From Chlorogloea sp. CCALA 695 (GTDB lineage Bacteria > Cyanobacteriota > Cyanobacteriia > Cyanobacteriales > Chroococcidiopsidaceae): a stretch of 40,256 nucleotides of DNA. The stretch lies in assembly GCF_003003885.1 (NCBI RefSeq), contig NZ_PVWN01000042.1:1-40256 (forward strand). The letters are read 5' to 3'. Positions 1 to 40,256 of this stretch are shown here, piece after piece. Below the pieces are notes generated by a model. It was not told the DNA's origin. It searched no databases and was given only the letters and a program-made list of their open reading frames with translations. How positions within the stretch are numbered: the first letter of the stretch is position 1; each line of letters opens with the position of its first letter. A program made the position numbers and the translations under genes.

Positions 1-136
1 CTGGGGGGGAGGCGTGGGCGGCAGTTGGGCTGTTTCTAAGTTTTGTGCTTTTAGTGGCAGTGCGATCGCGCTAGTTAATAACATTAAGCTTATTGACAAC
101 CAAAAATGGCAAGTAAAAAGGCGATCAGCAAGTCTA
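1..136. other. Window-edge sequence downstream of the exoprotein gene
   Basis: I see no supportable gene here. The stretch lies just past the stop codon of the haemagglutinin-like gene and carries one HIP1-like GCGATCGCG site near position 62. An open frame that runs from here into the exoprotein gene on the opposite strand has no recognisable protein features and looks like a shadow. Confidence 0.6.
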
Positions 137-2167
137 CTACCCATGACAGCTACTAGATTTCATCCAAGGAATAAAAGGTGTAACGTTAGGCGCAGAGGCA
201 GTAAGTATCACTTCGCCCTTAGAGCCTATTACCCATCCTTGAGCTTCCACAAGTGGATTTAATTCTGGCGGCTTTTGATTAGTAGGTGCAATTACCTTAG
301 CTTGAGTTGCTTCAATTTCAATTGGCTTGCCCAAATCGGCTAAAGCAACATCACCTCTAAAAGCTTCTTTAGGAGTAGGCGGCAATCCACCGCGTCCTGT
401 TACGACAAACTTACTACTTCTTGCCACGCTACCGCCACCCGACGAACAGCCTTGAGCAATCAATCCCGAAATATTAACTGGCTCTGCTGGTAAAGTTAGC
501 AACGCACCTTCAGGATCGTTCTCTAGCCTATCAATTTCTACTACACCATCTACACCCCTTTCAGACGTGGCACTAATTTCACTATTAGGAGAAAGAAACA
601 ATCCTTTGGTTTTGATGCGAACGTTGCCGCCGTTACCGGAACCTTGAGCATTGGCTGTAATCTTGCTATTTCCTAGAACGGTTAACAGTTTTGTACCAAT
701 TGTGATATTGCCACCGTTTCCTTCTCCAGCATTAGTAGATACTTCACTCTTACCGCGCAATATCAACGATTCCAAATCCTGAAGAGTTATATTGCCGCCA
801 CCTTTGCCCGCTTCACTTGTAGCTGTAAGTTGTCCTTCATTATTTAAACTAATAGTACGAGCCGCGATCATCAAATTCCCTGCGTCTCCTGTTCCTGAAC
901 TACTTACAGCCACTCCAGATTTAGATCCATCAACAATTAAATTTGCAGTATTAATTTTGATGTCCCCAGCATTTCCAGAAGCTTGAGTACCACTTGACAA
1001 AGAGCCACCATTTTTTAGTTCTACAGATATAAGAGCATTCACTGTTAAATTTCCTGCGTTCCCTGTTGCAGACCTAATATTTCCAGAAGGTTCCACTAGG
1101 GCAGAAGAGTCCGTTGATATGCCTGCTCCGTCTTCAAGTATTAACTTACCAGTATTTACTGTTATGTCACCGCCCCTTCCAGTGGCTGTAGATAAGCTTG
1201 ATAGGTTACTACTACGACCTTTGATCAAGAAAAGCTCCGAAGCATTGACTACTAAATTTCCTCCCGTTCCTACACCATCAGTTGTAGATAATACTTGTGA
1301 ATTATCAGTTAATAGTATTTGCTTCCCTTGTAAACTAATATCACCACCGCTACCGCCACTGGCATTTAGGGTAGATGCGAATCTATTAAAACTGCGCTTT
1401 ATTATGAAAATGTCTTGGAAGTTAGAAACGTTCTCATAACCCAGCAACCAACCTTTTGCTGTTGGGTTCAAGCTCACTACACTATTATTTGCGACGCTAC
1501 CTACCTCAATTCTTCCACTTGGTGCTATTAACCTTCCGCCTTCTATATTCACTTCACCGCCGATTAGTCCTAAGGTCTGACCAGGCTGCACTGCCAGCCT
1601 AACTCCCTGTACACGAATACTTGTCTCAGTTCCTTGGTATTGCAAACCTGTAGGAGTATTTACTATCAGCAAGGAAGCAGCTTGAGGATTTGTAGCACTA
1701 TACTGAATTCCATCAGAAAATATCGCGCTACTAGCGGTACTAGCTATAAACGAACCTTTCAAATCTAATTTAGCATTCGCTCCAAAGGTAATTCCGTTTG
1801 GATTAATCAAAAATAAATTAGCATCACCTATTACCCCAAGACTTCCAAGAATCTCGGACGGGCTACCTCCAGTTACTCTAGTTAATATGTTGCTAATTCC
1901 AGGTGGACTATTAAACAATACTTTTTGCTCTTCACCAATATTAAATTGTTTGAAACTATGAAATAAGTTGCTTCCTCTAGTTGCTCCACCATCAACTTGA
2001 GTGCTATTTGTGCCGTCAACATTGTTAATTATTGAGCTTTCAGTACCCAAAGTTTCATCAGGAATAGGTTGGGCTATTACGCACTTTATAGAGGCGGACA
2101 CGCCGCCAACTAATAAAGAGATTGATAGCCCTAACCTCCAGGAAAAGTTATTTTGTCTCTGTATCAT
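137..2167 (-). CDS. Two-partner-secretion exoprotein with filamentous haemagglutinin N-terminal domain
   Basis: This is probably a secreted TpsA-type protein that crosses the outer membrane through a TpsB/FhaC partner; no partner is in the window. The first ~32 residues form a signal peptide (basic start, hydrophobic LGLSISLLVGG core). Residues ~33-150 match the FHA N-terminal secretion domain, with the diagnostic NPNGI at 122-126 followed by the FGAN/LDLKGSF strand. The rest (to ~560) is an array of imperfect Gly/Asn-rich beta-helix rungs of the GNGGNITI kind. The C-terminal ~110 residues carry the GLIAQGC and SKFVVTGRGGLPPTP elements common in cyanobacterial members. At 676 residues it is short but has both ends. 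The substrate or binding target cannot be told from sequence. Confidence 0.88.
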   Translation of the reverse strand: MIQRQNNFSWRLGLSISLLVGGVSASIKCVIAQPIPDETLGTESSIINNVDGTNSTQVDGGATRGSNLFHSFKQFNIGEEQKVLFNSPPGISNILTRVTGGSPSEILGSLGVIGDANLFLINPNGITFGANAKLDLKGSFIASTASSAIFSDGIQYSATNPQAASLLIVNTPTGLQYQGTETSIRVQGVRLAVQPGQTLGLIGGEVNIEGGRLIAPSGRIEVGSVANNSVVSLNPTAKGWLLGYENVSNFQDIFIIKRSFNRFASTLNASGGSGGDISLQGKQILLTDNSQVLSTTDGVGTGGNLVVNASELFLIKGRSSNLSSLSTATGRGGDITVNTGKLILEDGAGISTDSSALVEPSGNIRSATGNAGNLTVNALISVELKNGGSLSSGTQASGNAGDIKINTANLIVDGSKSGVAVSSSGTGDAGNLMIAARTISLNNEGQLTATSEAGKGGGNITLQDLESLILRGKSEVSTNAGEGNGGNITIGTKLLTVLGNSKITANAQGSGNGGNVRIKTKGLFLSPNSEISATSERGVDGVVEIDRLENDPEGALLTLPAEPVNISGLIAQGCSSGGGSVARSSKFVVTGRGGLPPTPKEAFRGDVALADLGKPIEIEATQAKVIAPTNQKPPELNPLVEAQGWVIGSKGEVILTASAPNVTPFIPWMKSSSCHG

Positions 2168-2367
2168 TGAGCAACTTGTTTGTATATAGTTCGTACGCTG
2201 TCACATACATGATTTTAGAAAATTATTAGTTGAACTTTTATAGCTCGTTCGAACTACATAATTTATCTAAATCTACCTAGGCATTGCTTTAACTTGTTCA
2301 AGATGGCAAGTAATGTGCTTGAGTTGGCTTTCACATAACATACAACTGTTCTATGCTTTTGGATCAG

Positions 2368-2631
2368 TTAACATATAGGATTACCATCATCACCCACTCT
2401 ATGAACACATCCGTCCTCGTGCTGAGGTGGATCGCAAGGGCAGACTTCAAATTTCCTTACGTTTACTAGGAGCGATTGTCGTCCATTTTGGGAGACTTTG
2501 ATTTCAATCTCAACTTTCCCTGACGAAGAAGACTTTTGAATTACTTCATTTAGTTCGCGATCGCTGAGTATATCAAGTAATAATGGATTGGCAGCCTTAT
2601 TACTTAATCGTGTTTGTGTATCGTCAATCAT
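2368..2631 (-). CDS. Small protein with Cys-rich C-terminal tail, unknown function
   Basis: I do not recognise this 87-residue protein. Translation from this ATG is well supported: a strong Shine-Dalgarno AGAAGGAGA sits at 2637-2645, 5 nt upstream. The first ~60 residues look like a soluble, mildly charged domain (LLDILSDRELNEVIQ, then alternating strands VEIEIKV and SLLVNVRKFEV). The last ~24 residues hold four cysteines in the order CPC, then C, then a terminal C, rich in Asp, Pro and His. The tail could bind metal or be a modified core peptide behind a leader-like domain, but no modifying enzyme lies next to it. It has its own leader region and is separated from the exoprotein gene by 200 bp. 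Confidence 0.6.
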   Translation of the reverse strand: MIDDTQTRLSNKAANPLLLDILSDRELNEVIQKSSSSGKVEIEIKVSQNGRQSLLVNVRKFEVCPCDPPQHEDGCVHRVGDDGNPIC

Positions 2632-2859
2632 GATTTTCTCCTTCTGAAATTATTTAGTACAACTAGCACTGAATTTAGATTCAATCAGGCTCGTGTCAAT
2701 TTCGGAAAATTATGGAACAATTTTCAATTAATTTAAGTTGGATAGATCGCCAACCAAAAAAATCCTGATTTACTGTCAGTCTCTAACTTTCACTATCTAT
2801 TAAGCATCCGCTACAAGCTACAATAGCTGTACACAATTCAAGGAAGCGATCGCTTATAC

Positions 2860-4098
2860 CTAAGTAACTACAGCTTCTACAGCCTCAATCGCAGCTTCAA
2901 GAGCGATCGCAACATGAGTCCAATGAGTTCCCCCTTGGCAAAACACTACGTAGGGTTCTCGCAACGGGCCATCGGCGGAAAACTCGGAGGTACTACCATC
3001 GATAAATGTGCCACCAGCCATCACTAACAAGCTCTCATACCCTGGCATTTCTCCCGGAACAGGGTCTAAGTAAGAACCAATAGGAGAATGCTGTTGGATC
3101 GCCTTACAGAAGGCAATAATTTTTTGGGGCGAACCGAGTTTGATTGCTTGAATTACATCGCGCCTTTGAGCCATAGGTAAAGGATTTACTGGATAACCTA
3201 ATTTGTCAAATACATAAGCGGTTAAATGGTTGCCTTTGATTGCTTCCCCTACCATTTGCGACGCGAGAAACAGCCCTTGAAATAGCAGCCGATTTTGGTC
3301 AAAGGTTGCCCCCCCATAACTACCAATTCCCGGCGCGGTCAGGCGACAAGCAGCCGCCTCTACCAAGTCAGCACGACCCGCAACATAGCCGCCAGCCGTG
3401 ACAATTGTACCCCCAGGATTCTTAATTAATGACCCAGCAATTAAGTCCGCTCCTACGGCGGTGGGTTCTTTGTCTTCAATAAATTCCCCATAACAGTTAT
3501 CGACAAAGCAAACAGTGTTGGGATTTTGCTGTTTGACGATCAGGGCGATTTTTTCAATATCAGCAATAGATAAGCTCGAACGCCAAGCATAGCCGCAGGA
3601 TCGCTGAATTAATACTAATTTTGTGCGATCGCTTACTCCTTGTGTTAAAGCTTTATAATCGATCGTTCCTTCGTTAGTTAGATCCAATTGACGGTAACTA
3701 ATGCCAAACTCTAATAGTGAACCTTGTCCGTTACCTCGGATACCAATTACTTCCTCTAGTGTGTCGTAAGGAGTACCTGCCACTGCTAACATTTCATCCC
3801 CAGGTCGAAGAACGCCAAATAAAGCACAGGCGATCGCATGAGTGCCAGAAACAAACTGTACTCTTACGGCGGCTGCTTCTGCGCCCATAATTTGAGCAAA
3901 TACCTTGTCTAGAGTTTCTCGACCTAAATCATCGTGTCCGTAGCCACTTACTCCGGCAAAATGATGAACTCCTACCCGGTGGTCGCGAAAAGATGCTAAG
4001 ACTTTTTCCAAGTTTTGCTTGACCTGGGAGTCAATTTTAGAAAAGATAGGAAGTAATGCTTGTTCTGCGGAACTGAGCATCTGGGCGCTGTTAATCAT
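2860..4098 (-). CDS. Methionine gamma-lyase family PLP protein (aluminium-resistance family)
   Basis: A fold-type I PLP-dependent enzyme of the Cys/Met-metabolism branch often annotated as aluminium resistance protein or methionine gamma-lyase family. Family features seen are the N-terminal HHFAGVSGYGHDDLGRE block (res. 45-61), the cofactor-site FVSGTHAIA (82-90), the acidic strand VCFVDNCYGEF (196-206) with the PLP-pyridine Asp, and the Schiff-base lysine in AGSLIKNPGG (K226). Length (412) is normal for the family. It is divergent from the desaturase gene with an 80 bp shared upstream region. The physiological substrate is not established for this subfamily, so methionine gamma-lyase activity should not be assumed. 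Confidence 0.88.
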   Translation of the reverse strand: MINSAQMLSSAEQALLPIFSKIDSQVKQNLEKVLASFRDHRVGVHHFAGVSGYGHDDLGRETLDKVFAQIMGAEAAAVRVQFVSGTHAIACALFGVLRPGDEMLAVAGTPYDTLEEVIGIRGNGQGSLLEFGISYRQLDLTNEGTIDYKALTQGVSDRTKLVLIQRSCGYAWRSSLSIADIEKIALIVKQQNPNTVCFVDNCYGEFIEDKEPTAVGADLIAGSLIKNPGGTIVTAGGYVAGRADLVEAAACRLTAPGIGSYGGATFDQNRLLFQGLFLASQMVGEAIKGNHLTAYVFDKLGYPVNPLPMAQRRDVIQAIKLGSPQKIIAFCKAIQQHSPIGSYLDPVPGEMPGYESLLVMAGGTFIDGSTSEFSADGPLREPYVVFCQGGTHWTHVAIALEAAIEAVEAVVT

Positions 4099-4178
4099 AA
4101 CTTTTTCTGCTATCGAGATTAGTGAACCATTAATAATTCACTTAAGATCGGTAAGACCATTCGTATTAAGGGTACTGC

Positions 4179-5003
4179 ATGACGATTGCCACCTCAACAA
4201 AACCCACACTTAACTGGGTAAATATCGCTTTTTTCGCGGTTCTACATATTGGAGCATTACTTGCCCTAATTCCTGGTACTTTTAACTGGAGAGCCGTAGG
4301 CGTTGCCTTCTTTCTCTACTGGGTAACTGGAGGATTGGGTATTACTTTAGGCTTTCATCGCCTAGTTACTCACCGTAGCTTTCAAACCCCCAAGTGGCTA
4401 GAGTATTTTTTAGCTTTTTGCGGAACCCTTGCTTGTCAGGGAGGGCCTTTTGAATGGATTGGAATGCACCGCATCCATCATTTGCATTCTGACCAAGATT
4501 TAGATCCCCATGATTCTAATAAAGGTTTCTGGTGGAGTCATTTAGGTTGGATGATTCATCACGCACCTGCCCAAGATGAACTTTCCCGTTACATCAAGGA
4601 TATTTCTGATGACCCTGTTTATCAGTTTTACCAAAAAAACATGATCGGGATTCAAGTTGCTTTAGGAGTATTACTTTTACTTCTGGGTGGTTGGCCCTTT
4701 GTGATTTGGGGAATTTTTGTGCGCGTGGTAGTGGTTTATCATTGCACTTGGCTTGTAAATAGTGCGACTCACAAATTTGGTTATCGCAGCCATGAATCTG
4801 GAGACAATTCTACTAACTGTTGGTGGGTAGCTTTACTTGTTTTCGGTGAAGGTTGGCACAATAATCACCATGCTTTCCAGTATTCTGCTCGTCATGGTTT
4901 GCGATGGTGGGAATTTGATTTAACGTGGCTAACTATTCGCTTGCTGCAAACCCTCGGTTTAGCTACGAACGTTAAACTAGCCCCAGTACCAGTAAAACAG
5001 TAA
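4179..5003 (+). CDS. desC: Acyl-lipid/acyl-CoA delta-9 desaturase (DesC type)
   Basis: A membrane di-iron fatty-acid desaturase that introduces the first double bond into acyl chains, most likely at delta-9 of lipid-bound stearate. All three histidine boxes are present: HRLVTH (res. 60-65), HRIHH (97-101) and HNNHH (227-231), plus the usual extra His/Asn positions. Hydrophobic segments at ~15-55 and ~155-190 give the expected two membrane hairpins. Length (274) equals typical cyanobacterial DesC. The ATG is preceded by an AAGGG-like ribosome site, and a clear intrinsic terminator follows, so it is probably monocistronic. Regiospecificity is inferred from family membership. Confidence 0.9.
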   Translation: MTIATSTKPTLNWVNIAFFAVLHIGALLALIPGTFNWRAVGVAFFLYWVTGGLGITLGFHRLVTHRSFQTPKWLEYFLAFCGTLACQGGPFEWIGMHRIHHLHSDQDLDPHDSNKGFWWSHLGWMIHHAPAQDELSRYIKDISDDPVYQFYQKNMIGIQVALGVLLLLLGGWPFVIWGIFVRVVVVYHCTWLVNSATHKFGYRSHESGDNSTNCWWVALLVFGEGWHNNHHAFQYSARHGLRWWEFDLTWLTIRLLQTLGLATNVKLAPVPVKQ

Positions 5004-5086
5004 AAAACTATAGCTTGGCTAGGTTAGGGATCAAACTTAAAACAAATTTTTGTTTAGCTTTTTTCTTTCGCAGCTTATACATTACT

Positions 5087-5116
5087 AAAAGTCGCTCCAA
5101 CGAGAGCGGCTTTTTT
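5087..5116 (+). terminator. Intrinsic terminator after the desaturase gene
   Basis: An 11 bp stem (AAAAGTCGCTC with GAGCGGCTTTT, one G-T wobble) and a 6-nt loop end in a run of six T residues, about 85 bp past the desaturase stop. The A-rich 5' side also allows it to work on the minus strand, but no minus-strand gene ends next to it. Confidence 0.85.
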
Positions 5117-5218
5117 ATTGGTACAAAATACAACTGGGTTTAGCCTTTGGTTAAACTTGACAAAAAACTAAATGTATTAGCTATTTACCAAATAAAAACA
5201 GAAACTAAACCCAGTGCG

Positions 5219-5263
5219 ATCGCTCTTAGCGCTGCGTTCCACGAAATCGCTCTTAGCGCTGCG
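5219..5263. repeat. Two 18 bp direct repeats at the 3' end of the cpc operon
   Basis: The sequence ATCGCTCTTAGCGCTGCG occurs at 5219-5236 and again at 5246-5263, 27 bp apart. The first copy overlaps a HIP1 site. The second copy forms part of TTAGCGC-T-GCGCTAA (5253-5267), a 7 bp inverted repeat, just past the last cpcG stop codon. It lacks a T-run, so it may be a short dispersed repeat or an mRNA 3'-end hairpin rather than a classical terminator. Confidence 0.75.
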
Positions 5264-5285
5264 CTAATTAAATTACCTTAACTTC

Positions 5286-6047
5286 CTAACGCCTGCCACG
5301 TACCGGAACTAAGCTTAAGTAATCTAAATCAAAAGCCGAGACTTTTTGCGCGTAGTTGTTGTTCGTATTAACGGCTGCTGCCATTTCGCGATATTTGCCA
5401 GGATCTCCTTCAGGGAGGCGGCGATCTTTGCTCTTGCGGCTGTAGTATTCTTCCAACGTAAAGCGCCAATCTGTTTTGACTGTGCCAACTTGTTCGCGGA
5501 AATCTGCGCCGTAACGAGGAGTTACGAGGTTAAAGGGTCTTCCCTCCATCCGCTTGCGTTGGTAAGGTACAACATTATCACCAAAAGCATCGGTATACTC
5601 CTGAGAATCTAGCAACGCATCAACAAAGCCATAAAAACCCAAAGTACCGATTTTAATTGACCAAGCAATTTCTTCGGCTTTGTTGTAAGCCGCACGACCT
5701 AAAAAGCGCTTGAGACAAACATCTACCAAGCGGTAGTTATTGTTTACCGATACAACAATCTCATAAAACCGTGCAGATTTAGCAAGACCCCGGATAAAGT
5801 CGCGGACGCTGATGCTACGATTTTTTACTTGAGATTCTAGTTGAATCTGACGATTTGCTCTTAGGGTTTCATGTTCGCTAAAAACTTGACGATAGCTTGC
5901 CCAAATTATTTCTTGAATTGCCGTCAAAGAGTCGGCGTTTTCAATCCGATAAATGTAAGGTGTTTCTTCATTGAGGTCTGCTTTGCCGAAGCTGGCGACG
6001 CGATGATTTTGAGTTGTGGGCTTGTATTCAAGCAACGGCAGTTCCAT
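5286..6047 (-). CDS. cpcG: Phycobilisome rod-core linker CpcG (third copy)
   Basis: Rod-core linker that attaches phycocyanin rods to the allophycocyanin core. The PBS-linker domain spans ~res. 20-185, with family signatures including [17 protein letters not shown]-like and [16 protein letters not shown]-like blocks and [12 protein letters not shown]-like basic ends. The start is set at the ATG at 6047, giving [10 protein letters not shown], which aligns with the other copies; it has a GGAG 9 nt upstream. An ATG at 6062 would add only MEISS. The product is 253 residues, close to the length of Anabaena CpcG4. The C-terminus (SLVPVRGRR) has no hydrophobic helix, so it is not the membrane-anchored CpcL type. 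It is the last gene of the operon. Confidence 0.93.
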
Positions 6048-6092
6048 ACTGCTTATCTCCATTAAATAGGGTGAATAATGTAGTCCTGACTT

Positions 6093-6833
6093 TTATAATC
6101 GGGCAGGAAAACTAGCCGAGGGATTAATTGAAGCGGCTGCTTCTTTATTATCCCGCGTCATGTCAGGAATTTGAATGTTAGCAGTCTGGACTGGCTGGGG
6201 TACAACAATACGGATACTGATGCTTTGCGCCATATCGATAAAGTTGTTGATATCGCCCCACTTGTATCGCTCAGTTTCTAGTTTGTCGCGCCAGTAGTTA
6301 GCATAGCGAGGCGTAACTAGATTAGTTGGCCTGTCTTTATAACGGCGGCGTTGAAAAGGTACGGTATTATCGCCAAAGCTACTACGATATTCTTCGCTAT
6401 CGATTAAAGCATCAACAAAGCTACCCCAACCTAAAGTTGCAACTTTAATTGACCAGGCAATTTCTTCAGCTTGATTGTAAGGCGCTCTACCTAGTAATCG
6501 TTTGAGACATAATTCAACTAGGCGGTAGTTGGAGTTAGTCTCTACTACCAAGTTACGGAAAGCATCCGACTTTGCTATTCCTCGGATAAAATCGCGGACG
6601 CTAATAGAGCGGTTTTTTAGTTGCGATTCTAGTTGAACTTGGCGGTTAAATTGCAGAGTTTGGTGTTCGCTGAGAACTTGGCGGTAAGCAGCGTTGATTA
6701 ATTCTAGTACGTCATTGGGATCGGGACAGTCTTCAATCCGGTAAATCCAAGGCGTATCTTCACTAGGTACTTCGTAGCCAGCGACGCGTTGATTTTGAGA
6801 AGAAGGTTTGTAGTCAAGTAAAGGGATTGACAT
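6093..6833 (-). CDS. cpcG: Phycobilisome rod-core linker CpcG (second copy)
   Basis: A second rod-core linker of 246 residues, beginning MSIPLLDYKPSSQNQRV, the standard CpcG opening. The PBS-linker fold covers ~res. 20-185 and retains the conserved [11 protein letters not shown] and RLLGRAPYNQAEEIAW blocks. The C-terminal third differs strongly from its two neighbours and ends NPSASFPARL without a transmembrane segment. In Anabaena 7120 the paralogues differ mainly in this part, which contacts the core, so the copies may dock rods at different core sites; that last point is inference. It sits 30 bp upstream of the next cpcG open frame in the same operon. Confidence 0.93.
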   Translation of the reverse strand: MSIPLLDYKPSSQNQRVAGYEVPSEDTPWIYRIEDCPDPNDVLELINAAYRQVLSEHQTLQFNRQVQLESQLKNRSISVRDFIRGIAKSDAFRNLVVETNSNYRLVELCLKRLLGRAPYNQAEEIAWSIKVATLGWGSFVDALIDSEEYRSSFGDNTVPFQRRRYKDRPTNLVTPRYANYWRDKLETERYKWGDINNFIDMAQSISIRIVVPQPVQTANIQIPDMTRDNKEAAASINPSASFPARL

Positions 6834-6872
6834 GGTAATAACTTCGGGTGAGTTTTAGTGTAAACAAATTGC

Positions 6873-7715
6873 CTATACTTTGGGGTTCGCACTGGGGATG
6901 TAGCGGTAGGGTAAGGCGGCTTCTTTGGGCTTAACGGTACGTTCGATGGAATTTTGCCCTTGAGTCATATCAAGAAGTTCCATATTTTTGATTTGGGAAG
7001 TAACCGAAGCGATGGTACGTTGGTAGTTGTTTTCAGTTACTAACAGCCCTCCAGCCATTGACATAAAGTTGCTAGGAATAGCTTTGCGGACTAATTCTTT
7101 AGTTACGTCTCCAGTTTGGCGAGTTTGGTAGAAAGAACGTCCACCGATCGCAAGTATAGATTGGCGATCGCGAAAATCATTGCCGTAGCGAGGATTAACA
7201 AGGTTAAATGGTCTGTCTTTATAACGGCGACGTTGGTAAGGAATGATATCGTTACCAAAGTTTTGCCGATATTCTTCACCGTCAACTAATACATCTATAA
7301 AGCCATGTAAGCCGCGAGTAGCAATGACAATTGACCAGGCAATCTGTTCGTCTTTGTCATAAGTGGCGCGTCCTAAAAACCGCTTAAAGGTGATATCTAC
7401 CAAGCGATAGTTAGAATTTGTTTCGCCGACTAATTCGCGGTATACTTCCGATTTACCCAATCCCCGGATAAAATCGCGGACTGTAATCGCCCGATTGCGT
7501 AATTGCGATTCTAAGTAGAGTTGGCGGTAACTTTCTAAAATTAAGTGTTCGCTGAAAATTTGCCGATAGCCTGCCCAAATTAGATCGTTAATATCTGATT
7601 CTGAAGTGGCATCGGCGGCGCGGTAGATTCTTGGTCTATCTTCGTCGGGGATTTCATAGCCTTCAACGCGCTGGTTTTGCGTTTTTGGTGTAACTTCAAG
7701 TAATGGTATTGACAT
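6873..7715 (-). CDS. cpcG: Phycobilisome rod-core linker CpcG (first, longest copy)
   Basis: The longest of three rod-core linkers (280 residues), opening MSIPLLEVTPKTQNQRV. The PBS-linker domain is at ~20-190, with RNRAITVRDFIRG and RFLGRATYDKDEQIAWSI blocks. A longer C-terminal extension (residues ~195-280) contains FMSMAGGLLVTENNYQRT and ends YIPSANPKV. Its length is close to Anabaena CpcG1 (279). No membrane helix is seen, so this is a soluble rod-core linker for the hemidiscoidal phycobilisome. It lies 15 bp downstream of cpcF. Confidence 0.94.
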   Translation of the reverse strand: MSIPLLEVTPKTQNQRVEGYEIPDEDRPRIYRAADATSESDINDLIWAGYRQIFSEHLILESYRQLYLESQLRNRAITVRDFIRGLGKSEVYRELVGETNSNYRLVDITFKRFLGRATYDKDEQIAWSIVIATRGLHGFIDVLVDGEEYRQNFGNDIIPYQRRRYKDRPFNLVNPRYGNDFRDRQSILAIGGRSFYQTRQTGDVTKELVRKAIPSNFMSMAGGLLVTENNYQRTIASVTSQIKNMELLDMTQGQNSIERTVKPKEAALPYRYIPSANPKV

Positions 7716-7730
7716 AATACTGACCTATTT

Positions 7731-8348
7731 TTATACCTGAGATAAAACTTGTTGCGCCCAGATTATCCGCGATCGCACTTCCCTATCGGATTCCGTTTGA
7801 ATTTGCAAGTCAAAATGAATTTTAATTTGCGCTGCTAATTCGGGAATATTTGCTAGTGCTTGCAATCCAACTATTGCCGCATAACGAATTGACCAATCCC
7901 CATCGCTGGAGATTGATAAAAGTGTTTGCATGGCTTTTTGCCACGCCGGATAAACCTGCTCTGGGTCTAATTGCTGCCAATGCAAGGTTCCTAGTCCTTT
8001 TGCTGCTGACCGACGGACGCTAGGCGCGAAATCTGTAGCGGCGGACTCAAGGAATAGTTCTAAAGCGTGGGGATCGCCAATTGCTGCTAAAGCCCGAATT
8101 GAGTAAGCTCTTGCTCCATAGTTATACTCATCTAATTGTTCCATTAATGGTTGCACGGAATCCGTGCCTAGTTCAATTAGTCCGGCTACGGCAGCGATCG
8201 CAGCAGTAGGGTTGTTATAGCCCAACACAGCAATTAAAGTAGAAATAGCGGACTTATCCTTAACGGCGACTAAAGCCTGTACTGCTGCCACTAATTGGGC
8301 AGGTTCAGACGCTTGTTCGACGGCTTGGATTAGTTGAAGGACTACCAT
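7731..8348 (-). CDS. cpcF: Phycocyanobilin lyase subunit CpcF
   Basis: The smaller subunit of the heterodimeric CpcE/CpcF lyase, which attaches phycocyanobilin to Cys84 of the phycocyanin alpha subunit. The 205-residue chain is a HEAT/PBS-lyase repeat solenoid (repeats such as GARAYSIRALAAIGD and PSVRRSAAKGLGTLH). The NHCQGN motif of the isomerising lyase PecF is absent, which argues for CpcF and for ordinary phycocyanobilin attachment. It follows cpcE by 14 bp in the same operon. Confidence 0.92.
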   Translation of the reverse strand: MVVLQLIQAVEQASEPAQLVAAVQALVAVKDKSAISTLIAVLGYNNPTAAIAAVAGLIELGTDSVQPLMEQLDEYNYGARAYSIRALAAIGDPHALELFLESAATDFAPSVRRSAAKGLGTLHWQQLDPEQVYPAWQKAMQTLLSISSDGDWSIRYAAIVGLQALANIPELAAQIKIHFDLQIQTESDREVRSRIIWAQQVLSQV

Positions 8349-8362
8349 TAAAAATTAGCGAT

Positions 8363-9172
8363 TTATAGTAAAGAATCCATCAGACTCATGATCTCGATAG
8401 CAGACTCAGATAAATTGGCTTCTGAGGCAAGATGTGCCAATAATCCTTTAAGAGCAATGAGCTTAAAACTGCTTTCAACAGCACATTTTGCGATCGCCTC
8501 GGCGGCGGGTAAATAACCAATTGCGCCCAAATCTGTCAAAGCTACCCGACGTAACTTGACATCGTTGCCATTAAGTGCATTAACTAAACGCTGCCCATAG
8601 GCATCATTTTGAGTCAATTGGTACAAAGCACGTAAGGCGGCGTACTGTACTTTTACGATAGGCTGATTTAGGAATGGTTCAATTAGTGGCACAGTTTCCG
8701 TTGCGCCCAAACTTCCCAACGCTTCAATTACAGCTTCGCAAGGCTCAACAGCATGAGGTCTGCCCGTAACTTGCTTTGTTGCTTCTACTCCATCCTTAAG
8801 TAGCAACTTTAAAGCGGGGATAGCAGCAGTAGTGCCGAGCATTTCCAACGATTGAGCGGCAGCTTCGCGCACGTAAAAGTCTGAACATTCCAACGATTGA
8901 ATCAAACTAGGAATGGCGCTTCTATCTCCCAACTTTCCCAACGCTCTAGCAGCATTGCGGCGCAAAGGGTAATCGCCAAGCTCAGTACGGTGATCTTCGT
9001 CAGCCAAAGCAACAATCAAAGCGTTTACGGCTGCCTTTGTGCGGATACGGAATTTTCCTAACCACCAAGCGGCATAGTAGCGCAGACTTAAATCTTCTTG
9101 CTGCAAAGATGCGATCGCACTTTCTTCAGTTAACGGCGTTACAGCTTCAGGACTAGAATCAACCATCAGCAT
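8363..9172 (-). CDS. cpcE: Phycocyanobilin lyase subunit CpcE
   Basis: The larger subunit of the CpcE/CpcF chromophore lyase. The 269 residues are made of HEAT-like PBS-lyase repeats; the N-terminal block LSLRYYAAWWLGKFRI, the RRNAARALGKLGDR repeat and the LGTTAAIPALK repeat are characteristic. Length matches the family (~270). Its ATG begins one nucleotide after the TAA of the preceding cpcD, so translation is probably coupled. Two near-adjacent Met codons (MLM) make the exact start uncertain by two residues. Confidence 0.93.
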   Translation of the reverse strand: MLMVDSSPEAVTPLTEESAIASLQQEDLSLRYYAAWWLGKFRIRTKAAVNALIVALADEDHRTELGDYPLRRNAARALGKLGDRSAIPSLIQSLECSDFYVREAAAQSLEMLGTTAAIPALKLLLKDGVEATKQVTGRPHAVEPCEAVIEALGSLGATETVPLIEPFLNQPIVKVQYAALRALYQLTQNDAYGQRLVNALNGNDVKLRRVALTDLGAIGYLPAAEAIAKCAVESSFKLIALKGLLAHLASEANLSESAIEIMSLMDSLL

Positions 9173-9173
9173 T

Positions 9174-9410
9174 TTAGCTTTTAGTTAAAGATTCTATATT
9201 CACAATTTTGCCGCCTAAACGAGTAATGCGTTGCATTTCCTCATTCATGCGGCTGTATGGCACAGTAACAAATACGCTACCACTACGGCGAATGCCATGA
9301 TTATTCTTGTCAGTTTCTTCGTTTTGCTTTAAGCCAGTAACTTCATAACGAAATACCCGACTAGCTGAGGAAGAAATTCCGCCAGTTTCGACGATTGTTT
9401 GACCGAACAT
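9174..9410 (-). CDS. cpcD: Phycobilisome rod-capping linker CpcD (second copy, standard size)
   Basis: A 78-residue rod-cap linker (CpcD domain) that ends the growing phycocyanin rod. It opens MFGQT and carries the core signatures SRVFRYEVTGL, a serine-rich turn RRSGSVFVTVPYSRMNEEMQRI and the closing GGKIVNIESL. This is the canonical ~8-9 kDa size. It is the second of two adjacent paralogues, 19 bp after the longer one, and is tightly coupled to cpcE. Confidence 0.94.
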   Translation of the reverse strand: MFGQTIVETGGISSSASRVFRYEVTGLKQNEETDKNNHGIRRSGSVFVTVPYSRMNEEMQRITRLGGKIVNIESLTKS

Positions 9411-9429
9411 TATTTAAGGCTCCTTATAG

Positions 9430-9765
9430 TTATTTTGCTTTTTCTTGAGCGCCTGTAGCTTTACCCTTACCTTCAGCTTCTAGATTTTGGTTAGCTGTAG
9501 CAGCTTCAATTTTTGCTTGACTGTTACTATGTTCTAGTTTCAATGGTTCAATGCTGACAATTTTGCCACCCATACGGTTGATGCGGTGCATTTCTTCATT
9601 CATGCGATTGTATGGCACTGTAATATAAAAGCTGCCACTCTCGCGGATCGGATAGCTGAGTTGGTCTGTTTCGTAAGTCTGTCGCATCCCTTCAACTTCG
9701 TAGCGAAACATCCGATTTTCGGCTCCACTAAGCCGACTACTACCAAGTGCAGTTTGACCAAACAT
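9430..9765 (-). CDS. cpcD: Phycobilisome rod-capping linker CpcD (first copy, with charged tail)
   Basis: A second CpcD-type capping linker. Residues 1-78 align well with the adjacent copy (MFGQTALG, NRMFRYEVEGM, ESGSFYITVPYNRMNEEM, GGKIVSIEPL). It then continues for ~33 residues in a low-complexity, Ala/Glu/Lys/Gln-rich tail ending GKATGAQEKAK. That tail is outside the usual CpcD domain and is probably disordered. The start has GGGAG ~9 nt upstream. The two copies likely arose by tandem duplication; they could cap alternative rod types or lengths. Confidence 0.92.
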   Translation of the reverse strand: MFGQTALGSSRLSGAENRMFRYEVEGMRQTYETDQLSYPIRESGSFYITVPYNRMNEEMHRINRMGGKIVSIEPLKLEHSNSQAKIEAATANQNLEAEGKGKATGAQEKAK

Positions 9766-9861
9766 CTATTATTGCTCCCGTAAATTAATAAATAGCTGCT
9801 AGCCCTTAGTTCGATCAAATTTTCTCAAAAAAGTTGAATCTAATTGCTAACAGCCACTAGC

Positions 9862-10743
9862 TTAAGCTGGTGTAACGCTGACGATTCTGCCGCCTTTTCG
9901 GACGATTTCTTGGTACTTTTGCGATAGCCGCTCGTAGGGAACCATAATCGCTGTAGCACTGCGACGTACGTAAGGATAACCTGGTTGCAGAATTCCTGTG
10001 ACTTCAATTTTGAACATCCGTCCGCTTTCTTGAGGAGTCCCGCCTAAAGCTTTAGCCGAAGCGGAGTCTTGAGGAATAGCACTGCCATGTCTCCAACTTG
10101 AGCCGCCACCAGAGGGCTTAACGATTGTTCCAGCTTTGTTTTGACCAAGTTCGCGGGTAAGCCGGGGAGATTTGCCGCCTACTGAACCGCGATCACTACT
10201 AGCATAACCTCGATACAATCGAAACATCCGAGTAAAGCCTACGGTTCTAACTCCCGCATCTACCATGAACCCGGTATAGTAAGGAACAACGCTATTGCCA
10301 AACTTCTGCTCGTATTCAATGCTATCAATGTAAGAATCAATGTCTACATCGTAGCCTTGCTCCTCGCACTGTCCGGTATGAATTGCCCATTCGGCTTCAT
10401 CGTAGGGAGCGCGACCTAATAGGTGCTTAAAGTTGAGTTCAACAAAACGTTGATTTGAATTTGGGTAGAAAAATTTATTTTTGTATAATTCAGATTTAGC
10501 CACCGCGCGGACAAATTCGCGTACTGTGATGCTGCCTTGTCTTAGTAACGATTCTGCCGAGATCAGGCGCTCGGATTTCATAATATAGTCGTTACCCAAC
10601 ACCTGACGATAGACGGATCTAATTACCGTTTGCAAATCGCTCTCTGTCCAATCTGGACGCAGTTCAATTCGTGAGGAAGCATCAAACGCAGAAAGCCCAA
10701 GCGATCCGGCATTTGCTAAATTGTTCACCATTAAAGCGCTCAT
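9862..10743 (-). CDS. cpcC: Phycobilisome rod linker CpcC (phycocyanin-associated, ~32 kDa)
   Basis: Linker that joins phycocyanin hexamers within the rods. It has two domains: a PBS-linker domain at ~res. 30-160 ([41 protein letters not shown]) and a C-terminal CpcD domain at ~235-293 ([36 protein letters not shown]). The 293-residue length is normal. It follows cpcA after a 138 bp spacer with a long-range hairpin, which may explain why linker mRNA is normally scarcer than cpcBA mRNA. Confidence 0.95.
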
Positions 10744-10797
10744 ACACCGTCCCTATGCAACTATTCAGATTTTTATAATGAGGCTCTTGAAAAACAA

Positions 10798-10868
10798 TGC
10801 CCGGAAAAATTAGTAACTGTTAGCAACAATTTATTTGTCGCGCCAACACTCACTGATTCTTCCGGGCA
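10798..10868 (-). terminator. cpcA-cpcC intercistronic hairpin (partial terminator or mRNA stabiliser)
   Basis: A perfect 9 bp GC-rich inverted repeat, TGCCCGGAA at 10798-10806 and TTCCGGGCA at 10860-10868, encloses a ~53 nt loop. Read on the minus strand, the second arm is followed after four bases by TTTTT. It lies between the pigment genes and the linker gene, where other cyanobacteria have an attenuating or processing element. The function is inferred from place and shape. Confidence 0.6.
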
Positions 10869-10881
10869 AACTACTTTAAAA

Positions 10882-11370
10882 CTAGCTTAGGGCGCTAATT
10901 GCGTAGTCGATGTATGTGTTGGTTTGGTTGGCTTCTTGTCCGCTCATACCATGATTTGCTTTGACGTGGTTCAAAGCTTCAATGTACCAGCTAGGAGATA
11001 GCTCAAAAGAACGGTTGATTTCATCTAATCCAGCGATTAAATACTCATCCATTGGGCCAGTACCACCAGCAATTAGGCAGTAAGTAACCATGCGGAGGTA
11101 GTGACCAATATCACGAGCGCACTTAGCTTTACCGCGTGAATCTGCGGCGTACTGAGGCCCTTGCATTTGGGTGGTGTAGGGGAATTTTTGGTAAACTGCA
11201 TTAGCAGCACCGTCAATTAGCTTCTGTGAGCTTTGTGTTAAGCCACGAGCAGCATTTAAGCCAGCGTTAGCTTGAGCAAATCTACCATTGGCTGCTTGTA
11301 ATTCGGTATTACCCAAAAAACGGCCTTGAGTATCAGCAGATGCGATCGCTTCAGTAATTGGTGTTTTCAT
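10882..11370 (-). CDS. cpcA: C-phycocyanin alpha subunit
   Basis: Light-harvesting biliprotein alpha chain, 162 residues as expected. The chromophore-binding cysteine is C84 in [17 protein letters not shown]. The N-terminal [13 protein letters not shown] helix pair and the C-terminal [13 protein letters not shown] are typical. It forms an alpha-beta monomer with CpcB and is loaded by CpcE/CpcF encoded downstream. A GGAG ribosome site is present. It is cotranscribed with cpcB, 68 bp away. Confidence 0.97.
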
Positions 11371-11438
11371 TTTTTAGATTTCTCCTTTAAACTTGTTTTG
11401 CAATTGTTTTTCAAGTATTTGACTTAACTAATTGTTAG

Positions 11439-11963
11439 TTAAGCAACAGAAGAGGCAGCGCGGTCGAAATAGCTCGCTAGTTCAGACATGATTGCACTGC
11501 AATCGCCTTGAACAATACCGGAAGCTTTAGCATCGTTAGCAATGTTGATAGCGATGTCTTTCATTTTTTGTACGCCGGAAGCTGTAGAACCACCGGGTAC
11601 GCCTAGGGCTTGGTAAGTTTCACGCAAGCCATTTAAGCAGCGATCATCTAATACACTAGCGTCGCCTGCCATTAAGGCATAGGTAACGTAACGTAAGATA
11701 ATTTCCATGTCGCGCAGACAAGCTGCCATGCGACGGTTGGTGTAAGCGTTTCCGCCTGGTTGGATTAGTTGGGGCTGATCTTCAAACAAAGCGCGTGCAG
11801 CGTCAGAAACGATGCTAGAAGCATTGGTACTGATTCGGTTTACTGCGTCAATACGCTTGTTGCCTTCTTTAACCATGCTTGACAGTGCATCAAACTGATT
11901 GCTGCTCAAAAATTCACCTTTTGAATCAGCCTGAGAAACTACCTTAGCGAATGCGTCTAACAT
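11439..11963 (-). CDS. cpcB: C-phycocyanin beta subunit
   Basis: Beta chain of C-phycocyanin. Both bilin-binding cysteines are visible: C82 in [12 protein letters not shown] and C155 in VQGDCSAIM, the equivalent of C153 in shorter homologues. Asn72, the usual gamma-N-methylation site, is in PGGNAY. At 174 residues it is about two longer than the commonest form; the extra residues fall in the loop before the second cysteine. It is the first gene of the operon, has a TAGGAG ribosome site, and a leader of up to 517 bp lies upstream. Confidence 0.97.
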
Positions 11964-12480
11964 GAACTCAATTCTCCTAATTGCTTAACTTTTGAGTGCA
12001 GTTTTGCTAAAAAGCGAAAATGTTGGATAGATAAAACAGACACAAAAACATTCTACTCAAGCCGCCGATCGTTTTTTTCTCTTAGTCCCTCTTAAGGTTT
12101 TGAACCTTGAGAGCGAGAAATCTGAGAAATTTCTTTTTTATATGAGAAATGAGCGAACTTGACTAAATCATGGCTTTGGCTGTTGTTTATCCTCTCTAGG
12201 TTATGTTTATACAATGCTGTTGCGACCATGTTTATTACAAATTATGAATGCTAGCTTTTAAGCTTTTTTATAAGTCAGGCTGATTGAATGGCAACAATTA
12301 CAGGCTTTTATTCACCTAATTCTTCGTTACAAAACTTAATAGTATTTCTACCTACAACAAATTTAATTAGCAGTTTAATATTATCTTTATATTTCTCTAA
12401 AGGTAGCAAGAGCAACAAACCTAGACAAAATACAAAAGCAAAAATAAATATTTGAGTAAACTTATATAACAAAATTATTT
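11964..12480 (-). promoter_or_regulatory. cpc operon upstream/leader region
   Basis: This 517 bp AT-rich stretch without a gene separates rluA from cpcB on the same strand and must contain the cpc promoter(s) and 5' leader. Visible elements are the cpcB ribosome site near 11973, an A/T-homopolymer stretch at 12071-12078, and a strong hairpin at 12089-12113. I cannot assign a -10/-35 pair with confidence. Confidence 0.6.
12089..12113 (-). promoter_or_regulatory. Stem-loop in the cpcB leader
   Basis: An 11 bp inverted repeat with one G-T wobble (CTCTTAAGGTT, 3-nt loop, AACCTTGAGAG) lies ~126 bp upstream of the cpcB start. On the minus strand it is followed by GGACTAAGAG and a run of A rather than T, so it is not an intrinsic terminator. 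It may be a leader RNA stability element or a regulator site. Confidence 0.5.
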
Positions 12481-13425
12481 CTAAATATTGCTAATAATTG
12501 CGGAAGTTCTGCGCCGTAAAACCTCCAAAAGAGTCAAAAATGCTGTTGGTAGGGGTGCAGTAACTGAAATAAGTTGACAAGTTACAGGATGAAGCAGTTG
12601 GAGTTTCCAAGCATGGAGAACTTGACCGGGGAGATTTACGCCGATATCTTTACCGGAACTATAAAGAGGATCGTTGACAATCGGATGACCAATATAAGCG
12701 CTATGGACGCGAATTTGATGGGTGCGCCCGGTTTCTAGCTGAAAGTGCATCAGGGTGTAGTTGTCTAGCCTTTCGGTAATTTCCCAGTGGGTAACAGCAT
12801 TGCGCCCACCTTTTTCAATCAGGACAACAGCCATTTTTTTGCGGTCTACCGGGTGGCGACCGACCGGAAGGTCAATTGTGCCTTTTAAGGTAGCTGGAAC
12901 GCCGTAGACAACGCCTAAATAGTCTCTCCGGGCTGTTTTAGCTTTTAGCTGGGCTTGCAAGTGTTGTTGAGCAAAATCTGTTTTGGCGATCGCAATTGCC
13001 CCTGTTGTATCTTTATCTAAACGATGAACAATTCCCGGACGCTGTACGCCGCCGATTCCTGGTAAATTGGGACAGTGAGCAAGTAAGGCGTTAACTAGAG
13101 TTCCGTCGGGATGACCGGGCGCAGGATGAACAACTAAACCCGCAGGCTTGTTGACAATTAGCAAGGAATCATCTTCGTAGAGAATATCGAGAGGTATGTT
13201 TTCAGCTTTGAGGTCTAGAGGTTGGACATCAGGGATTTGAATGTAAATGCGATCGCCTTTTTGAACGGTAGCTTTTTTAGTTAGGCAGATTTTACCATTA
13301 ACTTGAACGTTTCCTTGGGCGATTAATTGTTGGAGACGAGAACGAGATAAATCGCTGAGATTTTGGGCAAGATAGACATCTAATCTTTCGCCTTGTTCTT
13401 CAATTTGTAAACTAATTTCTATCAC
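12481..13425 (-). CDS. RluA-family ribosomal large subunit pseudouridine synthase
   Basis: RNA-modifying enzyme converting uridine to pseudouridine, probably in 23S rRNA. It has an N-terminal S4 RNA-binding domain (res. ~1-65, ERLDVYLAQ and SRSRLQQLIAQG) and the RluA catalytic domain with the HRLDKDTTG motif holding the nucleophilic Asp, plus ETGRTHQIRVH near the C-terminus. Length (314) is close to RluD. The start is a GTG whose bases overlap the TGA of the upstream Uma2 gene (GTGA), suggesting coupling. Target position(s) cannot be read from sequence. Confidence 0.92.
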   Translation of the reverse strand: MIEISLQIEEQGERLDVYLAQNLSDLSRSRLQQLIAQGNVQVNGKICLTKKATVQKGDRIYIQIPDVQPLDLKAENIPLDILYEDDSLLIVNKPAGLVVHPAPGHPDGTLVNALLAHCPNLPGIGGVQRPGIVHRLDKDTTGAIAIAKTDFAQQHLQAQLKAKTARRDYLGVVYGVPATLKGTIDLPVGRHPVDRKKMAVVLIEKGGRNAVTHWEITERLDNYTLMHFQLETGRTHQIRVHSAYIGHPIVNDPLYSSGKDIGVNLPGQVLHAWKLQLLHPVTCQLISVTAPLPTAFLTLLEVLRRRTSAIISNI

Positions 13426-14132
13426 AGGTTTTCTGGGTCAATTCCTCGTTCTTGAAGCAAAGCGCGGAGAGCTTGCAATTGAGATTCAGCTTGTTCGGCT
13501 CGTTCTTCGGCTTGTGTGATTCGTTTTTGGGCTTGTTCGGCTCGTTCCTCGGCTTGTTGCCTTTGCTGTTCTACCTCTAAATAACTAAGAAATAATTGAC
13601 CGTCAGGGCGATAAATTTTTAGTTCATCTTCAGGCAATTCAAATCTTATGCCTAAACGCGGACTCATCCACCCAGCCACTTGTTCGATAGCTTCTAGTTC
13701 GTCTCCAGAGCGCAGCCAAACTAACAATTTATTACTATCTGGGTCATAAAGATAATATTCTTCTACGCCGTAGCTTTGATAAAATCTGTATTTGTTAGTC
13801 ATCTCCTTAGTGGTATTTCCAGGGGAGAGAATCTCAAAAACTACTTGGGGAGCAATATTGTCTTCTTTCCATTGCTGATAAGATCCGCGATCTCCTTTTG
13901 GTCTGCCAAAAGCTACCATAACATCGGGAGCAACTCTAAGCTTGTTGTTACCTTCAGTGGGATACCAAAGTAAGTCGCCAGCAACAAACACATTTGCATC
14001 ATTTGCAAACAATAAATCCAAGTTTTTTTTAATCAGTACAATCAATTCAAACTGCTTGGTATTGTCTGCCATCGGTTGCCCGTCACTGTCGGGGTAGATG
14101 ATATCTTTTTGAGTGACATCGGAGGCTACCAT
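13422..14132 (-). CDS. Uma2 family (DUF820) putative endonuclease with C-terminal coiled coil
   Basis: A member of the Uma2/DUF820 PD-(D/E)xK-like family that is greatly expanded in cyanobacteria and whose role is unknown. The nuclease-like core at res. ~30-165 includes the RVAPDVMVAFGRP strand, PQVVFEILSPGNTT and YRFYQSYGVEEYYLYDP. Residues ~185-230 form a coiled coil of repeating AEERAEQAQ heptads, a frequent extension in this family. It overlaps the pseudouridine synthase gene by four bases. Confidence 0.88.
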   Translation of the reverse strand: MVASDVTQKDIIYPDSDGQPMADNTKQFELIVLIKKNLDLLFANDANVFVAGDLLWYPTEGNNKLRVAPDVMVAFGRPKGDRGSYQQWKEDNIAPQVVFEILSPGNTTKEMTNKYRFYQSYGVEEYYLYDPDSNKLLVWLRSGDELEAIEQVAGWMSPRLGIRFELPEDELKIYRPDGQLFLSYLEVEQQRQQAEERAEQAQKRITQAEERAEQAESQLQALRALLQERGIDPENL

Positions 14133-14200
14133 TGCTGTTCTCTCAATCGTTGGATGTTAATTTATTTATTTTAACTAATTGCTTGGTCGATACAATAAAA

Positions 14201-14977
14201 CTAGCTAATTGGGCGATAGCTAGGCAAAATATGATGTAAGTTTACTACTTCCCCAATAACTGCGATCGCCGGAGCGCTAAATTGAGATTCTTCCACCTGC
14301 TTGACAATTGTTGCTAACGTTCCAACTAATTCTTCTTGCTCGATTCTTGTCCCCCAACGTACTAAAGCAATGGGAGTATCTACACTTAATCCGGCTAATT
14401 GCAACTGCTCAATAATGTAGGGTAAATTGTGAATTCCCATGTAAACTACAATCGTTTCTGAGCCATGAGCGATCGCACTCCATTTGACGATTGGGCGGTA
14501 CTTTCCTGCGCCTTCATGCCCGGTGACAAAGGTAACTGAGGAGCTATAGTCTCGATGAGTTAATGGGATGCCTGCATAGGCTGGGGCAGCGATTCCTGAA
14601 GTTACGCCGGGGACAACTTCTACTGCTATTCCAGCTTTTATTAAGTCTGCCATTTCTTCGCCACCGCGACCAAATACAAACGGATCGCCACCTTTTAAAC
14701 GTACTACTACAGCGTTATTTTGAGCTTTATTCATTAATAATTGAGTAATTTCTGCTTGACTTAAAGAATGACGACCTCGACGTTTTCCGGCATCCAATTT
14801 TTCAGCTTGAGGATTAATCATTTGCAAAATTGCCGCGCTAACTAAAGCGTCATAAACTACGACATTCGCACACTCTAATAGTCCTTTACCTTTAAGCGTA
14901 AATAGTCCCGGATCTCCTGGCCCTGCACCTACTAAGTAAACCTTTCCCAAACACTTTTTCTCTGTGTTATCGTTCAT
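14201..14977 (-). CDS. cobA: Uroporphyrinogen-III C-methyltransferase (SUMT)
   Basis: SAM-dependent enzyme that makes precorrin-2 from uroporphyrinogen III, the first step toward siroheme and cobalamin. Recognised by VYLVGAGPGDPGLFTLKG near the N-terminus and the RLKGGDPFVFGRGGEE signature at ~95-110, with VVPGVTSGIAAPAYAGIPLTHR after it. At 258 residues it is the stand-alone form, without the CysG dehydrogenase/chelatase domain. Its ATG overlaps the stop codon of the upstream chelatase gene by one base, so the pair is coupled and most likely serves siroheme synthesis. Confidence 0.94.
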   Translation of the reverse strand: MNDNTEKKCLGKVYLVGAGPGDPGLFTLKGKGLLECANVVVYDALVSAAILQMINPQAEKLDAGKRRGRHSLSQAEITQLLMNKAQNNAVVVRLKGGDPFVFGRGGEEMADLIKAGIAVEVVPGVTSGIAAPAYAGIPLTHRDYSSSVTFVTGHEGAGKYRPIVKWSAIAHGSETIVVYMGIHNLPYIIEQLQLAGLSVDTPIALVRWGTRIEQEELVGTLATIVKQVEESQFSAPAIAVIGEVVNLHHILPSYRPIS

Positions 14978-15744
14978 TAATCAATTAAATTAATAATTAA
15001 ATTTGTAAGTTCTGTACTAGCGCCTAATGGTTCAACTAATTGGAAATTAATCGCAGGAAATTGTATTTTTAGCTCGTCTACCTTAGCAGTAATTGCATCA
15101 GTTATCCCACCCGCAAATAAGAAGTATGGCACAATGCCAATTTTTTTATAGCCAATATTAGCTAACTTTTCTACCTGTGTCTCTAATTTTGGTTGTATAG
15201 CCCAGTAAGCCGAAAATACGCCTAATTTCCTGGCAATTTCTTCTACAGGCGCTAAAGCGCCAGGGCGGCGGCTACCATGAGCGATTAGTATCCATGCTTC
15301 GACGGTAGTATTTGCCATCTGCTGGGTTAATAACTCAATTAAGCCCGTCCCCGTACCTAAATGAGCTTGCAAGTCTATAGTTATTTTCGGGCTGCTGATT
15401 TGCCTTGCTTTTTCTACTTCTTCAGGTATGTCTTCCATGACATGAACTCCAGGAAGCAGAAATAAAGGCAAAATTTTCAATCGGTCGCATCCGTGAGCTA
15501 ATGCGCGATCGCACTTTTGTTTAATCTGTTCATGTAAAGGGAGCGGATCTAACTCTAAGTAAGCTATATCTACTAAGGGTTCTATAACTGTCAGTAAATT
15601 GTCAGCACTTTTACGGGAGTTATTTTTGCTGGTACTAACATCTAATAACTTGTGTTGATAAATTATTTTAGCTAGTTGCTCCATAGCAATTTGAGGACGC
15701 GGATCTCGGCTTCCATGAGCTACTAACAAATAGGCTGAAGGCAT
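14977..15744 (-). CDS. Sirohydrochlorin chelatase (CbiX/SirB family, two-domain)
   Basis: Class II chelatase that inserts Fe2+ (siroheme) or Co2+ (cobalamin) into sirohydrochlorin. The two tandem CbiX halves each have the AHGSR metal-site signature (LLVAHGSRDPRP near the N-terminus and LIAHGSRRPGAL at ~160). I place the start at the ATG at 15744 (MPSAYLLVAHGSR, 255 residues); a TTG at 15765 would add seven residues and has no better ribosome site. Coupling to SUMT favours siroheme ferrochelatase. The oxidase/dehydrogenase step between them is not encoded nearby. Confidence 0.88.
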   Translation of the reverse strand: MPSAYLLVAHGSRDPRPQIAMEQLAKIIYQHKLLDVSTSKNNSRKSADNLLTVIEPLVDIAYLELDPLPLHEQIKQKCDRALAHGCDRLKILPLFLLPGVHVMEDIPEEVEKARQISSPKITIDLQAHLGTGTGLIELLTQQMANTTVEAWILIAHGSRRPGALAPVEEIARKLGVFSAYWAIQPKLETQVEKLANIGYKKIGIVPYFLFAGGITDAITAKVDELKIQFPAINFQLVEPLGASTELTNLIINLID

Positions 15745-15895
15745 TAGGTAAGTATTTAGTTGCAACTTGTACTTATTTTATTAATATAGGCGCTCGCATC
15801 CTACTTAGTCTGTATAGTTTGCTGCGTTATGGGTTGGCAATTAAACATCCAATTTTAAAATTTTTATATTCAAACGTAGTATTTTTAACATAAAA

Positions 15896-15933
15896 AGTAG
15901 AAGTCAGCAGTATATTTACTGCTGACTTCTATT
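15896..15933 (-). terminator. Strong intrinsic terminator of the manganese catalase gene
   Basis: A perfect 17 bp inverted repeat (core TAGAAGTCAGCAGTA with TACTGCTGACTTCTA) around a TATT loop, followed on the minus strand by CTTTTT. It sits ~25 bp past the catalase stop codon. The minus-strand U-run assigns it to that gene. Confidence 0.9.
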
Positions 15934-15958
15934 AGTTAAATTAGGCTAATCACGTAAA

Positions 15959-16651
15959 TTACTTAGCTTGACTTTCTACGGCTGGGTCGGCAATATACCG
16001 GAAAGTTGGCTCAGAATTCCAAGGACCGCGCTCATCTTTGCCATTAGATGATAAGTTGTAGTAGATATCAACGGTTTCATCGGGTTGAATGCTACCAAAC
16101 ATTGGATCGGTTAATTTACCCATCGCATCCAACGCTTTCATAAACATCTGCGTATGAGAAATCTCTCTAGTCAATAAATGCACAAGAGTCTTTTTTGTAC
16201 CTTCGTCAGTAGCTAACTTAATCAAAGCTTCGTAAGTTTGACGCGCTCCAGCTTCGGCAGCAATATTTGCTCTAAGATCGCGGACTACATCTCCACCTTC
16301 ATTAAGGTAGCTTGCCGTCCAAGTATTGCCTTGACTATCTAGAAAGTGTGGCCCCATACCACGTACCGCGAACAAAGTACTCTTATAAGCTTCGGTTTGA
16401 TCAACGTTTTTTGTATGAGCCTCGATCATTTTTCCTACCATCTCCAAGTGACCAAATTCTTCTATGGCAATATCTTGGAGCATATCTTTGATGCCTGCAT
16501 CTTCAATATGAAAAGATTGTACCCAGTACTGCAAAGCTGCGGATAATTCACCTGTAGCTCCACCGAATTGCTCTAAAAGTAGTTGAGCAAAGCGCGGATC
16601 GGCTTCCTTAATATCTACTGTATGAATAGTCTCTTTCTTGTGAAAAAACAT
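15959..16651 (-). CDS. Manganese catalase
   Basis: Non-haem dimanganese catalase that splits hydrogen peroxide into water and oxygen. The four-helix metal site is intact: E35 (ATGELSAALQYW), E65 and H68 (IAIEEFGHLEM), E133 (NIAAEAGARQTYE) and H166 (REISHTQMF). It is 230 residues, the short form lacking a long C-terminal extension. A GAGAG ribosome site precedes the ATG, and its own terminator follows. It is cytosolic, with no signal peptide. Confidence 0.93.
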   Translation of the reverse strand: MFFHKKETIHTVDIKEADPRFAQLLLEQFGGATGELSAALQYWVQSFHIEDAGIKDMLQDIAIEEFGHLEMVGKMIEAHTKNVDQTEAYKSTLFAVRGMGPHFLDSQGNTWTASYLNEGGDVVRDLRANIAAEAGARQTYEALIKLATDEGTKKTLVHLLTREISHTQMFMKALDAMGKLTDPMFGSIQPDETVDIYYNLSSNGKDERGPWNSEPTFRYIADPAVESQAK

Positions 16652-16926
16652 GAATTTCTCTCTTTTATAAAAATAGATCGGCAGACTAGCAAACTACCTG
16701 ACTTTTGACTCAACCTAAATAATTATTGTTAAATAACTTTAGTCTTGCTTCTTTTTTATGTTAGTAGATGCATTAAACGCTATCATGCACCTTAAGAAAG
16801 ATTTGGTATTTGAACTTACGTGGTAAAAATTAACATTACATGCTTTTACGAATGAATAAAATTATATTCCTACTTGATTAAAAGCTATTTTATACAAATA
16901 TGTATTTGAAATTGTAAATTAATATT
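16652..16926. other. AT-rich intergenic region upstream of manganese catalase
   Basis: This stretch has no gene that I can support. It is AT-rich and should hold the catalase promoter. It contains the short palindrome AATAATTATT near 16720, but no convincing -10/-35 pair or known operator is visible. Confidence 0.4.
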
Positions 16927-17307
16927 TTATTGTGATTTGGCAGAATAAGTATAAAAGTTTTGCATTACTCCAACTGTTTGAAAACGATATAGAGGCACAA
17001 CAGAACTAATTGACAAGTTAGTGCGATAAATACTAAAGAAAATAAAATTTTGTCTTTGCGTACTGCGAACAATAATTTGCTTTATCTGCGGACGGTTGGA
17101 GTCGATTAAGGAGGCACATGAGTCTTGAACTAATGCTTCAAAAGCTTTAGGTACTTGGCTACAAACATCCTCTTTTAAATAAGTAGTAAGTTGTTCTGCT
17201 GCATATTCTTCATAAGTTGAGGAATCTGGGTTAGTTGTCGCCATTGCTATCCCTAACCCAGCTAAAATAAATAAACTAATGGATGCAAGCGGTTTTAAGC
17301 TTTTCAT
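16927..17307 (-). CDS. DUF4359 family exported protein
   Basis: A 126-residue protein with an N-terminal hydrophobic signal or anchor (LASISLFILAGLGIAMA, res. ~8-24) and the DUF4359 pattern just after it (NPDSSTYEEYAAEQLTTYLK, then VC and SCASLI cysteines). The C-terminal half is beta-rich (FIFFSIYRTNL, YRFQTVGVMQNFYTY). The two cysteines could form a disulphide in the periplasm. DUF4359 is common in cyanobacteria and its function is unknown. It stands alone, 48 bp from the glycosyltransferase open frame. Confidence 0.8.
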   Translation of the reverse strand: MKSLKPLASISLFILAGLGIAMATTNPDSSTYEEYAAEQLTTYLKEDVCSQVPKAFEALVQDSCASLIDSNRPQIKQIIVRSTQRQNFIFFSIYRTNLSISSVVPLYRFQTVGVMQNFYTYSAKSQ

Positions 17308-17355
17308 TATTTATTTTTGATACTAGTTCGTTATACCCGTTATGTGCAGCCTTAG

Positions 17356-18063
17356 TTAACGCCGATACCAATTAGCAATCTTTTGCGGAGAGATACTGAG
17401 TAAGTAAGCAATTATTGCTACTTGATTAATGAAAATAGTTTGCATGATTCCTAACTTTTGCCAGCGCCTTTTTGAAGTAATAACGGGAGTAGAAATAATT
17501 GCAATGCGTCCTCTACGTCTCAAACAACAAATTAGTTCAAAATCTTCCATAATTGGTAAATTAGCAAATCCCCCTAATTCGTGGAATAGGTGAGCCTTGA
17601 GGAATATAGCTTGATCTCCGTAGGGTAACGCGAAAATGCGCGATCGCATATTTACACCCATTTCCACTAATCTTAACCTCCATAAAGCGCTATCAATTCT
17701 CAAGGCAAACGCACCCGCCACAACATTACTCGCAATTGCTCGATAAACCATAGTATCAAATTGAATCGGTAAACGAGTATCAGCGTGCAGAAATAACAGA
17801 ATCTCTCCGGTTGCAGTCTGTGCGCCAGCGTTCATTTGTTGGGCGCGACTAGCAGTATTAGATACTAAAACTTTTACTCCTAAATCTTTTACTATTTGCA
17901 CCGTGCTATCTTGGCTACCGCCATCGACAACAATTACCTCGACATTTTTTGTACTAGCAATAGTAGCAGCAATATTTTCAGCCTCATTTAAAACAGGAAT
18001 AATTACAGAAATACGAGCAGAATGTATCAAAATCTGGTGACTACCGAAATGAAAACGGAACAA
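17356..18063 (-). CDS. Family 2 glycosyltransferase (TIGR04283-like)
   Basis: A GT-A glycosyltransferase of the TIGR04283 group, sometimes called arsenosugar biosynthesis glycosyltransferase. Seen are ISVIIPVLNEAENI at the start of the domain, VIVVDGGSQDST, the DXD-like FLHADTRLP metal site and a conserved FEL region (MEDFELICCLRRRGR). A C-terminal hydrophobic segment (~215-230) may touch the membrane. No ATG precedes the domain: the start shown is TTG, and TTG at 18030 is equally possible. No arsenic genes are adjacent, so the substrate is unknown. Confidence 0.8.
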   Translation of the reverse strand: MFRFHFGSHQILIHSARISVIIPVLNEAENIAATIASTKNVEVIVVDGGSQDSTVQIVKDLGVKVLVSNTASRAQQMNAGAQTATGEILLFLHADTRLPIQFDTMVYRAIASNVVAGAFALRIDSALWRLRLVEMGVNMRSRIFALPYGDQAIFLKAHLFHELGGFANLPIMEDFELICCLRRRGRIAIISTPVITSKRRWQKLGIMQTIFINQVAIIAYLLSISPQKIANWYRR

Positions 18064-18208
18064 GTTTATTGAAAAACAGTCAACATTAAGAAAAATTTTC
18101 GTGGGTTAAATCGTTGATAGTAAAGATTTTAGCTGAGAGGACTAAGTTACAATAGTTCTCAGTACAAGCTTTACTGGAAGGTCTTTGTCTCACTTTAAGC
18201 AAAGGGCA

Positions 18209-18240
18209 TTGACAATCGCATCTTATCCCACAATACAAGA
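18209..18240 (+). promoter_or_regulatory. Possible promoter for the 150-residue protein gene
   Basis: A perfect TTGACA at 18209-18214 is followed at 16-17 bp by the weak -10-like CAATAC/AATACA, about 35 bp upstream of the downstream start codon. The -10 match is poor, so this is only a candidate. Confidence 0.25.
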
Positions 18241-18274
18241 ATTAAAGGCTTTTTAAGTCTGTTTTTTATTCATC

Positions 18275-18727
18275 ATGCTTACTCAACATCGCAAGCCTGT
18301 AAGTTTGTCTCTAGTCTCCACAGACCTACCCCTATGGTCAGTTGTAGAAACTGCTGCAACACTATATCAAAAAACCTGCGAACAGTTCCATATAGTCTTG
18401 CACGAACCACCGTTGCAGCAGTTAGAACTAGCTACTCCTCGTTTACTCTGGCTTGATATTTCCCCTTACCGGGTAACAATGAGTATGCAAGCAAGCGGTA
18501 AAGTAAGTTATCGTCACTCATGGCAACAAGGCGCTTATGGGTATAGCTACTATTGGTTGCAAAGTCAATCATTCAAACCTCAAGAGCAATTGCGATTGCG
18601 TAATTTTACCTGTAATTTAAAATTGGTTGGGCAAACTTTGCCGGAAAATTTGCGTTTGGAATATGAGTTATGGTCGGAAAAAGTGCAAATGGGACGCTAT
18701 ACACTGAATTTAGATATTCACCATTAA
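18275..18727 (+). CDS. Conserved cyanobacterial-type hypothetical protein
   Basis: I do not recognise a domain in this 150-residue soluble protein. It has no signal peptide or membrane segment. The N-terminal half is mixed (WSVVETAATLYQKTCEQFHIVLHE), and the C-terminal half looks beta-rich (SPYRVTMSMQASGKVSYRHSW, LRLRNFTCNLKLVG, MGRYTLNLDIHH), with many aromatic residues. It precedes the multicopper oxidase gene on the same strand by 103 bp, but a candidate operator lies between them, so shared function is not implied. Confidence 0.6.
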   Translation: MLTQHRKPVSLSLVSTDLPLWSVVETAATLYQKTCEQFHIVLHEPPLQQLELATPRLLWLDISPYRVTMSMQASGKVSYRHSWQQGAYGYSYYWLQSQSFKPQEQLRLRNFTCNLKLVGQTLPENLRLEYELWSEKVQMGRYTLNLDIHH

Positions 18728-18785
18728 CTTATTGCGAATCATTGACGATAAGAGTGCGATGACCTATACTAATCATCGGATGTAT

Positions 18786-18802
18786 TTGCAAATAATTTGC
18801 AA
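18786..18802 (+). promoter_or_regulatory. Candidate operator, 7-3-7 inverted repeat
   Basis: A perfect palindrome, TTGCAAA-TAA-TTTGCAA, ends 28 bp before the start codon of the multicopper oxidase, the first gene of the iron cluster. The size and symmetry suit a dimeric regulator. It does not match the classical Fur box. Confidence 0.4.
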
Positions 18803-18830
18803 CAACTAGGAAGCGGCGCGATCTCACAAC

Positions 18831-19832
18831 ATGGGAAACGATACACTACAAACTAAGGCAAAGCTATTATTGAGTCGCAGACAATTTTTAGAAGTTGCTT
18901 TAGCCGGGGTAGGTGTTACGGGTGCAGCCTTTGCTTATCAAGCACTCAATCAAAAGTCTACACCTGTGCGAATCCCGAACATCTCCTCTAATGACTTGCC
19001 AAAAGATAGCAATAACCCGATGGCAATCTTGCGGGATTTTGATTATGGAACGGTAAAGCGGGAAAAAGGACGGACGGTTAGAGAGTATAAAATTGTTGCT
19101 GAAAATTCAACAATTGCTTTAAATAGTGCCGTTGATTTTAATACTTGGAACTTTAATAATCGCATCCCAGGGCCAACACTAAGGGCAACTCAAGGCGATC
19201 GCATCCGGGTAGTATTTTACAATAATGGCGGACATTCCCATTCTATGCACTTTCACGGTATTCATCCGGCGGAAGCTGATGGTTTGCGCCCTGTACGTCA
19301 CGGAAATGCGGCAATTTATGAATTTGATGCCGAACCTTTTGGCGTTCAATTATACCATTGCCATGTTGAACCTGTAACACGGCACATTAGCAAGGGATTG
19401 TATGGAATGTTGATTATCGATCCGCCCAAACCTCGCCCCCCGGCTGATGAAATCGTGCTAGTTATGGGAGGATTTGATACAAACGATGATAACAAAAATG
19501 AGTTTTACGCCTTCAATGGGCAACCAAATTATTATAAAACTCATCCGATTCCTATCTATCAAAATCAGCTAGTGCGGCTTTATTTGCTTAACATGATTGA
19601 GTTCGATCCGGCAGCTACTTTTCACCTCCATGCTAACTTTTTTCAAGTTTATAGAACGGGTAGAACTCTTAAACCTACGGAAGAAAGCGACGTAATTACA
19701 ATGGGGACGGCGGAGAGACATATTTTAGAATTTGCTTACAAATATCCGGGCAAATATATGTTCCATCCTCATCAAGATGCGATCGCCCAAGAGGGATGTA
19801 TGGGTTTATTTGAAGTTTTTCCAGCAATTTAG
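18831..19832 (+). CDS. Two-domain multicopper oxidase, probable ferroxidase (Tat-exported)
   Basis: A copper oxidase with a twin-arginine signal (SRRQFLEVALAGVGVTGAAFA, R16-R17), so it is exported folded. Two cupredoxin domains are seen. Domain 1 holds HFHG (H140, H142) and HCH (H176-C177-H178) with H185 and M193, a full type-1 site plus trinuclear-cluster ligands. Domain 2 has HLH (265-267) and HPH (312-314) but no cysteine, so no second type-1 site. That arrangement corresponds to type C two-domain oxidases, which trimerise. Its position upstream of ferritin-like and FTR1 genes points to Fe2+ oxidation for uptake. Nitrite-reductase-like activity is a less likely alternative because eight His in HxH pairs are present. 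Confidence 0.85.
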   Translation: MGNDTLQTKAKLLLSRRQFLEVALAGVGVTGAAFAYQALNQKSTPVRIPNISSNDLPKDSNNPMAILRDFDYGTVKREKGRTVREYKIVAENSTIALNSAVDFNTWNFNNRIPGPTLRATQGDRIRVVFYNNGGHSHSMHFHGIHPAEADGLRPVRHGNAAIYEFDAEPFGVQLYHCHVEPVTRHISKGLYGMLIIDPPKPRPPADEIVLVMGGFDTNDDNKNEFYAFNGQPNYYKTHPIPIYQNQLVRLYLLNMIEFDPAATFHLHANFFQVYRTGRTLKPTEESDVITMGTAERHILEFAYKYPGKYMFHPHQDAIAQEGCMGLFEVFPAI

Positions 19833-19863
19833 TAAAGTTTTTCACTCACAGTAAATAAATACC

Positions 19864-20865
19864 ATGTCTATTCTACGATTTTTGTCTCTCACTTTTGCGG
19901 CGGCTATGCTCTCAGTTTTATTTAGCTGCAATCAAACGCCATCTGTTACAACGCCAAATGTTGCGCCTAGTAACGTTTCTAGTCCTGTGGTAGTTGCAAG
20001 CAAAAACAGAATTAATATTAATAATGCTATTTTATCGGAGTTAGATAAATTAGAGGCAAAGTTAGGTATTCCGGCTTTATCTAACCAAATTCAAGCCCAA
20101 CGTCCTTATGGCAGCCCTGAAGAATTAGTAAGTAAAAAGGTAATTAATCAAGCTCAATACGAGCAAATTAAAGACATGGTGACAATTGAGGATATTGTGC
20201 TTACAGGTGTTGCTAAAGATGTCGATTACATGACTAAGTTGGGATTAATGAAGGGACACTTGTTCGTGGCTAAAGAACTCCTAGACTTACAAAAACCCGC
20301 TCAAGCTGAACCTCATATTGGACATCCAGTAGAAGAAATTTATGTAGATGTAGAGGATCAATTAAACGAGCGTAATGTCCCAGAATTTAAAACAAGTTTG
20401 ATTAGTTTGCAAGACTTGGTGAAAGCTAAATCTGCAAAAATAGATACTAATTTTACTGAAGCTGTAAAATCGGTAGATAATGCGATCGCATTTTTGCCAG
20501 ACGCAATGCGATCTTCGCCAGAATTTGTCTTACAAGTAATCAACGGATTGCTAGACACGGCTAATTCTGAATATACCGCAGCGATCGCCAATGGCAAAAT
20601 ATCCGCCGCCATTGAGTATCAAGACTCGCGTGGTTTTGTTATTTATGCAGAGGAGTTATACAAAGGTATTTCCAGCCAAGTAAGCGCCGCAAGTGCAGAT
20701 ACCGATAAATTGATTGCTAGTAACATGAGCGAATTAAGTAAAAATTGGCCCTCTGTGATTCCTCCCGCTACGCCTGTAAATCCTCCTGCTGTAGTTACAC
20801 AGTTGATTAAAACCATTGAAAAAGAGTCGCAGAAAGTGTTAGACAGTAATACCACTACTAACTAA
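19864..20865 (+). CDS. Helix-hairpin-helix lipoprotein with imelysin/EfeO-like region
   Basis: A 333-residue probable lipoprotein: the signal ends in lipobox LFSC with C22. A Ser/Pro/Thr linker follows, then a ComEA-like helix-hairpin-helix unit (res. ~49-106, RININNAILSELDKL to AQYEQIKDMV). Residues ~120-275 are helical and contain LGLMKGHLFVAKELL and HIGHPVEEIY (H151, H154, E157, E158), an HxxE arrangement resembling the metal site of imelysin/EfeO/EfeM proteins. I infer a periplasm-facing metal-binding or iron-delivery partner for the adjacent oxidase and FTR1 permease. The HHH unit need not bind DNA here. It lies 31 bp after the oxidase gene. Confidence 0.65.
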   Translation: MSILRFLSLTFAAAMLSVLFSCNQTPSVTTPNVAPSNVSSPVVVASKNRININNAILSELDKLEAKLGIPALSNQIQAQRPYGSPEELVSKKVINQAQYEQIKDMVTIEDIVLTGVAKDVDYMTKLGLMKGHLFVAKELLDLQKPAQAEPHIGHPVEEIYVDVEDQLNERNVPEFKTSLISLQDLVKAKSAKIDTNFTEAVKSVDNAIAFLPDAMRSSPEFVLQVINGLLDTANSEYTAAIANGKISAAIEYQDSRGFVIYAEELYKGISSQVSAASADTDKLIASNMSELSKNWPSVIPPATPVNPPAVVTQLIKTIEKESQKVLDSNTTTN

Positions 20866-20873
20866 TAAAAAAT

Positions 20874-21320
20874 ATGCGCGAACTTGACCAAGAAAAAGCG
20901 ATTACTTTGCTTAACTCCATCATGGAATGCGAATTGGCGGGAGTAGTACGTTATACTCATTATTCCTTGATGGTGACAGGCCCCAATCGCATCCCGATTG
21001 TAGATTTTTTTAAAATGCAAGCAACCGAATCTCTTACCCACGCCCAGCAAGTAGGGGAAATCCTCACAGGGTTAGAAGGACATCCCAGTTTAAAAATTGC
21101 GTCAATGGAAGAAACTTTCCAACATTCAGTCAAAAATATTCTGGAAGAAAGTTTGAATCACGAAAAGCGCGCGTTAGACTTGTATAAATTGTTGCTTGAG
21201 ACGGTCAGTGATGCTAGCGTCTATTTAGAAGAATTTGCGCGGACAATGATCGGTACGGAAGAATTGCATAACATAGAAATAAAAAAAATGTTGCGTGATT
21301 TTAGCGGTAGTGCGGTTTAA
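20874..21320 (+). CDS. Ferritin-like (bacterioferritin-type) protein
   Basis: A 148-residue four-helix-bundle iron protein. The pattern follows bacterioferritin: ECELAGVVRYTHY (E20), ATESLTHAQQVGEIL (E52, H56), EESLNHEKRALDLY, and GTEELHNIEIKK with ExxH at 129-132. The first metal motif has ExxxH spacing rather than ExxH, and the haem-ligand methionine of E. coli bacterioferritin is replaced at the aligned site. It may therefore be a haem-free variant. It starts 8 bp after the lipoprotein gene. The likely role is iron storage or detoxification coupled to uptake. Confidence 0.8.
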   Translation: MRELDQEKAITLLNSIMECELAGVVRYTHYSLMVTGPNRIPIVDFFKMQATESLTHAQQVGEILTGLEGHPSLKIASMEETFQHSVKNILEESLNHEKRALDLYKLLLETVSDASVYLEEFARTMIGTEELHNIEIKKMLRDFSGSAV

Positions 21321-21334
21321 AGACATCCAAAAAC

Positions 21335-21371
21335 TAATGTAGAGACGTTGCATTGCAACGTCTCTACATTA
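21335..21371. repeat. Perfect 37 bp palindromic repeat (cyanobacterial dispersed type)
   Basis: Arms of 18 bp (TAATGTAGAGACGTTGCA and its complement) around a single T. It lies between the ferritin-like and FTR1 genes. The core GTAGAGACGTTGCA...TGCAACGTCTCTAC is a form I know as frequent in Nostoc-like genomes. It can fold into a strong RNA hairpin and may lower readthrough into FTR1, but it has no T-run on the plus strand. Confidence 0.85.
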
Positions 21372-21414
21372 AAATTCCTATTTCCGCCAAAATTAAAATA
21401 CCAAAAATAAACTT

Positions 21415-22374
21415 ATGAATTTTAGTGCGGCTATACCTACATTTGTAATTACTCTTCGCGAAGGAGTAGAAGCAGCATTAGTAGTAGGAATCGTACTTGC
21501 TTGCTTAAAAAAAGCTGGACAAAAGCGATTAAACTCTTGGGTTTACGCGGGTGTAGGAGTAGGAATAGTTGTTAGTGCTTTAGTGGGAATACTTTTTAGC
21601 CTCTTAATCCCTATTATTAGCGCCGCTAATCCAAAGTACACGACGGTAGTTGAACCCTTATTAGAGGGAGGATTTAGTGTAATTGCGATCGCCATGCTGA
21701 GTTGGATGTTAGTGTGGATGACTAGCCAAGCTAGATTTATGAAGGCGCAAGTAGAAGGAACAATTAGCGCGGCTTTGCAAGACAAAAATGCTGGCTGGGG
21801 CGTTTTCACCTTGATTTTGATTGCTGTAGTGCGAGAAGGCTTTGAAACCGTACTATTTATTACTGCCAACTTTCAACAAGGCTTATTCCCGGCTTTTGGG
21901 GCTGTAGCAGGGGTTTTAACCGCCGCCTTTATAGGAGTATTGCTGTTTCAATGGGGAGTCAAAATTAACATTCGTTTGTTTTTTAAAACTATGGGGGTGT
22001 TATTGCTACTAATTGTCGCCGGATTAGTTGTCTCTGCTTTAGGACACTTTGACGTAGCTTTTGCAACGTTGTCACAAATGGATCGATCTTCTCAAGGCTT
22101 ATGCTTTTACTACGAACGATTTACTAAAAATCCTTCCTGTATTTTAGGCGCAAGAGTTTGGAATACATCAAAAATACTGCCCGATGACCAGTTTCCAGGA
22201 GTAGTATTTAATGCTTTGTTTGGCTATACAGAAAATCTGTTTATTGTGCAAGCTATCGCTTACGTCGTGTTTTTGCTAACTATAGGTAGTATCTATTTTC
22301 GGAGTTTAGGCGGTAAAGTAAATAAAAAAACTGAGCCTTCACTTCAATTACCGTTAAGCACAGGGCGAGATTAA
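21415..22374 (+). CDS. FTR1 family high-affinity iron permease
   Basis: A polytopic inner-membrane iron transporter. Both REGxE iron-binding motifs are present: REGVE at 15-19 (TLREGVEAALVVGIVLA) and REGFE at 140-144 (VVREGFETVLFI). About seven hydrophobic segments are spread over 319 residues, the last at ~280-300. Between helices lies a Cys/aromatic-rich external loop (CFYYERFTKNPSCILGARVW). FTR1 permeases work with a ferroxidase, and a multicopper oxidase is encoded three genes upstream. No EfeO/EfeB-type genes are adjacent except the imelysin-like lipoprotein. Confidence 0.92.
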   Translation: MNFSAAIPTFVITLREGVEAALVVGIVLACLKKAGQKRLNSWVYAGVGVGIVVSALVGILFSLLIPIISAANPKYTTVVEPLLEGGFSVIAIAMLSWMLVWMTSQARFMKAQVEGTISAALQDKNAGWGVFTLILIAVVREGFETVLFITANFQQGLFPAFGAVAGVLTAAFIGVLLFQWGVKINIRLFFKTMGVLLLLIVAGLVVSALGHFDVAFATLSQMDRSSQGLCFYYERFTKNPSCILGARVWNTSKILPDDQFPGVVFNALFGYTENLFIVQAIAYVVFLLTIGSIYFRSLGGKVNKKTEPSLQLPLSTGRD

Positions 22375-22387
22375 GCTGAAAAATAAT

Positions 22388-23155
22388 ATGGCTTTAGTCA
22401 AAGAATTGTTTACGCATCCAGTCAAAGGGCTAACTCCACAGAAATGCGATCGCGTATTTTTGCTCTGCGATCATGGCATTCCGGGCGATCGCGCTTTTGC
22501 TTTAATGTACGATGTTACTACTGATATTCCCGACACTGCCATACCTTGGATGCAGAAAAAAAACTTTGCGATGCAGTGCGATTTACCAGTTTTAGCCGCT
22601 TTAAATTGCCAGTACGACAGTAATACTACAATTATGAGTATTAATCAGGGCAATCGGGAGTTACTAAGCGCTGCAACTAATACTTTAGAAGGACGCGATC
22701 GCCTAAGTAGCTTTTTTAGCGCGTATATAGCCCCCCACCGTCCCCAGAAAGGAACTTTGCGCCTAGTTGGCGATCCAGGAGGTAAAACCCGTTATAGCGA
22801 TCGCCAACCTGTGCATATATCCTTAGTTAGTCAAGCGACTTTAGACGCACTTTCAAGCGCCGCAGGACAAGAAATCGACGCGCGGCGTTTTCGTCCTAAC
22901 GTTGTGTTAGAAGGCGTACCCGCTTGGGAAGAATTTAACTGGGTAGGGCAAGAATTACAAATAGGACAAGCAAGAATTAGAATCTCTGCGCCAATTACTC
23001 GTTGTCTAAATATTGATGTTAACCCTGATACGGGAGAGCAAGATATTAAGCTTTTTTCCTTACTAAAGCAGCACTTTGGGCATAAAGAAACGGGTGTAGT
23101 AGCGCGAGTAATTAGTAGCGGAGATGTAGCGGTAGAGGAAATAGTTAGCGAATAG
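22388..23155 (+). CDS. MOSC domain-containing protein
   Basis: A molybdenum-cofactor sulfurase C-terminal domain protein of 255 residues with the MOSC N-terminal beta-barrel (res. ~1-100, LFTHPVKGLTP and GIPGDRAFALM). The MOSC core shows RRFRPNVVLEG and ITRCLNIDVNPDTGEQD, with the conserved cysteine that can ligate molybdenum. Known relatives (mARC, YiiM, YcbX) reduce N-hydroxylated compounds. It begins 13 bp after FTR1, so it is probably cotranscribed, although a link to iron uptake is not evident. Confidence 0.85.
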   Translation: MALVKELFTHPVKGLTPQKCDRVFLLCDHGIPGDRAFALMYDVTTDIPDTAIPWMQKKNFAMQCDLPVLAALNCQYDSNTTIMSINQGNRELLSAATNTLEGRDRLSSFFSAYIAPHRPQKGTLRLVGDPGGKTRYSDRQPVHISLVSQATLDALSSAAGQEIDARRFRPNVVLEGVPAWEEFNWVGQELQIGQARIRISAPITRCLNIDVNPDTGEQDIKLFSLLKQHFGHKETGVVARVISSGDVAVEEIVSE

Positions 23156-23200
23156 TTGTTGTGCGATCACTTGTAGTAGCGCAAGTATTGCTAAAGACAA

Positions 23201-23285
23201 CGGAGAAGGGGAGATTCGAACTCCCGGAAGCTTTCACTTCATCTGATTTCAAGTCAGACGCAATCGACCACTCTGCCACCTCTCC
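23201..23285 (-). tRNA. tRNA-Ser (anticodon UGA)
   Basis: Read on the minus strand, a full 85 nt class II tRNA starts GGAGAGG and its 3' side ends CTTCTCCG. The anticodon stem TCTGA/TCAGA closes the loop CTTGAAA, with anticodon TGA. A long variable arm follows, and the T-loop is GTTCGAATC. The discriminator is G, as serine tRNAs require. The 3' CCA is not encoded. Confidence 0.95.
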
Positions 23286-23415
23286 AATTCAGTCGGTCAA
23301 AACTGACAGATGACTATCATAGCTTAGGATGACACTTACTGCACCAATTAATTTATTAACTGGTAAGCAATACTATAGAAGTTGGGATCAAGATTGATAA
23401 ATTTAGGATAGTTAG

Positions 23416-24078
23416 ATGGTTACAACCAATGAATCTGTAAGCATTCCTATCGAAATAACCGTTGCTGAAAAACGTGTTAGTTTCTATAACCTTAGTTGGC
23501 AATCTTATGAGCAAATTTTAGCGGCGCTTGGTAACAAACGAGCAGCACGGCTTACTTATTACAAAGGAACTTTAGAAATTGTGAGTCCTTTAGAAGAACA
23601 TGAAAGCGCTAATAGCTTGATAGGACAACTAATTGAGCTTCTGACTGAAGAACTTAATCTAAATCTCAAAAGCATGGGTTCAACTACCCTAAATAAACCT
23701 GAATTAAAAGTCGGCGCAGAACCCGATAAATGTTATTACATTCAAAATGAGCCTGCGGTACGGGGTAAGATAGTAGACTTAGCAATCGATCCTCCGCCAG
23801 ATTTAATTGTAGAAGTAGATATTACTCATACAGATATTAATAAAACCCAACTGTATCAAGATATGAAAGTGCCAGAGTTTTGGCGCTATAACGGCAAAGC
23901 TTTAACTATTTACCTATTAAATGAAGATCGATATATAGAATCAGTTACTAGCCCTACTTTTCCCTTACTAACTAAGTCAAAGATTTACGAATTTTTGGCG
24001 CAGTGTAATACTGAAGGCGAAACCCAAACTAAGCTATCTTTCCGTACTTGGCTGCAAGAACAGATGCGATCGCTATAA
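23416..24078 (+). CDS. Uma2 family (DUF820) putative endonuclease
   Basis: A second Uma2/DUF820 protein (220 residues), from a different subgroup than the one near 13.8 kb and without a coiled coil. The core includes RLTYYKGTLEIVSPLEEHE (res. ~45-63), PDKCYYIQNEP, and the PD-D/E-like strand PPDLIVEVDITHTD. A short basic C-terminus (RTWLQEQMRSL) is common. An AGGA ribosome site lies before the ATG. These proteins are often encoded alone in cyanobacteria; the biological role is unknown. Confidence 0.88.
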   Translation: MVTTNESVSIPIEITVAEKRVSFYNLSWQSYEQILAALGNKRAARLTYYKGTLEIVSPLEEHESANSLIGQLIELLTEELNLNLKSMGSTTLNKPELKVGAEPDKCYYIQNEPAVRGKIVDLAIDPPPDLIVEVDITHTDINKTQLYQDMKVPEFWRYNGKALTIYLLNEDRYIESVTSPTFPLLTKSKIYEFLAQCNTEGETQTKLSFRTWLQEQMRSL

Positions 24079-24105
24079 TTTTTAGGATAGTTATCTTGTC
24101 TCCTC

Positions 24106-24951
24106 ATGTCTGCATCTATTAATTTATTAAGCGAAAATCGCTGTTTTGACGGTACAGTTGGCTTTTACAACCATCAATCGCAAACCTGTAATAGTGAAAT
24201 GCGTTTCTCTATTTACCAGCCGCCGCAAGCCTCCTCTCAAAGCGTCCCAGTGCTGTATTTCCTTTCTGGTTTGACTTGTACAGAAGAAAATTTTACTTTC
24301 AAAGCAGGGGCGCAACGTTTCGCCGCCCAATATGGTTTGATGCTAGTTGTCCCCGATACTAGCCCGCGCAATACAGGAATAGAATGCGAAAATGAGGATT
24401 GGGATTTTGGTAGTGGGGCGAGTTTTTATGTAGATGCGACCCTTGCACCCTGGAAAGCAAACTATCAAATGTACAGCTACATTGTTAAAGAATTACCCGC
24501 AATAATTACCGATAATTTTCCAGTACGAGCAGACAAACAAGGCATCTTTGGGCATTCTATGGGCGGTCATGGGGCGCTAGTGTGTGCTTTGAGAAATCAG
24601 GAGCTATATAAGTCAGTGTCCGCCCTAGCGCCAATTGTTGCCCCCTTGCGTTCTCCTTGGGTTGATAAAGCTTTTACCAAATACCTCGGAACTAATAGGG
24701 AAGCTTGGAAGGAGTATGATGCTACTGAACTTGTGCTTACATCTAATTATCAGCGCCCAATTTTGATTGACCAAGGTGCGGCGGATAAGTATTTAGACCA
24801 GCTTCAGCCCCATTTGTTCGAGGAGGCTTGTAAGGCGGTGAAGCAGCCTTTAACTCTGCGTTTTCATCCCGGTTACGATCACAGTTATTACTTTATTGCT
24901 ACCTTTATTGAAGATCATATTTGCCACCATGCCGCCATTTTGTGTGATTAA
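24106..24951 (+). CDS. fghA: S-formylglutathione hydrolase
   Basis: An alpha/beta-hydrolase of the esterase D family that hydrolyses S-formylglutathione to formate and glutathione in formaldehyde detoxification. Recognised by YFLSGLTCTEENF, PDTSPRN, the glycine-rich DWDFGSGASFY and the nucleophile elbow GHSMGG (S151). The C-terminal HPGYDHSYYF supplies the catalytic His. Length (281) is standard. Its usual partner, glutathione-dependent formaldehyde dehydrogenase, is not in the window. Confidence 0.94.
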   Translation: MSASINLLSENRCFDGTVGFYNHQSQTCNSEMRFSIYQPPQASSQSVPVLYFLSGLTCTEENFTFKAGAQRFAAQYGLMLVVPDTSPRNTGIECENEDWDFGSGASFYVDATLAPWKANYQMYSYIVKELPAIITDNFPVRADKQGIFGHSMGGHGALVCALRNQELYKSVSALAPIVAPLRSPWVDKAFTKYLGTNREAWKEYDATELVLTSNYQRPILIDQGAADKYLDQLQPHLFEEACKAVKQPLTLRFHPGYDHSYYFIATFIEDHICHHAAILCD

Positions 24952-24953
24952 AT

Positions 24954-25193
24954 ATGCACTATTCATGCTCTTGCTGCGGTTATTTAACATTTACCGAAGT
25001 TTGTGGAACGTTTGAAATCTGTCCAGTTTGTTTCTGGGAAGATGATAGTACCCAAAGTAAAGCTCCGAATTATGAAGGCGGAGCTAATGAAATTAGTTTG
25101 TTAAAAGCAAGGGAAAACTTTGTAAAATATGGAGCAGTTAAAGAAGAATTTATGGGCAACGTTAGAAAGGCATTGCCTGAAGAAACTCCTTGA
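24954..25193 (+). CDS. CPCC family cysteine-rich protein
   Basis: A 79-residue protein of the CPCC family. The N-terminal half shows two Cys pairs, CSCC (5-8) and CPVC, separated by a loop with VCGTFEI and followed by FWEDD, which suggests a small zinc-ribbon-like fold. Length is normal for the family. It begins 2 bp after the S-formylglutathione hydrolase stop, so it is likely cotranscribed. Function is unknown. Confidence 0.82.
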   Translation: MHYSCSCCGYLTFTEVCGTFEICPVCFWEDDSTQSKAPNYEGGANEISLLKARENFVKYGAVKEEFMGNVRKALPEETP

Positions 25194-25200
25194 TGGATAA

Positions 25201-25491
25201 CTATTTGCGGCTTTTCCAGTATCCAGGTTCTCGGCTACAATGCGTTACCGCCAAAATCAGAATATAGTCTTGTTCAACAGTATAGAGAATCATATATGGA
25301 AATTTGCGCGTCATACAACGCCGCATATCCTCATTAATCACAAGATAACGAGTGGGATACTCTTTAATTTGATATACTGCATCCTCAATAGAATTAATAA
25401 ATGCCTGCGCTAACTCAGTTCTTTGTTTTTTGTAGTGTTGAACCGCATCAGCGTACTCTGCTAGGGCTTCAGGGTGAAATACATATTTCAT
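25201..25491 (-). CDS. RelE/ParE family toxin
   Basis: The toxin of a type II toxin-antitoxin pair (96 residues). The family pattern is clear: MKYVFHPEALAEYADAVQHY at the N-terminus and the C-terminal strands RKFPYMILYTVEQDYILILAVTH followed by SREPGYW. Its ATG overlaps the antitoxin TGA (ATGA), as is usual for coupled pairs. Whether it cleaves mRNA (RelE-like) or blocks gyrase (ParE-like) cannot be told. Confidence 0.88.
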   Translation of the reverse strand: MKYVFHPEALAEYADAVQHYKKQRTELAQAFINSIEDAVYQIKEYPTRYLVINEDMRRCMTRKFPYMILYTVEQDYILILAVTHCSREPGYWKSRK

Positions 25492-25718
25492 TGCTCAAGT
25501 AATAACCTTGCTTGAGACAAAGCTTCATCTCCTGTAACTGTCTGTACAGAGCCGCTTTGCACTTCATCCCGTCTTTTCTTTGCTTCCACGAGCCAAGTTG
25601 CCTGAATAATTGGGTCGATATCAAACTCTAAGCTTTCTACTAGCTTTTCTACTAGAATTGCTCTTGATCTACTAGGTAAAGATAATATTTCTTCTGTCAG
25701 TTGCTCAATTGACCGCAT
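25488..25718 (-). CDS. Addiction-module antitoxin
   Basis: The antitoxin of the RelE/ParE pair. The start is placed at ATG 25718 (MRSIEQLTEEILSLP, 76 residues), the usual length of this antitoxin family; the longer frame begins at a TTG at 25778 and lacks family similarity in its extra 20 residues. Visible features are the helical LPSRSRAILVEKLVESLE and the C-terminal toxin-binding region AKKRRDEVQSGSVQTVTGDEAL. It precedes and overlaps the toxin gene. Confidence 0.82.
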   Translation of the reverse strand: MRSIEQLTEEILSLPSRSRAILVEKLVESLEFDIDPIIQATWLVEAKKRRDEVQSGSVQTVTGDEALSQARLLLEQ

Positions 25719-25791
25719 AACATTTTGCCAAATGCTTAACCAGTGCTTGTATCGTAATAAGTTTAGCCCAAGTCCCAAGAATTAATTAGAA

Positions 25792-25826
25792 GCGATCGCA
25801 TTTACTAATTAGTGTAATGCGATCGC
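25792..25826 (-). terminator. HIP1-armed hairpin downstream of the amidohydrolase gene
   Basis: A perfect 11 bp inverted repeat, GCGATCGCATT and AATGCGATCGC, with HIP1 at both outer ends and a second self-complementary ACTAATTAGT inside the loop. It lies 14 bp past the amidohydrolase stop codon. On the minus strand it is followed by an AT-rich but not U-only tract, so termination is probable rather than certain. Confidence 0.5.
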
Positions 25827-25839
25827 CCTGTATCTTTAA

Positions 25840-27237
25840 TTAACTTACAGCAGGTGAAGGCGCTGTTAAGTAGCTAGGTAAAGAGTTTTGTAAGGTTTTG
25901 CCATAAAGCGCCAAAGCATTACCGCCTAACAATAGTTCTAAATGTTCACGGTCATAATCGGCAACTTCTGCCGCATCTTTGACACAATTATGCAATACTC
26001 CGTCCCAATGTCCGTAGTCTCCAGAGAAACAAGTTAAGTGTTTGCCTATTTCACCCATCGCTACAGGAAGGTAAGCGGGGCCCGGATCGTCGGATTCAAA
26101 GGAAGTATAAATTTGTCCTCTATGAAAATACTCCATTGGATCGCGGTGACGTAAGTCGTAATGCTCGTACAAGCTTTCATCATTGATTTTTGCCGGATCG
26201 TGTTGAGTATTCCACAATAAGTCAAACATATTCTTTGCTTGACTAATTAAGTTGAAGTTGTTGCTAGTGCCTCTTTCTTGCACCATTAGCTTAGTAAACT
26301 CCATCAAAGAAGGGCGATAAGGCTTCTTAGGATCGAAGTCCCGAATCCTTTTTTCCCAATGCTCGTGGAAAGCATGAGCCAAATCTGGCAACCAACCGCA
26401 ACCACCTTCTAAAAAGCCTACACGCAAAGTAGGGAATTGTTCAAAAGCGCCATCAAAAACCATTCGCGCTAAAGCTAGTTGTTGCTGATTTCTTTGTACA
26501 AAAATATGTGTAAGTACAAAAGTTTCCGTATAGTCAGCAATTCCGCCTACCATATACGAACCTGGGCCGCCATGAATACCAAGGGCAATATCTAAGTCTA
26601 CCGCCGCTTGCAAAATGGGGCGAAAGTCTGGGTGACTGATAGTTTTGCAACTACGTATTTCTGGGAAAGCATCGGGGGCTTTGGGGTGAGGAATGGGCAT
26701 ATTTGGCGCAACTGCTACGCTAATCATGCCTAATTCGTTGATACAACGGTGCATTTCAGCAACAGCTTCGTTGACATCTTGCAGAGGTAAAACACCAATG
26801 GGCTTGAGTCTGTTATCGTAGCCTCTACAATCATCCGCTATGTAGCTGTTGTAAGCGCGACAAAGGGCGATCGCGAAGTCTTTATCTAAAATACTCGAAA
26901 AGACTAAATTGAGCGTACCGTAAATCACATGAACATCTACCCCTTCGGTGTCCATATGTTCGATGCGTACGCGGTTAAACATTGCCCCTAGCGTTGTGTC
27001 GGGGTGTAAGTTGCGAAAACCGCCTTTACCCATCCCTTGGGGCTGCGGAAACATCCGCATATAATCATTTTTGCCCGTTGCTGGATTAAAGTCTACAATC
27101 CTTGCTCTTTGGTCGCCGAGACTGTCGATCGCAAGTCCGATGCGATCGCGGTACTCTGGATCTAAATACTCGCGCAATACTAAGGGATTTTCTAACTTGT
27201 GGGCATCGGCATCAATGACTTTCAAACCCTGATACAT
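25840..27237 (-). CDS. Amidohydrolase-2 family metal-dependent hydrolase
   Basis: A TIM-barrel metal hydrolase or decarboxylase of the Amidohydro_2 group. It shows the N-terminal metal motif VIDADAH (D9, D11, H13), MDTEGVDVHVIYGT, a mid-chain histidine in LGIHGGPGSY, the strand VGFLEGGCGWLP, and the C-terminal metal Asp region FSGDYGHWDG. Length is 465. A GAGG ribosome site precedes the ATG. It resembles members annotated as predicted TIM-barrel hydrolases acting on cyclic or aromatic acids; the substrate is unknown. It lies just before the lipid-modifying genes on the same strand but is about 100 bp away. Confidence 0.85.
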   Translation of the reverse strand: MYQGLKVIDADAHKLENPLVLREYLDPEYRDRIGLAIDSLGDQRARIVDFNPATGKNDYMRMFPQPQGMGKGGFRNLHPDTTLGAMFNRVRIEHMDTEGVDVHVIYGTLNLVFSSILDKDFAIALCRAYNSYIADDCRGYDNRLKPIGVLPLQDVNEAVAEMHRCINELGMISVAVAPNMPIPHPKAPDAFPEIRSCKTISHPDFRPILQAAVDLDIALGIHGGPGSYMVGGIADYTETFVLTHIFVQRNQQQLALARMVFDGAFEQFPTLRVGFLEGGCGWLPDLAHAFHEHWEKRIRDFDPKKPYRPSLMEFTKLMVQERGTSNNFNLISQAKNMFDLLWNTQHDPAKINDESLYEHYDLRHRDPMEYFHRGQIYTSFESDDPGPAYLPVAMGEIGKHLTCFSGDYGHWDGVLHNCVKDAAEVADYDREHLELLLGGNALALYGKTLQNSLPSYLTAPSPAVS

Positions 27238-27338
27238 GAATTATCCTCAAAGTCAATAGGTGAAATTTTTTTGCAGCACTCGGTCTAATGTAGCGAAAAC
27301 AAGCTGTATTAGCTAGTTTTTGGCTGACAAATTTAAAA

Positions 27339-27656
27339 TTAAGCCGTTTTTTGTTGCAAATATTGCCAAACTTGGCGCAAACCAAACCACCGTTGAAACG
27401 ACCACATTAAGGAGGTAGGAATAGTTACCCAGACAGGGTATTTAGCAAAAGCGGGTTGATTCTTTTCAAAAATAAAGTGTCCGCCTATAGCCAACACTTG
27501 CGTTAAAACTAAGCAAACCACCGTCAGCCGCCAATCGTAGAATAAAATGAATGGAGAGGCGATCGCTAAAATATTAGTAATATGGTGCAATAGTTGATTA
27601 ATGGGGTGCTGGTGACACTGGGCAAAATAAACTTTAGCTTCTTGAAAATAAGTCAA
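27339..27656 (-). CDS. Mpo1-like (DUF962) membrane protein
   Basis: A 105-residue Mpo1/DUF962 family protein. Key family blocks are CHQHPINQLLHHI (res. ~14-26) and GGHFIFEKNQPAF (~58-70), with the histidines that bind Fe2+ in yeast Mpo1. Hydrophobic segments are at ~30-55 and ~75-90. Yeast Mpo1 is an iron-dependent dioxygenase that shortens 2-hydroxy fatty acids during phytosphingosine breakdown. Here the gene follows a fatty-acid hydroxylase-superfamily gene by 25 bp, so an acyl hydroxylation and alpha-oxidation pair is an attractive inference. The bacterial function is not proven. Confidence 0.78.
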   Translation of the reverse strand: MTYFQEAKVYFAQCHQHPINQLLHHITNILAIASPFILFYDWRLTVVCLVLTQVLAIGGHFIFEKNQPAFAKYPVWVTIPTSLMWSFQRWFGLRQVWQYLQQKTA

Positions 27657-27681
27657 AATAATTCTCCTTTTAGTTGCTAAT

Positions 27682-28185
27682 TTACCACCATCGCAGTTGT
27701 AGCAAGTTCCGCTCTGGCTGACTCAATTCCTCTTCTGTTAACCAATCTACCAACTTGTAAGTACCAAAAACTTTATCCCACCAATCTACAGCTAAACCAA
27801 AATTGTGATCCCACATTCCGTACTTATGATGAACGTAATGAACGGGCATTTTCATCCAAAAACACTTAGTGGGGTTTTCGTGTTGGAGTTGATGAGCATA
27901 AGCGGAGAAAGCAGCGTATGCAAGACTACCCAAAAGCCAGCCAATACCCGCAATCCAAGAGTACAGGAACATCGCCGCGATTAAAACAATAGCTCCTTGG
28001 ATATAATCTCGAAATTCCCACAGTACACCTTGTCCGATGTTCTTTCGATGGTGTTCTAAGTGACGCGCGCCGACTTTTTTTGAGACGTGCATCAATCGAT
28101 GCAGCCAATACTCTAATAAACTTGCTAAGACAAAAGCTAAAGTAAAACAAAAAACCGCCAAAGATACGTCTGACGCTTTCAGCAT
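27682..28185 (-). CDS. Fatty acid hydroxylase / sterol desaturase superfamily protein
   Basis: A 167-residue membrane di-iron oxygenase of the fatty-acid hydroxylase superfamily. The histidine clusters are HRLMH (near res. 29-33), HLEHHRK (~42-48), HQLQH (~97-101) and HYVHHKYG (~115-122), followed by the typical VDWWDKVFGTYK. Hydrophobic segments are at ~8-25 and ~60-90. It is short compared with eukaryotic sphingolipid C4-hydroxylases or fatty-acid 2-hydroxylases. Carotenoid hydroxylase is another possibility. It has a GGAGG ribosome site and is divergent from the GH3-like gene by 71 bp. Confidence 0.85.
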   Translation of the reverse strand: MLKASDVSLAVFCFTLAFVLASLLEYWLHRLMHVSKKVGARHLEHHRKNIGQGVLWEFRDYIQGAIVLIAAMFLYSWIAGIGWLLGSLAYAAFSAYAHQLQHENPTKCFWMKMPVHYVHHKYGMWDHNFGLAVDWWDKVFGTYKLVDWLTEEELSQPERNLLQLRWW

Positions 28186-28256
28186 AAATCCTCCTACAGT
28201 GTGGATTAGGCATTATTGATTTTTAATCCGATCAAGCTAAATTTTGCAACCTCATA

Positions 28257-29930
28257 ATGGCAAATTTCTTACTTCCCCTTCTAACTACTGTCGCTAATCA
28301 AGTTAAAAATAACTTTATCCAAAAAACTCGACAAACAAACGCTGTTCAAGAACAATTTTTGCGAAAGCTACTTTTTGCGTATCAAAATACTGAGCTTGGA
28401 CGCGCTTACAAAATCGGCGAAATCAAAACTATAGATCAGTTTAGAAGCCGTATTCCCGTTTTACCTTATAGCAGTTACGAGCGATTGTGCGATCGCATTG
28501 CCAAAGGAGAACAAAATATTCTTACTAGCGACCCGGTAGTATATTTTAATCTTACTAGCGGTTCTACGAGCAAGCAAAAGCTAATTCCCGTTACTAAACG
28601 TTTTCAAAATTCCTTACTTCAACCCAATCTCACCAGCATCGGCTTTTTACAGGAAGCCTTGAAATCCCAAGGGCGCAAATTTGGCAAACTTCTAGCCACA
28701 AATTCCGTCCAACTTGTCGGGACAACTAGCGGCGGTATTGACTACGGGACTGCAAGTGTGGGAGTTTTACGCATGGGAAAGTTTGTCTACGAACAACTAT
28801 TTGCTCATCCTTACGAAACTTTGCAGCCTGCCGATAGTTTAGCTCGTCATTATATTTGCTTGTTATTTGCTTTAGCAAACCCCAATTTGCGCGGAATTGG
28901 GGCAAATTTTCCGATGTTGGTATTGCGAATCTGCAACTATTTAGAGCTTTACACCGAAGACTTAATTAAGGATTTGGAAACCGGAAAAATCGCTAGTTGG
29001 TTAAGTTTAGAGCCAGAAGTTCGCGCCCTTTTAGAACGACAAATAGTGGCAAACCCCCGTCGCGCCGCGCAATTAAGAGAAATTTACAAGTCTCATGGCA
29101 TCTTGACTCCAAAACTTGCTTGGTCTAACCTATCTTTTGTGGCTACGGCGCGGGGCGGCACGTCTGATTTTTACTTTGAGCGATTTCCTACTTACTTTGA
29201 GGATACACCGGGTTTTGGAGCGGTTTATTCCTCCGCCGAAGGCACGTTTAGCATTAACCACGCTCTCAATACCGATGGTAGTATTTTAGCGATTGAAAGT
29301 GGCTTTTTTGAGTTTATCCCCCAAGACCAATGGGAAGCGGCTCATCCCCAAACTTTACTCGCAACAGAAGTTAAACCGGGGGAACTTTACCGGATTTTAG
29401 TGACTAATTACAGTGGCTTTTACCGTTACGATATTGGCGATGTGGTTGAAGTTGTGGGTTTTTACGAGCAAGCGCCGTTGCTCGTATTTCGCTATCGTCG
29501 CGGTGGGTTGATTTCCTCTACTACAGAAAAAACTACCGAGTTTCATGTAACTAAAGTAATGCAAGACTTGCAGCAAAAATTCTCTGTACTTTTAGAAGAT
29601 TTTTGTATAACTTTATCCGACGAGACACTTCCGCCTTCTTACCTTGTCAACATTGAACTCGCGCCTGGTGAAATCTTAGAAGATTATTCAGGATTTTTAA
29701 CAGCTTTCGATCTATTGCTGCAAGAAAATAATACTTCCTACGCAATTAAACGTCCCGATCCTATTCCCTCCCCACGCTTGCGAGTGCTTGCGTTGGGAAG
29801 CTTTGCGATTGTACGTCAGCGTCAGTTGCTTAAAGGCATTCCCGATTCTCAACTAAAATTTCCGCATATCAGCGATGATCGCAATTTTCTATCAGGGTTA
29901 AAGGTAGAGCAAGAAATTAGACTTGATTAA
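28257..29930 (+). CDS. GH3 family adenylate-forming enzyme
   Basis: A 557-residue member of the GH3 superfamily, the plant auxin- and jasmonate-amino-acid synthetase group. These enzymes adenylate a carboxylic acid and usually pass it to an amine. The nucleotide-binding motif is LTSGSTSKQKLIPVT (res. 99-113). The C-terminal part shows EVKPGELYRILVTNYSGFYRYDIGDVV, the second ATP motif, and VFRYRRGG. Bacterial members are poorly characterised. It lies divergent to the hydroxylase/Mpo1-like genes, and its end overlaps that of the convergent transporter gene by four bases. It could conjugate or activate a fatty acid. Confidence 0.85.
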   Translation: MANFLLPLLTTVANQVKNNFIQKTRQTNAVQEQFLRKLLFAYQNTELGRAYKIGEIKTIDQFRSRIPVLPYSSYERLCDRIAKGEQNILTSDPVVYFNLTSGSTSKQKLIPVTKRFQNSLLQPNLTSIGFLQEALKSQGRKFGKLLATNSVQLVGTTSGGIDYGTASVGVLRMGKFVYEQLFAHPYETLQPADSLARHYICLLFALANPNLRGIGANFPMLVLRICNYLELYTEDLIKDLETGKIASWLSLEPEVRALLERQIVANPRRAAQLREIYKSHGILTPKLAWSNLSFVATARGGTSDFYFERFPTYFEDTPGFGAVYSSAEGTFSINHALNTDGSILAIESGFFEFIPQDQWEAAHPQTLLATEVKPGELYRILVTNYSGFYRYDIGDVVEVVGFYEQAPLLVFRYRRGGLISSTTEKTTEFHVTKVMQDLQQKFSVLLEDFCITLSDETLPPSYLVNIELAPGEILEDYSGFLTAFDLLLQENNTSYAIKRPDPIPSPRLRVLALGSFAIVRQRQLLKGIPDSQLKFPHISDDRNFLSGLKVEQEIRLD

Positions 29931-31102
29931 CCATCTTGACTCAACAACATTAAAACTCCCGCCGTAATCGCCACAAGCGCCGCCCCATAAAAAACTGTTT
30001 CTAATCCACCATAATTAAACATTGGTCTAAGAATAATTGGAGATAAAAACTGTCCCAAAAACCCCGCTCCTGTACCCGCCGCTAAAACACTCGATCGCAA
30101 ATTGGGGATAGCAAGATTGGCTAAAGCGCTATAAACGTTGGGTAACACTAGCCCAAACCCTACACCAAACAAAATCGCCGTGAAAATAATGGGGCCGATT
30201 GTGTGCAGTAAAGGTATAAGTATCAATGTTATAGCCATCAATGTACAGCCCATTGCGATCGCCCTAGGCAACCCCAATTTCTGCGCCACCCCTTTGCTCC
30301 CAAAAGCGGAAATAGCCGCCGCTCCGATGGCTCTTGAAGCTAAGACAACACCGTTTAAAACTGCCCCCGCCCCAATTGTGGTTTTGAGGTAAAGCGGCGC
30401 GTAAATCACCACTGCATACATGGCAACAGATACCAATAGCAACGTAAGTAACAACCATAAAGTTTGAGGTTGTCTTAAAACTTGGCTTAATTTGTAGTTT
30501 ATTTCCTTTGCCAGGGCTGGTTTTTTGTCTTTCCTCAAAACTACCCTTGCTAAAATAGCTAAAGGCAGTCCTAAAGCGTAAAGATAAAAAGTATATTGCC
30601 AGTTATTAGCCCCCACGAAGCCCCCAAGAAGCGGGAACAAAATTCCTGTAATTGTTAGGGTGCTGGTAGCGTAGCCTAGTGCTACACTTCGGGACTCTCC
30701 TTCGTAGTTACTGCCTAATAACCCCAAACTAGCGGCGGCGATTCCTCCACTAGCTGCGCCAATCAAACCCCGCGTCACTAATAAGGGGATAAAACTGGAC
30801 ATAAAAGCTCCCGCTACCCCAAATAGAGCGTAACAAAATAGCGAAGCAACTAACACTTTTACTCGCCCTAGGCGGTCTGCCAGAATGCCCAATAAAGGGC
30901 TAAACAAAGCCAAGGTGAGACAATGGACGCTAACTAAATTGGCAGCCAGTCCCGGATCTAGTTGGAGTTGTTGTACTATATCGGGTAGAACCGGGGCGAT
31001 TACACCCCCCGCCATAGTAGTTAGGGAACCAGATGCTAAAAGGATTAATAACTTAGGATCGTTTAGTTTCAAAAAATTATCGCTCGTTTTGTCTACAGTC
31101 AA
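29927..31102 (-). CDS. MFS transporter (drug/metabolite efflux type)
   Basis: A 12-helix major-facilitator protein of 391 residues. It has the loop 2-3 signature GILADRLGRVKVLV (res. ~70-83) and the efflux-type motif C region near helix 5 (ATSTLTITGILFPLLGGFVG). No ATG is available before the first helix; the frame starts at TTG 31102 without a clear ribosome site. It is divergent from the Rieske oxygenase gene, with an 8-11-8 inverted repeat between them, suggesting shared control. The substrate is unknown; a product of this neighbourhood is possible. Confidence 0.85.
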   Translation of the reverse strand: MTVDKTSDNFLKLNDPKLLILLASGSLTTMAGGVIAPVLPDIVQQLQLDPGLAANLVSVHCLTLALFSPLLGILADRLGRVKVLVASLFCYALFGVAGAFMSSFIPLLVTRGLIGAASGGIAAASLGLLGSNYEGESRSVALGYATSTLTITGILFPLLGGFVGANNWQYTFYLYALGLPLAILARVVLRKDKKPALAKEINYKLSQVLRQPQTLWLLLTLLLVSVAMYAVVIYAPLYLKTTIGAGAVLNGVVLASRAIGAAAISAFGSKGVAQKLGLPRAIAMGCTLMAITLILIPLLHTIGPIIFTAILFGVGFGLVLPNVYSALANLAIPNLRSSVLAAGTGAGFLGQFLSPIILRPMFNYGGLETVFYGAALVAITAGVLMLLSQDG

Positions 31103-31131
31103 AATAGGTGTATAAATTTTTACAACGCCAG

Positions 31132-31158
31132 TATAGATCGCTGACTTACAGATCTATA
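31132..31158. promoter_or_regulatory. Candidate operator between MFS and Rieske genes
   Basis: A perfect 8 bp inverted repeat, TATAGATC and GATCTATA, with an 11 bp spacer lies between the divergent transporter and oxygenase genes. Placement and symmetry suggest a binding site for a dimeric regulator acting on both promoters. No regulator gene is adjacent. Confidence 0.4.
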
Positions 31159-31219
31159 TTTTGACTAAAAAAATCCTTAACGCTAAATTTTGTCATAGAA
31201 GTTGTCAACAATACCGATA

Positions 31220-32284
31220 ATGAAGCAACTAGCCCCAAATTTAACTAGCCAAGTAGTCGAAAATAATGTCCGCGAAGTAGGTATAAATCCTAACTATTGG
31301 TATGCGGTAGGGTGGGCAGACAGACTAAAAATTGGGGAAATCATGCCTGTGGTTATTTGGTCACAGGCGATCGCAATTTACCGCGACGAACTAGGTCAAA
31401 TCCATGCCCTAGAGGACGCGTGTCCCCACAAAGGCGTTGCCCTCCATCAGGGTGCAGTAACGGGCTGTAATCTTGCTTGTGGGTATCATGGGTGGGAATT
31501 TAACGGCGAAGGGGATTGTGTCAATATTCCCTACTTACCCAAAACCCAAAAGCTACCCCGCGCCCAAACCCGTAGTTATCCAGTAGAGGAAAAATATAAT
31601 GTAATTTGGCTATTTCCGGGCGATCGCGCTTTAGCTAACACCCAAAACTTACCAGATATTCCCGAACTCAGTCAAAAAGAATGGTTAGTAGTTCCTTTGT
31701 CTGCCCACTTTCAGGCACATTTTTCAATCTGCAATGAAAATACTATGGATGTATTTCATGGCTTTTTGCACCAAAAATTACAAGGTTGGTTCGATCCGGT
31801 ACTTGTAAACTTGCGCGAGACAGAAACCGCCGTTTGCGCCGATTATCAAGTTTCCTATCGCGGGTGGATGGCTAAATTTTTGGGACTAAGCGAAAAAGCC
31901 GACCAAGTTACAACTTTACCCGTAGCAGTTCAGTATCATTACCCTAACTACTACACAACTTTGCAAGGAGTTTCTAGCCTGTACCTTTTTAGATTGCCCG
32001 TAAGTGCTACAGAAAGTAGGTCTTTTGCGTTGTTTTTCTTTAAAGTTCGTCTACCGCAGTCAATTTTAAAACCGTTACAGCCATTGTTACAAAAGCTGCT
32101 AAGGCGTTTAGTATTAGAGAAATTTTTAGCTCAAGATATAGAGATGATTGAAAGCGAACAACGGACTTATTTAGCTAACCGCGATCGCCGTTACGTCGAA
32201 ATCAACCCAGCAATCATTGCTATTCAACGATTAATTGTGCGACAGTACGAACAATTTTTACAACAATCTAGTCAAAAAAAATGA
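31220..32284 (+). CDS. Rieske non-haem iron oxygenase (alpha subunit type)
   Basis: A Rieske oxygenase of ~354 residues. The Rieske cluster ligands are in CPH (C68, H70) and CGYH (C87, H90). The mononuclear iron site is NENTMDVFHGFLH (D177, H180, H184 in this numbering). I chose the ATG at 31220; an in-frame TTG at 31202 adds six residues, and neither has a clear ribosome site. No C-terminal transmembrane helices are seen, unlike the plant PAO/Tic55 type. Members hydroxylate or desaturate aromatic, sterol or lipid-like substrates. No reductase is adjacent, so it probably takes electrons from ferredoxin. It lies directly upstream of the ceramide-like cassette. Confidence 0.88.
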   Translation: MKQLAPNLTSQVVENNVREVGINPNYWYAVGWADRLKIGEIMPVVIWSQAIAIYRDELGQIHALEDACPHKGVALHQGAVTGCNLACGYHGWEFNGEGDCVNIPYLPKTQKLPRAQTRSYPVEEKYNVIWLFPGDRALANTQNLPDIPELSQKEWLVVPLSAHFQAHFSICNENTMDVFHGFLHQKLQGWFDPVLVNLRETETAVCADYQVSYRGWMAKFLGLSEKADQVTTLPVAVQYHYPNYYTTLQGVSSLYLFRLPVSATESRSFALFFFKVRLPQSILKPLQPLLQKLLRRLVLEKFLAQDIEMIESEQRTYLANRDRRYVEINPAIIAIQRLIVRQYEQFLQQSSQKK

Positions 32285-32388
32285 AAGATAAATTTATGCA
32301 AAGACATTCCGATAAAATGTTTTTACTAGATAAATTTCTTAATAAACAGTATCATGTGTTCTCTAATAAGGCTTTTGCTAAAGACTAG
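32281..32388 (+). CDS. Possible 35-residue peptide coupled to the Rieske gene
   Basis: An ATG overlapping the Rieske stop codon (ATGA) opens a 35-codon frame, basic and rich in Lys/Phe (MKDKFMQRHSDKMF start, FAKD end). There is no independent ribosome site and no recognised family. The overlap is the only support; it may be chance. Confidence 0.2.
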   Translation: MKDKFMQRHSDKMFLLDKFLNKQYHVFSNKAFAKD

Positions 32389-32467
32389 ATAGCAAATATA
32401 GAGCCAGCGAGAATCTATTGAGCTACAAACAATCGGCTATTTGGTAAAAGGTGAGGGGAGTAAGTTA

Positions 32468-33748
32468 GTGCAAGTTATCAAAGAGTATGTTCAACGCTGG
32501 TATGAAAGTGGACTCGAGCCTGAGGAGTATATTTGTCATCAAAAGCAAGGAAACTTAGTAGAAATTGAAGAAGCAGCTACCGGAAGTCGCCAAACTGCTC
32601 TGACTTTTTGTACTAATGATGTATTAGGGCTAGTTCATAACGAAGCTGTAAAGCAAGCGGCAATAGACGCAATTATTCAGTATGGCACGTCTAATAGCTC
32701 TTGCTCGGTTTTGAGCGGTCGCATTGACCTACATAGACAGCTAGAAGCAGAAATATCTGATTTTAAGCATCTACCCCATACCCAACTATTTCTCAATGCT
32801 TGGATGGCGATGCAAGCGTTGATGGATGCCTTTTGTCACTTGGCAATTCCCGTACCAGGGTTTACTCATACTCGCGAAACTTTGATTTTGACCGATGTGC
32901 TAAATCACGGCTGTATTGTTTCGGCAGTTGTTAATGCTGGAACTCGGTCGGGTAAGGTGTTTGGGCATAGTCCCAACGTTAGAGTAAAAGCTTATCGTCA
33001 CTGCGACGTAGAAGACTTGGCGCGCAAGTTACGCAGGTATGTCCGCCCAGGTGATCGCATTATGGTAGTTTCTGATGCCGTATTCTCAATGGATGGAGAT
33101 ATTGCCCCGCTCCCAGCCATGATAGAGGTGATGCAAAACTATCCTGGTAGCGTGCTATTAATGGACGAAGCCCACGCAAGCGGCTCGATAGGAGCTACCG
33201 GACGCGGCATTTACGAGCATTTTGGTATTTTACCTAGCCATGCAATTGAAAAGGGCATTATCCCCCTGATTATGACTACTTTTTCTAAGTTTGCCGCTTC
33301 GGCGGGTGCAGCAATTAGCACTCATGTTAGGGAACTAATCCCGTTACTAAACGTATCGCCTACTTCTATTGGCACAATTTCTTTACCGCCACCTTTAGCA
33401 GGAGCAGCTTTAGAGAGCATTCGACAAGTGCGGAAATCACCCGAAATAGTACAGCAATTGCAAGCAAATACTCAATACTTGCGATCACGTTTAACTGAGC
33501 GTGGTTTTACAGCTATTGGCGAAACTAACGTAATTCCCGTCATTTTACCGCCTGAAATTAATCCAAAAATGTTTGGCAAACAAATGATGGTTAATTACGG
33601 TCTTTGGGTGTCGCCGATTTGGTTTATAGCCAAGCCTCGCATCCGTATTACCGTTAATGCCCTCCATACTCAGCAGGAAATGGATCGTTTGGTTGCCGGA
33701 ATGGTAGCAACTAGAGATTTGTTGTATGAACCAACAATTAGTGCTTAA
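32468..33748 (+). CDS. spt: Serine palmitoyltransferase-like alpha-oxoamine synthase
   Basis: A PLP enzyme that condenses an amino acid with an acyl thioester, releasing CO2. The catalytic set of the family is complete (numbering from this start): H147 in LNHG stacking on PLP, D233 and H236 in LLMDEAHASG, and Schiff-base K274 in TTFSKFAAS. GRIDLHRQLE and DAVFSMDGDIAPLP are also typical. I prefer the GTG at 32468 because GAGGGGAG lies 7 nt before it; the longer frame starts at TTG 32441. A ~13-residue insertion (LAIPVPGFTHTRE) precedes the NHG strand. Downstream N-acyltransferase and reductase genes favour serine palmitoyltransferase over biotin (KAPA) or glycine acetyltransferase function. 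CqsA-like signalling synthase is the main alternative. Confidence 0.78.
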   Translation: MQVIKEYVQRWYESGLEPEEYICHQKQGNLVEIEEAATGSRQTALTFCTNDVLGLVHNEAVKQAAIDAIIQYGTSNSSCSVLSGRIDLHRQLEAEISDFKHLPHTQLFLNAWMAMQALMDAFCHLAIPVPGFTHTRETLILTDVLNHGCIVSAVVNAGTRSGKVFGHSPNVRVKAYRHCDVEDLARKLRRYVRPGDRIMVVSDAVFSMDGDIAPLPAMIEVMQNYPGSVLLMDEAHASGSIGATGRGIYEHFGILPSHAIEKGIIPLIMTTFSKFAASAGAAISTHVRELIPLLNVSPTSIGTISLPPPLAGAALESIRQVRKSPEIVQQLQANTQYLRSRLTERGFTAIGETNVIPVILPPEINPKMFGKQMMVNYGLWVSPIWFIAKPRIRITVNALHTQQEMDRLVAGMVATRDLLYEPTISA

Positions 33749-33778
33749 TTGGTGATGGGTAATTGGTAATTGGTAATC
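33744..33778. repeat. Heptanucleotide tandem repeat (GGTAATT-like)
   Basis: Four to five imperfect 7-mers in a row (CTTAATT, GGTGATG, GGTAATT, GGTAATT, GGTAATC) begin at the stop codon of the alpha-oxoamine synthase gene. Such short tandem heptads are common in larger cyanobacterial genomes. No function is apparent. Confidence 0.7.
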
Positions 33779-33843
33779 AACTATTAGTTCTTAATTAGTT
33801 AACTGTTGGCTAATAACTAACAGCTTATTAACCAAATTTATTT

Positions 33844-34977
33844 GTGTCAAACTCAAATTTTCAGATCCGGGCAGTAACAAACAAAGCCGACAGCGAGATA
33901 TTTTTAGATGTCCCTAGTCGGGTATATAAGGGCGATGCTAACTGGGTTCCACCAATCCGGAGCGGCGTTGCCAAACAATTTGCCCCAGAAAATTCATTTT
34001 TTCAGTATGGCAAGTTGCAACAGTTTATAGCCGTATCTCCCAGTAATGAGCCTTTGGGCAGAATAGTTGCTGCTGTTAACCATCGTTTAATTGAAACTGA
34101 AGGTAAAGATGTTGGGTTGTTTGGCTATTTTGAGTGTGTAGAAGACTATGCGATCGCTCAAGCGTTGCTAAAATCTGCCCGTAAATGGCTGCAAGATCAA
34201 GGTATGGCAGTTATTAGAGGGCCCATCGATTTATCTACTCATAACAACTGTTTGTTTTTAGTTGATGGCTTCGATTCGCCACCAATGATTTTGATGCCCT
34301 ATAATCCGCGTTATTATCCAGAATTTATGCAGCTTGATGGCTGGAATAAAGCAAAAGATGCCTATGCTTACGAATTACCCATCGGTGCAGGATTATCAGA
34401 AGAATTTACAAAGGCGCATAGAATTGCTTGCAAATCTGGCGTTAACTTTCGGCTAATTAGAACCAAAGGCGCAGCTTTTGAGGAAGATTGCCACAACCTT
34501 TACAATTTGCTCAATGCCGCCTATTCAAACAACTGGAGTTATACGCCGCGCACCGAAGAAGAATTTTTAGCTGAGGCTAAATCCTTACAAAGTATAGTAG
34601 ATCCCGACGCTTTCCCGATTGCTGAATATGAAGGGAAGATGATTGGCTGTTTTGTGGGATTGCCAGACTACAATATGGTGCTAAAACATCTAGGCGGAAA
34701 ACTAGATTGGCTAGGAACTTTAAAATTTCTGTGGTATCGGCGACAAATAAATAGAGGGAGAGTAGCTTTAGTTTGCGCGTTGCCCGAATATCGCCGCAAA
34801 ATGGTGGCAGCAGCTTTAATCTATTTAGGAATGCAAGGCGTACTTAAGGAAGGAAAACCTTACAAAGATTGCGAACTTTCTTGGGTGTATGAAGATAATT
34901 ACCCATCTCGCAAATTGATCGAAGCTTGCGGAGCCAAAATTTATAAAACCTATCGCATTTACGAAAAAGCTTTATGA
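33844..34977 (+). CDS. GNAT-fold N-acyltransferase, candidate bacterial ceramide synthase (bCerS-like)
   Basis: A 377-residue acyltransferase with the GNAT fold. Visible are FLDVPSRVYKGDANWVPPI at the N-terminus, the strand EPLGRIVAAVNHR, the conserved RGPIDLSTHNNCLFLVDGFDSPP block (res. ~125-150), and a C-terminal GNAT-like core with VALVCALPEYRRKMVAAALIYLGM and CELSWVYEDNYPSRKLIEACGA. In Caulobacter a protein of this type acylates 3-ketosphinganine to give oxidised ceramide. The start is GTG with no strong ribosome site. It overlaps the next gene by four bases and follows the synthase by 95 bp. Assignment rests on family and order; acylation of another amine is possible. Confidence 0.72.
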   Translation: MSNSNFQIRAVTNKADSEIFLDVPSRVYKGDANWVPPIRSGVAKQFAPENSFFQYGKLQQFIAVSPSNEPLGRIVAAVNHRLIETEGKDVGLFGYFECVEDYAIAQALLKSARKWLQDQGMAVIRGPIDLSTHNNCLFLVDGFDSPPMILMPYNPRYYPEFMQLDGWNKAKDAYAYELPIGAGLSEEFTKAHRIACKSGVNFRLIRTKGAAFEEDCHNLYNLLNAAYSNNWSYTPRTEEEFLAEAKSLQSIVDPDAFPIAEYEGKMIGCFVGLPDYNMVLKHLGGKLDWLGTLKFLWYRRQINRGRVALVCALPEYRRKMVAAALIYLGMQGVLKEGKPYKDCELSWVYEDNYPSRKLIEACGAKIYKTYRIYEKAL

Positions 34978-35930
34978 AAGCGCTAGTTACTGGGGCGAAT
35001 GGGTTTACAGGTTCTCACTTAGTAAAAGTTTTAGTAAATAATGGCGATCGCGTTATTGGTTTAGTTAGAAAGTCGAGCAACTTAGATCGTTTAGCTAATT
35101 GTGACATTGAGCTAGTCTATGGAGACATTACAGATTCCGCCGCCTTACAGCAAGCGATCTCCGGGGTAGATGTAGTTTTTCATACCGCCGCCTATGTAGA
35201 GATAGGAATTGTCAACGAAAAAGAAATGGAGCGAGTAAACGTAGAAGGAACCCGCACCGTGTTAGAAGTTGCCAAAGCTTGCAATGTTAGTAAAATAGTT
35301 TATTGCAGTACCATCGGCATATTTGGTGATACTGGGGGGCAAGCTATTAATGAAGGATTTAAACGTACTCAACAAGGCTTTTCTTCAGCTTACGATCGCA
35401 CAAAGTACCTTGCTCAAGAATTAGTCGATAGTTTTGCATCCCAAGGATTGCCCGTAGTAAGCATTTTGCCTTCTGGCATTTTTGGCGCAGACGATCCACA
35501 TTTTCGCCCTATATTGCAGCAATTTATCAACAGAAAGCTAAAACTGTGGGCAGGAGGAAGTCGCGTTACGGGCATTGTTCATGTAGACGACTTAGCCGCC
35601 GCGATGATTCTAGCCGCCGAAAAAGGCATTAATGGAGACAAATACATTATTTCCGCCGGAGACTTAACAACGAAAGAAATGTTTGCAACCATGGCAAGCT
35701 TTACAGGCATTCCCGCACCCCGCGAAGCCCCTAAATGGTTAGTTAGGCTTGCCGGAAACCTGTTAGATCCTTTAGGGAGGTTATTTAAATTTCAACCACC
35801 TCTAAGCCGGGAAAGAGTGCATTATATATACGATCGCTGCGTGAGAGTATATGCTACTAAAGCCCGTACAGAATTAGACTGGCAACCCCGCTCGGTGACA
35901 GAAACTTTAAAAGAATTAGTTACTCTTTGA
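34974..35930 (+). CDS. Extended SDR / NAD-dependent epimerase family, candidate ceramide reductase (CerR-like)
   Basis: A 318-residue Rossmann-fold oxidoreductase. It has the dinucleotide motif TGANGFTGSH (res. 6-15), an acid-rich DITD turn (51-54) and a catalytic YDRTK (Y140, K144) with S112 upstream. This extended SDR class includes sugar epimerases, dihydroflavonol reductases and the CerR protein that reduces the 3-keto group of oxidised ceramide in Caulobacter. Start and stop overlap (ATGA) with the acyltransferase gene, meaning tight coupling. The gene order synthase-acyltransferase-reductase mirrors the reaction order. The substrate is inferred. Confidence 0.74.
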   Translation: MKALVTGANGFTGSHLVKVLVNNGDRVIGLVRKSSNLDRLANCDIELVYGDITDSAALQQAISGVDVVFHTAAYVEIGIVNEKEMERVNVEGTRTVLEVAKACNVSKIVYCSTIGIFGDTGGQAINEGFKRTQQGFSSAYDRTKYLAQELVDSFASQGLPVVSILPSGIFGADDPHFRPILQQFINRKLKLWAGGSRVTGIVHVDDLAAAMILAAEKGINGDKYIISAGDLTTKEMFATMASFTGIPAPREAPKWLVRLAGNLLDPLGRLFKFQPPLSRERVHYIYDRCVRVYATKARTELDWQPRSVTETLKELVTL

Positions 35931-36663
35931 GCGTCCCATCTTCCAAATAAGTAACGCTATCAGCGACATCAATAATACGCGGATCGTGCGTCACCATCAG
36001 CACTGTACAACCTTGCTCTTTCGCCAAAGCACGCAATAATTCAATTACTGAATGTCCGCTTTTTGAATCCAACGCCGCCGTTGGTTCGTCTGCCATAATT
36101 AATTGAGGAGAACCTGCTAAAGCCCGCGCGATCGCTACTCGTTGTTTTTGTCCTCCAGATAAATCGCTGGGTTTTTGCTCTGCCTGATTTTCTAAGCCTA
36201 CTTGCCCTAATAGCACCTGTGCTTGATGCTTTGCAGTTTTTCTATTTATTCCCTGAATATTTAGCGCCACTTCAATGTTTTCGCTGGCGGTGAGTGCGGG
36301 AAATAAGTTGAAATTTTGAAAAATAAAGCCAATATTTTGCTGTCTAAATTTCGCTAATTTTTGGCGAGACATACTTGTAATATCTTCACCTAATAAACTT
36401 ACTTTCCCTCTAGTTGGTGTCATCAACCCAGCCAAAATAGAGAGCAAAGTAGTTTTACCCGAACCCGACGGGCCCATTAGTAACTGAATATTGCCTTTGG
36501 GAATTGCTAAATCTATACCTTTCAATATTTGAAAGCATCGTTTTTGAGATTTAAACTCCATTTCCACACCCTTAGCAACAATTACTTTACTTTGGGTAGT
36601 AACCAAATCAATACCTAGAGCTTCAATTTGATTAGGAAAATTTTTAAACTTAGCAGCAGTCAT
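35920..36663 (-). CDS. ABC transporter ATP-binding protein (DevA/MacB/LolD-type)
   Basis: The ATPase of an ABC transporter that works with an FtsX-like permease. It has Walker A GPSGSGKTT (res. 64-72), the Q-loop IGFIFQNFNLFP, signature LSGGQKQR, Walker B LIMADEP and the switch His in VTHDPR. An unusual ~30-residue N-terminal extension precedes the domain. It follows the permease gene on the same strand, 178 bp away. Its 3' end overlaps the convergent CerR-like gene by 11 bp. DevBCA systems export glycolipids in heterocyst-forming relatives, so lipid export is a possible role. Confidence 0.9.
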   Translation of the reverse strand: MTAAKFKNFPNQIEALGIDLVTTQSKVIVAKGVEMEFKSQKRCFQILKGIDLAIPKGNIQLLMGPSGSGKTTLLSILAGLMTPTRGKVSLLGEDITSMSRQKLAKFRQQNIGFIFQNFNLFPALTASENIEVALNIQGINRKTAKHQAQVLLGQVGLENQAEQKPSDLSGGQKQRVAIARALAGSPQLIMADEPTAALDSKSGHSVIELLRALAKEQGCTVLMVTHDPRIIDVADSVTYLEDGTLKE

Positions 36664-36841
36664 TTATTTACTATTTTTGGTGGGTAATATTGAAGCGCCA
36701 GATAAAACTGTGCCATTGTAAGAAATATGAATTATTATTACTTTTCTCGATCCTAACAGCTAATTGGTGTGGACAGTTAGAGCTTCTGGCATACCTAATC
36801 AAGCGGATATTTCAATTTGTTGCAATCCGATTTTTTAGCGA

Positions 36842-38077
36842 CTAGGCTTTGAATACCGACGCTGGATCGAGGTGCATAACTTTTTGAATAGCAAAAACTC
36901 CCGACCCTACACACATTACTACCGTGATTCCCAAAACTGCGATCGCAATAGTAGGTGTAATTAAAATCAAGATCCCCTGACTTGCCAGCGTCCAAGCCGA
37001 TACCCCCCAACAAAGCGCCATACTTGGCAAGTAGCCCAAAATTGCCATCCATAAAGCTTGTTCGAGAATTACACTATAGATAGTAAAATCGGACGCTCCC
37101 ATTGCTTTTAAAGTTCCAAACTCTTTGAGGCGATCGGATACTGAGGCGTAAAGAATTTGTCCGACAATAATACCCCCAACGATTACACCTACCACTGCAC
37201 CCAAAGCCAAAATAAAACCAATACCCGTCCTTTGTTGCCAAAAAGCTTGAGTTCTTTGCATTAATTCGGCGTGAGTATAGGCGCTAGTATTAGGTAAAGC
37301 GGCAATTAATCTTCGCTTCAATGCTGCTAAGTCTTGCCCTTTTTGAGCGCGAATTAAGACAAAAGTAATTGTATCTGCGGAAGTTAGCCTTTTAGGGGCA
37401 ATAGCATTAGGATCGGCTTTGATGTAGCTATTGGTACATTTAAGGTCTTCCGAGTCTGATGGCAATCGACAGGATAAATTAGTAGTTTGCCCAGAATTAG
37501 CATAGGCGTTGGCGTTTTCTAAAGATGTAAATATATAAGGATTGGAAATAATCGAGCGATTGCCTGTAGTTAAACCGACTAATTGAATAGATAAAGTGCT
37601 AAGTTCAGCGCGATCGCCAATTTTATTGAGATTTAAAGACTTTAAGTTAGAAGCGTCTACTATTGCTGTGTAAGGATCTTTGAGCTTAGTGATATTTCCT
37701 TGAGTAACGTTTTGAGGTATAAATAGCTGCCCATTAGGGTCAAATCCAATAATTCTAGCTAAAGAAATCTCATTGTTGTTACGCCATACACCAGTTTTAA
37801 CAATCAAGGCTTCAGCGCTTTCTACTCCTACAACTTGGCGAGAAAGACTTAAATTAGTTAGCGGAATTGGTAAAGTTAGTTCAAGATGTACCAAATTTTC
37901 CGACGCTACCCAAATATCTGCCGAAGAATTGGTCATTAACTGCGCTGTAGAGCGCGTAAAGCCGTTGAAAATCCCTGTTTGAATCGTAACTAAGCTCACA
38001 GCAAACATAATTCCAGCTTGAGCGACAAGAAAGCGGGGAATATCCTCAAGCAAATGTTTACGAGCAATAGAAACCAT
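36842..38077 (-). CDS. ABC transporter permease (DevC-like, FtsX/MacB fold)
   Basis: A 411-residue permease with one N-terminal transmembrane segment (FLVAQAGIMFAVSLVTIQTGIF), a large periplasmic domain (res. ~40-275) and three C-terminal helices (GFILALGAVVGVIVGGIIVG; AILGYLPSMALCWG; ITPTIAIAVLGITVVMC). It is the DevC/LolC/MacB layout used for exporting lipids, peptides or lipoproteins. The membrane-fusion partner DevB, normally upstream, is absent from the window; the next gene upstream is the divergent acetyl-CoA synthetase. Part of the complex must therefore be encoded elsewhere, or the pair works alone. Confidence 0.87.
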   Translation of the reverse strand: MVSIARKHLLEDIPRFLVAQAGIMFAVSLVTIQTGIFNGFTRSTAQLMTNSSADIWVASENLVHLELTLPIPLTNLSLSRQVVGVESAEALIVKTGVWRNNNEISLARIIGFDPNGQLFIPQNVTQGNITKLKDPYTAIVDASNLKSLNLNKIGDRAELSTLSIQLVGLTTGNRSIISNPYIFTSLENANAYANSGQTTNLSCRLPSDSEDLKCTNSYIKADPNAIAPKRLTSADTITFVLIRAQKGQDLAALKRRLIAALPNTSAYTHAELMQRTQAFWQQRTGIGFILALGAVVGVIVGGIIVGQILYASVSDRLKEFGTLKAMGASDFTIYSVILEQALWMAILGYLPSMALCWGVSAWTLASQGILILITPTIAIAVLGITVVMCVGSGVFAIQKVMHLDPASVFKA

Positions 38078-38228
38078 AGCACCAATTGCGGATTACTAAT
38101 ATCCTAATTTAAAAGACCATTGCCATAGTATCAGGGCAAAATGCACCGATACTTAATGAAACTCAAAATTAATTGGTGCAACTATGGGTTCACAATATTT
38201 TTGAGCAAAGCCGATTACAGCAAAAAAT

Positions 38229-40196
38229 ATGTCTGAGTCAAATATTGAATCAATCTTGCAAGAAAAGCGCTTATTTCCTCCAACGGCGGCGTTTTCCCAA
38301 AATGCCCAAATTAAAAGCTTAGAGGAGTATCAGCAATTATGCGATCGCGCAAAGAGCGATCCACAAAAGTTTTGGGCAGAACTTGCCGAACAAGAACTAC
38401 ACTGGTTTCAAAAGTGGGATACCGTATTAGATTGGCAGCCACCTTTTGCCAAATGGTTTGTAGGCGGTAAAACAAATATTTCTTACAACTGCTTAGATCG
38501 TCATTTGACAACTTGGCGCAAAAATAAAGCAGCGTTAATTTGGGAAGGAGAACCCGGCGATTCGCGTACCCTTACTTATGCCCAGTTGCACCTTGAAGTT
38601 TGTCAGTTTGCCAATGTTTTAAAGCAATTGGGAGTAGTTAAAGGCGATCGCGTGGGAATTTATATGCCGATGATCCCGGAAGCTGCGATCGCCATGTTAG
38701 CCTGTGCCAGAATAGGCGCGGCTCATAGCGTAGTTTTTGGCGGTTTTAGTGCTGAAGCTTTGCGCGACAGATTAATTGATGTCGAGGCTAAAGTAGTCAT
38801 TACTGCCGATGGTGGTTGGCGCAAGGGTGCGATCGTGCCTCTAAAAGAACAAGTAGATAAAGCTTTAGCTAATAATGCTGTACCCACCGTTAGCAGCGTT
38901 TTAGTAGTGCAACGGACAAAGCAAGCGGTAGAAATGCAGCCACGGGATTTTTGGTGGCACGAATTGCAAAAAACTGTGTCTGCTGACTGTCCTGCTGAAC
39001 CAATGGACAGCGAAGATATGCTGTTTGTACTCTACACTTCTGGAAGTACAGGAAAGCCTAAAGGAGTTGTCCACACAACGGGCGGCTACAACCTCTACAC
39101 CCACATTACTACAAAATGGATTTTCGACCTGCAAGACACAGATGTTTACTGGTGTACTGCCGATGTGGGATGGATTACAGGACACAGTTATATAGTTTAT
39201 GGGCCACTTTCCAACGGTGCAACTACGTTGATGTATGAAGGCGCTCCCCGTGCCTCAAACCCTGGTTGTATGTGGGATATAATCGAAAAGTACGGCGTTA
39301 CCGTTTTCTATACCGCCCCTACAGCAATTAGAGCTTTTATTAAAATGGGCGAACAGTTGCCCAACGCCCGAAATCTATCTTCGTTGCGTCTATTAGGGAC
39401 TGTAGGAGAACCTATTAACCCCGAAGCTTGGATTTGGTATCAACAAGTAATTGGCGGCGGTATCTGCCCGATTGTCGATACTTGGTGGCAAACTGAAACC
39501 GGGGGAATTATGATTACGCCTTTGCCGGGGGCGATCGCCACTAAACCCGGTTCGGCTACTCGTCCTTTTCCTGGAATTATGGCGGATGTAGTCGATCTTG
39601 AAGGTAATCCCGTCGGCGATAACGAAGGGGGTTACTTAGTTATTCGCCACCCTTGGCCAGGGATGATGCGGACGGTTTACGGCGATGATGAGCGTTTCCG
39701 GCGCACTTATTGGGAGCATATACCCCCCACTAACGGGCAGTACGTTTACTTTGCTGGAGATGGCGCAAGACGGGACGAAGATGGCTATTTTTGGGTAATG
39801 GGACGAGTAGATGATGTCCTCAACGTCTCTGGACACCGCTTAGGGACGATGGAAGTTGAGTCGGCTTTAGTGTCTCATCCTGCCGTAGCCGAGGCTGCGG
39901 TAGTCAGCAAGCCTGATGAAATTAAAGGTGAGGAGATAGTTGCTTTTGTTACTTTAGAAGGCACTTACAGCCCTAGTGATGAACTAAGTAAAGAACTTAA
40001 ACAGCACGTAGTTAAAGAAATTGGCGCGATCGCCCGTCCGGGAGTTATTCGTTTTACTGATTCTTTGCCTAAAACTCGTTCTGGTAAAATTATGCGGCGC
40101 TTACTGCGAAGCTTGGCTTCGGGGCAAGAAATTACTGGCGATACTTCTACTTTAGAAGATCGCGGGGTACTCGATAAGCTGCGCGGCGAAGGTTAA
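38229..40196 (+). CDS. acs: Acetyl-coenzyme A synthetase (acetate-CoA ligase)
   Basis: AMP-forming enzyme that activates acetate to acetyl-CoA. It is full length (655 residues). The features are the ATP motif [11 protein letters not shown], the acetate-pocket/A5 motif WWQTETGG, the A8 hinge [14 protein letters not shown] and the C-terminal catalytic lysine in [13 protein letters not shown], the known acetylation-control site. An N-terminal domain begins [13 protein letters not shown]. It is divergent from the permease gene over 151 bp. A housekeeping gene; its place beside lipid genes is probably incidental. Confidence 0.96.
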
Positions 40197-40229
40197 ACTT
40201 TTGGGGCTTGTTTAGGAAAAACCGAATAT

Positions 40230-40254
40230 GGGGGGTCTGCCCCCCAAACCCCCC
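40230..40254 (+). terminator. GC-rich hairpin after acs
   Basis: GGGGGG at 40230-40235 can pair with CCCCCC at 40240-40245 (loop TCTG) or with a second CCCCCC at 40249-40254; the outer frame ATGGGGGG...CCCCCCAT is also symmetrical. It lies ~33 bp past the acs stop at the window edge. Any T-run would be outside the window. Such G/C blocks are also a common dispersed repeat in cyanobacteria. Confidence 0.5.
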
Positions 40255-40256
40255 AT

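Follow-up and report, generated by a model that had tools for sequence, protein, structure and literature searches.

In the ORF listing of the window, by which we mean the whole stretch of 40,256 nucleotides that was analysed, three consecutive intact reading frames on the forward strand code for an alpha-oxoamine synthase (AOAS), a GNAT-type acyltransferase and an extended SDR (Table 1). The first-pass annotation had described three consecutive genes on the same strand, the last two of them overlapping, and both statements were borne out, as the GNAT and SDR frames share an ATGA. The longest AOAS frame begins with a TTG at 32441. We prefer the GTG that had already been chosen as the start, because GAGGGGAG is found 7 bases ahead of it and because the AOAS frame of Leptolyngbya PCC 7375 (L111) starts with the GTG that is homologous to it and is closely preceded by a stop codon. 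As the AOAS and GNAT genes are separated by 95 bp, a single transcript for the three genes can at most be inferred. The window itself carries phycobilisome linker genes (5289-6062 and 9865-10743) and is thus cyanobacterial, so that contamination was rejected.

Table 1. Genes of the cassette and its surroundings, with proposed roles and the evidence they rest on.
Feature	Position	Strand	Evidence
AOAS of a divergent clade, proposed long-chain-base (3-keto) synthase	32468..33748	+	ORF, start, PLP residues, clade insertions
Tandem-GNAT protein of the bCerS/YghO (CC_1154) family, proposed N-acyltransferase	33844..34977	+	homology, tree, predicted fold
Extended SDR, proposed keto reductase	34974..35930	+	GxxGxxG and YxxxK; ATGA overlap with GNAT
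Rieske oxygenase (SdmA/VanA-like), proposed chain or base hydroxylase	31202..32284	+	profile matches, co-occurrence
GH3-type acyl-acid amido synthetase, distantly OlsH-like	28257..29930	+	profile matches, co-occurrence
Fatty acid (FA) hydroxylase superfamily protein	27682..28185	-	four histidine motifs, co-occurrence
Mpo1-like 2-hydroxy fatty acid dioxygenase family protein	27339..27656	-	family match, co-occurrence
MFS transporter, recurrent neighbour, association only	29927..31102	-	16 of 29 assessable loci
DevA/LolD-type ABC ATPase, recurrent neighbour, candidate lipid exporter	35920..36663	-	9 of 22 assessable loci
DevC-like permease, partner of the DevA-like ATPase	36842..38077	-	profile match

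The three genes are neighbours more often than chance would give: of 30 GNAT loci, counting that of the window together with those of related genomes, 25 have a close homologue of the AOAS in their 1.5-kb flanks and 25 have the SDR there. The description of the cassette as a set of three genes is correct for its core, while the Rieske, GH3, FA-hydroxylase and Mpo1-like genes, all within about 5 kb upstream, had been overlooked. For the neighbour counts, 34 loci were read, and n varies by gene since loci without a match and with too little flank were omitted. The Rieske gene is present in 30 of 31 assessable window-like loci, with weak matches in L100 and L102. A gammaproteobacterial MAG (L118) likewise has an ABC ATPase and an FtsX permease after its cassette.

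Across 291 cyanobacterial genomes, the AOAS occurs in 22, the GNAT protein in 23 and the SDR in 23, so the view that the three genes belong together is upheld at the level of the phylum. The genomes with GNAT and SDR are the 22 with the AOAS plus G326, which has the Rieske and GH3 genes and lacks the clade AOAS. Close orthologues of the FA-hydroxylase (20 of 291 genomes, E <1e-70) and of the Rieske oxygenase (16 of 291, E <1e-130) are confined to these 23 carriers, with cut-offs that were fixed after the score gap was seen; the GH3 protein has close orthologues in 17 of 291 genomes, all with GNAT and SDR. The Mpo1-like protein was counted in 67 genomes, 44 of them non-carriers chosen by hand, and its 15 occurrences are all in carriers. 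Looser matches outside the carriers exist for the Rieske oxygenase (36 genomes) and the FA-hydroxylase (6 genomes), and in three carriers (G030, G057, G316) a looser match is the sole Rieske match. The Fisher tests of co-occurrence treat genomes regardless of their relatedness. The co-occurrence goes beyond mere linkage, because the genes are dispersed in several carriers: G067 and G316, each a single contig, have AOAS, GNAT and SDR more than 100 kb from each other, and in G027 and G055 the SDR, GH3 and FA-hydroxylase genes are far from the AOAS-GNAT pair. What emerges is thus a module of about seven genes, in part dispersed, whose close orthologues keep to the 23 carriers. Despite its frequency at the loci, we rejected the Rieske gene as an obligatory core gene and consider it accessory, because its close orthologue is found in only 16 of the 23 carriers.

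Carriers of the module are a scattered minority of the cyanobacteria; the culture-collection strains Baaleninema simplex PCC 7105 and Leptolyngbya sp. PCC 7375 are among the matches listed.

Six PLP or active-site residues (H156, D242, H245, T280, K283 and R402 in the numbering of the 435-residue protein) are kept in the window AOAS and in seven aligned relatives, in agreement with the earlier statement that the synthase has all its PLP residues. We take them to match H159, D231, H234, T262, K265 and R390 of the serine palmitoyltransferase (SPT) of S. paucimobilis. As they also occur in KBL, BioF and HemA, they are not specific to SPT. The earlier label of SPT-like is not supported as a statement about the family of the synthase. 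The cut-off is reached for none of the three NCBIfam SPT models (160, 157 and 122 bits, with cut-offs of 640, 500 and 670), nor for the two glycine C-acetyltransferase models (188 of 460 and 164 of 493 bits). The best NCBIfam score is to the KAPA synthase BioF, with 229 bits and a cut-off of 426. In a tree of 56 rows, from which L107 (extracted frame of 11 aa), L105, L109 and L111 (short frames) and CqsA were omitted, the AOAS forms its own clade outside the SPT, KBL and BioF rows. The firm placement with KAPA synthases or KBL that, according to the first-pass annotation, would refute its reading was not found either. Topology tests, with groups that were named only after the tree had been viewed, rejected none of the unions with SPT (p 0.155), BioF (p 0.455) and KBL (p 0.054).

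The clade is marked by insertions and by a rewritten substrate loop, which is unlike those of SPT, KBL and BioF. In the eight aligned clade sequences, the GSR motif of SPT is replaced by SC[SEH] and the P-A-T-P substrate loop by WFIAKP with a 4-residue deletion; L108 has SAA for the former motif, and clade members beyond the eight have T for C in this segment. Among solved structures, the clade profile scores highest with the SPT of Sphingobacterium (161 bits), followed by KBL (143 bits). In profile-profile comparison it scores 514 with BioF and 437 with SPT, and the sets of SPT, KBL and BioF are closer to one another than the clade is to them. The best Foldseek structure is a promiscuous AOS (ThaOS), with SPT in tenth place, in a search which gives no separation of AOAS classes. 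No GNAT-family gene was found in the flanks of 46 distant AOAS loci (L122-L167) at E 1e-6. The genome encodes another AOAS, which groups with cyanobacterial BioF in the tree; for this reason, and because of its score below the cut-off, the window AOAS was rejected as a second BioF. Its sequence puts it in an AOAS subfamily of its own and does not identify it as an SPT.

For the GNAT protein, the earlier designation as bCerS-like was confirmed: by full-length homology and tree position it is a member of the CC_1154/YghO (bCerS) family. It is 28-34% identical over 98-99% of the length to proteins from Rubrobacter, Sphingomonas, E. coli (YghO), P. veronii and Streptomyces, and a tandem-GNAT fold is predicted. 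In a tree of 22 rows it groups with SPT-linked members in a clade of 20 (support 95/92). Two rows fall outside this clade; both have long branches, and the regions read for them contain no AOAS, which is also true of the Diaphorobacter row inside the clade. The tie to the Caulobacter protein runs through E. coli yghO, which is named as one and the same gene as CC_1154 in excerpts of PMC9386255.

The SDR had been called an extended, CerR-like SDR. The first part holds, with a Rossmann motif GxxGxxG and a YxxxK. As both are present in all 19 SDRs compared, they are weak evidence for CerR. The second part is not supported: the protein scores 149 bits with HpnA and up to 170 bits with others, while the scores with cassette SDRs are 54-101 bits. 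The SDR tree has a backbone mostly without resolution (19 SDRs, that of L118 being a 213-aa fragment). By score, it is a generic extended SDR which is closer to HpnA than to CerR.

The ceramide pathway of Caulobacter and rhodobacteria comprises, according to excerpts of PMC9386255, PMC11324152 and PMC11087976, spt (CC_1162), acpR, aasR, cerR (CC_1164) and bcerS (CC_1154). The window resembles it in combining an AOAS, an N-acyltransferase of the CC_1154/YghO family and an SDR. It differs in its AOAS, which falls outside the SPT clade in the tree, in its SDR without a clear tie to CerR, in the additional FA-hydroxylase, GH3, Rieske and Mpo1-like genes, and in having no AcpR motif near the cassette. 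A loose search of the window for the ACP serine motif gave matches at 8171 and 11823 alone, more than 20 kb off, and would miss an ACP with another motif; this agrees with the earlier remark that no dedicated acyl carrier protein is visible with the cassette. The gene order AOAS-GNAT-SDR, which had been likened to the ceramide route, recurs on one strand on plasmids of Rubrobacter radiotolerans and Streptomyces sp. NBC_01001. There, however, the AOASs sit in the SPT clade, and that of Rubrobacter shares 42-46% identity with the SPT-clade rows nearest to it, compared to 26-31% between the window AOAS and the eight SPT-clade rows. The yghO cluster of E. coli consists of an spt-like gene, an ACP, an SDR, a fatty acyl-AMP ligase and yghO. 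YghO is homologous to the window GNAT over 99% of its length (28% identity), whereas the cluster differs in its ACP, its acyl ligase and its lptFG neighbours, and the SDRs are only 20% identical. The strain BL21 is among those with an spt cluster of their own (PMC9386255).

We consider it probable, at roughly two chances in three, that these about seven genes form a module which makes, hydroxylates and turns over an N-acylated long-chain-base (ceramide-like) lipid. The AOAS, judged by its predicted fold and catalytic residues, would join an amino acid, with serine as the first guess, to an acyl thioester, presumably a long-chain one, to yield a 3-keto long-chain base. The GNAT protein, as its family suggests, would acylate the amino group of this base, and the SDR would then reduce the 3-keto group to give a dihydroceramide-like lipid. 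As there is no ACP motif near the cassette, the acyl group would derive from general fatty acid metabolism. Families and co-occurrence suggest that the base or the acyl chain may be hydroxylated by the FA-hydroxylase, joined in most carriers by the Rieske oxygenase, as in phyto- or 2-hydroxy-ceramides. The Mpo1-like protein may act on 2-hydroxy fatty acids from turnover. The Rieske protein has a [2Fe-2S] motif; a strict pattern for its mononuclear iron site gave no match. The GH3 protein may form an ATP-dependent amide, either for a headgroup or in the re-use of free fatty acids. ATP-using acyl amide formation in lipid synthesis is described for the GH3 lyso-ornithine lipid synthetase OlsH in excerpts of PMC12493201, and the window protein shares the family with it (63 bits, cut-off 620). 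The DevAC-like and MFS neighbours may possibly move or export the lipid, as their position hints.

Such a module may take two forms. The AOAS could be a divergent true SPT and the product an ordinary (hydroxy)ceramide. This tentative reading is consistent with the bCerS-family partner, with the SPT-like gene order, with the top rank of SPT among solved relatives and with the union that the topology test left standing. The FA-hydroxylase and Mpo1-like partners also suit it, given their role in the phytosphingolipid metabolism of yeast. The scores below the SPT cut-offs, the separate clade and the replaced GSR and P-A-T-P segments speak against it. Alternatively, the AOAS may use alanine, glycine, cysteate or another donor, and a 1-deoxy-, sulfono- or new long-chain base would be N-acylated, reduced and hydroxylated. 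The distance of the subfamily from the SPT, KBL and BioF sets and the diagnostic differences in its pocket for the amino acid and the acyl group make this a possible, though equally tentative, course, and excerpts of PMC11334938 report bacterial communities with non-serine sphingoid lipids. However, no particular non-serine donor has direct support.

It seems unlikely that the genes instead make a specialised metabolite, namely an N-acyl amino-ketone or alkaloid which the Rieske oxygenase would modify and the MFS or ABC proteins would export. The saxitoxin pathway likewise unites AOAS, GNAT and Rieske domains, SxtDIOX (73 bits) and SxtT (70) rank behind DdmC (79) among the solved Rieske relatives, transporters are close by, and the distribution is patchy, with the AOAS in 22 of 291 genomes. 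But PKS, NRPS and amidinotransferase genes are absent among the cassette neighbours scanned, the GNAT protein belongs to the bCerS family, genes for an FA-hydroxylase and an Mpo1-like protein co-occur, and dispersed loci are atypical of a metabolite cluster; on these grounds a saxitoxin-type cluster was rejected. That two unrelated functions are adjacent, with a second BioF or KBL next to a sterol or terpenoid demethylase pair of Rieske and SDR proteins, is very improbable: the Rieske protein scores 243 bits with SdmA and the SDR 153 bits with SdmB, and a kinship with BioF was not rejected, but both scores are far below the cut-offs of 600, so that we rejected such a pair, the other AOAS of the genome groups with cyanobacterial BioF, and AOAS, GNAT and SDR are together in 22 of 23 carriers while the close Rieske orthologue is missing from 7.

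In summary, matching gene sets probably build and oxidise a ceramide-like membrane lipid in some cyanobacteria. A more far-reaching proposal, which we regard as speculative, is that of an unrecognised class of cyanobacterial ceramide-like lipids, where the new subfamily of AOAS would use an amino-acid donor of its own and feed a bCerS-type acyltransferase, with oxidation by FA-hydroxylase and Rieske enzymes and recycling by the Mpo1-like and GH3 proteins. This anabolic and catabolic circuit would be convergent with the phytosphingolipid metabolism of plants and fungi.

The capacity of cyanobacteria for sphingolipids is unsettled. Two cyanobacterial ceramides, from Scytonema julianum and Moorea producens, are cited in PMC8895605, and the same study found no sphingolipids in Nostoc punctiforme. 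The single AOAS of Nostoc punctiforme is BioF. The module points to the strains in which cyanobacterial sphingolipids should be sought and to the genes whose deletion would be informative. If our reading is true, the bacterial ceramide pathway would gain an AOAS subfamily as well as oxidising and recycling enzymes.

The window is contig C145 of a 5.2 Mb source genome in 168 contigs; it is cyanobacterial and carries phycobilisome linker genes. The first-pass annotation had described a three-gene cassette of the ceramide type at 32468-35930, and this was correct: an alpha-oxoamine synthase (AOAS), an N-acyltransferase of the bCerS/YghO family (GNAT) and an extended short-chain dehydrogenase (SDR) are all encoded on the plus strand, the AOAS with GTG 32468 as its best start. 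The proposed overlap of the latter two genes amounts to four bases. Elsewhere in the window (15959-22371), genes for manganese catalase, a multicopper oxidase, a ferritin-like protein and an FTR1 iron permease are clustered.

Cassette genes and their neighbours in the window
Feature	Position	Strand	Remark
AOAS	32468-33748	+	open reading frame
GNAT	33844-34977	+	open reading frame
SDR	34974-35930	+	open reading frame
Rieske oxygenase	31202-32284		upstream of cassette
MFS gene		opposite to the cassette	upstream of cassette
GH3 gene	28257-29930		upstream of cassette
Fatty acid hydroxylase and Mpo1-like genes			upstream of cassette
DevA-like and DevC-like genes			downstream of cassette, convergent with it

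Among 291 cyanobacterial genomes, the AOAS occurs in 22 (E 1e-100 or better), the GNAT and the SDR in 23 each (1e-60 for both). All 22 AOAS genomes have both partners, and 268 of the 269 AOAS-less genomes lack both at these cut-offs; as the genomes are related, Fisher values for this co-occurrence overstate its significance. Only G326 departs from this pattern: it has genes for GNAT, SDR, Rieske and GH3 but lacks a clade AOAS, perhaps through a gap or loss. The 23 carriers of GNAT and SDR are spread over 14 family codes. GH3 was found in 17 genomes, every one a carrier. Close homologues of the fatty acid hydroxylase (20 genomes) and of the Rieske oxygenase (16 genomes) are likewise confined to carriers, with looser homologues in 6 and 36 further genomes, respectively. 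The Mpo1-like gene was surveyed in 67 chosen genomes (the 23 carriers and 44 non-carriers) and occurs in 15, all carriers. In two single-contig genomes (G067, G316) the three core genes are more than 100 kb apart, and in two others (G027, G055) AOAS and GNAT are adjacent with SDR, GH3 and hydroxylase far off. Because the genes are dispersed in these four genomes, the co-occurrence is not mere linkage.

A scan of named sequences with the AOAS alignment gave at least 80 loci, at least 34 of them window-like. Of the 34 window-like loci listed, 32 have cyanobacterial names; the other 46 of the 80 listed show 34% identity or less. Of the two window-like loci under other names, L088 (JACCVJ010000530.1), assigned to a Tatlockia MAG, shares 11 genes with the window at 89-99% identity and is most likely a cyanobacterial contig misbinned in a gammaproteobacterial assembly. 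The second, L118 (1-8729), from a Gammaproteobacteria MAG, has a clade AOAS (55%), an SDR fragment, a GNAT, an FtsX permease and an ABC ATPase fused with a cyclic-nucleotide-binding domain; its cassette represents either a transfer or a second misbinning. Among the listed window-like loci that gave a hit or had sufficient flanking sequence, the Rieske gene is present in 30/31 (weakly in L100 and L102), GNAT in 25/32, SDR in 18/28, MFS in 16/29, GH3 in 11/25, the hydroxylase in 10/20, DevA in 9/22 and the Mpo1-like gene in 5/19. In Leptolyngbya sp. PCC 7375 (L111, 6788-7894) the reading frame of the Rieske gene contains a single in-frame TAG, due to decay or a sequencing error. Two plasmid loci are side observations. 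That of Nostoc sp. C052 (L168, 705-6860) has a nitric oxide synthase oxygenase flanked by two SDRs, then a fatty acid desaturase and a class III aminotransferase; that of Planktothrix agardhii (L171, 1-6960) has a row of P450s, a phytoene/squalene synthase, an SDR and an FAD oxidoreductase.

The AOAS had been called serine palmitoyltransferase (SPT)-like with all PLP residues. The alignment shows all catalytic residues intact, but the family assignment was not supported: the protein stays below the cut-off of every curated class model, and a 56-row tree (one of the 57 input rows dropped out) recovers its clade with 100/100 support on a single stem of 2.28, apart from the SPT clade (99/94 for 8 rows), the glycine C-acetyltransferase (KBL) clade and the KAPA synthase (BioF) rows. 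Forcing the clade with SPT, KBL or BioF was rejected in no case (p 0.155, 0.054 and 0.455). Profile-profile scores of the clade are 437, 357 and 514, respectively; those among the three classes are 662-823. Three insertions mark the clade, as do two altered motifs: GSR is replaced by SC[SEH] or a variant, and the P-A-T-P loop by WFIAKP together with a 4-residue deletion. In Foldseek the AOAS classes all lie at much the same distance from the window AOAS (ThaOS, a promiscuous synthase, first; SPT tenth), and a profile search of solved sequences has Sphingobacterium SPT on top. We read the clade as a separate AOAS subfamily, probably with changed substrate recognition. A third AOAS domain of the source genome (G000:C57, 122762-123802), inside a 2493-aa open frame, scores 232 bits with an alphaproteobacterial SPT model, versus 120 for the window AOAS.

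The bCerS-like label of the GNAT is supported at family level. It shares 28-34% identity over 98-99% of length with GNATs near SPT-clade AOASs (Rubrobacter, Sphingomonas parapaucimobilis, E. coli YghO, Pseudomonas veronii, Streptomyces), those of E. coli and Sphingomonas standing in for Caulobacter CC_1154. Cyanobacterial GNATs group with these cassette GNATs (95/92, 22-row tree), with Rhizobium and Tunicatimonas proteins as long branches outside. The AlphaFold model (pLDDT 79.9, residues 130-153 poor) matches tandem GNATs, and N-myristoyltransferases rank lower. According to PMC9386255, CC_1154 and E. coli yghO are one gene, "aca", needed for dihydroceramide; PMC11324152 uses the name cerS for CC_1154, and bCerS is described in PMC11087976. 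In PCC 7375 (L111, 10552-11652) GNAT and SDR are separated by a fatty acid desaturase gene, and such a gene also adjoins the GNAT in Sphingomonas (L039, 8771-9865). The SDR carries Rossmann and YxxxK motifs, and a reductase role would fit. Its description as CerR-like, after the Caulobacter ceramide reductase, is not supported by score: HpnA reaches 149 bits and further extended SDRs as much as 170, above the 54-101 bits of cassette SDRs, and the SDR tree favours neither grouping.

Cyanobacterial sphingolipid biosynthesis was previously unstudied to the knowledge of the authors of PMC8895605, who detected no unbranched sphingolipids in N. punctiforme and report that its single AOAS, when placed in E. 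coli, did not yield a keto-base; they cite one ceramide each from Scytonema and Moorea. PMC11334938, on Black Sea MAGs, widens Spt-like proteins to 38 phyla. The best-matching article titles included no cyanobacterial ceramide gene cluster, subscription papers being outside the scope.

From protein families, residues and co-occurrence we infer every reaction of the most likely pathway. The AOAS would form a 3-keto long-chain base, the GNAT would N-acylate it and the SDR would reduce the product. The fatty acid hydroxylase and Rieske oxygenase would hydroxylate the lipid, the Mpo1-like protein and GH3 would act on 2-hydroxy fatty acids and in amide formation or salvage, and DevAC and MFS proteins may move the lipid. 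Mpo1 has a role in yeast phytosphingosine breakdown and DevBCA in heterocyst glycolipid export; the Mpo1-like and DevA/DevC labels are family-level matches only. Acylation before reduction follows one Caulobacter model (PMC11087976), the opposite order being argued in PMC11324152, and may not hold for the cyanobacterial cassette. The first-pass enzyme labels were half right, and the three-gene cassette then reported understates both the size and the coherence of the feature.
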